Assembly (NCBI GenBank): GCA_963681505.1
Contig: OY811987.1
Span: forward strand, 2,490,604 to 2,554,603
DNA length: 64,000 nt
Direction of reading: 5' to 3'
DNA from: Eunapius fragilis
Taxonomy: Eukaryota > Porifera > Demospongiae > Spongillida > Spongillidae
Part shown: one piece after another, positions 1-64,000 of the stretch
How the letters are laid out: each line of letters starts with the position of its first letter
Numbering within the stretch: position 1 is the first letter of the stretch
Program-made: the position numbers and the translations under genes
Notes under the pieces: generated by a model
Seen by the model: only the letters and a program-made list of their open reading frames with translations
Databases searched by the model: none
Told to the model about the DNA's origin: nothing

Positions 1-925
1 AAAAATAATAGATCAGTTGATGTTAGCTCCAGACTGAGGTGCAGAAATACTCCAATTTAAAAAGAAACAGAACAATTATTAAAGTGTTGCAGGTTGGAAA
101 GTGACTCACAAACATACACATGCAGGGAATTCCTGTGTTACTGGCCATGGGAAGAGGGTCCTTGAAGAATGCAGGTGCAAACAAAGCTCCATTAACCTTC
201 TCAAGTAACGTCTCCTGGTCAAGAACTATTCAGCTATCATCAGCATGGAGGAGGATGATAAATCCTTCATCAACTAAGGTGGTCGGAAGTAATTCTAAAG
301 CATTGGAATTGATACAGAGCATGGAGTTGGCTAAGAAGAACGCAGAAACGTTGTCTTCCAGAAGAGAATTTGAAATGATGGCGGAAGCAAATGGCATTCA
401 TGCGGTCACGGCAGAAGGGCGGCCTTGTTCAAACTAAGTGTCATTTCAGGGACTATGCATTTCACATTTGTGGTGCACACGGTCACCTATAGAAGAAGTG
501 TAAAGACTGGATAGTACAGAAAGTGGAGGAGTCGATCTGAATCATCAACACAGTTAGCTGTGTTCAACAGGATATGGAACAGCAGACAGAATTTTATATT
601 CAGCAATTGCCATCACACAAGCCGTTGCTAGTGTCAGTTTTGATTGATGGGTTAACCTTGGATATGGAAGTGGACTGGTGCAGGCATCCCTTGGTGTCAG
701 AAACCACATTCAGAAGATGAATTGCAAAAGCTCTTCAGTCCAGTTGAGAAATTATTCGGGTGAGCTTATTCCTGCACTGGGTACTATTTATTGATGTTGA
801 GGGTCAGAAGTGGAGTTTAGAATTTTGATAGTAAAGAGCAATGGTGCTAATTTGATGGGTAGAATTTGGCTGTGCGTGATACTGGGGATACTATAGAAGA
901 GGTTAATGCTGTGGTGGGGGAACAA
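1..925 (+). mobile_element. Decayed Ty3/Gypsy gag-protease remnant
   Basis: Broken reading frames on the plus strand show pieces typical of a Gypsy gag-pol junction. Around 438-510 there is a CCHC-like zinc-knuckle stretch (CHFRDYAFHICGAHGHL followed by KKC after a stop). Around 730-890 there is a retropepsin-domain tail (QLRNYSGELIPALG, then an SNGANLMGR-like stretch split by stops and shifts). Such motifs are common to Gypsy elements that lack a chromodomain-type gag. No LTR is visible and the left end is outside the window. A 105-codon open frame at 120-437 is probably part of the same gag remnant, not a host gene. It is not functional. Confidence 0.5.
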
Positions 926-1097
926 CTTCGATGATGAAATCAATATGCATAGTCTACTGTTTGGAGAGATTGGCTACTCTCAGTGGTTATAAAACATACA
1001 TTTATGTTGATCCCAAGGCATATTGCCCAGATTTTGCAATGCTAGGTCTGTCCCTTATCCATGAATCAGTGTGGATGGGTATGAATCCCCTCTACCG

Positions 1098-1290
1098 CTT
1101 TGTATCAAGCAAAGGCAGCCTCTGTGTGTTTGGGAGACTATTTCGGATTGCACAATATTACCATGGCAACAGGGACTGGATAGGGTCTGGACCACTTTGT
1201 ATCAAGCAAAGGCAGCCTCTGTGTGTTTGGGAGACTATTTCGGATTGCACAATATTACCATGGCAACAGGGACTGGATAGGGTCTGGACT
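1098..1290. repeat. Two-copy 97-bp direct duplication
   Basis: The segment beginning CTTTGTATCAAGCAAAGGC at 1098 is repeated from 1195 with almost no change, and both copies end in TAGGGTCTGGA. It is a recent tandem duplication next to the Gypsy remnant. The 127-codon frame at 931-1314 runs through it without recognisable protein similarity and is not called as a gene. Confidence 0.85.
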
Positions 1291-1314
1291 TCTACCATTA
1301 GAACACTATATTAA

Positions 1315-1854
1315 TTGACTTGCATGCATGCAGCAGGCAACCTCTACCTCTATCCATTATACACTCAGCTTTGGAATAGTTTTTGCAATACATGATGCAG
1401 CTGAGACCTGCAGGGGCAGGAGGGTCTCAATGTCAAAATTTGGTTTTCCCTAGCAGTGGGAACTGTGGCAACTGAGATATTGGGACTCAAGGAATTTTCA
1501 CCACCCTAGAACATCAGTCACAGCAGGCAGAACATAAGCCAATTTGCCAAGGAAACTTCTGTCGTATATCAGCGAGTTAGCAGATCAAGTAATGTATTGG
1601 ACAATCCAAAAAATGTATGTATGTTTATTGATATTTTAAGCTCGTGGGGCACTCTAGAAAATTAACTTTTGTTTGGGTATCAACATTAATACTGCACTGG
1701 TTGAAGATGATGTATTGTTGAGATTGAAAAAAGTTGTATTAAAATGACCAACAAGTTACACATAGCCTGGATAGATAGGTGAATAAATATATAGAAGCAC
1801 ACATTGAAACGTAAAGACATGCAGCCCAAGACCTACGCAAGAAAGTGAACATAG
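1315..1854. other. Intergenic, downstream of DDB2
   Basis: No gene or repeat is recognised here. On the minus strand a TTTATT (AATAAA in the transcript) near 1624 is a possible polyadenylation signal for DDB2, about 230 bp past its stop codon. Confidence 0.4.
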
Positions 1855-3159
1855 TTATCGCTTGCTAGGGCACTGTTTCTTTTTTTTCACACACTGCTCC
1901 AGGGTCTTGCCTTGCTTCCTTTTTTGTTTGCGCTGCTGTGTTTGCCCTCTGCCCTTTGCACCAGACTGGCCCGGCAAAATCCCTCTCAGCAAGGCATCAC
2001 CAGACTCTTTGTTGCCCATACCCAGTGCCAATTCATCACTCAAACGGGCCTGCCATAAAAGAGCCGTGTATCCTGTTCCAGACGCAAGATGAGTGCCCTG
2101 GTTATTAAAAGAGTTAACCGGAATGATTCCTTTCACGCTAGGATCATAGAACGACCCGACCACTGCGCCATTGCAGAGGTCAATGAGGTCAACACATCGC
2201 GTCTTGTCAGCATCTTCGACTCCCGGGTACCTCCCGATAACACACAGGTCCTCGTACAACGGATGCCAAGAGGCCTTGATGTGGGTCATGTGCTGAAAAT
2301 GTCTGTGCGGGTGTCTGATAGTGATGGTGGGGGTCTCCCACCTGTTGTACGAGTCGTATACCCGGAGTTCGCTGTTCTGGGCTGTGGTCAAGATGCGACT
2401 CCCGTGGAGGGGGTCAAACTGGGCGGAGCTAATTGGAGCGTCGTGGACCATGGCGGCTAAGGGTTTGGGGTTGGTCCCGCCCATCATCCGGACATCCCAG
2501 AGAGCAACGGTCCTGTCGTTGGAAGACGTCACAAGCAGCCACTCACAAGTGGGACAAAACTCGGCGTGGTGGATCTTGTCCTTGTGCAAGCGGTTGTATT
2601 TCTGCTGGACTATGCCCCCGATGTCCAACACGACGGCACTGCCGGAATTACCGCCAACGAACATGATCCCGCGGGAATGGGCTATTGCGAGACTCGTCCA
2701 CCAGCGCTCGATCGTCATTGTGTCAATGTACACTTCGGAGTGCTTTCCTTCCAAGTCTTGCAAGCAGAAACGTCCGTCGACGGACGTCGTGTACACCATC
2801 GACGGGAATTGCGGATGAAACTTCATCTGTGTGATGGCTCCGTAGCCGTATCCCATGCCTTGGAAGAAAACGTCCTTGGAAGGATCGTCGAAGTTCCAAA
2901 GCAAGATGTCCCCGCCGTGTGACGACACAGCGAGCACGTTGTGATACACAGGGTGCCACTCAATGCATGTGACCCTGCGGTTAAACGGGCTCGCCGTCTT
3001 CTGCACTCCCCACGAGCGAACAGTCTTGACAAAGTCAGTGCGCAGGTAGTCCATCACGGTCTTTCGGAAGGGGGCTGGAGACACTGACGCAGAGTACGTC
3101 TCGCCACGTCCGCAGATGCAATCCAGCAGCGACGGTCTTCCACGGTGCACGAAGGCCAT
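1855..3159 (-). CDS. DDB2: DNA damage-binding protein 2 (DDB2/XPE)
   Basis: This 434-residue protein from one exon is the damage-recognition subunit of the UV-DDB complex. In the nucleus it binds UV photoproducts and docks on DDB1-CUL4 ubiquitin ligase to start global-genome nucleotide excision repair. It aligns along the propeller with vertebrate DDB2: the helical lead-in (residues 30-58), the first blade with ASPFNRRVTCIEWHP (56-70), the DWD box ending in WDVR (221-224) that contacts DDB1, and the HPHRHFQHMT hairpin. FQH (288-290) is the triplet that vertebrate DDB2 inserts at the lesion. The disordered basic N-terminus of vertebrate DDB2 is absent, and there is instead a lysine/arginine-rich tail (residues about 400-434). 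The start at 3159 is the first in-frame ATG and leaves only 90 bp to the divergent MUS81 start. An intronless copy could be a retrocopy, but it has no stops and keeps the key residues. Confidence 0.96.
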   Translation of the reverse strand: MAFVHRGRPSLLDCICGRGETYSASVSPAPFRKTVMDYLRTDFVKTVRSWGVQKTASPFNRRVTCIEWHPVYHNVLAVSSHGGDILLWNFDDPSKDVFFQGMGYGYGAITQMKFHPQFPSMVYTTSVDGRFCLQDLEGKHSEVYIDTMTIERWWTSLAIAHSRGIMFVGGNSGSAVVLDIGGIVQQKYNRLHKDKIHHAEFCPTCEWLLVTSSNDRTVALWDVRMMGGTNPKPLAAMVHDAPISSAQFDPLHGSRILTTAQNSELRVYDSYNRWETPTITIRHPHRHFQHMTHIKASWHPLYEDLCVIGRYPGVEDADKTRCVDLIDLCNGAVVGSFYDPSVKGIIPVNSFNNQGTHLASGTGYTALLWQARLSDELALGMGNKESGDALLRGILPGQSGAKGRGQTQQRKQKRKQGKTLEQCVKKKKQCPSKR

Positions 3160-3249
3160 GGATTAAAGGTTGTGGCACGTGTGGGCGAATCTGTAATTAC
3201 GTAACTGTTAGTAGCAATCGTTTTTTTTAACCCTTTGGTGGTGCAGCGT
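3160..3249. promoter_or_regulatory. Shared DDB2-MUS81 divergent promoter
   Basis: Only 90 bp separate the DDB2 ATG (minus) from the MUS81 ATG (plus, 3250). Both transcripts must start in or close to this segment, or in the opposite gene's first exon. It contains a TTACGTAA palindrome (about 3196-3203, a perfect PAR bZIP/CREB-like core) and a T tract at 3221-3228. No TATA box is clear. Joint regulation is inferred. Confidence 0.6.
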
Positions 3250-5386
3250 ATGGCCGCTGCGATTGGACGTCGCAGGAGACGTTCAAAGGGTCCGTGTCCT
3301 AATTCGTTGTTTGTGCGTTGGGTCGAGGAATGGAGAGACGAGGCGAGAGAAAAAGGCATGAAAACCCAATACGCCTATGCTAAGGTGCTACATCCACTAG
3401 TGTTTAATTTTAATAACAGTAAGAGTATAGCTAGTCCCAAAATTCTCAACGTTTCGGCGCACTTTTAATATGTGTGCTGTACTACATCATAGGCTCTGGA
3501 ATCATTAAAGAAGTACCCTCTGCCGCTGCAGAGTGGCCAGGAGGCAAGGATACTTAGCCACATAGGTACATACCAGAGACTACAACCTCATGCATTATCT
3601 CTGCTAAGATCCGTAGCTAAAACCGTATTTCTTCAGACATTTCAGTGTTTTTCGAATTCCAGGCGAGGCCCTTGCCAAAAAATTAGACAAAAAGTTAGAA
3701 GAATACCGCAATAGCAGCAAGGCTGATTCAGACGTACAGAGTGGTGGGCCGTCTGACACTCCGAGTTCGTCAGATTCGCGGCCAGTTGGTGATGTTGGAC
3801 GCGTTAGCAGTACAGTAGAAGTCCAAGAAAGCAGCACCATGCCAACCAAAAAGGTATGTCACTGTGTACCACCAGTATCGATATCAAGTTTTTAATTTAA
3901 TCAAGTTTTTAATTTTTTACTATACTAGTAATGGAGTTATAGACCACTAGTACATGTAGGCTGTCATCTGGAGTATAGACCACTAGTACATGTAGGCTGT
4001 CATCTGGAGTATAGACCACTAGTACATGTAGGCTGTCATCTGGAGTATAGACCACTAGTACATGTAGGCTGTCATCTGGAGTATAGACCACTAGTACATG
4101 TAGGCTGTCATCTGGAGTATAGACCACTAGTACATGTAGGCTGTCATCTGGAGTATAGACCACTAGTACATGTAGGCTGTCATCTGGAGTGTAGACCACT
4201 AGTACATGTAGGCTGTCATCTGGAGTATAGACCACTAGTACATGTAGGCTGTCATCTGGAGTATAGACCACTAGTACATGTAGGCTGTCATCTGGAGTAT
4301 AGACCACTAGTACATGTAGGCTGTCATCTGGAGTGTAGACCACTAGTACATGTAGGCTGTCATCTGGAGTATAGACCACTAGTACATGTAGGCTGTCATC
4401 TGGAGTGTAGACCACTAGTACATGTAGGCTGTCATCTGTCTGTGCTCTCTTTTTTTAAAGAGGGGGGGGGTGTTTGAAATGTAGCCGTATGATGTGAACT
4501 GGGGCTTACTGCATGTGATGTACCTTATGATGCTGGGCACTGGGGCATACTGTATGGTGTGAGCTGAGGTTATCAAAACTGCCCAACGTCAGATGTTCCA
4601 CCAACTCACGCTGCACACACTTCTTAAACAACTCCTACATGCTGTAGCGTCTTTTGCTCCCACCCTCTCCTGGGTTAACAATGGTTGGAGCACCCTATCC
4701 TCTCCTGGGTTAACAATGGTTGGAGCACCCTATCCTCTCCTGGGTTAACAATGGTTGGAGCACCGTATCCTCTCCTGGGTTAATAATGGTTGGAGCACCC
4801 TATCCTCTCCTGGGTTAACAATGGTTGGAGCACCCTATCCTCTCCTGGGTTAACACCATAACAATGTAGCTAGATGCGAAGATGAACATATCAAGTGTGT
4901 TGATTTATTGCAGAGAAGGAAAGCCTCTGATGAGTACATACCCTTTTATCGCTCTGGACCATATGCCCTTCTTGTAGCACTTCACAACGCAACAGAACAG
5001 GTGTGTATAATCCCTTCCCCCTCCTGCATGGCTGCATTCCCCCTCTACTGCTCCCCTTCTCCTCCCCATCCCCTCTCCTCTCCTCATCCCCTCTCCTCTT
5101 CTCTCCTCTCCTCATCCCCTCTCCTCTTCTCTCCTCATCCCCTCTCCTTTTCTCTCCTCCCTATTCCCCTCTTCTGCTCTCCTCCATTCCCATCCTCTGC
5201 TCTCCTCCCCATTCCCTCCTCCCCATTTCCCTCTCCTCCCCATTCCCTCTCCTCCCCATTCTTCTCCCTTCCATCCTTAGTTACACATTGTCATTGTTTG
5301 TGCAGCGCCCTGGTTACCCTGGATACCTTCACAAGCTAGAGCTGCAAAACGAGGCACAGAAATACTGTGACACTTCTTTCACTGTT
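3250..5386 (+). CDS. MUS81: MUS81 exons 1-5: N-terminal HhH domain and linker
   Basis: Exon 1 begins [20 protein letters not shown]; the CPN-LFVRW-EEWRDEA pattern is the N-terminal helix-hairpin-helix that binds SLX4 in vertebrates. Exon 2 continues with [20 protein letters not shown], matching the vertebrate YPLPL-SG-EAKIL segment, and exon 3 gives [15 protein letters not shown] followed by a serine-rich linker. Exons 4 and 5 ([18 protein letters not shown] and [16 protein letters not shown]) are the start of the winged-helix domain. The start at 3250 is the first ATG downstream of DDB2 and gives an N-terminus of family length. Introns 2 and 4 are short; intron 3 (3854-4913) holds two minisatellites. 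Confidence 0.92.
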
Positions 5387-5404
5387 GTAAGTTCATACAC
5401 ACAT

Positions 5405-5469
<65 letters not shown>

Positions 5470-7963
5470 ACAAGCGCATAGATAATGTACATATTTCAAG
5501 AAACCATATATTATAATATATAAGATCGAAGCAGTTATTATAAAATTTGCAGGATGGAGCATCAAAGTGTTGACTCGTGCAATTAAAATATACGTGTAAT
5601 TAAAAATTCAGGCCACTGTAACTTCATGATGGACAGACTAATTTTCCAGTGTGTAAGAAAGAATTTGTAGAGGACATAGGTTTCCGTTAGAATATGAAAT
5701 AATTTGAAAACTTGGGGGAAAATGCGCTAGGTCCCTTTTCGCTGGCTCGACCCACAGTTATATTTGTGTATACTTGTTAGTTTACATTGTAGTTTTACCA
5801 CGTGATAACTAATCATGGTCCTTAAAAAGTTAATGGCAGCGAGGCGTCGCGTAGCCGCTGTATTAGCTGCAGCTGCACTCCTCGCCACGGTGGGAATGTA
5901 CCAGAGATGGCCTGTCGGCTTGCAGAAGCCGGACCAGCAGCAGCGGGATAGCACGTGGGTATTGGCGCTCTCTGACGTGGAAATCGAGCCCCCGCGTAGC
6001 GCCATCAGCCTTCGAAGGCCCGCCAACCTATCAACTGTGTGGACCGCCGCTGCAGAGGGGACCAAGGTGTGGAAGGCAGGCACCTTCTGTCGGGACTTCG
6101 TCGAAGACACGTTCACGGTTCCCCTGAACGTCTGCAGCAGCGGACGCCAAGTCAGTTGCTACGGCTCCATCTATTCCTCCGTGATGGCTCAGTGCACGTT
6201 CGAGAACATCCTCCTCCGACCCGCCGTCGCGTACGACACCCTGGCGTGGGGGGACCGGGACAAGCGGACCCCCGGGAGCAACGCCACCCAGCTCGTTAGC
6301 TTGCCTGACGCCCACTGCGGGGGCGCCGACACCCGCTCTCTGGACCTCGTCACGCAGCGGTTCGACCCCGTCCGCGTGATGGCGCGCGAGGCCCTCAGGA
6401 GCGACTTGGCTCGACCCGACGACTGCGATGCGTGGGTGGAAGAGCCCACTTACGTCTTCACTAGTTCGTGCGAGCACGTGTACTTCCGTTTCATGTCGTG
6501 GTACGGCGCGTTCAAGGCGCTGCTCGACCGCGGTTCGATCGGAAGCCATAAGATGTTGCGATTGGACGAAACCCACCACGCCTACATGTTCGCCGACTTC
6601 GAGCGAAAGCTGTTTCCGGGCTTGTATCCGGTCCAGGAGCTGCGAGAGAAGCGATTGTGTTTTAGGAAGCTGATTACCGCACCGTGGATGTACTCCAGCG
6701 TGCCTTTCGAGTGCAAGCAGAAGAAGCGGCTGCGAGGGAGATGCTACAGCTGCAATAGCAGGAACAGCAGCGCCCACTCGTCCTTCTTCCTCTTCCGCAA
6801 GCACGTGTTGAGCACGTGCGCCGTGGACGACGCGACACCGTCCCCTGGCAGCTACCGCGACCCGAAGAAGATTATAGTGATACTCCGGAAACAGTACAAG
6901 AGACACCCTTTTGATACGGGCAAGATAGAGCGGGTCCTGCAGAACGAAGGGAACCTGGTCACTGGTATCATGAGACACTTCCCAGGCGCTGACGTGGAAG
7001 GGATCCATCCAGAGGACCTAGACATCTGCCAGCAGATTGCTGCCGTGCACAGTGCGGACATCTTGGTGGGTCTCCACGGTGCTGGCCTTGTTCACCTGTG
7101 GTGGCTGAGGGACAGTGCGCTCCTATTGGAACTGGTACCGGGGTATGAGAGGGATAACCCCACCTTCCGCATGCTCTCGGCCCTTACGGGTACGAGGTAC
7201 ATAGGATTCAACATGGAGGACAGGAGCGTGTCAAAGTACATCATGAATGTGAATGTGACCAAAGTGCTGCAAACGTTGGACAGTGCACTCGCTTCTCATC
7301 ACCTTAGCTAGCCTTGCTGTTTCATTTTTCAATTAACCCTTTCTGCTCTCTCCTTCTCTAATGGTACTTTAGACCTGGTCCTTTGGTGTTGAGGATTTTT
7401 TAAAAATTTTTCATACATATTACAACCAAGTTATTTCAATGCCAATGCAACCTTTATACAGGTTGCAGGCAAAGTTGTACAGCCAAATGAAGAGTAATGC
7501 AGGATACTATTACACCCCTACAAGGGTACTATTACAGCCTAATGCAGGGTACTATTACACCCCTACAAGGGTACTATTACAGCCTAATGCAGGGTACTAT
7601 TACACCCCTACAAGGGTACTATTACAGCCTAATGCAGGGTACTATTACACCCCTACAGCCTAATGCGACACCTAATGCAGGGTACTATTACACCCCTACA
7701 GCCTAATGCAGGGCAGGGTACTATTACACCCCCTACAGCCAAATGCAGGATCCTATTACACTGCTTGGAGCTCCATGTCTTCACTCACCAGACGTGGGCT
7801 AATCAATAAAGTTGGAAACCCAGCCAGGTGAGTGAACAGTACTAAGAACCCCCACTGTTTATTGTTTAATGTAATCCCTATAGTATTGCTATGCTAGAAG
7901 CGCTTACCAATGATCATGTACTCTAGAATGTGTGTACTGTATGTGTGTGAATGTTGCCTTATG

Positions 7964-8002
<39 letters not shown>

Positions 8003-11000
8003 TGCTTGCTTTAATATTTTCAAGTGAGATTATCCACTTGAAGCTTATGGTGTGGGGGAGGGGTCATGATGAGGAGTTGTCGCAAAAAATTACTGGTACC
8101 TCGCATCTCGTTCCCTCCTTATATGGTTTGTCTTGTTCCCTCCTTATATGGTTTGTCTTGTTCCCTATATGGTTTGTCTTGTTCCCTCCTTATATGGTTT
8201 GTCTTGTTCCCTCCTTATATGGTGTGTCTTCCTTATATGGTGTTTCAGGTATATACTGACTGATGCAGGGGCAGCACTTGCTTTAAGGCTTCTTGATGGC
8301 AGTACAGTTGTCACGGAGACAGTTCAAGCACCATTACCTACTTCTGCGTCCCCCATGGAAGGTAAATGAATTGGTTAAGTAACTGCATCAAGGCCCTCCG
8401 ATATTAAATTGAAAACGTGGCCAAATATTCTAGATGGTTATAACTAATGAAACACTTGAAGCACTTGATTTAAATTTTTATTGAATGAAACAAATAACTG
8501 CATTAATGTATAATGATTTCAATTTCATTAGGATACCATAATATTTTCAAACTAACAAGTTGATACAACAGAAATCAAGTTGGTGTTGGGCTCATTCTAG
8601 AAACATCCGGTATATGTAATTAAAGGACTTCTCCACATGTACAACATGTACATGTAGATATCTTGCATGTATTTAGTTAAAATTAAAGTGCAGGGTTAAA
8701 GCCCTTCTGCTACTAGTTTATTCCAGGGTACCATTTAAATTTTTTTCTATGTATATGTTAGTGTATAACTGTGTCGTTATATGCTCCATCGTCATAGTAA
8801 CATCTTTTCCTTACTTTCTGCAGAGGAAGAAGCTACTAGTGATGGTGATAGTATTCCCAATGAGAAGGCTTTGCCAGGAGCGTCCAGTTCTAAGAAGAGC
8901 CATCTTGGAGTGTATGCCATATCACAATGCATCTTGTTAACCCTATTCACCTGATGTCCCGTACGAAGGACAAATGTCTTGCGTAAGGGACAATTTTTGA
9001 AGCCCTTTTTATACGTGACCTCAGTAAACTTTGTACTAAAAATCGCGGAAGCGGGCAGTTCTCGAGTTGTTCTCGCTGGTGGTGCGTCTTTTGTAAAGGG
9101 TAACGGAAAAGATTGGGACCGGAGGTAGGGCAAAGCGTACCTTGCGCGGGTACGCTTTGCCCTACCTCCGGTCCCAATCTTTTACGTTAACCTTTACAAA
9201 ACACGCACCACCAGCGAGAACAACTCGAGAACTGCTTGCTTCCGCGATTTTTAGTACAAGGTTTACTGAGGTCACGTATAAAAAGGGCTTCAAAAATTGT
9301 CCCTTACGCAAGACCTTCGTACGGGACATCAGGTGAATAGCCTGGGTTAATCAATCCCACATGTATGTCTTGTTGCTCTAATGATAAGCTGACATCCATC
9401 ACAAGTGAGCCTTTGCACATGTATTGATAGTTATTAAATTATTGTAGCTCTTGATAGAGAACTACATGTAGTGCTTCATTAACTGAGGTAGGGTCAGTCA
9501 ATTTTTCATATCTTGGGTTAAAGAACACAAAGGATTTTCTTCTGGTGCTTAAAACGGGGACAAGTTTAAAAGGAACAATGTTAATAGGGAGGTGGTAGGG
9601 CCTTGTGTGGTAATGAAAGGAGGTGTTGTAAAGAATGGGAGTGGTCCAGGTCCTATTATAAGAAGAAGAAAGGGTCTGCTCTATAATGATCAGGAGCTAA
9701 TTATAGTTACAAATGTACGTGGATGGATATTGGCTCTGCGTTATAATGATCAGGAGCTAATTTTAGTTACGCGGATGGATATTAGCTCATCTAGTTGAAT
9801 GTGGTGTGCATGAGATACAATAGCATTTATTCTGCAGGTCAGGACTTCATTTCTGGTATGTCACTCCTGAGGGTAGGTGTGTCAGTAGGAAGGACCAGGC
9901 TGCTGTCACCTTCAATGGTATGACCTGTATTGAGTGTTCTTAATAGAGTGCACCAATCCTACATTATTGCTTTGGGTGTGAGATGGGAGGAATTAAGTGC
10001 CCATACTCCATAAACTTTCATGTGTAGTTATCAGAGTAAGTGATTTGTTGATTTGATATATAATTAGTGCTATTGATAATGGATGGATTGTTTTTCGGTA
10101 GGACAAATGTGTCATATGATAAATGTACTCGTAGTGTGCACTAATGGCTTCTTGTTCATGCATCCTTATGTTTATTATTCCTTAGACAAACTTTCAGTGG
10201 GGTTCTTGATGAAGTGCAACAAAAAACAGCTGGAGCTCTCAGGAATAACGTATGCCTTGGATGACAACAGGTATAGGTGTATGTGTGTGTGTGTATGTGC
10301 ATAGTTTGTGTGTAGTGTGTGTGTTGCTTATGTTTTATACATATACATGCATTACATGTATATCTTGCTCATGCTGTGTACCCATGTGACAAGTTGGGAG
10401 TGGGATATTATGGTGGCATCGCAGTAGCAAGGGGGTGAAACATAGTGAAGATATAATGTACAGTCTGTACATACATGTGATATTAATATTACAGTTTGCA
10501 TGTCGACTGTTCGTTACATGTCATTGCATTTATGCACAGCGATGTGTTCATTGCATCTGATCAGAACTGTTTACAACCTGGTGTAGTACAACGGGGTGGT
10601 ACTGGGGTAGTACGGGGTGGTACTGGGGGATGTATTGGGGTAGTACGGGGTGGTACTGGGGGATGTATTGGGGTAGTACGGGGTGGTACTGGGGGATGTA
10701 TTGGGGTAGTACGGGGTGGTACTGGGGGATGTATTGGGGTAGTACGGGGTGGTACTGGGGGATGTATTGGGGTAGTACGGGGTGGTACTAGGGGATGTAT
10801 TGGGGTAGTACGGGGTGGTACTGGGGGAGTATTGGGGTAGTATGGGGTGGTACTAGGGGATGTATTGGGGTAGTACGGGGTGGTACTGGGGGAGTATTGG
10901 GGTAGTACGGGGTGGTACTAGGGGATGTATTGGGGTAGTACGGGGTGGTACTGGGGGAGTATTGGTGTGGTACGGGGTGGTACTGGGGGATGTATTGGGG

Positions 11001-14000
11001 TAGTACGGGGTGGTACTGGGGGATGTATTGGGGTAGTACGGGGTGGTACTGGGGGAGTATTGGTGTGGTACGGGGTGGTACTGGGGGAGTATTGAGGTAG
11101 TACGGGGTGGTACTGGGGGATGTATTGGGGTAGTACGGGGTGGTACTGGGGGGTGTATTGGTGTAGTACAGGGTGGTACTGGGGTGTGTATTGAGAGAAG
11201 GTAGTACACTAAGCAGTATGCTGCTCTAGATTAGTCTCGTGGTTGTCATGTCCTCTTCTGGGTAGAGCCTGTTGTTTCATGGTTTGTTGTATCTAGAGAA
11301 ATCACGCACAATAATAAAACTTGGAGCTGAAATATTTACAATGAGCTCAGTATGGAGGCAATTTATCTCTATCGCAGTGCCCAAGGCTTCCTTCTTTATT
11401 TGTGCATATTGTTATTCCATTTCTGGTTTACAAGGTATGGGCACTTGTCCTTTATTCCCTTGTAGTCCCATAACTACATGTAGTTCTAAGCATCTGCCAA
11501 TGATTGCGTCATGTACCTGTTTAGCACTGCATACTTTCAATACTAGTCTTTGAGCTTTAAGTGCAATCACCTTGACAACCGGTAGGTTCATATTGATTTC
11601 AAATCCCTTGCATCAGCTGATCTGTAAAGTTTTCTTTCACCCTAAACTGCTGCTGACAAGGTCTGATGCAGTTTTTAAATGGACAAAGAGGTCTCTCTAC
11701 TATTGTATTGTGGGTAGATTACAATGTTACTGTAGGATAAATAACGTCGCCCCAAGTTTCCATCTTGAATTTCATTCGGATTTTTTTATTTCGTCCCCTC
11801 TCAACACTGCTCCAAATTAGTTCTATCCTGCTAGATAGGATGCAGCATATTTGGTTGAACAGAGTTGTTAAGCAGGTTGTAGGTTATGTAAATTGATATT
11901 GATTGAATTAGATGTTAGGTATAGGTACATGTACTTAGGTAAAATGATACCTAGGTATTGAATCTATGTATTTATGTTTAACACGCAGTTTACGACAGAT
12001 GCGGGGAAATATTGGGGAATATATAATATTCATAATTCCCTCCTATAGATTTTTTTCTAAGCTAAACATATTTAATAATACTCCAATCATTATAGATTGA
12101 ATTGGAAAAGTAAAGAATCAGCAGGCATATACAATTGTCGTATTGTAACCTTTAAAAGCCAGCTCATTATAGTTTTAATGATGGGCCTCAGCATTCAAGG
12201 TATAGTTAGGATATATACCTATAGCTATACTTAATAAATGGATGCAAAAGCTAATGTTATAACTAAAAATGTTATACACCGAAAACCAATACAGTGGTAT
12301 AAGTAGTGCGATCGACCAGGAATTGCATAGAAAAACAAAGGGCATCTGGTGCAGCATGTTTGCGGAATTGTCCGACAATACAAGCCTGTATAAAACTCCA
12401 TAGGGCAGTCGCAAATAAGTACGGAGTTTTAAATAGGAAATACTGCAAGAATAATCATGCAAACCACTAGGAGGGAATTATTCCCCAAAGTAATCAAGAT
12501 TTCCCCGCGTCTGTCATAAACCACGTGTTAAAAAAAAATTCTTTGACACACTGGAATCACAATTTTGAGTAAATTTAATCATAGTGGATGAATTTTAACT
12601 TTTTGTTTACTTGAGTTGTCTTCACATGTTCGATCATGCAATGTTAGCATGTTCGATCATGCAATGTTAGCTACGTGTTCATGTGCAGAGTGATGCTTGT
12701 TTGCACTTGACACATGATTACCCGAAGTCTTTCAGGAAACAAGCAGATGGTTTTGTTTATGCGTACATTTCCAATGATGATGCTCCAGAAATATCTGTAC
12801 CTCCATTTGAAGGTCTGTTGTCAATTGCTGTGGTATTGCACAATTCTCAATCTGTTCCTGTATATTTGAAAAAATTTTCTTACGTATTGTGCATCCCTAT
12901 AAATTTGTTGGGCCTTAATCATTGGAGTTTAAGAGGTTAAAGTGTTTAGTGTACATTGCAGTGTATTTTTTTCCCTTACAAGTTAACTTTTTGTTATGCG
13001 TGTCTATTAATTATGCTTGTGTAATTTATCTGTGCACCAGCGGGCCCAAATGAGCTACAGAAGGCACCCAGAGGACACATACATGTGGACAGTGATGACA
13101 GTAGTGATGTGGAAGTGATCCTTCCCTTATCTGAGAGGTTGGGGCTCCACTATGCACAGCAGTCTAAAAGAAAGCCCGGTGACATCCCATTCACATGCAA
13201 GGATGTTCCATTGGGGCACAAGGATATCACATCAGTGCACAAAGACATTCCATCTGTGCACAAGGGTGCCACAGAAGTGCACAAAGATATTCCATTGGGG
13301 CACAAGGATATCACATCAGTGCACAAAGACATTCCTTCAACGAACAAGGATGTCCCATTGGTGCCCAATCAGATCAGTACACGTGCTTCTATTGATTCAA
13401 TCGACAAGTCATCTCCTTTAAGGCCTAGAAAGGTGCCATGGCCATAACACCCAGATGGAGCCACACCCTGTTATATGTTCCTTGTTTTTACACAGGCCAC
13501 AGAAGAGAGTGTGTCTGGTCTGACCCCTACCCAAAGGGCTGAACTTGCTGCTATCAGGCGAAACACATGTGGTGCTTTGGTTTCCAAAGGTGAGTGAATT
13601 AAGTAATGTGTACATCATCGTACTGTATGTAATGTGTACATCATCGTACTGTATGTAATGTGTACATCATCGTACTGTATGTAATGTGTACATCATCGTA
13701 CTGTATGTAATGTGTACATCATCGTACTGTATATAATGTGTACATGTACATGGCTATTAAGATGTGGTGGTTTGCGTTTGCATAACATGAAGTCTGTCAA
13801 ACAAGGTTCTGATGGGGATGCTTGCAGTATTGGAAACACAGGAGGGACTGCATCAACCACCCAGCCTACAGCAACAGCAGGCATGTGTGGTGGAGGATTG
13901 GGATGGGGGTAGGGGTTGATTCTGCATGTGCTTACTAGTGTGTGCAGACATGTTTGCATGTGTGCCAATGAACTCTTTGGAACACGCGTTATGTACATGG

Positions 14001-17000
14001 TAGGCGTGCCTTAATTAGGATCAGTGTTGACTGATGTACACATTGCTTGCTGCATTATATGTCAGCTTGGTTCTTCAAGAGTGTGCATAACTTTAGCCCT
14101 GGCTTAACCACATCACTTCACATCCCTCCCCTCCCCTCCCCTCCCCTCCCCTCCCCTCCCCTCCCCTCCCCTCCCCTCCCCTCTCCTCCCCTCCCCTCCC
14201 CTCCCCTCCCCTCCCCTCCCTCCTCTCCCCTCCCCTCCCCTCCCCTCCCCTTCCCTCCCCTCCCTCCCCTATTAGTGCCCAGGATACCTTTTGCTGGTGC
14301 CACTTCAGCACCCTTTGTTGGAGTTACATGTACCACAAGCACAGGGACTTCCAGCAGTACCTCTGAGTGAGGATGTCACGTAACCCTACCTCACTATTGC
14401 ATGTGTACAGGGTCTCCAGGCCAACCTTTGTATGTATGTGCTCATGTGTCACTACTAATTTGTGCTGTACTCATGTTTGTTCATTGGTGGGATGGGGAGG
14501 GTTAAATCTCATTGCTGGAATCTTTGTTTTTGAACATGATGGTTTTTATGTGTGCATATTTGTGTTGGGGTGTATGTACTGGTACATTAACAAGCAACCC
14601 ATCTTCATTATTGCAGGCCGACTGTCGATTTGAGAAGTCCATTGTGTGTGCTCAAACCTGGTATGCTGTTTCAACTCGTTGCAGATATGACGTTTTAGCC
14701 TACCCGCTCTCCCAGTTTTGCTTATCCTTTCTCTCTTCCTTTGTGCTTCCTGTCGTGCACTTCCCTACCTTTTTTCCCTCTCTTGTATTTTATCCCTACC
14801 AGGCCAATTTGAGGTTGTTCTGTGCATTGACAGTTCCGAGTCCTCATCAAACAGAAGGTCATTGTGTACATGTACTGTAGAATGTGTGCTGTATGATTGT
14901 GTATGCGTCATTGTGTACATGTACTGTAGAATGTGTGCTGTATGATTGTGTATGTGTCATTGTTCTTTTGTGTGCCACATGCATATATGTGTGTACATGT
15001 ATGTGAAGTTTTGTTTCTGACCATCAGGTCCGCTACTCAGTTTCGAGGTATGCTTCTCCAGGAGCTTGGAAAAAATGGTACCAATCAAGTCCCTTTATGA
15101 TGTGGTTAAACATTGTCTGTATTTATTACTGTAGGTATCAGATTTGATGTTAGAAAACTCAACGTTGGAGACTTTTTGTGGATTGCAAAGGAAATAGTTT
15201 CCCCAAAAGCAGGCAATGGACACCACCTAGTAGAAAATATCTCCATTTGACGCCCACCTTGCCATCTCTTCTTAGGACAGCTATCGCTTCCACCATCAAA
15301 TGAGATAGTCTTGGAACATATTGTTGAGAGGAAGCGAATGGATGATCTTGCATCAAGCATCTGCGATGGGAGATTCCACGAACAAAAGGTGTAGCATTTG
15401 CAAACATGTCCTGTGTACCATGTGTACCTGTACCCTGAAGTTAGCATGCTGATTGGTTGGGTCTGTCTGTTGTACCAGTGCTTTTGTGCCCTACAAGTAT
15501 GTAGAGTTGCATATGATTGGAACAGTCACATGTACACACACATGTACATAGAGCTGCATGTTTGGAGATACCGTCTCGGGACTATGAATAGTGTATGCTA
15601 TTTTCATACAAACTGGGCTCTCCCATTTTCTCTCATTTTCTTCACACACTTGTTTATTTTTTATGTTATCACTTTCAGTTTCGATTGAAGCACTGTGGCG
15701 TAAAGTATCCAGTGTACCTCGTGGAGGATTATGGAAGCCACTCCCACCTCCAGCTTGATGCTAGGGCCTTGGAGCAAGCTATCACTAATACAGAGGTACT
15801 TGTAGCTTATTAGCATGATTGTCATCAACTTGTCACTGGTACAGGGGTACATGCAGTTTGCATGGTGAGCATTTTGAGCAAGCCATCATTAATACAGGTG
15901 TAGTAGCCTTCACATGGAGCAAACCATCTCTATACAGTGTATGATGGTATAACCTGCACCATTCTTGCGAGTGATTTGATCAGTACCATGAAATAAGCAT
16001 TGACATACATGTACATGTAGTGATCATGAGAAGCCAGGGATTTCTTACTAGTTTAGTTGTAGTGGTTCCCTCTTCATCTTCTGGGGTGAGTTTTTTGTTA
16101 TGTTGGATTATACCTGTACATGTATGAGCTCTTGTGCATCAGAGTTTAATGTATTTTCCGTTGTATCTACGATTAATAAACCATGTATCATAAAACTATT
16201 TCGATCATTGTGCATCTTAATTGTAGGGCTTAATAACGTACTGTCCTGCTCTGAAGACAGGCGCATTACTTCTGTACTATGTCTGATTTCTCATACCTGT
16301 ACCACTACGATTGCTAATGATAGATAGTGGCTATACATGTGTGTATCTCAGTCTCACTCTAATTAAGAAGGGATCCTGTGGAACACTTCCAGATTTGGTC
16401 TACAGGAGACATGGACTGTGGCTGCCTGATGGAAGCTAGGCCTCTTCAGCATCAGTATAAGACTTGGCTACACAAGAGTCTTTCATTCCCTTGTTAGCAT
16501 CACCTTCACAAAACTCCGTTCTTTGTGTAGGCATGTTGTAATCACTTAGTTTCATGTGTGATGAGACTATCAACCATGTCACGTAGCTCTGCCATTTTAA
16601 TGCTTACGCTGCTTTCATGTGACGTGGGGTCCTGTGCACTACTGTTAGTAATAATCAGGCCCATAGGGGCTGTAAATAAGTGGTCTGACGGAATGCAATG
16701 ATATTCACAAGGAAAGGAATTGGGCGTATATCTGGATGGGCAGGAAAGGGCTAATCGCCAGCAAAGGGGTATGGGGGGAGTGCTGTAAGCTCCTCCATCT
16801 TGAAGCTCCCCCATCTTCCCCAGCTGCTTTGCAACTTTCACACTTTTTAAGTCACAAAACATAGCATAATTGTGTAATAACACTCCCACTATGATTTTCG
16901 CTATGCAATTTTGCGACATGCTCAGTCATAAAGAAATATTGAATTTATGTGATGCAACAGACAATGGCTTACTGCAATCAGAATTTATTTAAAACATTGA

Positions 17001-20000
17001 AAATAGACTTGTTCAATGTTGGGAGCTTTGCACAAGGTCGTTTTATGTTGTTTTAAGATGAAGTTTATCTGTCCAGTCTTTATGAAATGGACTAGCATTA
17101 AATGATTAAGCCTTTGCTGAGACATTGTTGTCCTGAGAAGTTTTCACTCATCTCAAAGCCCAAAGTGATCGTCCAGATTTAGCATTTGTTGCTGGCATTA
17201 CTAAAATTACCTGCAGAACTTTTTGAACTTCCCACAGAAGTGTTTGCTGTACTTGAGATAGTGATAGGAAATAGTCTTTTTATGTCAAATATTGTAAGAT
17301 TTTCTGGGCTCTTTTTATTCTCAGCTTGTACCTGCCTTAAAGTGCAAACCAAAGGTTGCAGGATGTTGTGCATGCAGTAGTTGGTCATCACCATAGAAAG
17401 TGCGCACAGTTTTCACATCCTCATCTAGATAGCCTTGATTGCTTGCTTTAGTTTACTTTGTTTCCAAAAGCTGATACATTTTTGTATCCTGGTTGACAAA
17501 CCGTTCATGAATGGTTGCAATTATAAGATCCCTGGCCTCATAACAGCATTGCTTTTAATGAGATTTTGAATCTGAGTGAAAATCACCATGGGACAAACCG
17601 TCATCAAACCTTTTAGCAAGCTTTCTGAGTTGAGGCAGTTGAGGTTCACTTGCACACTTTGCTCTGATGCCATAATATATAGGTCACAAGACGTGTCACT
17701 ACGAAGTGATGTGACTGTTGTAGTGGTCATCATGGGTACCTGTTGGCCTTCTGCTGCATACAGTGTTTTATGCTGAAGAATGGCTCCATACAGAGATAGT
17801 TGACATTCCATGAATTCTAGCTTTGGCTTCAGTATCTTGAGTTACATCAGTTGCCACCTCCCAAGTGCTATGCAATGGCATCATAGTTGCTGATTATGCT
17901 GGCAAGTGAATCAGCCCTTACAGTCCACCTAGTAGGACGCAGTACTCTGATACCAAAGGTGCTTGCATCCGTTGTGTCTTTTTTATACATGTATTCTCTG
18001 AAATTTCCTTCCCTGCTTTGGTGAAAATGTTATAACCTTTATGATTTCATGTGTCATCTCTAATGCATCTTTCATTATCTTTGAGTGTGTCACAAATGTG
18101 CACACATGTATGTATTACACTTGCCCCCATCATAGCATTGACAGTGAAGTCTTGCTATTGGAAGGTTAATTCTTGTCATTTCATCCTTGATTACAGCTAC
18201 TATAGTTGCTGCTTCAATTGGTTGTGTCTACTGCATACAAGCCTAAATATTCTTTATAGACCTGCAACCCTTCAGTTACACCAGAATGACCTGTTCTGTG
18301 TTGGAATCATCAGTTGTTTCATCTACTATTATGGTCAGAAACTTAGAAGGTCGGCAGCAATTTCCCTTGGGACTTGAAGGCCCGTAATCTGGATTATATC
18401 ATTTTGAATATCAGGACTTTTTGTAAAAAAAAATTAACCATGTTTTCAGAGCAGGATCATCCTCAGCTTTAATTTCCGCAATTTGTTTATAATTTGCATC
18501 AGTTTCATCTTCTAAATGCTAATCCCTTTCACACTTAATATTATTATTATAATGAGTGCCAACTGTTCAGTTTTTCAGTAGCATGTTGTTTTGAAAGGAG
18601 TTATCCCTATATCTGGTGTAGTAGTTCCAAGGGAGTCACCATCACCATGACAGCTTCTTTATGGTAAATGCTTGACTCATGATTCTTGAACGACACGGCA
18701 GCGTCTTTCCAATTTGAAACATGCAGGCAAAAATGCAACATTTTGATAACTCCCTCCCCATGCCACTGCAGCACGTGATCCCCCCACCTCCCTACCAACC
18801 ACCAATCTGGTTCAAGTCCATTGTGCACGCTGCGTCACACACATACACACAACCACATTGAAAACACAAAGAACGGGGCCCACTGCTATATGCCCAGCTG
18901 CTTGGACACTTTTAGTCGTTTCTCAATTGAATCTTTGATGTAGCCATCTTTGGCTGACTCAGATTTCCAGCGACCGTGCCGCTTGAACAATCTGTCGGGT
19001 ACACCTGCATTTGCGGCCGCTGTGGCGCCCCCTGTCCGAAGACTATGCAACCCAAAAGGCATAGGGCAGGGATCGAAATATTCTTTAAAAAGTACCTGCG
19101 CAAGGTGCAGATGGGGTATCTATACCACCTACACTTTGGCATGTCTACCTGCACTGCACATGGAAAATTGTGAGTTTCTTCGTTAGCAACCTCAGCATGT
19201 GAACTGCTACAAGTACTAGTACTAGTACTGGCAACTGTACTAGTACTAGTACTGGCAACTGTACTAGTACTAGTACTGGCAACTGCACTAGTACTAGTAC
19301 TGGCAACTGCACTAGTACTAGTACTGGCAACTGTACTAGTACTAGTACTGGCAACTGTACTAGTACTAGTACTGGCAACTGTACTAGTACTAGTACTGGC
19401 AACTGTACTAGTACTAGTACTGGCAACTGTACTAGTACTAGTACTGGCAACTGCACTAGTACTAGTACTGGCAACTGTACTAGTACTAGTACTGGCAACT
19501 GCACTAGTACTAGTACTGGCAACTGTACTAGTACTAGTACTGGCAACTGCACTAGTACTAGTACTGGCAACTGTACTAGTACTAGTACTGGCAACTGTAC
19601 TAGTACTAGTACTGGCAACTGCACTAGTACTAGTACTGGCAACTATACTAGTACTAATACTGGCAACTGTGCAAACCATCTGAAATCCCGCGATAGAACG
19701 CTGCCATGCAGGAACATCACTAGTCAAAATACGGGCCTTCTTTGGCGGCATTTTGATCGTTAACCACTGTTAATAAGCCACTAATCATCAATTTTTACGC
19801 ATGCGCGCGTAAGCTAAATGCTTTCTTATGCACACGCAAATTCCTTTGGAATTTAATGTAAACTACGTTCGCCTGCACTTACCTGCGCAAAGTGCAGGTA
19901 TACCTACAGGGCTACCTGCATACTGAATAAAGTACCTGCGGGGCGCAGGTGCGGCACCCAGTATTTCGAACCCTGTAGGGTCATAACCCAACTGGGAAAT

Positions 20001-23000
20001 TTTACTCAATAGTAATTCCCTCGACCTGGTATAACTAAGGCCTCCTGTCTTTCTTAGCCGTTCTCCGTTTTTGGTAACTGATATCCCTCGAAACACACAC
20101 TCCTTAGGAGTACTTTCTAGCTCACCCATACGGAAATACTTCTCCATCATACTGACAGGGCATGTTGGCTCACCCATGCAAGCTATGACTAATGATGAAC
20201 CTTCCCGGTACTGATCTGTCTTACTTGGACACTATTCTAATTACCATGCTCTCAGTGTTGAATGTGATGTCCTCACACTTAAGTTTTATTAGCTCATCAC
20301 ACCTCATGAACCCAGCAAAAGCTACCAGACACACAGCCAACAACCTGACCTCAGTCAGGGATGGAGCTGCTCCAGCAACCTCCACCATGGCCTTCAACAT
20401 ATCAGCCATAACTGGTTCCTTCAGGTTAATCTTAAGGGCACTGATTTTCCGTGTAGGCACAGAAATACATCCCTGCCCCAGATCTAGGTCAGAGCCAAGC
20501 CACTCTAGCTTATGTGTTGGTTGCCAAACCGATTTCACTTTGTTGTATACCAACCCTGCTTTTGCCAGTGTCTCCTTTACCCAGTTGCTAGCCATAGTGC
20601 CTTCTTTTTCATTTTTTAGGGCACAAACTCTTATCATCCAAATAAACAACTCCCTTAAGACCCTTACTGCGCCATAACTTCACTAGTGGACGCATAATCT
20701 TTGTGAAAACATAAGGTGCTGATGACAGTCCAAATGGCAATACCACAAATCTGTACAACATACCATCCCATGAAAACCCCAAGTACTTACGATGCTTTTG
20801 AGCCACATCAATATGGTGATAGCCTGACTTCAGATCAAATGAAAACATCCACTCACCCAGTTCAAATAGCATCATCACCACACGCAAATCCTCATATTTG
20901 AACTCCTGCTTCCAGAGCGGCCTGTTCACATGTCTCAGATTCACTACCAGCCTTTTTTTCCCAGATTGATTGGTTACCACTGATAGGGGACTACACACAT
21001 GATTAGGGCGGGAATAGGGTGCAGGCTCATTATAAAAAGGTAATAAGTAACCATTCTCAATTGTGTCCAATATCCAAGGAGGAGCCTCTAGCTCCTCTTT
21101 CCAAAAGGCAAGACTACCCTTCAAACGCCCACGTACAGAATTTTCATGCATCTTAGATTCCTGCACCTCCCAGCATCTACTAGACACACACTCAAACACC
21201 TCCTGACTCCCATTGTCACCTCAAAGTGAAATAGGAGTTGAAACATTCAACATTTCAACACCTTCCCTGGCAACCCCCACATGCTCACAATTAGCCAAAG
21301 GATACGCACTACTTCCAACCACTTTTGGACACTCTCGCCTCCAGTGGCCAGCGTGCCCACATTCGAAACAGGTAACCGATGGAAACCTTGAAGCAGGCTT
21401 TGGCAGAGCACTGGTACTTTTTGCAGCCTCCATGCACTTAGCGGGGAACTGCGTCGGCATTCCAAAGGCCAAAGGTGGCTCTTAGCTCCAAAATCGCTTT
21501 TGATCTTGGCCTCTTTCAGCTTGCGCTTCTTAGCCAGCTTCTTTTCCGCCTTTCCTTCGGCCTTCTCCATCCTCCGCTCATCTTCTGAGTTATCTGCTAA
21601 GTCGTCTTCCTCGTACTCCTCGACTACCGCCCAGCCGGCTTCAGACCGATCTGCCAGCTTAATCACCTTTTGCCTATGTGAAAGAAGAGCTGTACCTTCC
21701 TGAAGCTCCTTCGCAGTGCGATCGAGGAGCGCCCTTGAACTTGTGGAGGTACCTTTCTGATCGCTGCCGCAGCTACCGTGACCTTGTCCACCACCCGGTC
21801 GTTAAACTTGTATTGGAGCTTTTTCCCTTTTCTCTTGAACGTATAGTTCTCCTTCCGAGCGTTCCTTTCGCTACACTCGGCCGCCTCCTCCTGCCCCCGC
21901 CGAATGCTCAACGGTTCCTCCTGCATCTTTTGCATCCCTTCCAGGATCAGGTTGACTGCGGCGGTAGAAGTTGTTGCCTCATCTCAGCTATGCCCTATGT
22001 CGCTTGCTGGCGCTTCTCCTTCAGTACCCATCTCGAAAAGTTTGCAGCACGTGCACAACACTTAGAATGACAATTCCAACGTGCACATTCCCATTTAAAC
22101 CCCCTCCAGCACGTAGCAGCATCACGTGTTGTGCAGCCAATCCCATTTGGGAGGGAGCTAAGTTTCTGTCTAATTCGCCTTGCTCAACCGACAGAAACGT
22201 GTATTTATACATGAAATTGTTACAGTAATGATAAATTTAATTTACGTGTACAAATACCGGTTCAGGGTTTGTTGTTGCAATTCTCTTTAACTTCAAGGCC
22301 TCCATGCAGGTGTGGCAGAATACTACATCTTTTGTCTCAACGTAATGAAGGTGGAGGGATTTACCTAAGCTAACCTCCATCCCCCTCGCCATAACCCTGA
22401 TGGTTGAGGTGATGGCTGTGGTTGAGGTGATGGCTGTGGAGATGGCTATGGTTGAGGTGATGGCTATGGTTGAGGTGATGCCTGTGGTTGAGGTGATGGC
22501 TGTGGTGTGGGGACGACTGTGGTTGAGGCGATGGCTGAGGTGGTTGATGGCTGTGGTGCTGGCTATGGTTGAGGTGATGGCTGTGGTGTGGGGACGGCTG
22601 TGGTTGAGGTGATGGCTGTGGTTATGGTGATGGCTGTGGTGACGGCTGTGGTTGAGGTGATGGCTGTGGTTGAGGCAAGGGCTGTGGTGGTGATGGCTGT
22701 GGTGAAGGCTATGGTTGAGGTGAAGGCTGTGGTGGAGATGGCTGTGGTGATGGCTGTGATTGAGGTGATGGCTGTGGTGGAGATGGCTGTGGTGAAGGCT
22801 ATGGTTGAGGTGATGGCTGTGGTGGAGATGGCTGTGGTGATGGCTGTGATTGAGGTGATGGCTGTGGTGGAGATGGCTGTGGTGAAGGCTATGGTTGAGG
22901 TGAAGGCTGTGGTGGAGATGGCTGTGGTGAAGGCTATGGTTGAGGTGATGGCTGTGGTGGAGATGGCTGTGGTGATGGCTGTGATTGAGGTGATGGCTGT

Positions 23001-26000
23001 GGTGGTGATGGCTGTGGTTGAGGTGATGGCTGTGGTGGTGATGGCTGTGGAGAAGGCTGTGGTTGAGGTAATGGCTGTGGTGATGGCTGTGGTGGGGTCA
23101 GGGGTTGTGGTGACAGCTGTGGCAGCATGTGCCACAACCCTCTTCAGGGATGAGGGTGGCAAAAGCCCCGACAGCACCAGGGGACTTGAGGGCTCCATGT
23201 GGTTGGCCAGCCTCTTACACGCCTCAAGGTGGGTGTGGCTGAGGTTGGAGAACTGGGGCTGGGCCATCCTGAAGGAGAATTGCACCCCCCCCCCCCCTCC
23301 ACAAGGCAGATTGGTGGGGTCGCCATCGCATTCCCTGCTAGGTGGGACACCCACACTCCCTTACCATCTGCTGGTACAGCTGGCCTTTTAGGTCGGCTGC
23401 ATACGCCTCTATCTGGCTGGGTGCGAAAGCTCTTTGTTTTCAGCACCCTGCCAATCTCGAACCACACCAACACTCTCACAATGCTTGCTACGGTCAAGAG
23501 TGAGGTGACCTGTAGCACTAAATCCTCAAGAGAGGTGGGTGGCGGGAGGTGACACATTGTGAGCATGTTAACTGCCCTGTTGGCCGGCGGGTTCACCCTG
23601 GTGGAGCCTCACTTGTGCAGGGCCAGCAGGAGGAGTGGCCGGCGAGGGCGGCAGGGATAGAGGCCTTGGCCTTACTATTGCAGGGCTGGCAGGAGGGGTG
23701 GCCGGTCGACGGCGAGGGGGATGTGTGTTGCTTAGCTCTGCTACACTTCTATTGTGAGTATAACTTTCCCTGAAAAGAAGTCTATGCTACTGCCCCCATG
23801 CTCATGCAAGATGACCACAATGACAACATTTAACATTGGTGTTCGCCGACTGTGCACGACACAAAACACAATTGATTGTATGGATATGTGGCATGTGCAT
23901 GTGTATCAGTCTGTGGCAGGGGCTGAATGTGTGCTATTTAGAGGAGGTGGGCCCACACCTTCCTCAGGGGGAAAAATCTCTAACTGTGGGGAAAAAACCT
24001 CATTGAGGAAAAAATCATGCAGTGGAGAAAAGACCCAATACATTCTGCCATTGAGTCCAGCCACTACACTTCAGCTGTCTGCGTAGCCCTGGTTAAAGTA
24101 GAGAGAGCTCTGTGGCAATGGAACACACACAACACCAGACACGGGAAAAGCAACGTGCACAATCTGTTAGACTGACTTATAACTCTCATCCTGCTTTATA
24201 CCCTCCGTACTTTGGGTGCCACAATGTCACCAATCACCAGTCATTGTACAACTATACACCTGGCAGGAGCTAATTTCAGTCTAATTCGTTTCATCCAACC
24301 GACAGAAATGATATATCACAAAAACAAGTACCAAAATATTCATTTAATGCTTGTGCAGTAGATAGCTAAGAGCAGTTGCATGGCGTCGTGATCTGGTTTT
24401 CAACTTTCTCCCTTAATTTCGAAACCAATGCATTGGTTCTCCTCTTCATGATGTTGGCTGACTTGATCTAGAGGGCTGAGTGGTACGAGACCTTGGATGT
24501 CTGTTCCTCAATCTTCCAGAGAACCAGGAACGTACTAGTATCCATAAAGGTTTCTGCGATGCCTGGAAACACCCCCCCCCTCCTCCCCCCCCAAAACCTA
24601 GCTCGAAAGACTGCTAGGTTTGATTGTAATTAGTATAACTTAACTTAGCTGTACTTTTGTGTAATTAATCATTCTCATCCAACTGCATATCCATGGCAAC
24701 ACATCAGGTGATAACTCAGCATAAGAATACTCTTATGGTTGATGATTCAACACGAGATGACTGATCGACTGGTATGGGCTACCAACTCCTCTAATGACAT
24801 CAACTCCATCACCAACATCACCTGTCAATATTAAAGGATACGTGACAACTGGTCTGTTTGGGCAGTCTTACCTAATGTGGCCCGCTTCATCACAGCCAAA
24901 ACACACCCTGAAGCCCTCTGATCTGGGCGACAGAGGCTTGGCTGGACGGGGAGCATCATCATCGGAGTCTGCAGCCAAAGTGTCAGCCTTGTACTTAGCA
25001 ACAAGAACCCACCCAACTTTGAGGGGTTTGCAACCGTATGAGTTTTTTGTCTAAAACATTTTCTGAAAACTTCCTCAGTTCCTTGATGTACCTTTTTTAC
25101 CTTCTTTTATTATTAAATGATGAAAAGATATAATAAACACAAAATGAATATAATATAGCAAACATTTTCAGTACATACATAGCTTTCATCATTGGCTATG
25201 TGTTTATAGCCACCCTTTCTGGTCAATGTAGAAACTGAATTTGGAAAACTCTTTTTAAACATTTTTATCAGTGTTATTTCAAAAAGATCACTTTTTTGAT
25301 TTTTTTTCCCCTGCTGATCTCTTGGCAGGCAACTGTTAAAAATTGAAGATGGAAGGCGAAGGCGTTTTTGTGTTATATTGCGTCAGTGTTAGTGTTTTCC
25401 ATATTCTAGAGGCTTTAGCAAATGTGATAAGTGGGTGCTAAGAATACACACAGACCACGTGAATAATGAATATCGTTACACATGCAACGCTAGAGTTTGC
25501 TGACTCTCTTCTGGTATGCCTTTGAGTTAATGGAATAGTTCTTCACCTCTATTGTTAATTTATCGATTGGCTTAAAGTTATGGAACTTCTGAGTTCCTGG
25601 TATTGTTTTTGATCTGTCAAATCTATCACCCAAAAGGTCTGCTTCTTCTCTGTGTTCATTGGAGGTGACATAGCAGAAACTGATCCCCTTTATTTCTCTG
25701 ACAGCAAACTCAAATAGCTGCTTAGCATTAAGTATTTGATTTCCATCGGGATGCTGCAAACTAGCTTTAGTAGCAAGCCTTTTCAATGTCCCTGCCACGC
25801 CATCTGCTGCTCTCTTGCCATGAGAAGTGGCAAAAAAGTGCCATTCAGCTGGAACATTAAAATCTTCAAAGTGGTGGCACAGATTAATAAAAAAAATTCT
25901 GTTTTTGTATTGTGCTGAGCACCCATCTGAAAGTACAGTATCTTGTTAGGAACATGGGTAAAAGTTTCGGTTAAGAATTGGATCAGCTTTTTTTTAAACA

Positions 26001-29000
26001 AATGTACAGCAACTGTGTCATGCTCTGTATGTTCACTGATGATGACATAGCATTTGTGCTGCAAGCTTCCACCTGGATCCTGATAATAGCATAGAAAGGG
26101 ATGAACAGAAGTTGCATTCCAGTGGTAATACTGCACAGCATCTTGAACGACACAGGTGTAATTTTCTGAAAAATTGGCAATAACTATCTATTCATTTGAT
26201 CTCAAATTACTTTTTATGTTCAAAATGAAATTGCTCTGAACTTTTGCTATGAAATCATGGTACTGGAGCTTTTTTAGTACAGCCATAAATTCATCCAAAA
26301 ACTCCTCAACAGGTTGCACAACAGTTTTAAGACTGGATCTATTTGTTTGGGTCCATTGCTGGTACTGAATATACTCCACCACATTATCATCCATAATTGC
26401 TAGCAACTTTTCCTGCAATTTTTCTGTTCCAGGTTCCAGGGCACTGCTTACCATCTCATGTAACAATCTATACCTGGTGGGTTGCACATAATTGCTGCTA
26501 AACAGTGCCAATAGTGACTGATTGATTGCTGACTGAGTATGGGTAATTTGCTACCAATAAACATCAGTTTAGTGTTTTGGTGCAAAGTACAAACACAGAC
26601 AGAATGTGTCCCATTACCTCCTGCCAAAACACAATGCTTTGGTCTACGTGAAGCAAATGTGGAAAAACCTACTTTGACATTTGGATGAAGGGTTTTGAAG
26701 TGTTCATACAGTTCTTTCAAGCTACACAAAATCAGCCTTTTCTGCACATGTTCTCTCTTGCCTGTATCCATCATGATTGAAACATAGTCCTTCATCCCAG
26801 GCATCACTCTACTCATTTCATCACTTAGGTACATCTTCACAATTAACTGCTCCGTTGTTGGTGCAAGACCCCTGCCTAATTTTGGGTTAGGACTAGTGAA
26901 AATGCCCTTCTCATGAATAAGTTTTTTTTGCCTGTCTGACCATGTAGTCAGGTGCTCCAAACTCTCTCATTATTTTTCTCACAGACCAGCTTTTGGGTAA
27001 AATAGTAAGAATTTTTACCTTCTCGCTGCGGTTCTCTAGACATTTAAAATTTTCTTCCAGCTGTGCAATGATGTCACTTACAGCATCTTGCCCAGATACA
27101 TATTCACTTTCACTTTCACTCTGCATACTACTTTCTTCTGCAGTGACAGTACTGATTGAATGACATTCGTCTGCAGTGATATCAGCTACAGCTTCTGTAG
27201 CAATTTCAACTGTTGCTGGACCTGGAATGTCAAGATTTGCAGCACTTTCATTTGCACTATCTACTATAGGAAAACATGTTGGCTTCTCCAGTAGTAGTAG
27301 AAGTAGTAGTCACGCCATGTCCAGAGTAGTGTTGGTGTTCAGAAGAACCACTTGATACAGCCTCTCCTGGCAGCTTGTAGAGCTTTATACGACATGATGG
27401 GCAAAGCTTGTATTTTTTGGTCAGTTTTAATGATGGAAACTTGTCTATCACAAATTTGGAAACACATCTCAAATTGCGTTTTTCGTTGCACTTTCTCCTT
27501 CTGGAATGGCAACGCAGTGGATCACAGCAATATACGAAGAATGATGCTGACATTTTGAACAGGTGAAAATAAAAAGCGCCGAAAAAGTACTGCATACAAA
27601 TACTGGAAGCTTATTTTTATACTGTAGGTACCAATTACTGATGAACAGGTGTCAGGATGTGGAGTTCAAGGAGGGCGGACTTATGAAAGGGTGCCAGACC
27701 AGTAAAAGGGTGATAGTGAACCCTTCATCACGCATCCTGACACTTTTTCTTAAGTCCGCCTTCCTTAGACTCCTCATTTTCCTTCGGGTCAACGTTGCTT
27801 CATGACACTCATGGGCCGCAAATGGCTGGTCTTAATTGGTACCTACAGTATAAAAATAAGCTATCCAACTTTTTTTATGCAGTACTTTTTCGGCGCTTTT
27901 AATTTTCACCTGTTCAAAATGTCCTTGTCATTCTTCATATATTGCTGTGATCCACTGCGTTGCCATGCCAGAAGGAGAACGTACAATGATGACGCAATTT
28001 GAATGTGTTTTCAAATTTGTCATAGACTAATTTCCATCATTAAAACTGACCACAAAGCACAAGCTTTGCCCATCATGTTGTATAAAGCTCTACAAAAACT
28101 GCCAGGAGAGGCTGTATCAAGTGGTTCTTCTGAACACCAACACTACTCTGGACATGGCGTGACTACTACTTCTACTACTACTGGAGAAGCCAACATGTTT
28201 CCTATAGTAGATAGTGCAAATGAAAGTGCTGCAAATCTTGACATTCCAGGTCCAGCAACAGTTGAAATTGCTACAGAAGCTGTAGCTGATATCACTGCAG
28301 ACGAATCTCATTCAATCAGTACTGTCACAGCAGCAGATGGCGTGGTAGGGACATTGAAAAGGCTTGCTAGTTTGCAGCATCCCGATGGAAATATTCCACT
28401 AGCTCAAAGGCATACCAGAAGAGTCAGCAAACTCTAGCGTTGCATGTGTAACGATATTCATCATTCGCGTGGTCTGTGTGTATTCTTAGCACCCACTTAT
28501 CACATTTGCTAAGCCTCTAGAATTTGGAAAACACTAACACTTTGACGAAATATAACACAAAAACGCCTTCGCCTTCCATCGTCAATTTTTAACAGTAGCC
28601 TGCCAACAGCTGTCTAAATGATCAGCAGGAAAAAAAAAAAATCAAAAAAGTGATCTTTTTGAAATAGCACTGATAAAAATGTTTAAAAAGAGTTTTTCAA
28701 ATTCAGTTTCTACATTGACCAGAAAGGGTGGCTATAAAAACATAGCCAATGATGAAAGCTATGTATGTACTGAAAATGTTTGCTATATCTGTTTCACACG
28801 TGGAGAAATTTACTTTTGTGGTCAAAATTTCACACGTTCATATGTGCAGTAAACAAAGACATCAAAAAATTAATCAATTAGGTTTGAATGAACAATGATA
28901 GGACTGTCTCATATAAATAATTGTCTTTTCAAAAGTAGACAGGTGTGTTGAAGTGGTTAAGAGTGACCCATTTGTAGGTTGTGGTTGTCTCTATAGCTAT

Positions 29001-32000
29001 TGTTATACAAGTTTGGTTCATTACCTCCCTACGTTTATATGTATGTAGGTCATTGACAGGTTCTTCATAAAGAGGACAAAAGATTTACGGGGCTCGGTGG
29101 AATATTTGACACTGATGACAAGATCTCTGCAGACGTATCATGCAGTAAGTAGCCTGCATATGTACCCCTGGTAAATACGTGTATGTTATGCGTGTATTGC
29201 AGAAGGTGTGGATAATGCTGACCACCCACTTTCACTGTGTTTTGTGGTTACCTGTATGTTCTTTGCCATTATATGTATCAGGAAACAATTCATAAAAAGA
29301 AATTTAGCCATTTATTGGAGCAGCTGCGCAGTAACTATTTTTGCTTTAACGAATATTCAATCTGTTTAAATATTATATTGTTTGGTATGGTTCTGAAATA
29401 GACAATGGGTTTAGTACTATAATGTCTTCACAAAATGTTTTTAGTTTGTTACACACAGATGTTCTGAACATATTAGCCTTCAAATACCCAATATAACGCC
29501 ATTCTGTGGACACTTCTTTGTCAGCTGTACATTGCGTTGCCTCTAAGTCCCTTTACCATTTATATGTGATTAAACATTAATACTGTAATGATCTGTGTTC
29601 AGATAATGTCACTAATTATTTGCAACCTTGGTGAAATGTTTATGCTAACTAGCTGTGTATGAGAACACAAATGTGATTGTTGCAGTAGGAGATTTGATAC
29701 TTTTTACCTATAATTTTATGTGGGGAGTGGCAACACTCAGTTTCCTGTACGCCATGCCATGTGCCATGACTAGCATTGTGACTTACTCCTTAAAGTGTGT
29801 TTGTTTGAATTCATACCTTTTTCACAGTATAAAACTATTAAAGCGTATCCTCTTGATGCTGTGTTGCTTCTGAATAAGTCTGAAAAGCCATCAGATTTCA
29901 CTGTTCTCTGTTCTACCATGTTTGAGGAATTTAACAGTGCATCATTAAAAAACAAGGTACACTGCCTGCCTGTGGGTAATCGCACACCACTGCACCTTGC
30001 TAAGCCTACCATTAGGTCCTTACAGCATATGAGATGTTTGCGATGCACTTGATACCCCTTCCTGGTGTGACAGCAGAGAAGGCTCATGCTATTCTGGAGA
30101 AGTTCCCCACTGTGGCCTCGTAAGTTTTAAATGCAGTACCTGGGTATTTGTTATCTATTTTAGCTACAGTGCAGTTCCAAATGAGAAAGAGAATCATTTG
30201 TGTGGTTTTGGTTTTCAAATAGATTGCATAGCTCAGTAGATATATGACCTATGCAATTCTATGAGAGGTCTGGAATAGAGTACAAGCACACCGTCCATGT
30301 TTAAATGGGCGCGCATTTGCACAGTGCATTGACAGACAGTTCTACTTGTACCTGTTACTAGCAGATTCCAACACACCATGCAGGGTATGGTTTAACCCAA
30401 AAGGTAATTAATTTACATAGGCTGCAGAAACCCGAAAGCACATACCCAATGACAGAAAGTGCCAAGAGGTGGGTTGGGCATGTGTTCCCATTGCCGTGGT
30501 AACATACGGTAATTGGGGTCAAGAGGCAAAGCAGATATTCGATATTCTCATGATTGGAATCTCACCTGGCTACTGACTCATCACAACCAAAGTCAAAAGT
30601 TATTGCTGACCTTCTATGGATGCTTGAATGTAACCCTTATGAGGGCCATTGCAAGGCCAGAGCTTTCGTGCCAATAGGGCTGTTTACTTAAGTAAATAGA
30701 ATTATTTAATGCTGTTGGTAGTAGTTCAATGTGTGCATGCTTTATCGTATTCTAATATAATTGTACTTGTGGAACTGTTTCGTTATAAATTCTCTAGCTG
30801 ATGCAATATCACAGTTTATTGATCATAATAATAATTATTTTTATTTCAAAGATGCAATACAGAGGCAGCATTGCCCTGCTGCAATGGACATAGCTACTTG
30901 TGTGTAGTGAGTCACATTGGGACTAGGTCTATCACACAGATCATTAATAAACCTTCTGAGCACTGCAGTGTGTTACATTTTGTGCTCAAGAACTATTTTT
31001 TTAACACCAGTTCCATGTAAATCGAATGTTTTTTTGGCCCATTTTGTCGAACTCACATTTTGGAAAATTAGTCGGACGAGTGCTAACTGTCGCAACTTTG
31101 TGCGTAAATAGTAACCCAACCTTCTACACAATGTTTAGCTCCATTCTTAGCATTTTACATCATTCCGCTCTTTACCAGTATTCGTCAAAAGTGAAACGGT
31201 TATACCCGTCCCGAAAAAAAGTTTTGGGCCTTTTTAAAGTTACAAAGCTGTCCAAATGTTCTTACCTTAACAAGAGATGTTAGCTTTCCTACATTTTTCG
31301 ACTCTTTACTGGTACGGAAGCATTGGAACCCCAGCTGTACTAAGTAGCTAGGTCGCTTTAGCCTCGACCCAGGCCTAAATATTTGACATGGATGGCACGT
31401 TTTTTTTTACCGTAAGTTCCTACTGTAACGTTATTACAACTGCAGAAACACAGAGCACTGAAACACAACAAACACTGAACGAGCGACTCGTGAGACTGCT
31501 CAATACACGCACACCAAACAGTATATATACATGCACTACAGAATGTTCGAGAGCATGACCTAATCAGTAGTGCATGACTAACACATTATGTGTTATCATC
31601 CTATTCAGCCTTGTGTTCATCCTAGTCCAATGGTTACACAACTTCCCCCTTAGGATACTTGCGTCCTCGCAAGTTATACAAGTTATGAATATCCAGCCTG
31701 GTATCTGTCTGTTTGCCGTCTACCTCTATTTGGGTAGCGTCTTGTTGGTTCTTCTCTCGCATTCTCCGTACCATCTTGATTGTCATCCACTCCAGCAATA
31801 ACCTCCTCCTCCCCAACGTTCGGGTCTTCGAGTACATCATGGTCCCTATGATCTACGTCGGTCCCAACAGTTACAAAACCAGCATTGCCTTCTTGACTGG
31901 TCAAGCGGTCAATGGGTTGTTTCTGATCAATGGCTCCTGGAGGGTCAGTTCGACACAGTTTTAGGCGGTTCTTATGCACAACCTGCTTCTGCTGGTCGCC

Positions 32001-35000
32001 ACTCAGCTGGATCTGAAAATTAACAGCACTTATTTTGTCGATAATAGTGTACGGGCCTCTCCACAGAGAAGAGAATTTTCTGCTCTGGCCCTGTTTGACG
32101 GCTGGAACGTAAAGCCACACTCTATCGCCCACACAGAACAACTCAACTGAATTCTTGTCTGCTTCTCGTTTTTGCTTCAAATGTGCGGCTTTAAGTCGCT
32201 TGCGCACTTCCGCGAACAATGTTCTTAGAGAGGTCTGTGTTTTCTGGACGTATTCTGGTAATTGTCTTGTTTCAGTCTTGGATGAGCCCAAAATCACATC
32301 AATTGGCAGGCTTGGTGAATGACCATACATGACCGTGAAAGGAGCAAACCCAGTGGACTCGTGGATGGCAGTTCTGTACGCAAATAATACCTTTTGCAAG
32401 TGGTCATCCCAATCCCTTTGATGATCCAAAATAACTTTAGACAGCATTCCCTCTAGCGTACGGTTGAAACGTTCCACCTGACCATTTCCCTCTGGATGGT
32501 ACGCCGTCGTCTGGGAACGCTTGATACCTAGTTCACTGCATAGAGCCTGGATGACTTTGCTAACAAAATTAGAGCCTTGATCACTGTGAATAGCCTCCGG
32601 CACCCCAAATCTACACTCTATAAGAACTGTGGCTAAGGTATTACTGTCGGTTGTAATTAGAGGGAAAGCTTCTGTCCACTTTGTAAAAAGGTCTGTTATA
32701 ACAAGAATGTATTTGTTCCCTTTTAGTGTGGTAGGCAAAGGACCCATAATATCCCATGAGATTTTCTGAAACGGGTAGTTGCTGTTGATGGTCCCTAGAG
32801 GGGCTCGTGGTTGTGGTACTGGATTGTTACGGCATTGACATGCCTCACATTTCTCCACCTCTTCACGGATATCACGTTCATAACCAGGCCAGAAGAAGCG
32901 TTCTCGTACCTTTTGAAAGGTCTTGTAAACACCTAGATGCCCTGACTTAACATGCAGCTGGTCAAAGATCAACCCTCGCAAGCTCTTGGGTGCTACAATC
33001 TGCAATCTGGGGTTGGGGGAATTTGTAGACTGACGGCAAAGGACGCCATCTGCCATGAGAAACCTGCTCCCTCGTTCTAACTCACCTAAAGATTGCTTAC
33101 CATTTCTGATGGACTGAATGAGCCTAGCCGTAAACTCATCCGCTGCTTGCTCCCGTTTCATAGTGTAGCTTCCTGAAGTCGATACAAAACCTCCACAAAC
33201 CATCCCTCTTCCGCACCATAACAATCGGAGATGACCATGGACTTTTACTTTTCCTGATCACACCTTGCTTTAGCATCTTCTGTACCTCCGTGGCCACTGT
33301 ACCTTGAAGTGAATGAGGTATTCGCCACAAAGGTTCTCTAATGGGTTGTCCTCTAGTTTTTATTGAGTGCTTCACTACTGAAGTTCTTCCAAGAGGCCCG
33401 TCATCATATACAAAAAGATCACGGAAGTCATACAGGAACTTCTCCAGCTCCAGCTTCTCCTCCGGTGTAATATCGGACTGTGTCAGATCAATGGCAGGCA
33501 GACGATCGTTCTGTGCTACTGTTTCTGCGCGTTCGCCTGCAACGTTCATTACGTGGTGACCTAGGCTGAACAATCCCAGTCGCGTACCCTTGTAAAACGT
33601 AATTTCCTCGTGACCAACGTTGATCATTTGGACAGGCACTTCGTTATTTTCTCCGACTGTACTAAAGCTACGTGCCATTAACAACCCCTTTTGAGTGCTT
33701 GTGGGTTCCAATAGCCCTTCGTTTCCTTCCATCCCACCACAATTCTCTAACCTTCCCTTTACCAATGATTGTGACCGGGCTGGAATCTTAGTGGTCTGAG
33801 CCACGCTCACCGATAACGTTATGCTATCACCACACCCCATCTTTCATCCCCATGCGTAGTCCCCTGCGGCCTGCGGGAGAACGTTAGTTTATTTTCAGCA
33901 CAGTCAATGATTGCACCGTAACGGGAAAGGAAATCAATGCCCAAAAGACACTCGACGGTAAGCGTTCTGGCAACTACAAAAGAATGCTTTACACTAACTT
34001 TTCCAACAACTGCCAAAAGATTTACTGTTCCAAGTACGTCCAAAGGGACGCCGTTGGCTCCGACAGTGAGAGGTGCATCTTCACGTACGCCAGCCCGGGC
34101 TCTAGGCGAAAGAATGCTATAGCTAACTACTGACACAGCAGCACCCGAATCAATAAGGTAGCTTACATTCTGCCCTCCCAGTGTACCATGCACCCGCACA
34201 GAAGCACTTATGCAATAACATACCTGTTGCGCCCGTTGCGAGGCTTCAGGGTCATCCATATTCTTTTGAAGAGGACAGTTGCGCCGGAAGTGCCCTTCTT
34301 TGTTACAACGGTAACATCGAGGTGGCTGATATCCTTGAGTTTTAGTTGCCTTCGGTCCTTGAAGATGCAACTCCAGGGCTTCCATCCTACTCATCACTTT
34401 ATCCAATATCTCTCTCATGCCATCTATGCCCCCAGCTGTCACTGCTTGGACCTGTTGCTGGCTTTTGTCAAATCCCAGGGCCATCTCGATGCGGATGGCG
34501 TTCCTTACGGTATCCTCTATTTTTGTTGGAGTACCGCACAACAGGATCTGTCTGCTATATTGGAACGTAACCCCGTGATAAAACGTGACAAAAACACGCT
34601 AGATGAGTTCACATCCTCTTTCGGGTAGGCCTCAGCGAACAGCTTCCGGAGAGATAGCTCAAAGTCCCTCACTGATTCCCGATGCTCCTGACGTTGCTCT
34701 CTGAACTTAATCGCCGACACAAGAGGATCCTTTACCAACCCTGCCCTCTCTGCAAGGGATCTCTTGAGAGTGTTGAGGTCAACTTTCTCTGCACTTTCTC
34801 CGCATCCGAAAGGGACGTATAGGCATCGAGAAGCTTTCCCCTCAATAGGGCTGGAAGAACAACCAAATCCTTGCCATTTTCCCACTTATTGGCCACTGCG
34901 ATCAGTTCAAGTCGCTTCCACGGCCGGTCGTACTCTTCTGCACTGTCCGCATTGATTTCAGGTAGCGCCAAACGTTGGATTCCCAATGCCATATCCCACC

Positions 35001-38000
35001 GCTGCCACCAATGTAACGTTATTACAACTGCAGAAATACAGAGCACTGAAACACAACAAACACTGAATGAGCGACTCGTGAGGCTGCTCAATACACGCAC
35101 ACCAAACAATATGTATACATGCACTACAGAACGTTCGAGAGCATGACCTAATCAGTAGCGCATGACTGATTAACACATTATGTGTTATCATCCTATTCAG
35201 CCTTGTGTCCATCCTAGTCCAATGGTTACACTACATCCAGTGGGTAAAAGTTATAGATTGATACAATAATACAAAGTAAATTGCTCGATTGTAGTGTGCA
35301 TGTGCTCTGAAACACGCTTCAAGAGTTCAGGTTTGTTACCTGTCTTTGCAATTTTATGATGGCCGAGTTAGGCCTCCAATTCCTGCTTTTTCCACTGGGA
35401 CAAGTTTTCTCTAAATCCAGCTGCTCATAGGTTACCCTGGCCTTCTTTTCCCTTGAGGTTGGTACACGTTCATCACTACCCAGCTGGCATCCTTCCATGC
35501 TTACAACCAGCAGCACATGGAGCCCGTGGCTTCCTGCCAATGCTCTGGTACACTGCTCTGATCTTCCCTGCAAGTGGTAGCTCACTTAGTCTAATTAATT
35601 TTTGCTGCTGCAGTTCATCAAGCCTGGAAAACACACCGTCAACAGAGATCTTCACCTTACCCAGCTCTGTAGACTCTCCAGCTTTCCAACACAGATGTAT
35701 AATGCGGCTTACCTTGGAAGTCAACTCAGGATGCATGCACTTCCTGTTATGGGCCCAACCAGCATAGAAATTTGACTCAAAATTTGCATACGTCATCTCA
35801 ATGTCAAACATACTCGAAGCATGATCTATAGCACCTTCTACAGAGAAGTCCATTCTGGACAGAATCTGATTGGCATGCTCCATCGCATTACTGAGCACAT
35901 CTTGAGACATTACTACTCCACCACACACATGGTTCACAAGTAGCTGGTGTGATTTGAAATAGTAGAGACACTCAGCACACTGTGGGTACACCACCCGTAT
36001 CCTCTTCAAAGCATCGTCACCTTCTCTTTGCTTCTCCAGACACTGTATCTCTCGCTTGCTCATGCCCTTATTTCTCCTGGTGTATCGACTTTTATCTTTT
36101 CTTGCTTTCACACTGATCAATAACACAGTGACTCCAGTGAAGTTTATGCCTTCTGAACCCATAGGGGTACTCAGTGAGCAGGCATGGCATGAAAGAACGG
36201 GAACAGAGACAGATGGTACATTCTGCCCAAGACTGGGAGAACTTAATCTCCTGCTTACCATCAGTTGTTATGTACTGAGCTGCATAAAACTCAGATATGC
36301 CAGGTACTGAAGGTATCACAGTAGTACGGTATGTGTAACAGTGTTCGTAAAAAATATATATTAATAATGATCAGGCGCATGCGCAAGTACAACCATGACA
36401 ACACAAATAATACGTGTTATGCCACATCTCCCTTTCTTTCAAGGGTTGAGTTCCATCCAAATCGTTCAGGGGGACGAATCACTGTCCCTGTCTGTGACCG
36501 TGTCATAATTCTATGAGGTTCCTGTGGTTGGTGGTCTTGCTCCTGTTCATAGGTATTGGGTTGTTGTGGTTTCTCCACTTGTTCGGGTTCCTGCTCCAAG
36601 GAGTCAGGTTGTTGTGGTTCCTCTGCACCTTGCCTAACAACATTAGGCACGACATTGAGGTGGTGTCAATTGCAGCGTGCTAAGCCACCCTGAGTTTCCA
36701 CAATGTATGACTGGGGAGCCCCTGCCTTTCCCACCACTATACCAGAGGTCGGCTTACTCTTATCCGTTGTGATCCACACCTCCATCTGATCTGGAATATC
36801 TGGAAGTTGGTGGACTCTGTGGTGCCTGTCAAAATTGGAATTTTGGTGGGATTTAAACTCCAAGTCTTGCTCCTGAAATCGAAGCAAATAAGGCCATTCT
36901 GGTTTCAGATGTTCAAGGGTTTGTGGAAGGTTAGTGCGCAATTGTCTGCCCATCAGCAGTTGTGCTGGTGACAGACCACACCAGGGTAGTTGTGTGGAAC
37001 GGTAGGTGAGAATGGCTAGGTACGGGTCCTGATTCTCTTTGAGGATATTTTTCACTGTCTGAACAGTTCTCTCCGACAGCCCGTTGCTTTGGGGAAAATA
37101 GGGGCTGCTGGTGGTATGCTTAAAGCCATATGCGGCAGCAAATTTTGCAAACTCACGTGAAGAGAACTGTGGACCATTGTCACTGCGCACTGACTCTGGA
37201 ATGCCGTGCCTGGAAAACACTGCTTTAACAGCGTCTATCAAAGTGCTGCTAGTATTAGACCTGAGCTTAATAACCTCGGGATATCTAGAAAAGTAGTCTA
37301 CTATGACCACATAATTGACCCCATTCAGCACAAAAAGATCCATTGCCACACTCTGCCATGGGTAGTCTGGTAAAAGTGTTGGCATTAATGGTTCACGATG
37401 AGGCGTGGAATGCTTCACACACACTGAGCAGTGTTCAATCACATCCTTTATTCGTTGGGATATGCCAGGCCACCAAACAGAATTCTGTGCTCTAAGCCTG
37501 CATCGCACAATGCCTTGATGCCCATGGTGGAGTTTTGCAAGTGCCTCCTGCTGGAGAGACTCTGGCACCACAATACGCTTTTGGAAAAGAAGCAAATCGT
37601 TGTGTACTGATAGATCTCCTTGAACTTCCAGTAAGGCTTTAGGACAGGCTCAATCTTGTGTCTCTCTGGCCATCCATCTAGACAATGCTTCATCACTGCT
37701 GAACACACAGAATCTGCTAGCTGGGCTTCCGCGTATTGTTTTAACTGCCCCTCACTGGCTGGAAGATGTTTAATGCAAACTTCCATGATATTGTAACGCG
37801 GCCACGAATTCAACAGAGAATGCTGTTAGAATATATTAGCAGCACTTAAGAGATACAATCACAGCAGCTCACTAGATACAAAAGGACCTACGCTTATATA
37901 CAGATAAATGCACGTGCATACAGACAGACAGTCTATGGTTCAAAGGTGGACCACATCAGGTGATAATGTACATCTGCATTACACTGCTCCCTCCTCATTT

Positions 38001-41000
38001 GAGATGCTCTCTATTAATACCCATAATAGTCAGGTGGACGACGTGTGCATTGAGGGTACCGTGTGTTTGTTGGGCGGGGAATGAGTGACTGACGCCTATT
38101 GACAACAGGAGGATCTTCAATCGGAGGTGGTACATCAATGGGAGGTACAGGTACATCGCCAGCAGGTGGTTGTGCTTCTGGGAGTGGCTGTACTTCTTCG
38201 TCATCACTCATGATCTCCAACTGTTCACCTAATAGCTCAGGTTGAGGTACTCTGGCTGCAGACTCTTCATTTTGAGTGACTCTAGTTTTAGTTGCTGGAA
38301 CATGTGCTGGAGCTTGTATTCCTTCAATACACGGTTTCAGTCGATCGAAGTGCACTACTTGAGTACTTTTTCCTTTCAATGCTCTAATCTTGTAGTCACT
38401 CTCACCTATACGTTCTTGCACTCGATAAGGTCCTTTCCATGGATGATGCAGTTTCCTTGACTGTCCACGAGGCACCACTATTGAGTGCAGCCAGACAACA
38501 TCACCGACACTGTATGGTTTACCATGCACTTTCTCATCATAGAATGACTTCTGTCTCTTATGCTCCGCATTGCATTTCTCTCGCACTACTGCATAAGCAT
38601 TGTGTAAGGCATTCCTGAGCTCAGTAGCATATTCTCCTGCTGTGAAGCTATCACTTGGGCCAGTGCCATACATAAGGTCCACAGGAAGCCTTGCTTGACG
38701 ACCAAACATCAGATAGAATGGAGTGTATCCTGTTGACGAGTGAACACTAGAATTATAGGCCATGCACAGTTTTCTAATACACTGGTCCCAATCAGATTGA
38801 TTGTTCACAGTAGTTGCCAACATGTCCAATAAAGTTCTATTGAACCTTTCAACCATGCCATTACATTGGGGATGATAAGGTGTGGTATGTGACTTCTTAA
38901 TGTGCAGCAGCTTACAAACTTCTCCAATAAGTTTTGACTCAAACTGTCTGCCCTGGTCCGAGTGCAATTGTTCTGGAGGGGAAAATCTACAGAACATTTC
39001 ATTCACCAATTTCTCAGCTACTGTCACTGCCTCTTGGTTAGGTATAGCATAGACCTCAACCCACCGAGTGAAGTAATCACTAGCCACTAGTACATACCTA
39101 TTGCCATCCTTTGTCTCTGGAAGGGGACCCATTATGTCCACTGCTACAATCTGCATGGGGGACCCAGCCTGCACGGTTTGGAGTGCTGCTCTATTTTTTG
39201 GTGCACTTGTCTTCCTGGTAGCACAGCTTGCACAGGTTTTACACCACTCCCTTGCAGCTTCCATGCTTCCAGGCCAATAGAAGCGCTCCTTCAGACGGAA
39301 AGACATCTTCTCTTCTCCTATGTGCCCACCAACTGCACCACTGTGCAATTCATTCAGTAGAGTCGCCCGAAGTATAAAGGGTATCACAAGCTGGTGACCA
39401 CAAAGTTGTCCTTTTTGAAGTGATCTCCACAATGTACCATTTCTGACACACAACATTTCCCACAACTGGAAAAGGCGACGCCCCTCAAGACTCCAGGACT
39501 TGACTTCATCAGGATGTGGCTTGCGATCAAGTTCAACAGCTTGGAGCACTGGGCCCACAGATGGATCAGCCAGCTGCAGTTTGCGCATCTCTTTGGAGGG
39601 GTATGACTGGAATGGAAGATTAATAATCACACCTACTTGGGTTGGAACATCATCAGTTGGGTTGTGTGAATCACGACCACACTGTCTGCAGGGCATCCTG
39701 GAGAGTGCATCTGCATTCCCATGCCGTATCCCTGGTCTATGTACAACAGTGAAGTTGTATTCTTGGAGACGTTCTATCCAACGGGCAAGTTGTCCTTCAG
39801 GCTCTCTAAAATTCTGAATCCATATCAGTGAGCCATGGTCTGTCCTCAAGGTGAAATGCTGTCCCAGCAAGTAACAGCGGAAGTGGTGTACGAACTCTAC
39901 GACAGCAAGTAATTCTCGTCTTGTCACACAGTAGCGTTGCTCCTGTCTGCTTAATGATCTACTTGCATAGGCAATAACACACTCACTACCATCATCTTGA
40001 CCCTGAGAAAGGACTGCTTCTATGCCATTCTCACTAGCATCAGTGTCTAGGATGAACGTCTTTGAGTAGTCTGGGAAGGCAAGTACAGGTGCTGACACAA
40101 GGCATGCGCGGAGTTGATCAAATGCATTCTGACAAGACTCATTCCATTCAAATGTTACATTCTTCTCCGTCAATCTCTGCAGAGGTTTTGCGAGGGAAGC
40201 AAAATTCTTGATGAACCGCCTGTAGTAGTTCACCAAGCCCAAGAACTGTTGTATTTCCCTCTTGTCAGTTGGAGTAGGCCAATTGGACACCACCTCTGTT
40301 TTGTCTGGGTCTGTTGAAATTCCACTGGCTGAGACAACATGCCCTAGAAACCTGACTTTCTGCTGGCAAAAATTACATTTCTTAGGTTGAAGCTTAAGAC
40401 CAGCTTGCCTCAACCGTGTCAAAACATTGCCAAGGCAATGCAGGTGTTCTGAGAATGTCCTGCCCACAACAACAATATCGTCGAAGTACACCAAGCAGTC
40501 CGTCCACTTGAGATCATTCAGCACTCGATCCATCAATCGCTGAAAAGTTGCAGGTGCATTACAAAGCCCGAAGGGCATTACCTTAAACTCAAACAATCCC
40601 TCTGGTGTTGTAAATGCAGTCTTCTGCCTGTCTGCCTCCTCGACTTCCACCTGCCAGTATCCGCTTGCAAGATCCAGTGTACTAAAGAACTTCGTTCCAC
40701 CAAGTGTGTCTAGGGTGTCGTCCACACGAGGGAGTGGGTAGGCATCCTTCTTCGTGACTGAATTCACTTTTCTGTAATCAACACAAAATCGCATAGAGCC
40801 GTCTTTCTTACGTACCAGTATGATTGGAGAGGACCATGGGCTGTGAGATGGTTGGATGACATCCTTTTCCAGCATTTCATCCAGCATTTTTCTTACTTCG
40901 AGCCGACGAGCTTGTGGGACACGACGTGGTAACTGGTGTATTGGCTGGGCATCTCCTGTATCTAGGTGGTGCTTGATTTCTCCTGTTCGACCTATATTAC

Positions 41001-44000
41001 CAGGGTGTAAACTGAATACATCAGCATAATCCAAGAGAACAGAAAACAACATCTCTTTATCCCTGACACTGAGATGGTCACCAATCTTGGATACCATCTC
41101 CCACAGAGCCTTTTGATCATCGTGTGAGACATCCTTATCTCTTGATACGGCGTGAACATTGAGGTCTTCATCACCTGGAGGATCTTTCTCCAAGGCCTCC
41201 ATAGTGGCAATCCGGGTCCCTTTCTTCACCACCACAGCCTCCTTTCTTGGATTGAGCACTCTGAGTGGAACAGAACGTCCTGAAGGACTAACAACAGCAT
41301 GAGCAACCATTAGTCCATGGCGACCATGCCGGTCACCCTCCACAATCCAGGAATGATTGAATACTTGATGATCCAGCTCCACCATGATTTCCTGCTCACT
41401 TTCAGCAGGGATTAGCAACTTTTGCTTCACAACCAATCCTATCAGAGGAGTGCATGTGTACGGCTTCTGTTGAGTATTATCAAGTGATAGTGACACTCTT
41501 TGACATGGGAAGTCGATACGTCTCAGCCCGCTATCTATGACACATCTACACTGCTCCAAAAAATCTAGACCCAGGATTGCTTCAACTGACAAGTCATCTA
41601 CTATGACAAATGTAGCAGCCATTGGGGTAGGAACTTCAGCAAATTTCAATTGCACTAAACCTACTCCCCTTATACTAAGTGGTATGCCACTTACACCAAC
41701 CAACTTTTGTCCAGTGCCTTCCTCCAATTTGAGTTTGCTGTCCAATTTGGCTGCCTTAGCCCAAATGTCACTACGAAGGAGAGAAACTGCTGCTCCTGTG
41801 TCAATTATAAACTCAATTGGTAGGGTGGCTATAAAACCTTTCAAACGGTAACTTAACCCACAGCTTACTGACAGAGTGGGCACAGTTAAAACACTATTCT
41901 GGGTCCTTACAGGCTCTCCCCCTCGTGCTGGACCCCCTAGCACTGGAGGGTTGCAGTTTTCCTGCTGCTGTTGTTTACTACTGACTGGACAATTGCGTGC
42001 TATGTGACCCATTCCTCCACAACTCCAACATGTAACAGTACTTCTACCACCGTAACGCCCTCCAAACCTACGTAAGGGCGGACGCCCCTGGCTTCCTGAA
42101 CTTGGTTCCTGCAATAGCTTCTCTAAACGGTCTAGGCGCTCGACGAGCAGTTTCATTTCTTTCGTTCCCTCTGTTGACAGCAGCAACAGCTGGCTCTTTT
42201 TGATGTGGTACTGCACATACGGGCTCTGAATGTTGTTGAGTAGGAATGCTAACCGTGCCGGTAATGGACTTACTACTGCTATGCCCCAGATATGTCTCCA
42301 TCTCAATAGTGGTGGTAACAGCTGCTTCCACGGTTTTAGGACGCGTCTGCCGTACACTAAAGGAGAGATGAGAATCTTCAATCTGAGACAAAAATTGGTT
42401 CAGCGCAAGGCGTTCGCGGGCCTTTTCTTCGAGATCTGGGTACGCTTTATCCGCGAGTACTCTTAATGCGTCACCAAACGAAGCCCAGTCCTCGTCGTTT
42501 TGCCTCTTCCTAACCTGAAGTTCTGCCATGTGCAGGTCCCTTGAACTGTCGGGGTGGAAACGACGACGTAACGCATCTTTGCACTCACCGTATTTCGTAC
42601 GAGCGTCTTGCGCTAGCCTCCGGTACGCTGTATGAGCCTTTCCGGTAAGTCGCACTCGAATCCATTTCAGTTTCTCTTCGTCACTGTCCCACTTGTTCAC
42701 TGCTGCGCAGTCTTCAAAGTGCTCTATCCAGTCGTCCCAGCGACTAATTCCAGATTCGCCGCTAAAAGGTTCGGGTAGGAGAACTGGTCGAGCCATTCCA
42801 GCTGCCGACTACGCCAATGTAACGCGGCCACGAATTCAACAGAGAATGCTGTTAGAATATATTAGCAGCACTTAAGAGATAAAATCACAGCAGCTCACTA
42901 GATACAAAAGGACCTACGCTTATATACAGATAAATGCACGTGCATACAGACAGACAGTCTATGGTTCAAAGGTGGACCACATCAGGTGATAATGTACATC
43001 TGCATTACAATATGTTCTGCTTCTTCCTCTAGCGGCATGTCAGCCTTAGTGATGGACCCTGGTGCTTGAGACAGTGCATCTGCTGTGCACAAGAGCTTAC
43101 CAGGCACATGCTGAATAGTAAAATCGAAGCGTGCTAACCTCAGCCGAAATCGAAGAATTCGTGGTGGTAGCGTATCAAGGTGCTTTGATCCTAACAGTGG
43201 AACTAGCAGCTTGTGATCAGTTTCAATGTGGAATTTAAGTCCAACAATATAACTGGCAAACTTGTCACATGCCCAGACAGTAGCCAGTGCTTCTTTCTCG
43301 ATTTGTGCATACCGTTTTTCGGTATCTGACATAGACCGGGATGCATATGCCACAGGTTTCCATTCCCCATCACTTCTCTGTAGCAGTACTGCCCCCAACC
43401 CATGCAATGATGCATCTGCAGAAAGTTTGGTTGGTGCATCTGGGGTATAGAAGGCAAGCACTGTTGGTTTGCAAAGTTCGGCTTTAACCTGAGCAAAGGC
43501 TTCTTCTTGAGCACAACCCCATTGCCAAGTGCGGTTTTTGCTCAAGAGTTCTCGGAGAGGCCGCGTTACCTGTGCTAAGTTAGGTGAAAACTTCCCCATT
43601 TGGTTTGCCATTCCAAGAAATCGTCTCAATTCCATGATGTTACTGGGTGAGCTGAGACCTTCAATAGCAGACGTTTTCTCTGGATCTGCTTGGACGCCAT
43701 GTTAGTCAATGACATGCCCGAGAAAGAGTAGTTTCCCTTTCTCAAACTCACATTTCTCCCTATTCAGAGTTACTCCAGCATCACGGATTCTGTTTAATGC
43801 CGCTATGAGTTGAGTGTTATGTTCCTCTTTGTCCCTGCCAACCACTAACACATCGTCCATCTGACACAGGACCCCCTCAAGGCCTGCAAGGATTTTACTC
43901 ATTCGCTTCTGGAAGTGCTCAGGCGCACTGCAAATCCCAAACGGAAGTTTGTGAAAGTAGTAACGACCAAATGGAGTGATGAATGTGGTCAGAAGTTTGG

Positions 44001-46688
44001 ACCTCTCAGTCAAGGGTATTTGCCAAAATCCGGAATTTGCGTCGAGTTTGCTGAAGATTTTTGCTCCTGCCAACTGTGCTAAGGTTTCATCTACTTTTGG
44101 AAGAGGGTATACCTCCTGGCAAACATAACGATTTAAGGGTTGGTAGTCCACACATATGCAAATTGCCCCACCCTTCTTGGGAGCAACCACCATTCTGGCA
44201 CACCATGGAGTTGGCTCGTCTACTTTTGAGATGATTCCCAGTGACTCCATTCGCTCCAACTCCTGCTTGACCTTGAGACGCAATGGTAAAGGAATGTTTC
44301 GGGAGGTAAACAAAGCATAGGGCTGTGCCTCTGGTTGCAGCTGAATGTCATAGGGTCACCCGTGCTCCCCAGCCCCTGAAATAGTGTAGGATATTTTTCC
44401 ACAATAGTGTGAAGTGAAGCTTCCACTGTTTCCTCTAGCTTTGCCACCAACTTCAGAGCGAGGATAGCTGGTAGTCCCAGCAGGTTGGTTCTCAGTCCGT
44501 TTACTACGTACACATTCTGCTTGGTAGTTTTCCCTCGATAAAACAACTCTCCTTCAAACTGACCGATTACCTTTAAAAGAGTGCGTGCAGGACAGTACAG
44601 CATCTTCTTGGGTCTGTCTAGTTTAAGCCCTTTAAAAGCTCTGAAAGCCACATCCAAAATTGCTGTTACCTCAGCCCCAGTATCTATTTTGAACTCCAAC
44701 GTTTGATTGGCCAGCTTTAACTTCACTCTCCAGGTTTCAGGACTGTTTTGTATAAGTGTGTCTAAGAATGCACTGTCAAGGTTGCTCTCATCCGGTTGTA
44801 ACTCCGCCACTGTCTTTGATAGGCACTGTGAGCCATAGTGTCCTCTCCGCTTGCATTTATGACACACAGACTCCTTGGCAGGGCAAGTATACCAAGGATG
44901 CTGGCCTTTCCCGCATTTGATACACTGCTTAGGTGTTTGTTTTGGCTTTGCTGGTTTTGTCTTGGTGCCTTGGCCCCTAAGAAAGTCCATGGAGCTGTTT
45001 TCCCCCTTGAAAGAAGAGCCGCTTTCTGCCTCCTTGAGCACCTGTTGTTGTGTGTGAACCGCCTCTCTCTGCCAGATCATGGTCTTTGCTTTCTCTAGAG
45101 TGAGATCTGAATTTAGTTGAAGTCTTTCTGAGAGGGCTAGATTCCTAATATCGACAACAAGACAGTCACAGATCATTTCAGAGGTGAGCTGCCCGTATGA
45201 ACACTGCTCTGCCAAGTAATATAGTTCCGTGATGTACTGGTCGCCGGACTCACCTTCCAGCTGGTCACGTCTGTTGAAGCGCGCCCGCTCGAAAATGACA
45301 TTGTGTCGAACATGGAAATACTCATCCAGTTTTTCCACTACTTTCTTGTAGCTTTTCCTATCCTCGTCTGTGATACCCGTGGACACAAGAACCACTTCTG
45401 CCTCCTCGCCCATAGAATATAATAACATACTGACTTGCTTAGAGTCGGACTGTGTGTCGAGGGACGAGGCGATACGGAACTGTTCAAACCGCCGTTTCCA
45501 GCGGGTCCAGTCGTCGGTGTTCTTGAAGTCGAACGCTTCCGGAGGTTGCAACCGAATATCTGCCATGTCCAACCGTGGGTTTCAGAGAACCGCTGCCACC
45601 ATGTAACAGTGTTTGTAAAAAATAACACAGTTGTGTTGCAGACAGAGGTGGTCATTAGAGCTGTAGCAAGCTGCTTGGGGGTGGAGACCTTCCTTCACCA
45701 TCTCCCTGCACCAGATAGGCATCAACTTGTGTTTGTTGATGGGAAAAGTGGGCGTCACACACATCCTTGCCGCTCTGTGCCTCATTGTGGTAGTACACCA
45801 CTAGCTTGAGCCCAGCAGCTGAGCACACATGAGGCAGGAGCAGCTTAGTTTACTTGCCAGCAAGTTTTTTGGCATTGTCACTCTGCATGATTATCTTGGC
45901 AACATGTGGAAACCGCTGTCTCAAGGCATGAAGGGCTGCATCCATACATGACTAACAACATTGCCATCAGCCCTCTGCTCACCTTGAACAATGCAGTCAA
46001 CGATGCGTGCAGGGCAGGCGTATCATCTTCCATATCCTCCTCTTCTTGCACATCCTCATTCTCTACACCCTCTTGTACATCCTCATCTTGTACATCTTCA
46101 TCATCTTCCTGCATATCCTCATGCACCTTGCACACTATCTTGATCCTCTATAGATAAATGAATGGCCAATAATTGAAAAGTCTGGGTACAAAAACATTTG
46201 GGTCTGGGTACCGGACGAGAGTGTTTTGTGCGAGAACTAGGTAAGTTGTGAACATTTCACTTGTGCTATCTTTTATTGAGTACCTAAATACGTCTATGGA
46301 CATCGTCTATTTCGTTTGTAACCACTCTAGAAAAAAGTGTACTCGCTAGCATTCGAGCAATGAGAAACGCGCGACCGCGAAGCTAGGAATAGCACCAATC
46401 GTCGTAGAAAGAGTTGGGCAATCGGAATATGTATTTTTCAACTTAAAACAACGTTTTCCAACTAATTTTCTAAAAAGTAGGTTCGACAAAAAATACATTC
46501 GATTTACATGGAACCGGTGTTAATTGCACAATGAACTTTGAAGTGTTGTGATTTTTTTTCAGTTTGAGGTACTCTTACAAGCAGTGCTTAAGTGAAAAGG
46601 AACGAGAAAATCTTGTCAGTGATATTAAAGCAGGACGGGGGCAGAGGTGTGTAAAATGGATTGATGTTTTCAGAGGATTGTGACTTCT

Positions 46689-46732
<44 letters not shown>

Positions 46733-46795
46733 TCATGCAGAAGAATAGGACCAGCAATAAGCCGATTGATATACTCACTTTATTGGAAGAGTTAA
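3250..46795 (+). CDS. MUS81: Structure-specific endonuclease MUS81, 26 exons (whole gene)
   Basis: MUS81 is the catalytic subunit of the EME1/EME2 heterodimer, an XPF-family nuclease that cuts replication forks, 3' flaps and Holliday junctions in the nucleus. Exons, each bounded by AG and GT (or GC): 3250-3384, 3493-3565, 3663-3853, 4914-5000, 5306-5386, 7739-7827, 8249-8361, 8824-8911, 9838-9917, 10186-10270, 12691-12812, 13041-13432, 13496-13589, 13806-13880 (optional), 14276-14366, 14617-14660, 14803-14857, 15028-15077, 15135-15212, 15276-15388, 15679-15795, 29049-29144, 29828-29956, 30016-30119, 46563-46646, 46741-46795. The phases join throughout and total 2721 nt (906 residues), against about 550 in human; the excess is in the linker (exons 7-15). 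Exon 14 is 75 nt with equal phases, so it could be skipped. Introns 21 and 24 hold large transposons. Confidence 0.94.
3932..4437. repeat. 36-bp minisatellite, about 14 copies, MUS81 intron 3
   Basis: The unit GGAGTATAGACCACTAGTAC plus ATGTAGGCTGTCATCT is repeated head to tail with almost no divergence (an A/G change recurs in three or four units). Because 36 is divisible by three and one frame lacks stops, it makes a spurious 168-codon frame on the minus strand. Confidence 0.95.
4656..4853. repeat. 35-bp minisatellite, 5-6 copies, MUS81 intron 3
   Basis: The unit is built on TCTCCTGGGTTAACAATGG followed by TTGGAGCACCCTATCC. Copies differ at single bases only. It ends 60 bp before the acceptor of exon 4. 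Confidence 0.92.
5030..5275. repeat. CT-rich simple repeat, MUS81 intron 4
   Basis: Degenerate CTCCTCATCCCCTCTCCT-type sequence fills almost the whole of intron 4 and supplies the polypyrimidine tract for exon 5. Confidence 0.85.
5403..5469. repeat. (CA)n microsatellite, MUS81 intron 5
   Basis: About 33 CA dinucleotides start 17 bp after the exon 5 donor. Confidence 0.95.
5815..7311 (+). CDS. Family-61 glycosyltransferase-like protein, nested in MUS81 intron 5
   Basis: This is a 498-residue single-exon gene. Residues 1-11 are basic, residues about 12-29 are an Ala/Leu-rich membrane anchor, and the rest is a lumenal domain, the layout of a type II Golgi/ER glycosyltransferase. The C-terminal third has the GT61 (DUF563) signature: [11 protein letters not shown] (about 356-366), [20 protein letters not shown] (about 405-424) and [25 protein letters not shown]2 and plant xylosyltransferases share this fold, but I cannot assign the sugar or acceptor. 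Ten or more lumenal cysteines and several NxS/T sites are present. It is clearly richer in G+C than the surrounding intron and is transcribed in the same direction as MUS81, so it must have its own promoter in 5390-5814 or be made from the MUS81 pre-mRNA. The lack of introns suggests a retrocopied or intronless-family origin. Confidence 0.85.
   Translation: MVLKKLMAARRRVAAVLAAAALLATVGMYQRWPVGLQKPDQQQRDSTWVLALSDVEIEPPRSAISLRRPANLSTVWTAAAEGTKVWKAGTFCRDFVEDTFTVPLNVCSSGRQVSCYGSIYSSVMAQCTFENILLRPAVAYDTLAWGDRDKRTPGSNATQLVSLPDAHCGGADTRSLDLVTQRFDPVRVMAREALRSDLARPDDCDAWVEEPTYVFTSSCEHVYFRFMSWYGAFKALLDRGSIGSHKMLRLDETHHAYMFADFERKLFPGLYPVQELREKRLCFRKLITAPWMYSSVPFECKQKKRLRGRCYSCNSRNSSAHSSFFLFRKHVLSTCAVDDATPSPGSYRDPKKIIVILRKQYKRHPFDTGKIERVLQNEGNLVTGIMRHFPGADVEGIHPEDLDICQQIAAVHSADILVGLHGAGLVHLWWLRDSALLLELVPGYERDNPTFRMLSALTGTRYIGFNMEDRSVSKYIMNVNVTKVLQTLDSALASHHLS
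7497..7738. repeat. 45-bp minisatellite that copies the exon 6 splice acceptor
   Basis: About three 45-bp units (core GCAGGGTACTATTACACCCC, then TACAAGGGTACTATTACAGC) and two or three shortened units end exactly at the acceptor of MUS81 exon 6. Each short unit reads CCCTACAGCCTAATGCAGGG then TACTATTACAC, which is nearly the real junction CCCCTACAG|CCAAATGCAG followed by GATCCTATTACAC. The array therefore looks like an expansion of the exon's own 5' edge and carries several decoy acceptors. Confidence 0.85.
7739..14660 (+). CDS. MUS81: MUS81 exons 6-16: winged helix and long linker
   Basis: Exon 6 carries the [10 protein letters not shown] signature of the MUS81 winged helix, and exon 7 follows with [15 protein letters not shown]. 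Exons 9-11 encode a block absent from human MUS81 ([10 protein letters not shown], then [20 protein letters not shown], then DGFVYAYIS), probably one folded module. Exon 12 is large (392 nt) and has an acidic stretch followed by VEVILPL, a SUMO-interacting-motif look-alike, plus a serial repeat of VHKDI-type heptads to octads. Exons 13-15 are Ser/Thr-rich. Exon 16 ends in VLKPG, the vertebrate LRPG before the nuclease domain. Exon 11 uses an AGAG acceptor (start 12691) to keep the frame. Exon 14 is tentative: weak acceptor and a GC donor. Confidence 0.85.
7963..8000. repeat. (TG)n microsatellite, MUS81 intron 6
   Basis: About 19 TG dinucleotides lie 135 bp after the exon 6 donor. Confidence 0.95.
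8112..8240. repeat. About 25-bp minisatellite abutting the exon 7 acceptor
   Basis: Five or six copies of TCCCTCCTTATATGGTTTGT plus CTTGT, with shortened last units. The final unit CCTTATATGGTGTTTCAG is itself the acceptor of MUS81 exon 7. Confidence 0.88.
8941..9346. mobile_element. Palindromic TTAA-flanked MITE, MUS81 intron 8
   Basis: The 406-bp element is almost one perfect hairpin: its two arms of about 200 bp are inverted copies with the centre near 9143. It is bounded by TTAA on both sides (8937-8940 and 9347-9350). The left end begins CCCTATTCACCTGATGTCCC and the right end, read inward, begins CCCAGGCTATTCACCTGATG. A TTAA target site and CCC-starting ends fit a piggyBac-type MITE. 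It has no coding capacity. It starts 29 bp after the exon 8 donor. Confidence 0.85.
9683..9800. repeat. Two-copy 59-bp direct repeat, MUS81 intron 8
   Basis: ATAATGATCAGGAGCTAATT occurs at 9683 and 9742 with the same downstream GGATGGATATT, allowing a few substitutions. Confidence 0.75.
10580..11195. repeat. 33-bp GT-rich minisatellite, MUS81 intron 10
   Basis: About 19 units of GGGGTAGTACGGGGTGGTAC plus TGGGGGATGTATT, with 32-bp variants that lose one base. G-rich runs every few bases could form G-quadruplexes. It yields spurious frames on both strands. Confidence 0.95.
11982..12527. mobile_element. TTAA-flanked MITE (546 bp), MUS81 intron 10
   Basis: The ends are inverted repeats of roughly 60 bp: left CACGCAGTTTACGACAGATG then CGGGGAAAT, right (read inward) CACGTGGTTTATGACAGACG then CGGGGAAAT. 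Both continue to an ATAATTCCCTCC block. TTAA flanks both sides (11978-11981, 12528-12531). The interior has no credible coding sequence. Its ends differ from those of the 8941-9346 MITE, so it is a separate family. Confidence 0.82.
13602..13740. repeat. 26-bp minisatellite, MUS81 intron 13
   Basis: About five copies of GTAATGTGTACATCATCGTA plus CTGTAT start 12 bp after the exon 13 donor. Confidence 0.93.
14125..14272. repeat. (CCCCT)n repeat abutting the exon 15 acceptor
   Basis: Nearly pure CTCCC units form the polypyrimidine tract of MUS81 exon 15 (acceptor TATTAG at 14275). Confidence 0.92.
14803..15795 (+). CDS. MUS81: MUS81 exons 17-21: ERCC4/XPF nuclease domain
   Basis: Exon 17 gives [13 protein letters not shown], the first strand with the metal-binding aspartate. 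Exon 19 gives [13 protein letters not shown]. Exon 20 gives [20 protein letters not shown], which contains the ERKRxDD catalytic core unchanged. Exon 21 gives [20 protein letters not shown]. All the active-site acidic residues used by this family are present, so the enzyme should be active. Intron 19 is only 63 bp and has a GC donor (CAG|GCAATG) instead of GT. Exon 21 ends in ITNTE and is followed by the 13.3-kb transposon-filled intron 21. Confidence 0.95.
14858..14962. repeat. Two-copy 49-bp repeat at the exon 17 donor
   Basis: GTCATTGTGTACATGTACTG and the following 29 bp occur at 14858 and 14907. The first copy begins with the GT of the MUS81 exon 17 donor, so the donor dinucleotide is duplicated as well. 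Confidence 0.8.
15796..16969. other. Start of MUS81 intron 21
   Basis: No host exon is recognised. Short duplications related to the end of exon 21 are seen near 15880 (AGCAAGCCATCATTAATACA resembles the AGCAAGCTATCACTAATACA of the exon end at 15773-15792). From about 16330 the minus strand may carry further debris of the neighbouring hAT element. Confidence 0.4.
16970..18830 (-). pseudogene. Decayed hAT-type (TTF zinc-finger) transposase
   Basis: Minus-strand frames broken by many stops show, in the right order, pieces of a TTF-type hAT transposase. Near 18740-18640 there is [15 protein letters not shown] and HKEAV, the TTF-finger region. Near 17690-17540 there are [16 protein letters not shown] and [13 protein letters not shown], the LPR-RRxPxRFxDG and EALDLI-xIKDRF blocks before the dimerisation domain. 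Near 17110 there is [10 protein letters not shown], the RLNxLMxLHxHK dimerisation motif. The middle third is poorly preserved. Terminal inverted repeats were not found. It is a fossil inserted in MUS81 intron 21. Confidence 0.7.
19069..19973. mobile_element. 905-bp non-autonomous insert inside the DIRS recombinase
   Basis: The insert interrupts a conserved recombinase segment (GYDP ... PFGLHSLR). Its ends are short inverted repeats: left GGGATCGAAATATTC, right (read inward) GGGTTCGAAATACTGG. The flanks CATAGGGCA and TGTAGGGTC share a TAGGG core and are probably a decayed 9-bp (or 8-bp) target duplication, as left by hAT-like elements. Inside are several copies of ACCTGCGC/GTGCAGGT palindromes and a 24-bp minisatellite. 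A 279-codon frame (19751-18912, minus) starting [20 protein letters not shown] runs through it and is at least partly an artefact of the minisatellite. Confidence 0.65.
19205..19672. repeat. 24-bp minisatellite, about 19 copies
   Basis: The unit is ACTAGTACTAGTACTGGCAA plus CTGT or CTGC. Each unit contains overlapping ACTAGT palindromes. It gives open frames in several registers, reading VASTSTST or VLVLVQLP on the minus strand. Confidence 0.97.
20440..21199 (-). pseudogene. DIRS reverse transcriptase, frameshifted after YLDD
   Basis: Residues run from an upstream helix through [41 protein letters not shown] and [15 protein letters not shown] to GVVYLDDK, the metal-binding YLDD motif of DIRS enzymes. 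A frame shift follows directly. The next frame (from 20649) continues with [20 protein letters not shown] and [10 protein letters not shown], the thumb region, then jumps into the recombinase because RNase H is deleted. Confidence 0.8.
21221..21935 (-). pseudogene. DIRS ORF1 (Gag-like) with CCHC knuckle, frameshifted
   Basis: Three overlapping frames make up one broken ORF1. The first (21935-21663) has [20 protein letters not shown]. The second (21666-21247) is acidic then lysine-rich ([20 protein letters not shown]), a likely coiled coil. The third (21472-21221) carries a CCHC zinc knuckle, [14 protein letters not shown]. The protein would package the element's RNA. At least two frameshifts make it non-functional. 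Confidence 0.7.
22236..24330. other. Repeat-rich DIRS-like debris
   Basis: The stretch contains the 18-bp minisatellite at 22390-23110 and, on its right, low-complexity and C-rich sequence (C run at 23284-23297). At 24265-24322 the sequence GAGCTAATTTCAGTCTAATT and CCAACCGACAGAAAT resembles the 5' edge of the DIRS element at 22150-22210. A second copy of that family's terminal region is therefore likely. The 263- and 267-codon frames over the minisatellite are artefacts. Confidence 0.45.
22390..23110. repeat. 18-bp degenerate minisatellite GGTTGAGGTGATGGCTGT
   Basis: About 40 units, with variants (GGTGGAGAT, GGTGAAGGC) arranged in higher-order blocks of roughly 120 bp, e.g. two nearly identical blocks around 22700-22800 and 22800-22930. 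It is open in one frame per strand. Confidence 0.93.
24815..25020 (-). pseudogene. Gag zinc-knuckle fragment
   Basis: On the minus strand an acidic stretch ([20 protein letters not shown]) is followed by [12 protein letters not shown], a stop, and DCPN, which is a CCHC knuckle with an internal stop. It resembles ORF1 of a DIRS or Gypsy element. No other part of that element is found next to it. Confidence 0.6.
25490..27595 (-). pseudogene. Transposon-encoded protein of unrecognised superfamily (left copy)
   Basis: Several frames, read in order from 27595 down to 25490, form one protein broken by shifts or short introns. An N-terminal cysteine-rich part has [14 protein letters not shown] and [19 protein letters not shown]. 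An acidic linker follows. Next are a helix-turn-helix-like block ([20 protein letters not shown]), [20 protein letters not shown], then [20 protein letters not shown] and [16 protein letters not shown], and a C-terminal domain ending AYQKRVSKL. The SVCVC--HQN motif with an RPK block is shared by predicted proteins I have seen in cnidarian and sponge genomes, but I cannot name the family. It is probably a transposase. No intact copy is present. Confidence 0.55.
27563..28437 (+). pseudogene. Inverted, internally deleted copy of the same transposon gene
   Basis: On the plus strand the frame passes through [40 protein letters not shown] and then jumps from STVTA straight to [14 protein letters not shown] and RRVSKL, the C-terminal end of the left copy. 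About 1.3 kb of coding sequence is missing at this point, a structure expected of a deletion derivative. The remaining 144 codons of the right copy (28003-28437) are open. Confidence 0.65.
28789..29048. other. End of MUS81 intron 21
   Basis: AT-rich sequence with nothing recognisable up to the exon 22 acceptor (TATGTAG at 29042-29048). Confidence 0.4.
29049..30119 (+). CDS. MUS81: MUS81 exons 22-24: end of nuclease domain and start of HhH2
   Basis: Exon 22 ([20 protein letters not shown]) continues directly from exon 21 with the family order NT-VIDGFFVKRT. Exon 23 ends in [12 protein letters not shown], the F-DFN--AIKNK block. Exon 24 carries [19 protein letters not shown], the first hairpin of the C-terminal (HhH)2 domain. 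Splice phases are 0, 0 and 2. These exons sit between the two transposon-filled introns. Confidence 0.94.
30120..31000. other. Start of MUS81 intron 24
   Basis: AT-rich intron sequence with no recognised exon or element. It ends at the left TTAA of transposon X. Confidence 0.4.
31424..31638 (-). repeat. Element A 3' LTR
   Basis: 215 bp, TG...CA ends on the element strand. A 4-bp segment (GATT) present in the other LTR is missing. Confidence 0.93.
31683..33224 (-). CDS. Element A integrase (open frame, truncated polyprotein)
   Basis: A 513-codon frame begins at the deletion point. It contains the HHCC zinc domain ([20 protein letters not shown] then CEACQCR), the DDE core ([20 protein letters not shown] and [15 protein letters not shown], i.e. 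the spacing expected for DD35E) and a C-terminal Gypsy-type domain ([20 protein letters not shown]). It has no stop codons. Without an RT the polyprotein is incomplete, but the frame may still be made. Confidence 0.85.
   Translation of the reverse strand: MLWCGRGMVCGGFVSTSGSYTMKREQAADEFTARLIQSIRNGKQSLGELERGSRFLMADGVLCRQSTNSPNPRLQIVAPKSLRGLIFDQLHVKSGHLGVYKTFQKVRERFFWPGYERDIREEVEKCEACQCRNNPVPQPRAPLGTINSNYPFQKISWDIMGPLPTTLKGNKYILVITDLFTKWTEAFPLITTDSNTLATVLIECRFGVPEAIHSDQGSNFVSKVIQALCSELGIKRSQTTAYHPEGNGQVERFNRTLEGMLSKVILDHQRDWDDHLQKVLFAYRTAIHESTGFAPFTVMYGHSPSLPIDVILGSSKTETRQLPEYVQKTQTSLRTLFAEVRKRLKAAHLKQKREADKNSVELFCVGDRVWLYVPAVKQGQSRKFSSLWRGPYTIIDKISAVNFQIQLSGDQQKQVVHKNRLKLCRTDPPGAIDQKQPIDRLTSQEGNAGFVTVGTDVDHRDHDVLEDPNVGEEEVIAGVDDNQDGTENAREEPTRRYPNRGRRQTDRYQAGYS
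33136..33840 (-). pseudogene. Element A truncated reverse transcriptase
   Basis: The frame reaches the RT N-terminus ([34 protein letters not shown], then FCIDFRKLH) and stops being RT there. Fingers only: the palm with its YxDD motif and the RNase H are absent. The next sequence belongs to the integrase frame, so about 1.5 kb was lost. Confidence 0.8.
33819..35124 (-). pseudogene. Element A gag and protease
   Basis: Gag begins near 35000 ([20 protein letters not shown]) and is frameshifted near 34740 and 34530. The knuckle [15 protein letters not shown] lies at about 34300, and the retropepsin active site [13 protein letters not shown] at about 34150; the [14 protein letters not shown] end of protease is at about 33920. 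The DSGAA triad is intact, but the frame is broken in gag. Confidence 0.8.
35012..35230 (-). repeat. Element A 5' LTR
   Basis: 219 bp, followed on the minus strand by the primer-binding site. Confidence 0.93.
35240..36333 (-). pseudogene. Transposon X transposase, C-terminal part
   Basis: Read on the minus strand after the junction with LTR element [21 protein letters not shown], a frameshift, then [30 protein letters not shown], a C2H2-like unit ([19 protein letters not shown]), [20 protein letters not shown] and [20 protein letters not shown], another frameshift near 35480, and a tail ending in [13 protein letters not shown]. It continues the protein found at 45630-46180. The 261-codon open frame at 35476-36261 is the best-preserved part. 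It is a transposase fragment, not a host zinc-finger gene. Confidence 0.6.
36334..36426 (-). repeat. Element B 3' LTR
   Basis: 93 bp, TGTAACAG...GCCACA on the plus strand. Confidence 0.75.
36417..37791 (-). pseudogene. Element B integrase
   Basis: Continues the interrupted pol on the left of element [21 protein letters not shown] (37790 downward), a frameshift near 37590, then an open frame with the HHCC domain ([26 protein letters not shown]), the DDE core ([44 protein letters not shown]) and a C-terminal tail rich in Glu, Pro and Gln. This type of integrase belongs to the K02A2.6-like lineage. Confidence 0.82.
37792..37983 (-). repeat. Element C 3' LTR
   Basis: 192 bp; identical to the other LTR except one base. 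It contains CGCTTATATACAG, a TATA-like promoter element on the plus strand only, so its role on the element strand is uncertain. Confidence 0.96.
38014..42381 (-). CDS. Element C pol polyprotein (protease-RT-RNase H-integrase)
   Basis: 1455 open codons. Domains by approximate residue: CCHC knuckle [14 protein letters not shown] (118-131); retropepsin [12 protein letters not shown] (190); RT from [20 protein letters not shown] (540) to YFDDIVVVG (632); RNase H from [17 protein letters not shown] (779); integrase HHCC domain [20 protein letters not shown] with CKTCASC (1010-1050) and DDE core [30 protein letters not shown] (1143) and [15 protein letters not shown]; then a Gypsy-type C-terminal domain and proline-rich tail. 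All catalytic residues are present. The first codons (about 1-95) come before the conserved part and overlap gag, so translation probably does not begin at 42381. Confidence 0.95.
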   Translation of the reverse strand: MKILISPLVYGRRVLKPWKQLLPPLLRWRHIWGIAVVSPLPARLAFLLNNIQSPYVQYHIKKSQLLLLSTEGTKEMKLLVERLDRLEKLLQEPSSGSQGRPPLRRFGGRYGGRSTVTCWSCGGMGHIARNCPVSSKQQQQENCNPPVLGGPARGGEPVRTQNSVLTVPTLSVSCGLSYRLKGFIATLPIEFIIDTGAAVSLLRSDIWAKAAKLDSKLKLEEGTGQKLVGVSGIPLSIRGVGLVQLKFAEVPTPMAATFVIVDDLSVEAILGLDFLEQCRCVIDSGLRRIDFPCQRVSLSLDNTQQKPYTCTPLIGLVVKQKLLIPAESEQEIMVELDHQVFNHSWIVEGDRHGRHGLMVAHAVVSPSGRSVPLRVLNPRKEAVVVKKGTRIATMEALEKDPPGDEDLNVHAVSRDKDVSHDDQKALWEMVSKIGDHLSVRDKEMLFSVLLDYADVFSLHPGNIGRTGEIKHHLDTGDAQPIHQLPRRVPQARRLEVRKMLDEMLEKDVIQPSHSPWSSPIILVRKKDGSMRFCVDYRKVNSVTKKDAYPLPRVDDTLDTLGGTKFFSTLDLASGYWQVEVEEADRQKTAFTTPEGLFEFKVMPFGLCNAPATFQRLMDRVLNDLKWTDCLVYFDDIVVVGRTFSEHLHCLGNVLTRLRQAGLKLQPKKCNFCQQKVRFLGHVVSASGISTDPDKTEVVSNWPTPTDKREIQQFLGLVNYYRRFIKNFASLAKPLQRLTEKNVTFEWNESCQNAFDQLRACLVSAPVLAFPDYSKTFILDTDASENGIEAVLSQGQDDGSECVIAYASRSLSRQEQRYCVTRRELLAVVEFVHHFRCYLLGQHFTLRTDHGSLIWIQNFREPEGQLARWIERLQEYNFTVVHRPGIRHGNADALSRMPCRQCGRDSHNPTDDVPTQVGVIINLPFQSYPSKEMRKLQLADPSVGPVLQAVELDRKPHPDEVKSWSLEGRRLFQLWEMLCVRNGTLWRSLQKGQLCGHQLVIPFILRATLLNELHSGAVGGHIGEEKMSFRLKERFYWPGSMEAAREWCKTCASCATRKTSAPKNRAALQTVQAGSPMQIVAVDIMGPLPETKDGNRYVLVASDYFTRWVEVYAIPNQEAVTVAEKLVNEMFCRFSPPEQLHSDQGRQFESKLIGEVCKLLHIKKSHTTPYHPQCNGMVERFNRTLLDMLATTVNNQSDWDQCIRKLCMAYNSSVHSSTGYTPFYLMFGRQARLPVDLMYGTGPSDSFTAGEYATELRNALHNAYAVVREKCNAEHKRQKSFYDEKVHGKPYSVGDVVWLHSIVVPRGQSRKLHHPWKGPYRVQERIGESDYKIRALKGKSTQVVHFDRLKPCIEGIQAPAHVPATKTRVTQNEESAARVPQPELLGEQLEIMSDDEEVQPLPEAQPPAGDVPVPPIDVPPPIEDPPVVNRRQSLIPRPTNTRYPQCTRRPPDYYGY
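42068..42796 (-). CDS. Element C gag
   Basis: A 242-codon frame beginning [20 protein letters not shown], 21 bp inside the 5' LTR. It has the capsid-like helices ([60 protein letters not shown]) of a Gypsy Gag and no zinc knuckle. The knuckle lies in the pol frame, which overlaps the last 314 nt of gag in another register. Real coding probably passes from gag to pol near 42130-42170, by programmed frameshift or by a single indel. Confidence 0.88.
   Translation of the reverse strand: MARPVLLPEPFSGESGISRWDDWIEHFEDCAAVNKWDSDEEKLKWIRVRLTGKAHTAYRRLAQDARTKYGECKDALRRRFHPDSSRDLHMAELQVRKRQNDEDWASFGDALRVLADKAYPDLEEKARERLALNQFLSQIEDSHLSFSVRQTRPKTVEAAVTTTIEMETYLGHSSSKSITGTVSIPTQQHSEPVCAVPHQKEPAVAAVNRGNERNETARRAPRPFREAIAGTKFRKPGASALT
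42818..43009 (-). repeat. Element C 5' LTR
   Basis: 192 bp, followed on the minus strand by the primer-binding site and, within 22 bp, the gag start codon. Confidence 0.96.
43014..43701 (-). pseudogene. Element B RNase H, cut off by element C
   Basis: Contains [40 protein letters not shown] (first RNase H aspartate region), [19 protein letters not shown] and [20 protein letters not shown]. It ends at 43014 where the TSD and LTR of element C begin. Confidence 0.85.
43702..44313 (-). pseudogene. Element B reverse transcriptase with stop codon
   Basis: RT motifs in order: [54 protein letters not shown] and [10 protein letters not shown] (YxDD changed to MDD). After FLGHVID the frame ends in TAG where the family continues with more codons; the RNase H frame resumes at once. 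Confidence 0.85.
44220..45572 (-). pseudogene. Element B gag and protease
   Basis: A 450-codon open frame starts [20 protein letters not shown]. It has a helical capsid-like region, two knuckles ([14 protein letters not shown] and [14 protein letters not shown]) and a protease with [12 protein letters not shown], the DTG active site. The organisation resembles the K02A2.6-like Gypsy lineage. It runs out of frame with RT near 44320. Confidence 0.85.
45602..45629 (-). repeat. Element B 5' LTR, shrunk to 28 bp
   Basis: Keeps the 23-bp inner end of the 93-bp LTR (one mismatch) and the last five bases ACACA, joined directly to transposon X coding sequence. Confidence 0.65.
45630..46180 (-). pseudogene. 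Transposon X transposase, central DDE-like part
   Basis: Minus-strand frames give an acidic segment ([20 protein letters not shown]), then [51 protein letters not shown] and [10 protein letters not shown], ending VCNTT at the LTR of element B. The SDNAK...HNEAQ-GK order is typical of an RNase-H-fold (DDE) transposase core with the second aspartate and a late acidic residue. A stop and frameshifts are present. The superfamily is not identified; the TTAA target would suit Kolobok or a relative. Confidence 0.6.
46563..46795 (+). CDS. MUS81: MUS81 exons 25-26: end of HhH2 and stop
   Basis: Exon 25 encodes [18 protein letters not shown] and SDIKAGRGQ, and exon 26 encodes [17 protein letters not shown] and a TAA. 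Both match the end of vertebrate MUS81 ([24 protein letters not shown]). The 94-bp intron between them contains a (CA)n run at 46692-46722 directly before the acceptor. The acceptor of exon 25 lies only 39 bp after the right TTAA of transposon X, so the giant intron still has a usable 3' end. Confidence 0.93.
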
Positions 46796-47595
46796 GAAGT
46801 ATAGGCTCTCATTCCCCACCACAGCACCTTTATAATACATTGTGTGTGTGTCTAATGTATTACTTGATATTGTACGTTCATTTTGTTATCAATTATACAT
46901 TATGTGAACTGCAATGAATATCACAGTGCTATAGTACTGGCGACCGCGTCATATTAGTAATTTGTGAACAAGGTCTAGAATTATCACGCATGCACAACTA
47001 AAAGCACAAAATAATGCATTTTTAGACTGCAATATGGGATTAAGTGTTAAGAGGAATACAAACTAAAAATTTGTAGGTATGCTTTTTGATGTTGAGAGAA
47101 TACCTGTATAGAGTATACTTTTAATTTTCGCTGCCTATGATGAATTGAAAACTCACAACAGTGCGATGCAGATTATGCCAATTCTCCTAGCAACAGTTCA
47201 AGAAACCTACCAGCTGTATATAAACGTCGTGAGGATAATGAAAAACTATCCTACAGTCGACATCCATATGTGTGCATGTGAGGCATAAAGAGGGAAGCAA
47301 CTTCATTTAATTTTATAGGTAAACGAAAATTCCTTGCATACCTGTACATGCCTTCAGCCTTCCTTACATTTTGTTATCCTTTTATAAATTGTAAATTCTT
47401 TCAGCATTCAATTGTAGCCATTATGTTATCTCAGTGCTAGTCCATGACTAATGTTTTATTGATGATTCATTGATATTTATTGGTATCACACTTATAAACT
47501 CATATACATTAACTAGGCACACTTCAACACAAATACCACAGTGGTACTACTAGCACATTAGTCAACATTGTTTAGCACACACAAATATACAATAT
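46796..47595. other. Tail-to-tail intergenic region, MUS81 / membrane-protein gene
   Basis: It must contain both 3' UTRs. On the minus strand two TTTATT (AATAAA) hexamers at about 47454 and 47476 lie 115-145 bp past the stop of the membrane-protein gene. No AATAAA is obvious for MUS81. Confidence 0.5.
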
Positions 47596-50500
47596 TTAGC
47601 GGTCCTCCATAAGTGGTTCTCGGCTTTCAGTTGAGCCATAGAAGTCTGCCATTGAGTCATCAAGCTTTTTCACTGTATCTGTAAAATCTGAAAATGCAGC
47701 TGCTGTATTTTTACGATTTGCATTGCGTGATATGCAGTCTTCAAATTCTGCTGCTACCCTTTTGAAGTATTTGTAATTTTTCAGTGCAACATAAACATGA
47801 TATGCCAATACCACTGCAGATACCAGCAATGCAATTAAAACACTGATCATAACGACCCAGCTGAGAGATCTGATGGAACTCAAGGAGTACAACATTGCAG
47901 CAGAAAGAAATATTACATTAACAAGAAAGAAAGTTTCAAGCAGATTCAGTAACCAATTCTTGTAGACTGAGAGAACATTAACCATACCGAGGTAAAAGGT
48001 AAGAACCAAGACTGCAGCAAAGAGGTTAACATTGATGTCATTGGCTTGATTAGTGGTGAACGCAAGGTAGAGGACAGCACGTATCATAAGGTGTACACCA
48101 GGCCAGTAACGGTACTGATCCTTGAATGGAGCCTGATAGGCATCAATGAAGGGCTTCAATTTATTCACCCACTGAAGGATCCTTAAATGTGACTTGGCCT
48201 GTAACCATGGTGCTAGAAATAGTAGAGAGGTGTAAGGAATGATGAAAACTGCAGCTACTGCTAATCCAGCTATGAAAAGTGAAACATGTTTCCCTTTGGC
48301 ATATAAAATGTTCCCATCAGCCAGCCAAACTGGTGGATTATCTTCAGCAGTGTTAGTTGTGTCTAACTTTGTAGATGAAAATATTGTAATAGTTGTTTGA
48401 AAAATTTTTGTGTATGAAAGTAAGATCAGTGTTGCCAGAACAGGTACTGCATTGCGCTTACTGAGCCATGCTAGTTTGGATGACCATCTGCTTCCAATGA
48501 TGATGGCCCCCACCAGGGCTAGGATATACAGAGGAAACAAGAACTGTAGCCAAGTCTTGTCATATGTGTCCATGCCGTCATAGAAACATGTCTCAATACC
48601 AAGGTCTAAGTTCAACCAATCTATAAATACAAAGAGAAACTTCTCAAAACCATTCAGATTGCTGGTTGGTAACAAGTTGATTACCCCAGGCCTGACTATG
48701 TTGGCATACAGGATGACGCCATTGATAGTTCCAACAGACACAGTACAGTTGAGAAGGAATATCAAGATCATCAGGACCACACCCATCAGTAAAATAGGAA
48801 TCAGAAGCCAAATATAATGACTAGTACACAGCTTGCACTGAGTACTACCAAATACTGCACTCAAGTTAGCTTTGCACCCTCCACACAAGACTCCACCATG
48901 GTTATGGTCACATTGTTCATCTTGGTTCTCAAGACTAAATGTTATGTCAGCTACATTGCAGTAATCGTAGGGACAGTGGGTGTGAACTGCTAAGGCTCCA
49001 TTTGAGCTGTTTCCTATCCACAGTGTACCAGTTTTGGAGACTGTTAGCTTGTTTATATCACACTGAATATTATGTTTCTGCAGGACACTCCCACATATGC
49101 ATGTTTGTGATGTTCCATCCCAAATAAAACCAAATGGACATGGATGAACTGTCACCAGTGTGGAGTACTTCAATGTACCACCAAATTGATTAAAATATGC
49201 TGTTTTAGGTACCAGAACTATTTCAAATGTATGGACAAAGTCTTGTTCTATAACCTTGTAGGTAAAATTGATACAATATGTTTTTGTTTGTTGTTGAACA
49301 TCAGACAGAATTGGAGTAGTACAATTCTTGCCCACACCACAGGTGTAGCTAAGAACAACATCTGGAGATATCCCATCCAACTGACCAACTGTTATTATCG
49401 GGATATTAATCGTTTGTCCTGGATACACTGCATGTCCGACACCAGTTGAAGAATAACAATCCACCGAATCATTTGTACAGCTGCAGACGGTTTGAGGAAC
49501 TGAGGATATTAATGCTGATGGGTTGCCATTATTAACAAAAGAAGCTGTTTTATTTAACACAGTGGTCATATTTGGGCAGTTCGCAGAGTATTTTGAGTAT
49601 TTTGGTGTAAATGTGCAATCGTAAGCACACCTATCAATATCCCCACCATAGAGTACATTGCCTGCCACATTTGCATAGTTAGATTCAAAGTACAAATGAA
49701 CTACTGGACTCTCTAGGGTACCATTGGAATCATGAAACATGAAAATACAATTTCCATTGCCACCTTTTGTGTAGGCATAAATGGCCCCCCCACTGTTTGC
49801 TGCAGTATTGTTCACAAATCTGGAATACAGTGGGGCTTTGAAGGTCACATCAGAATTATAAAGATAAAGTGCTCCTCCATCGCTTGCTCCCCTGTTGTTG
49901 AAGAGGCTGACATTCCCTGTTAGTTGAAGATGGCTGTAGTATAGCTCAAAGGCACTAAGCATGCTATTTGAAACCGAACTGTCAATGAAATCGATATAGC
50001 TTTGTGACGCATAAATGTTAGTGCGATTGAAGCTGCAATTTGAATATATGCTCTTGGTCATGTATGATCCTATTCCTCCATAACAACCAGTTGTAATAAA
50101 TGCAGAATTGTTGAACTTAACAGGAGTGTCACTTGAAACCGACAAACTCGATGACTGCAGAACCACATTGCCAAATAAATTGCATTGTTCTACTTGTACA
50201 ATCGTATTCATTCTTAGTTGGTTTGACATGTCTATCAGGATACCAAAATAATCATAGTTATAATCTGAAGAGAACGTTGAATTTGTTATCATAAGCAAGT
50301 CTGGATCGGTTCCAAAAGTGAGAGGTGAGGGATTGATGAAATAATACAAACCACCACCAGTCAAGCTTATTCCTCTAAAGCTGTTCACAGCTGATAACTT
50401 GATATCAGAGCTCATTTGGTTCACCTGAAAATTAAGATTGCCCCCATAAAAGGCTTGATTCCTGTACGCTACGGTGTTTGAGATACTGATATGAACAGTG

Positions 50501-51504
50501 TTGATGTTCTGCAGCATCAAAATGCCTAATCCAGTGCCCATGCTCTTAAATTTAGGATCAAAGTAAATTTGTTTCTGTTTGGCAGCTAATAGAATTGAAC
50601 CATCAACACCAAGGGCAAATAAACAAGAAGATATATTCAAGACAGGCTGAGTAGAATAGTTGGATATTTCGTCATATATGAAAACAGCATTGCCTCCGGC
50701 ATATAGCTCATCAGCTGCATCGTTTACATAAAACCTGGGAGCAATGTAGAAGGAACCATCATTACAGTATGTAAACGTTGGATCGTATAGCAGGAGGCTG
50801 CCCTTCACAATCTGATTGTTCCCCACAAATGATGATCCAGTGATCACAGACGATCCAAGAATGTTTATCCCCATGAGGCCATACCCTGTGCTATTCTGTA
50901 TGGAGGTGGTTTCAATATGGAGGTTGGAGACATTGATCATGAGAACAGACACATATTGCACAAGACTGATGCTAATAATTGGACTGGTCTTCTGTATATA
51001 TGATAACATTTCAGACACATTTGCTCCACAGTTTGCTATGGTGAGGTTGATAAGTGATAGTTGCGTGATGTTGTTAAAAAAAAATCCAGAAGAATTGTCG
51101 CATCTGATTACAGCTGTTGGTTCAAGAAAAGTTACGTTTTTGTCTTCAATAAAGGTTACACTGAAGTTGAATGATGTTACTTTGTCTTCAACTGACATTT
51201 GGTTGAATGAGCCGAAGCCAGTAAACATTATATTTGAGAGGTTTTCGATCATAAGGCGTCCGCTGGTCATTGCGTGCACACCAGGCAGAAAGCAGAATGT
51301 GCTGTTTGATTGAAAGTAAACTGATGCATTTCTGATGTAAGTGTCAAGTGTGTTACAAGGAATAGTGGGAATGTTTACACATGTGCCATTGGGACTAACA
51401 ATGAATGTGCAGGTGGCAGATGCAAATCCTACTTTATGGACATCACTTCCAGTTGCCCAAGTTGTAAGAAAACAGAGCATAAGCAATTGCATATACAGTG
51501 CCAT
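47596..51504 (-). CDS. Large beta-helix, multi-pass membrane protein
   Basis: 1302 residues in one exon. Residues 1-19 are a signal peptide (LQLLMLCFLTTWATG-like). Residues about 80-640 are rungs of a right-handed parallel beta-helix (pectin-lyase-like fold): repeated Asn-rich strands such as SLFNNRGASDGGALYLYNSD and FVNNTAANSGGAIYAYTKGG. A cysteine-rich stalk follows (CPFGFIWDGTSQTCICG, QCDHNHGGVLCGGCK), with more than 30 NxS/T sites upstream. From about 893 to 1240 there are roughly eight hydrophobic spans, the first being HYIWLLIPILLMGVVLMILI, and then a short cytosolic tail rich in charged residues. The architecture, exposed helix ectodomain plus a membrane domain, is that of an abundant uncharacterised protein type in sponge genomes. 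It may be a receptor or adhesion molecule; its ligand and function are unknown. Confidence 0.85.
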   Translation of the reverse strand: MALYMQLLMLCFLTTWATGSDVHKVGFASATCTFIVSPNGTCVNIPTIPCNTLDTYIRNASVYFQSNSTFCFLPGVHAMTSGRLMIENLSNIMFTGFGSFNQMSVEDKVTSFNFSVTFIEDKNVTFLEPTAVIRCDNSSGFFFNNITQLSLINLTIANCGANVSEMLSYIQKTSPIISISLVQYVSVLMINVSNLHIETTSIQNSTGYGLMGINILGSSVITGSSFVGNNQIVKGSLLLYDPTFTYCNDGSFYIAPRFYVNDAADELYAGGNAVFIYDEISNYSTQPVLNISSCLFALGVDGSILLAAKQKQIYFDPKFKSMGTGLGILMLQNINTVHISISNTVAYRNQAFYGGNLNFQVNQMSSDIKLSAVNSFRGISLTGGGLYYFINPSPLTFGTDPDLLMITNSTFSSDYNYDYFGILIDMSNQLRMNTIVQVEQCNLFGNVVLQSSSLSVSSDTPVKFNNSAFITTGCYGGIGSYMTKSIYSNCSFNRTNIYASQSYIDFIDSSVSNSMLSAFELYYSHLQLTGNVSLFNNRGASDGGALYLYNSDVTFKAPLYSRFVNNTAANSGGAIYAYTKGGNGNCIFMFHDSNGTLESPVVHLYFESNYANVAGNVLYGGDIDRCAYDCTFTPKYSKYSANCPNMTTVLNKTASFVNNGNPSALISSVPQTVCSCTNDSVDCYSSTGVGHAVYPGQTINIPIITVGQLDGISPDVVLSYTCGVGKNCTTPILSDVQQQTKTYCINFTYKVIEQDFVHTFEIVLVPKTAYFNQFGGTLKYSTLVTVHPCPFGFIWDGTSQTCICGSVLQKHNIQCDINKLTVSKTGTLWIGNSSNGALAVHTHCPYDYCNVADITFSLENQDEQCDHNHGGVLCGGCKANLSAVFGSTQCKLCTSHYIWLLIPILLMGVVLMILIFLLNCTVSVGTINGVILYANIVRPGVINLLPTSNLNGFEKFLFVFIDWLNLDLGIETCFYDGMDTYDKTWLQFLFPLYILALVGAIIIGSRWSSKLAWLSKRNAVPVLATLILLSYTKIFQTTITIFSSTKLDTTNTAEDNPPVWLADGNILYAKGKHVSLFIAGLAVAAVFIIPYTSLLFLAPWLQAKSHLRILQWVNKLKPFIDAYQAPFKDQYRYWPGVHLMIRAVLYLAFTTNQANDINVNLFAAVLVLTFYLGMVNVLSVYKNWLLNLLETFFLVNVIFLSAAMLYSLSSIRSLSWVVMISVLIALLVSAVVLAYHVYVALKNYKYFKRVAAEFEDCISRNANRKNTAAAFSDFTDTVKKLDDSMADFYGSTESREPLMEDR

Positions 51505-52584
51505 TCTGTAGTGAGAGAGATGTTACAATTTAGCTTCTTATTGAGGCAGTGGTAATTAATGTTACAAATATGAAGTTGAGATGATACCATCAATCGAAAT
51601 ACCAGTCTTATATACTGACATTTTCCTGAGGCATTCTAGCATTAACATTCGTTTATTTTAGTTCTCATTTTCCTATGCATCCATATATTTTCTATGCTTA
51701 AGTTATCCGCAGCCAGTTTGAAATCCTATTAAGACTACAAACCATTTAGGTGTGTCATTTAAAAATACTTTCCACGCCTTTGAGACATTAATGTAATAAA
51801 TTTGCACATCAATATGGGGAGGGGGGAGGACTGGTAGGGGAGAAAGACTTGATTTCACAGGCTGCCTACATATAATATGGTACCATGCCATTTCAGTGAA
51901 CATACGTTTTGCTCTACTGTTCCGCTGGGTTCACCTGCGATTGTATCGTTCACAGTGGCGGATCAAGGGGGGGGGGGGGGGGGGGGGGGGGGGGTTTAAA
52001 GACCCCACGACGTGAATGGAATGGGTCTCAGATTTTTCCCTCGGGAACAGGTAGAGGTACAAGTATGTGTATAATACTAAGGTAAACAAACGTGTGTGTC
52101 GTTTAGACCAGCATGCAGCTTGGTCATGCTTCGGTCGGTCACAATGCATGGCTTCGCGTCACCAATTGAATTACTGAGCAGTAGGAACCAATTTTCTCGG
52201 CGCTGTTCACGCGGGCCGGGCTACTATTTTTTACAGATATCGCGCTTGCTTATGATGGTAATGCCACGTACGAATAGTTTATTTGGTGCGATATCACTGT
52301 CAAAAGTATGATCAATCTCATAAACGCGGAAGTAAAAAAGCGGCTGGGGCGAACTGGGGAACCTACAAGTGCCTCCCCCAGATACCCTTATATCGAGGGA
52401 GGGGCACGGCCCCTCCCTCGCTTATGAAATGGCTATTAGATCCCCAAAAATCCTGGTTCATAACATTAACTACTGCACGCGCGTTATAGTTGTATTTGTT
52501 TCATACGTATTAGTACAAGTTCGCTTTGTGCCGATTTAGCAGCACGGTTTACGGTGCTAGCTGGAAAAGCAGCTGATTTGCATT
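51505..52584. other. Upstream region of the membrane-protein gene
   Basis: No gene is recognised. A 28-G homopolymer lies at 51967-51994. TATATACTGAC near 51609-51619 and the 50-bp AT-rich stretch around it could belong to the promoter, about 105 bp upstream of the ATG. Confidence 0.4.
51967..51994. repeat. 28-bp poly-G run
   Basis: Uninterrupted G on the plus strand, preceded by GGATCAA. Confidence 0.9.
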
Positions 52585-52921
52585 GGGCTATTATTTAACC
52601 GTACACCCCTACAGATGACAATAATTGCAAACGTAACCCCCCGAGACAGTATATAAAAGCACCCCTGGACAAGCTTATATTATACCTCCACCTCCCCGGG
52701 ACAGATGTGTAAATGCCCCCTGGACAAGCTTCTGTTTTGTTCCACCCCCCTGGACAAGCTTCTATGTTGTTCCCCTCCCCCCTGGACAAGCTTCTATTAT
52801 GCCTTCTAACCCCCCGGGACAGGCATTTAAATGACCACCCCCCGAGACATATTCCATATACCCCCCTGGACACCATTTATTGTCATCTGTAGGGGTGTAT
52901 AATTAAATAATGGAATAGCCC
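52585..52921. mobile_element. MITE with internal minisatellite
   Basis: Ends are inverted repeats: GGGCTATTATTTAACCGTAC with ACCCCTACAGATGACAATAA, and read inward from the right GGGCTATTCCATTATTTAAT with ACCCCTACAGATGACAATAA. The trinucleotide ATT flanks both sides (52582-52584, 52922-52924), a 3-bp target duplication as in PIF/Harbinger elements, although those normally use TWA. The interior is a degenerate 25-40-bp repeat of CCCCCTGGACAAGCTTCTAT type in both C-T and C-G versions. Confidence 0.75.
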
Positions 52922-53427
52922 ATTAGCGTAGTGTGCACGGTTGTTCACTCAGTGCCATCGAAGCCTATCGTATACAGAACTATTAATCAGTGTTGCAACG
53001 CATATCAGGCACAGATAGAAATTTTCGTTATATCTGTCTATAACATCGTATATGTCTTCCCAGTGACATACACAAACACAACAACGTACCTTTTGTATCA
53101 GCACAAACTAACATTACCTTTCATGGGAGGTGATAAACACATTCATAATAGCACAGTCGCTTAGGTGTATAATTAGAATGGTACCGTAAATAGGCTTGCG
53201 GTACTTAATGATCTCGTTGATAACTGATTCTACTTTCACGTGTTTCATGTGCGCACGTACGTGCTGACATGACAATGTAAAATAGGGAACCTCCCCTAAG
53301 GTCTGGGGACTGTAAAGCCCGTGACTTCCTGCCGTCACGTGCCAAGCGAGCACTATTTAGCTTACCTGTTACCACGTGTTTTATTACCATTATTTGCGCA
53401 AATAGTGATTGTGTCTCGCAGGAAAGA
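52922..53427. other. Intergenic
   Basis: No gene recognised. The last part may be promoter or an upstream exon of the small gene at 53428, because TTGTGTCTCGCAG at 53409-53421 also looks like a splice acceptor. Confidence 0.35.
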
Positions 53428-53765
53428 ATGCTTTGGCAGTTCTTCATAAGCACGGGTGAGATGGAATAGATTATGAACAAGAAGTGCATATCAAAGACCA
53501 CGGTGTGCTGTGTCAGTGCATCCTGTGGGGGACAAATATGCTACATCAAAAGAGACGACTACTGAAAGAGCTGCGCCAAATAATGGCCAACTTTTCAATT
53601 CTTCTCTTACATATAGTGTATGCTATTGTGTAGTTGCCATTACTTCGCACGAGAAATGGATGTACTTTACTGTTATTTTTGTCTTCTGGAAAGGTTGGCC
53701 GTGAAGATCTGGTCGCTACGGTGTATCCCAGCAAGCTTATCGGCGTGAACATCAAGAATGTATAG
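53428..53765 (+). CDS. Small three-exon gene, 66 residues, product not recognised
   Basis: Three short exons fit together: 53428-53455 (ATG, donor G|GTGAGA), 53517-53617 (acceptor GTGTCAG, donor AGT|GTATGC) and 53694-53765 (acceptor TCTGGAAAG, stop TAG). Phases 1 and 0 match and both introns are short (61 and 76 bp), as in neighbouring genes. The predicted protein begins MLWQFFISTVHPVGDKYATS and ends VATVYPSKLIGVNIKNV. It has no signal peptide or membrane span. I do not recognise it, and the first exon might instead belong to a longer gene spliced at 53421. The last exon has a strongly coding look. It lies between the membrane-protein gene and NEMF, convergent with NEMF. Confidence 0.4.
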
Positions 53766-54384
53766 CAGACCGCGCGCGCTGCACCTACGTATACGATGGA
53801 CCCCACCTGAAGTTCAGGACAATATTATTGCAACGTCACTATGCATTTATTTCTTCGAACAGCCATCATGAGTTCATGTATTTTTTGTATATTTACGTCT
53901 GGCCGATATCTGTATTTGTTTTTATTACGAAGGTTATAGTTAAGGATACGTGACCCTGCAAAGAATGTGTTTTTGTAAGTGTTAGCTAGCTTTCAAAATA
54001 ATACATACGTCCAGGCTAGCTAATGAATACCACACCCTAATAATGGTGCAGATAAGGGAACACGAGGGTGAGAGGGACCATGAAATACCATATCCAGTGG
54101 TTTTTTAACATAAGCCCCCCCATGCCATGTAGGGTTATTATCCGGAGGACAATAAATGACCCGCGTGGCAATTGCATTGCAATTGACCAACATGTAAAGT
54201 GGTATGTCCATATGGGTGTGTGGGTGGGTGCACGTTCGATTTGTCTGAGGGGATCCTCTGTGCAGAGCCATATAACAGTAAAAATAAACACTGCTTTTCA
54301 TTGCATAGATTCAAAAAAAAGGGAAAAAAAGCCAATATGAATTACAATGTGATCCAAGTGTGATGACCCTGAAATAACTATGTG
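53766..54384. other. Convergent 3' region, small gene / NEMF
   Basis: TTTATT hexamers near 53845 and 53918 are possible minus-strand polyadenylation signals for NEMF, about 460-540 bp past its stop. Nothing else recognised. Confidence 0.4.
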
Positions 54385-54458
54385 CTAGTTTGTGAGAGTC
54401 ATTTTGACCTTTCCTGGGAAATACCTTGACATATCTGTATCCTGCAGTGTGTGTGTAT

Positions 54459-54552
<94 letters not shown>

Positions 54553-56367
54553 AGGACCTGAAACATGCATTGTGCACAGTATCAAGCATTACCCTAACAC
54601 TCTTCAGAAGATCTTTCTCCCTTTGAAGTGAGTCTTTTGACTGAATAAACTTGAGAACAGCAGCCTTTGCAGCTAAGCAAACAATCAGACCCTGTACACA
54701 TGACTACTAGCAACAGTACCTTTGCCTCTTCTGTTTGTTCCAGGCACCAGCTTCACTTTAAATCTGCAGAGAGGTGGCACATGTCAGCTCCATTTAAAGC
54801 ACACGTTCATATGCTACGTTAATGGACATGTGTTGCCTCTACACCAGCATAATCACATACACTCCTGGCTACTCGGGGTGCTGGAGGGGGGGGGGGGTGT
54901 GTGTGTGGCAGTCTGACAACTCACTTGTAGTTGGCAAGGGCTGTGTAAGGAGCACACACTGGTATGATGTACAGCAGGACATCACTGGACAGTGGACACC
55001 CAGTGAGCGAATCCAAGATGGACACCTGTTCCTGTTTGAAAAGAAATAACGAGATTCCAGACTGAAAGAAACATAAGTAAATCTGTACATCTCAAGACTT
55101 GTGATGACAAAATGATACATTGCGAACTCATTTCAACTCTAGACCTTGTAGAAATCACGTACCTTCAGTGTCTCTTCCATTAACTGGATGTTCTCCTCCT
55201 TCATCAGAGCCTGCTTCTCCTCATCATCTGATTCCTGAGATTAAGTGTGCACACACACACACACAGTGAATACATTATTGTGGACCCCTATAGGTGACCT
55301 CTGTGACCACACCCCTTCTTGTGGGCAGCTTCAGAGACAATGTCACCTGATTACATGTACAAACTAAGCGTTGATTGGTTGGACCACTTGTCAACAGCTT
55401 ACCACTTCTATCTGTTCATCTTCTTTATCAGATGCATCCTCCACTTCCTTTGTGCCTTCCATTGTCCCTTCCTCTCTAACAGGCTCTATGGCTGCATCAG
55501 CCTTGAGCTTTGTGGCTTCCTCCTGACCTTCTTGTTTCTCTTCCCCAGTCCTATCCTCTTGCCCCTCCTCTTCGCTGTCCATTTGCTCTGGTGCAATAAT
55601 TTGGACACTGCTGTGCCCATCCCCAGTCCCAATGCTGCCCCCATCCCCAGTCCCAATGCTGCTATCGTCATCTTCAACTGCCAATAGGAGCGGCGCCATT
55701 TGCTTGTGGGCAGGCCTGGGGACCTGAGATACTGTGTCCTTTTTCTGCAGGTACTTGTGCTTAGGGTTTGATGAGTGGGAGGAGCCACCCCTCCCACCCT
55801 TGCCCTCAGTGCCCTTGTTATCTGAGGGATTACTGGTACCAGCGGACTAATGGAGGAAAGACACCATGTGAAGGGGGAGAGACACCATGTGAAGGGAGAG
55901 AGACACCATGTGAAGGGGAGAGACACCATGTGAAGGGGGAGAGACACCATGTGAAGGGGGAGAGACACCATGTGAAGGGAGAGAGACACCATGTAAAGGG
56001 GGAGAGACACCATGTGAAGGGGGAGAGACACCATGTGAAGGGGGAGAGACACCATGTGAAGGGAGAGAGACACCATGTAAAGGGGGAGAGACACCATGTG
56101 AAGGGAGAGACACCATGTGAAGGGGGAGAGACACCATGTGAAGGGGGAGAGACACCATGTGAAGGGGGAGAGACACCATGTGAAGGGGGAGAGACACCAT
56201 GTGAAGGGAGAGAGACACCATGTGAAGGGGAGAGACACCATGTGGAAGGGGGAGAGACACCGTGTGAAGGGGAGAGACACCGTGTGAAGGGAGAGACACC
56301 GTATGAAGGGAGAGACACCATGTGAAGGGGGAGAGACACCATGTGAAGGGGGAGAGACATCATGAAG

Positions 56368-56406
<39 letters not shown>

Positions 56407-59400
56407 AGCAAGTTACCCTTCTAGTTACAATAGGTGTCACATCAATCACAGCACAGATGTGTTAATTCCTCTGCTATGACTTTGCCACCCACCCACCTAT
56501 CCCTCACCCTCACAATACACTCATACATACTGCTAGTATCTTCATCCTGATCATTCTTTCCTCTTCATCCTGGTCTCTGTACTTCTGTTGCATTTTCTTG
56601 GCTTTGGACTGTGGAGGAGGGGGCAGTACATGTGATCTAACACACTCTCCATAGCACCTGGATTAAGGCTAAGTACATACCCCTACCTCTCCACATCCCT
56701 CCCCCCATCTCTCCACATCCCTCCCCACCTCTTCACATCCCTCCCCCACCTCTCCACATCCCTCCCTCCCCCATCCCTCCACATCCCTCCCCCATCCCTG
56801 CACATTCCTCCCCACCTCTCCACATCCCTCCCTCCCCATCCCTCCCCCATCCCTCCACATCCCTCCCCCACCTCTCCACATCCCTCCCTCCCCATCCCTC
56901 CACATCCCTCCCCCATCCCTGCACATCCCTCCCCACCTCTCCACATCCCTCCCCACCTCTCCACATCCCTCCCCACCTCTCCACATCCCTCCCCACCTCT
57001 CCACATCCCTCCCCACCTCTCCACATCCCTCCCCACCTCTCCACATCCCTCCCCCATCCCTCCCTCCCTCCATCTCTCAACATCCCTCCCTCCTTCCATC
57101 TCTCCACATCCCTCCCTCATCTCTCCACATCCCTCCCTCCCCCACCTCTCCACATCCCTCCATCTCTCCACATCCCTCCCTCCCCCACCTCTCCACATCC
57201 CTCCATCTCTCCACATTCCTCCCTCCACCTCCACATCCCTCCCTCCACCTCTCCACATCCCTCCCTCCCCCATCTCTCCACATCCCTCCCCTCATCTCTT
57301 CACACTCCCTACCTTCTGTCCACGCTTAGGTTGCAGCTGCTGAGGTGTTACCTTCTCCTGCTGGGAAATCATACAATGAGGGTCCCCAGGCCACAGCATC
57401 GCGTATGGTCCCCAGGCCACTAGGGACTGCCTAACCTTTACTTTGGCTTGAGGCTGCTTTTGCCGTTGGTGTTCTTTCCTGTCTTCCACAACATCCTTCT
57501 GCTTAGCCTGCTTGTGCAGGTCTCTATAGGCAAAGAAGGCCTGAAACCCAGCATGTGTAGTCCCATATGTGAGGTGCCCCTCCCCCCCTCCCCCCTCCCT
57601 CCCATATGTGAGGTCATACATGATTGCATTGAAGACATGAAGCCAAGATAAGCCCCCCCCCCCCCCCCCCCCCACCAGCGGAAAAAATGACTATAGTTTA
57701 AATGCCCTTATCTTCGTAATCGCGAACACTTCTGAGTATCTTTTTTTGATTTAGTTCAAACATGAGCCATGGGCAGAGGTAGGGAGGTTTGTAAGTACCT
57801 AACCGTATTATATGTCACAATTAAAACAATCATTGAATAGAGGCCCATCCCTACCCTTCAAGCGTACCCTTCAAGCATGCCCTTCAAACCTGCCCTTCAA
57901 GCCTACCCTTCAAGAAAGCCTGCCCTTCAAGCCTACCCGTAATGAGATAATGGACCGAACGTTTACGCTTTCACTACAAATAACCAAAGGCAATAACGAA
58001 GGCCACACCTACCCTCCTTCCCTAGTAATAGCAACAATCTGCTTCCCATTTTTCTACCAATAACCTCTGAAAGCCAAGGTGGCTGGTAACACTCACCTGC
58101 GTTGCTTAGCAGACATGTACTGGTGTCTCTTTTCATCACCTGCCTTTGAAAGAAGGTGAACGGAACATGTGGAGACACCACAATAGCCCAACTCTAAATG
58201 TAGCCCACCTTCTGCTCAGTCATCTCGTCATGTTCCCCTTGTGCTGCCTCAGGTACGTCTGGCACAGACGAGGTGACACTTGTTACCCTCTGTAACTCAA
58301 AGCTGCAAGGGGGTTTGGGGGGGGGGGGGGGCACAGAGACGTACATGTAAGCATGGGCATTCTTGCCCATGGCTGATGCAATGCACAGCAAACTAACTTC
58401 TCTCCCCCAACGTGCTGCAGCTGTATGCTTGTGTTAGGGAACGAGCCGTCCCCGTCCGACCCATCGCTATCCAACTGTGACCCGTTGGCCCCTAAAGGAA
58501 TAGGTGTGTGCAACGCCTGAGGTAGCCACCGGTTGTGCCCTCCTTACCATCTTCATTGTCTGTGTCGTCATTTCCTATCTCCTCTTCCCCAGTACCAGTG
58601 GTCTTGGGTTCACCAACAGGTTGCTATGAGCATGTGATGTGTAGAGTATGTGCACGTCATGTGTAGAAGGCTACACGTATGGGTCACATGTGCTAAATAT
58701 ACCAACACATTCCCACCCAGGCTGGAAGAAAATTGTGCACGCGTGCATGGAGGCATGACCACAAGGCATAACCCCAAGATATGCAGGCATGACACAAGGA
58801 TATGCAGGCGTGACACAAGGATATGCAGGCATAACCCCAAGATATGCAGGCATGACACAAGGATATGCAGGCGTGACACATATATGTATATGCAGGCGTG
58901 ACACAAGGATATGCAGGCGTGACACAAGGATATGCAGGCATGATACAAGGATAAGCAGGCAGAATACACGACAATGAAGCATATTACTAACCAGTGATGA
59001 GCCTTCATTGTCGTCCAATCCCCTAACTCGCCTTTCATTCAGGTGGTTGACAATGCAAGATTCATCCACCTGGAAAGGGAGGGGAGGGAGGGAGGAGGAG
59101 GGAGGGGGAGGAAAACGAAGGTAGCTTTAGCTTTGTTAAGAAATGAATGGCTAAAGTGAAAGCCAGTGTCATTTTGTGAATGCATGTGCATGCAACTCCA
59201 CTAGTACCTAACCCCTTCCATAAACTTCAACACCCTAACACCATACACCCTAACACCTACACCATACACCCTAATCCTTCACACCATATCCCTAACACCA
59301 TAACTCTAACACCATAACTCTAACACCATACACCCACACCATACACCCTAACACCTCCATACACCCACACCATATATATACCCACACCATACATCCTAAC

Positions 59401-59959
59401 ACCACCATATACCCACATCATATATACCCACACCATACATGTACATCCTAACACCATATACCCACACCTAACACCATATACCCACACCATACACCCTTAC
59501 ACCCACACCATACATCCTAACACCATATACCCACACCATACACCCTTACACCCACACCATACATCCTAACACCATATACCCACACCATACACCCTTACAC
59601 CCACACCATACATCCTAACACCATATACCCACACCATACACCCTAACACCATATACCCACACCATACACCCTCACACCATACACCCCACACCATATACAA
59701 TACCCATACCATACACCCACAACCTAACATCATGTGCTACACAACATCCTGGTGACTACCATACCCTGAATATGAAGCCAAACCCAAGCATCAGTTGGCA
59801 AGGAGCAAGCATGTTCTTCTTCCCTGAGGGTATGAGACAGCAGTTGCTATGGAAATGATGCTATCATATGGATGTCTTCTACCTCTGATCATGAAGCTAC
59901 CAGTGGTGAGGTACTCCCCAGTGGGTGCTGTCTTGGAGACCTGTACACACACAAACACA

Positions 59960-60008
<49 letters not shown>

Positions 60009-61571
60009 ACACCACACACACCAACATTATTCTTGCACAAAATACTAGGGGGGGGGGGGGGGGGGGGAAAGAGAGTGTTTCCAAATGGAGCATGCTCACC
60101 TGTCCGTAATGGACCCACCAGGCGTTGGTGATGATACGAGAGTCCCAGGCAGTACTGTAGCACACAGCCATACATCCCGCTTCATTGAGGGTCTTGGGGG
60201 GAACAGGGCCACCTGTGGAGCAACAGGGCACATACAACAGGGCACATACAACATGGCACATACAACAGGGCACATACAACAGGGCACATACAACAGGGCA
60301 CATACAACAGGGCACATACAACAGGGCACATACAACATGGCACATACAACATGGCACATACAACAGGGCACATACAACAGGGCACATACAACAGGGCACA
60401 TACAACAGGGCACATACAACATGGCACATACAACATGGCACATACAACAGGGCACATACAACAGGGCACATATAACAGAGCACAGGGCTCGTACGACAGA
60501 GCAAGGAGACAGGGAGAAGCTGTTTCCATGACATGGAACTTCATACACATGTAATGTAAAGTACCACATACAAACCACACCCCCTGCCCCAATTAGGGGA
60601 GTAACACATGAGCTTTTTTTTCACGATAGAGGACAGAGGGTGGGGGGCGTATATGCAATACTTCTTATGGTACACATGTACATGCATTGTGTGGTGTGTA
60701 TGTGTGTATGCATTGCTATGTTCAGAGTACACATGCAGAGTTGATACATGTCTGTGTATGTGTGCATATGTGTTTCCCCCGCACACTCGTGCCTGTACAG
60801 ACAAATGTGCAAGGCATGCTCAAACCTGCATGGTTCTTGATGACCACACTGGAAGCTCCATGGAGGTCAGCATGGACATAGACATCCCCTGCAAGGGAGG
60901 GGCACGGGTGACATTGAATTTGTGCAATACGCAACAGCCACACAGAGTATGAATTAGGGACAGCTACAAGGAAATGTAGGCCATACTTGAGGGTATACCA
61001 CTAGAGGGTATACATGTAGCTACAAGACAACACATTGCACTGGGACATGATGTATTCAGTTACTAATAATCTCCAGTGCAGACAAAGAGGACATTTATGC
61101 AATTTGTGAGATATTACATGTGCATGCACAATTAATGGGAACACAACTTATGCTGATATAACACAGAACTGGAAGAACACAGCCATCCCCTCCACAGATG
61201 TCCCTCCACAAGAGGCATGGTTTGTTACCTGACACTTTCTTAAAATAAAACAATACCCATGCATTAATATGAAATGATTATTAGCAACAGCAACCCTTAT
61301 TGACTTCTGATGCTCCCATTGGTACTGTCCATGGTGTTAGGTGTACCCCCACCCCCTCCACCCCCCTGGGGACCTCACTAAAGTACTGTAAAGACCTTCA
61401 CTGAAGTATTTCTTGACAATGTGCTCATTTTGCTGTTGGTCACGCCCTCCAATCACAAGGTAGTTTTCTGAACTGATAAACCAATAGAACTTCTCGAACC
61501 TTCAAAAAGGGTACACATGCATGTATCAAACCAGACTGTTGTGATAAAGACAGAATGGTTCACATAATAAC

Positions 61572-61608
<37 letters not shown>

Positions 61609-62053
61609 ATCACACATGACATATATTAAGAACCAAGTTGGGGGCTAAGTACATGTACATACACAAAGACATGCATACTCGTCATACACAGACACACAAC
61701 AGCTTGAGACTGCATACCAGTGGACCTTTCTTGCTTTCTGTATCTTAGCAACAGCTGAAGCTTCTTTCAGTGTCATTTTGGTCTTCCTCTCAGCAGATTT
61801 GAAGGCCTAACATTAGCGGGGATGGACTGGGGATGAGCTCATCACCACCAGGTACTACATATATACCTTTTCGGAAGCATCGAGTGTCTTCTGCTCTTTT
61901 GTTGCTGCATGTCTCTTCTGGTCATAATATCTGTTGAGTAAGTGATGTGATGTGATGAGTGTAGCAGTGTAATGAATATGATTAGTACCTTCTTGCATTT
62001 GCGTGAGCAGAAAAGCCAAGGTCAATGTCCACTTTGGTACCCTTCTTGGCTTT
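54385..62053 (-). CDS. NEMF: NEMF (RQC2/Tae2) ribosome quality-control factor, 3' half, 22 exons
   Basis: NEMF binds stalled 60S-peptidyl-tRNA complexes, recruits the listerin ligase and adds C-terminal (CAT-like) tails. Exons in transcript order: 62053-61989, 61930-61867, 61806-61718, 61499-61396, 60888-60826, 60212-60100, 59940-59883, 59823-59765, 59069-58992, 58623-58548, 58491-58394, 58295-58209, 58143-58097, 57523-57436, 57360-57313, 56608-56531, 55846-55403, 55234-55163, 55031-54925, 54763-54720, 54672-54593, 54441-54385. They sum to 673 codons with the stop. Seen: the end of the coiled coil ([20 protein letters not shown]), the NFACT-R domain ([50 protein letters not shown]), an acidic/basic linker, and the NFACT-C domain ([20 protein letters not shown], then [10 protein letters not shown]). 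The 58394 and 58295 boundaries are uncertain. The N-terminal NFACT-N half is beyond the right edge. Confidence 0.95.
54466..54551. repeat. (GA)n microsatellite, last NEMF intron
   Basis: About 42 GA units (CT in the transcript) fill most of the 151-bp intron between the last two NEMF exons and form a long polypyrimidine tract 25 bp before the acceptor. Confidence 0.97.
55853..56404. repeat. About 19-21-bp minisatellite ending in a 36-G run, NEMF intron
   Basis: About 25 units of GGGGGAGAGACACCATGTGA with length variation of one or two bases, followed at 56369-56404 by 36 consecutive G. It begins 7 bp from the acceptor of the 444-nt NEMF exon. Confidence 0.95.
56680..57298. repeat. About 18-20-bp CCACCTCTCCACATCCCTCC minisatellite, NEMF intron
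   Basis: More than 30 units, C-rich on the plus strand and G-rich in the transcript. It almost fills the intron between the exons at 57313 and 56608. Confidence 0.95.
57524..58096. repeat. NEMF intron with 21-C run and 9-bp (CCCTTCAAG) repeat
   Basis: C21 at 57653-57673 and about eight copies of a CCCTTCAAGC(C/A)T-like unit at 57857-57937. Confidence 0.85.
58760..58970. repeat. 28-bp-class minisatellite next to a NEMF donor
   Basis: About nine units of ATATGCAGGC(A/G)TGACACAAGG or the variant ATATGCAGGCATAACCCCAAG. It starts 22 bp past the donor of the 59069-58992 exon. Confidence 0.93.
59220..59745. repeat. ACACCATACACCCTAAC-type minisatellite, NEMF intron
   Basis: Irregular units of 10-40 bp built from CACACCATA and CCCTAACAC, with a higher-order unit of about 60 bp (59460-59640). 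Confidence 0.92.
59945..60067. repeat. (CA)n and 20-G run, NEMF intron
   Basis: CA repeat at 59945-60006 and G20 at 60048-60067 make up nearly all of the 159-bp intron. Confidence 0.95.
60222..60482. repeat. 14-bp GGGCACATACAACA minisatellite, NEMF intron
   Basis: About 18 units, some with ATGGCACATACAAC. On the transcript strand the array runs directly into the acceptor of exon 60212-60100 (TGTTGCTCCACAG). It yields a 247-codon frame on the minus strand and others that are not genes. Confidence 0.97.
60889..61395. other. NEMF intron without array
   Basis: 507 bp of AT-rich sequence; apart from a short C-rich tract near 61349-61372 nothing is recognised. Confidence 0.4.
61574..61617. repeat. 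44-bp poly-G run, NEMF intron
   Basis: The longest homopolymer in the window; poly-C in the transcript. Confidence 0.9.
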
Positions 62054-62261
62054 CTGGAGGAAAGTACATATATGGTCTGGACCACATATACACAATGTAC
62101 ATGCACACACACACGATGCATAACAGAAGGAAACACAAACACATACTGGAAATTATTCCATTCTTTTGATTTTAACAAATGCTTCATTAGGTCTTTAGAA
62201 ATTTATTATTTATATTTTTAACCTAATGACTACGGCTAATATGGCTAACGTATGGAAAAAT

Positions 62262-62640
62262 AAAAATACAGGTAGGTAGGTGGTAGGTTACGTTTGGAAC
62301 CTACCTAATGGCTAACCTAACCTACCTATATTTTACCTAATGGCTAACCTAACCTACCTATATTTTACCTAATGGCTAACCTAAACTACCTATATTTTAC
62401 CTAATGGCTAACCTAACCTACCTATATTTTACCTAATGGCTAACCTAAACTACCTATATTTTACCTAATGGCTAACCTAACCTACCTATATTTTACCTAA
62501 TGGCTAACCTAAACTACCTATATTTATAATTTACCAAATGGCTTACCTAACCTACCTAGGTTTTACCTAACCTACCTAGTGGCTAACCTAACCTACCTTT
62601 TACCTTAATGGCTAACCTAACCTACCTAGTTACCTACCTA
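62262..62640. repeat. About 32-bp minisatellite TATTTTACCTAATGGCTAAC + CTAACCTACC TA
   Basis: Around ten units, with ACC TA(A/C)C sub-repeats that decay at both ends. It lies upstream (on the transcript) of the first NEMF exon seen here. Confidence 0.93.
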
Positions 62641-62744
62641 TACACAATAGGCTTGTAAAGGGTAATGCTTTTTTTTCCCATATGTAAAGCGTAATGTTTT
62701 TTTTTTTTTCCCCTACCTACAAATCGAAATACAAAGTGTACATG

Positions 62745-62818
62745 CACCAGGATTCGAACTCCTCGCCAACATTCTATGAGGCAATTTAACAGAACCACTA
62801 GACCACCTGGGCTTCCAT
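62745..62818 (-). ncRNA. tRNA-like sequence (pseudo-tRNA or SINE head)
   Basis: On the minus strand GCCCAGGTGGTCTAGTGGTT carries an A box (TGGTCTAGTGG), and about 30 nt later GAGTTCGAATCC is a good B box. The 69-nt span fits a tRNA, but the acceptor stem does not pair (GCCCAGG against a missing CCTGGGC) and the T stem is imperfect. It is better explained as a decayed tRNA or the 5' end of a tRNA-derived SINE than as a working tRNA. Confidence 0.4.
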
Positions 62819-62823
62819 ACATG

Positions 62824-63878
62824 AATATCATTTAACATTACTACTAATGCAAAATCGCACCATTTCCCACTGCATATGAACATACATGTACATAGTATGT
62901 GTTGATTGGCAATGTTTATATGCTATCGTCCTCAATAACTATCGCATTGTAAATCATTCTCGCCATATATATATATATATATGGGACAGTTCACGCGAAA
63001 ATTGCCTATCGCGCGTATAAATATATAAAGTTATAAAAATGATTCACTTCGAAATCGATACATCTCCCGAACCGTAAATGCTATTGACTTCCTATTTTCA
63101 ACACTTCATACTACATCATTTCCCTCTGGTAAAATCGATTTTGGGCTCTTGCATTAGCTTCGTGCCAGTGTTACAACGTCCGATACCCCTTGGGGTTCAA
63201 ACCCGCCATATCTTTTGGCAGGAAAATTCAATTCACTCCTAGTTTGGTTTGTACGTAGAGGGATCCTGTACCTATTGATTTGTTCTGTTCGTTAATTTTT
63301 TCTTTATCCGTTGCGGGGATACAACTGTGCAAAGTAATTGCATATTTCCCGGTCGTTTCGCGCCATTTATCTATCGAGGACATGAATATGCAATTACTTC
63401 CTGTTCAATAACTATGCCTCCGCCCATCTATACAATATACAATAAGTACGCGGCGTTTTCGCTTCTTGCAAACGTCCGGTTCTGTTCCCCTTCTTGGCTT
63501 CTTCAACATAGTGAGCAGAAGCTAAAGATTCGTAATACGTGGATTCAGCTGCCATCAGCCTGCGCAACACGGTACGTACTCTGTAGCGCATGCACGTAGA
63601 AATCGAGCGTGTTGGCTCGGTCAAACTGCTTCACACAACGCTGCAGAGCATGAAAGTGCACGGTGCCTAGGGCTACCTTAATCTGAAACGCACCCTTCCT
63701 TTTTGACTTCTGCACACGCACAGATATATATATATGAAACATGCACCCCCTTGTAGCTACATGTATTTACCAACATGTAGTACTCTCATTGGCCTACTAA
63801 AACCTCTTTTATCTTCATTGGTGAACCAATTATATTTGGTTCTACAAAATAATATCCATACAAAATAAAATCCATAAG

Positions 63879-63923
<45 letters not shown>

Positions 63924-64000
63924 CACACACTCACATTCATACACAACCTCAGATCACAGCAATTGGTGTCATTTAATTCTGTCAGAATGCTCCCTCTTGC
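62824..64000. other. NEMF intron or upstream region
   Basis: No certain exon. A 33-nt segment at about 63679-63711 (minus; acceptor GTGTGCAG, KSKRKGAFQIK, donor GTAGCC) has matching phase 0 and a lysine-rich content like the NEMF linker, so it might be the preceding exon, at low confidence. A (TA)n run lies at 62970-62981 and a (CA)n run at 63883-63920. Confidence 0.3.

Follow-up and report, generated by a model that had tools for sequence, protein, structure and literature searches.

Results

MUS81 and Its Second-Last Intron

The window, which is the whole 64,000-nucleotide stretch analysed here (C17:2490604-2554603 of a 219-Mb genome in 24 contigs that was searched for sibling copies), carries a MUS81 gene on its forward strand. 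Positions 15134-15391 encode the ERCC4 nuclease domain; the genome's other two ERCC4 matches are on another contig. The exon peptides collected from 15.1-46.8 kb (237 residues) match Mus81 over 235 residues with E 1.3e-62, whereas their match to EME1 is weaker (E 7.7e-8), and the gene combines the ERCC4 nuclease with a C-terminal HhH2, Mus81-like rather than EME1-like. The exons at 29828-29956, 30016-30119, 46563-46646 and 46741-46795 translate in frame up to the stop. The second and third of these encode the first and second parts of HhH2, and the final exon, which also matches Mus81, ends in TAA. Indeed, a 57-residue peptide read across the 30119|46563 junction retrieves Mus81 structures (best 2ziu_A, E 3.1e-9), in agreement with the preliminary description, which had named MUS81 as the host gene and had proposed that the exons flanking the insertions remain in frame.

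Only the exons at 46563-46646 and 46741-46795 follow the insertions, which are thus in the second-last intron (30120-46562, forward strand; 16,443 bp, with a GTAAGT donor and the acceptor TTTTTCAG). Removing the outermost element (31005-46519) and one TTAA leaves 924 bp, in line with the earlier estimate that an intron once under 1.5 kb has grown to 16.4 kb. Outside that element, the intron contains a dispersed repeat at 30420-30762 (approximate ends) with at least 42 other matches in the genome at 75-86% identity, and is therefore host to a fifth, un-nested element that the first reading overlooked. Scanning 29500-47500 against Rfam yielded two matches, both far below gathering scores.

Other parts of the locus also carry repetitive sequence. 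The earlier gap, from the exon piece at about 15.8 kb to the one at about 29.05 kb (window 15810-29049), includes a reverse-transcriptase fragment (20612-21220), and at least two intron regions of MUS81 seem to have been enlarged by mobile elements. A minus-strand frame at 18915-19769 has weak matches to a beta-flower family and a phage gp5 trimerisation domain, the latter just over the cut-off, and is probably a repetitive, low-information protein. On the 3' side of MUS81, a minus-strand open frame of 1,308 codons (47599-51522) has a short Chlam_PMP repeat as its sole match.

Element X, the Outermost Insertion

The intron contains a nest of four elements, in which A and B both lie within X, and C lies within B. 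This arrangement is proven by genomic copies lacking the inserts, and the unoccupied A, B and C sites in those copies confirm that the nest is real and beyond chance. The coding strands of all four elements are opposite to MUS81. This would fit selection against sense insertions, although a common direction either way has a chance of 1/8, and an all-antisense set 1/16.

X spans 31001-46523 on the minus strand, as judged from its genomic relatives and coding remnants, including the TTAA copies at 31001-31004 and 46520-46523. As previously described, inverted repeats lie inside the TTAA copies; they match in 55 of 62 aligned columns (71 versus 64 bases, with a 9-base gap), and the termini read CACC...GGTG. 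The sequence belonging to X itself consists of 31005-31423, 35235-36333 and 45623-46519, about 2.42-2.45 kb in total. X inserted 39 bp from the 3' exon, and the acceptor and its T-run are native sequence.

X is repeated in the genome, where its left end matches at least 40 places, its right end at least 46 and its internal frame at least 152. We fetched 17 relatives, picked from the better matches to the ends or the frame rather than as a random sample. Four of these (L039-L042), about 2.5 kb long, align end to end or nearly so with X minus A and B, with substitutions in 5.6-6.4% of aligned columns; L041 and L042 have common flanks and may be one duplicated insertion. Two others (L053 and L054) reach about 5.0 kb and carry about 2.5 kb that is missing from X and its siblings. 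Since the sequence of X itself amounts to only about 2.42 kb and the longer copies have about 2.5 kb more, X is a non-autonomous deletion derivative (about 2.45 kb) of a 4.8-5.3-kb transposon. X as an autonomous transposon is rejected, given that the 2.5-kb siblings share the internal deletion and the 4.8-5.3-kb relatives carry a long frame.

Elements A and B, Inserted into X

A (31424-35230, minus strand) is an LTR retrotransposon, recognised from its LTRs, Pfam matches and sibling copies and Ty3-like in its remaining domains. It is flanked by a CTAC duplication (31420-31423 and 35231-35234), as had been claimed, and its LTRs (31424-31639 and 35012-35230) differ by substitution at 8 of 215 aligned bases, as reported, with transitions only, and by 5 gap columns. 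The insertion point is read through with exactly one CTAC in 5 of the 17 X relatives (L039-L042 and L045), and nine more (L044, L046, L048-L054) have both X sides without A; L043, L047 and L055 leave the site uncovered, so that all 14 relatives covering it are without A. Protease and integrase were matched in the A frames, and no match to reverse transcriptase (RVT_1) or RNase H was found in the five frames scanned. Furthermore, A measures 3.81 kb, compared with 5.1-5.2 kb for two other LTR pairs of its family. By these matches and lengths, A is an internally deleted copy that appears to have lost the part encoding reverse transcriptase and RNase H.

B (36334-45624, minus strand) is a Ty3-like LTR retrotransposon interrupted by C, with reverse transcriptase, RNase H and integrase in that order (Pfam; frames 43705-44355, 42985-43701 and 36669-37649). 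Its left LTR (36334-36426) is 93 bp long, and about 23 bp of the right LTR are kept (45602-45624), X resuming at about 45623 with a 2-bp TA overlap. B is missing from all 11 X relatives that cover its site, the other 6 of the 17 not covering it. In L039-L043 and L049, the two X points are separated by 25 bp that have been lost here. A target-site duplication is not demonstrable at the ends of B. The preliminary description had held each step of the nest to be shown by the element's own ends, and this is borne out for X (TTAA), A (CTAC) and C (ATAT) but not for B, whose step consequently rests on the X siblings.

The truncated right LTR, the missing duplication, the lost X bases and the TA overlap could also be accounted for if B had reached this site by recombination or end joining instead of through its integrase. 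We regard this as unlikely, since B starts on its left precisely with the LTR terminus TGTAAC, the outcome expected of integration, and a later small deletion on the right explains the remainder. The right end of B is a deletion junction.

Element C, Inserted into B

C (37792-43009, minus strand), identified from its LTRs, Pfam matches and B copies, is a Ty3-like LTR retrotransposon with an open pol frame of 1,461 codons (38017-42399), which has the order reverse transcriptase, RNase H, integrase (Pfam). A gag-like frame (42071-42808) overlaps this pol frame in a different reading frame. The ATAT duplication on both sides (37788-37791 and 43010-43013) and the single substitution in 192 between the LTRs (37792-37983 and 42818-43009) are as first reported. 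To examine the C site we drew on five stretches of B copies; one (L078) left it uncovered, and all four that cover it (L074-L077) have a single ATAT without C. The C LTR, used as a query, finds 19 genomic places. These form nine pairs, with a spacing of about 5.0 kb in eight, plus a solitary copy. Most of the pairs are 97-100% like the query, which indicates that C comes from a recently spread family.

Order of Events

By their positions, C came later than B, and A and B came either later than X or together with it. The LTR divergences, which had been taken to order the last steps, are correct as counts, but the difference between 8/215 and 1/192 gives only a weak separation of A and C (Fisher p = 0.04, equal rates assumed), tentatively suggesting that A is the older, and B cannot be placed with about 23 bp of its right LTR left.

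The nesting, the insertion sites and the intact exon frame are seen directly in the DNA, and we are nearly certain that they arose through a chain of ordinary transposition events, one inside another. In the proposed order, X, flanked by TTAA and presumably mobilised by a transposase made elsewhere, would have entered an intron of about 0.92 kb at a point 39 bp short of the 3' exon. A would then have inserted into X, duplicating CTAC, and B would have inserted into X as well. A small deletion on the right side, during or after the B insertion, would have removed about 70 bp of the B LTR, any target duplication and the 25 bp of X. Finally, C would have inserted into B recently, duplicating ATAT. 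The native 39 bp, with polypyrimidine tract and AG, would have stayed untouched, leaving splicing of MUS81 across the nest possible, and presumably it still works.

X likely carried no insert at the time of its arrival in MUS81. Sequence by itself gives no date for that arrival with respect to A and B, and X might have come already loaded with A, and perhaps B, the compound element moving as one. This is quite improbable, however, given that A is absent from all 14 X relatives that cover its site and B from all 11 that cover its own, and that a loaded element would exceed the sibling length several times. Repeats of this kind are difficult to assemble, but an assembly artefact is scarcely credible and is rejected: the window contains no N, the target-site duplications are exact, and the junctions fall at bases where the siblings, with empty sites, run on uninterrupted. 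The preferred reading thus remains stepwise transposition.

The X Family

Seven longer relatives of X (L053, L054, L083-L087) are 4.8-5.3 kb long and have TTAA at both ends in every case; duplication of a TTAA target would fit these ends, and no empty target was found. All seven have the ends TTAACACC and GGTGTTAA and encode single proteins of 1,289-1,376 residues, those of L053 and L054 being near-identical, as are those of L083 and L087. The proteins start with a cysteine cluster in the N-terminal part, continue with a C2H2-like finger and carry SAP at the C terminus. Among the residues that do not vary are D632, D917 and C957-D958-x-H960 (L053 numbering); the CDxH motif (C957-H960) is invariant in seven proteins. 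In an alignment of seven members, consisting of six long proteins and the fragment from the window, SAP is matched at E 0.1 or better in six (best 7.5e-10); for L053 on its own, the SAP score is under the Pfam cut-off. Several genomic copies share identical match scores and frame lengths, which suggests that the family may have moved recently.

Searches for a known relative gave little. At E 0.1, Pfam offers no transposase family for the seven members, nor a piggyBac domain, and comparison with the PDB (including a profile search) and NCBIfam returns nothing except a SAP-like match at E 0.37. Pattern searches of viral and genome contig collections gave 33 and 64 matches, of which none was confirmed as an X relative, and a literature search for a superfamily of TTAA-targeting, SAP-domain transposases found no paper.

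Discussion

TTAA targets are found in more than one group of DNA transposons, and Sola3 transposons are also said to use TTAA. The piggyBac elements have terminal CC[C/T]T with TTAA at both ends (PMC2872659). X shares the TTAA but has CACC in place of terminal CC[C/T]T and is without a piggyBac domain in Pfam at E 0.1, so an assignment to piggyBac is rejected. Kolobok elements are described as having a TTAA target-site duplication, 5'-RR...YY-3' termini and a C/DxxH motif between the second D and the last E (PMC9587614). X has in common with them TTAA at both ends, a CxxH after an invariant D and a zinc-finger-like C/H cluster further on; it differs in its CA...TG ends, its C-terminal SAP domain and the absence of a transposase match in Pfam or the PDB. 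A typical Kolobok is rejected on its termini, which are CACC...GGTG and not 5'-RR...YY-3'. We put forward only tentatively, as a possibility that we ourselves doubt, that the X family represents a recently active lineage of TTAA-targeting DNA transposons that has yet to be described, with 4.8-5.3-kb copies that would encode single SAP proteins of 1,289-1,376 residues with a cysteine cluster, D, D, CDxH and a C2H2-like finger. Repeated, apparently recently mobile and without a transposase domain by sequence search, this family merits proper classification and is the least ordinary part of the nest.

A literature search for sponge MUS81 and transposable elements found nothing pertinent by title; nested insertions as such are the topic of PMC3903597. 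The nest provides a clean stepwise record of an intron that went from about 0.9 to 16.4 kb with its exons untouched, one insertion lying only 39 bp from the 3' splice site. Among nested transposons it is a clear example but an ordinary one, and no principle is changed by it. Insertions nested one in another, LTR retrotransposons among them, are already known, with those of maize as the type. As in Ty3-type LTR retrotransposons, integrase in B and C comes after reverse transcriptase and RNase H, and the LTRs start with TGTAAC, whereas A is without its reverse transcriptase and RNase H part and B is cut at its right end. As in nests of the maize type, younger elements lie in older ones, target-site duplications mark the steps, and the younger LTR pairs are more alike; the MUS81 nest differs in that an animal gene contains all of it within one intron and in having a DNA transposon as its outermost element.
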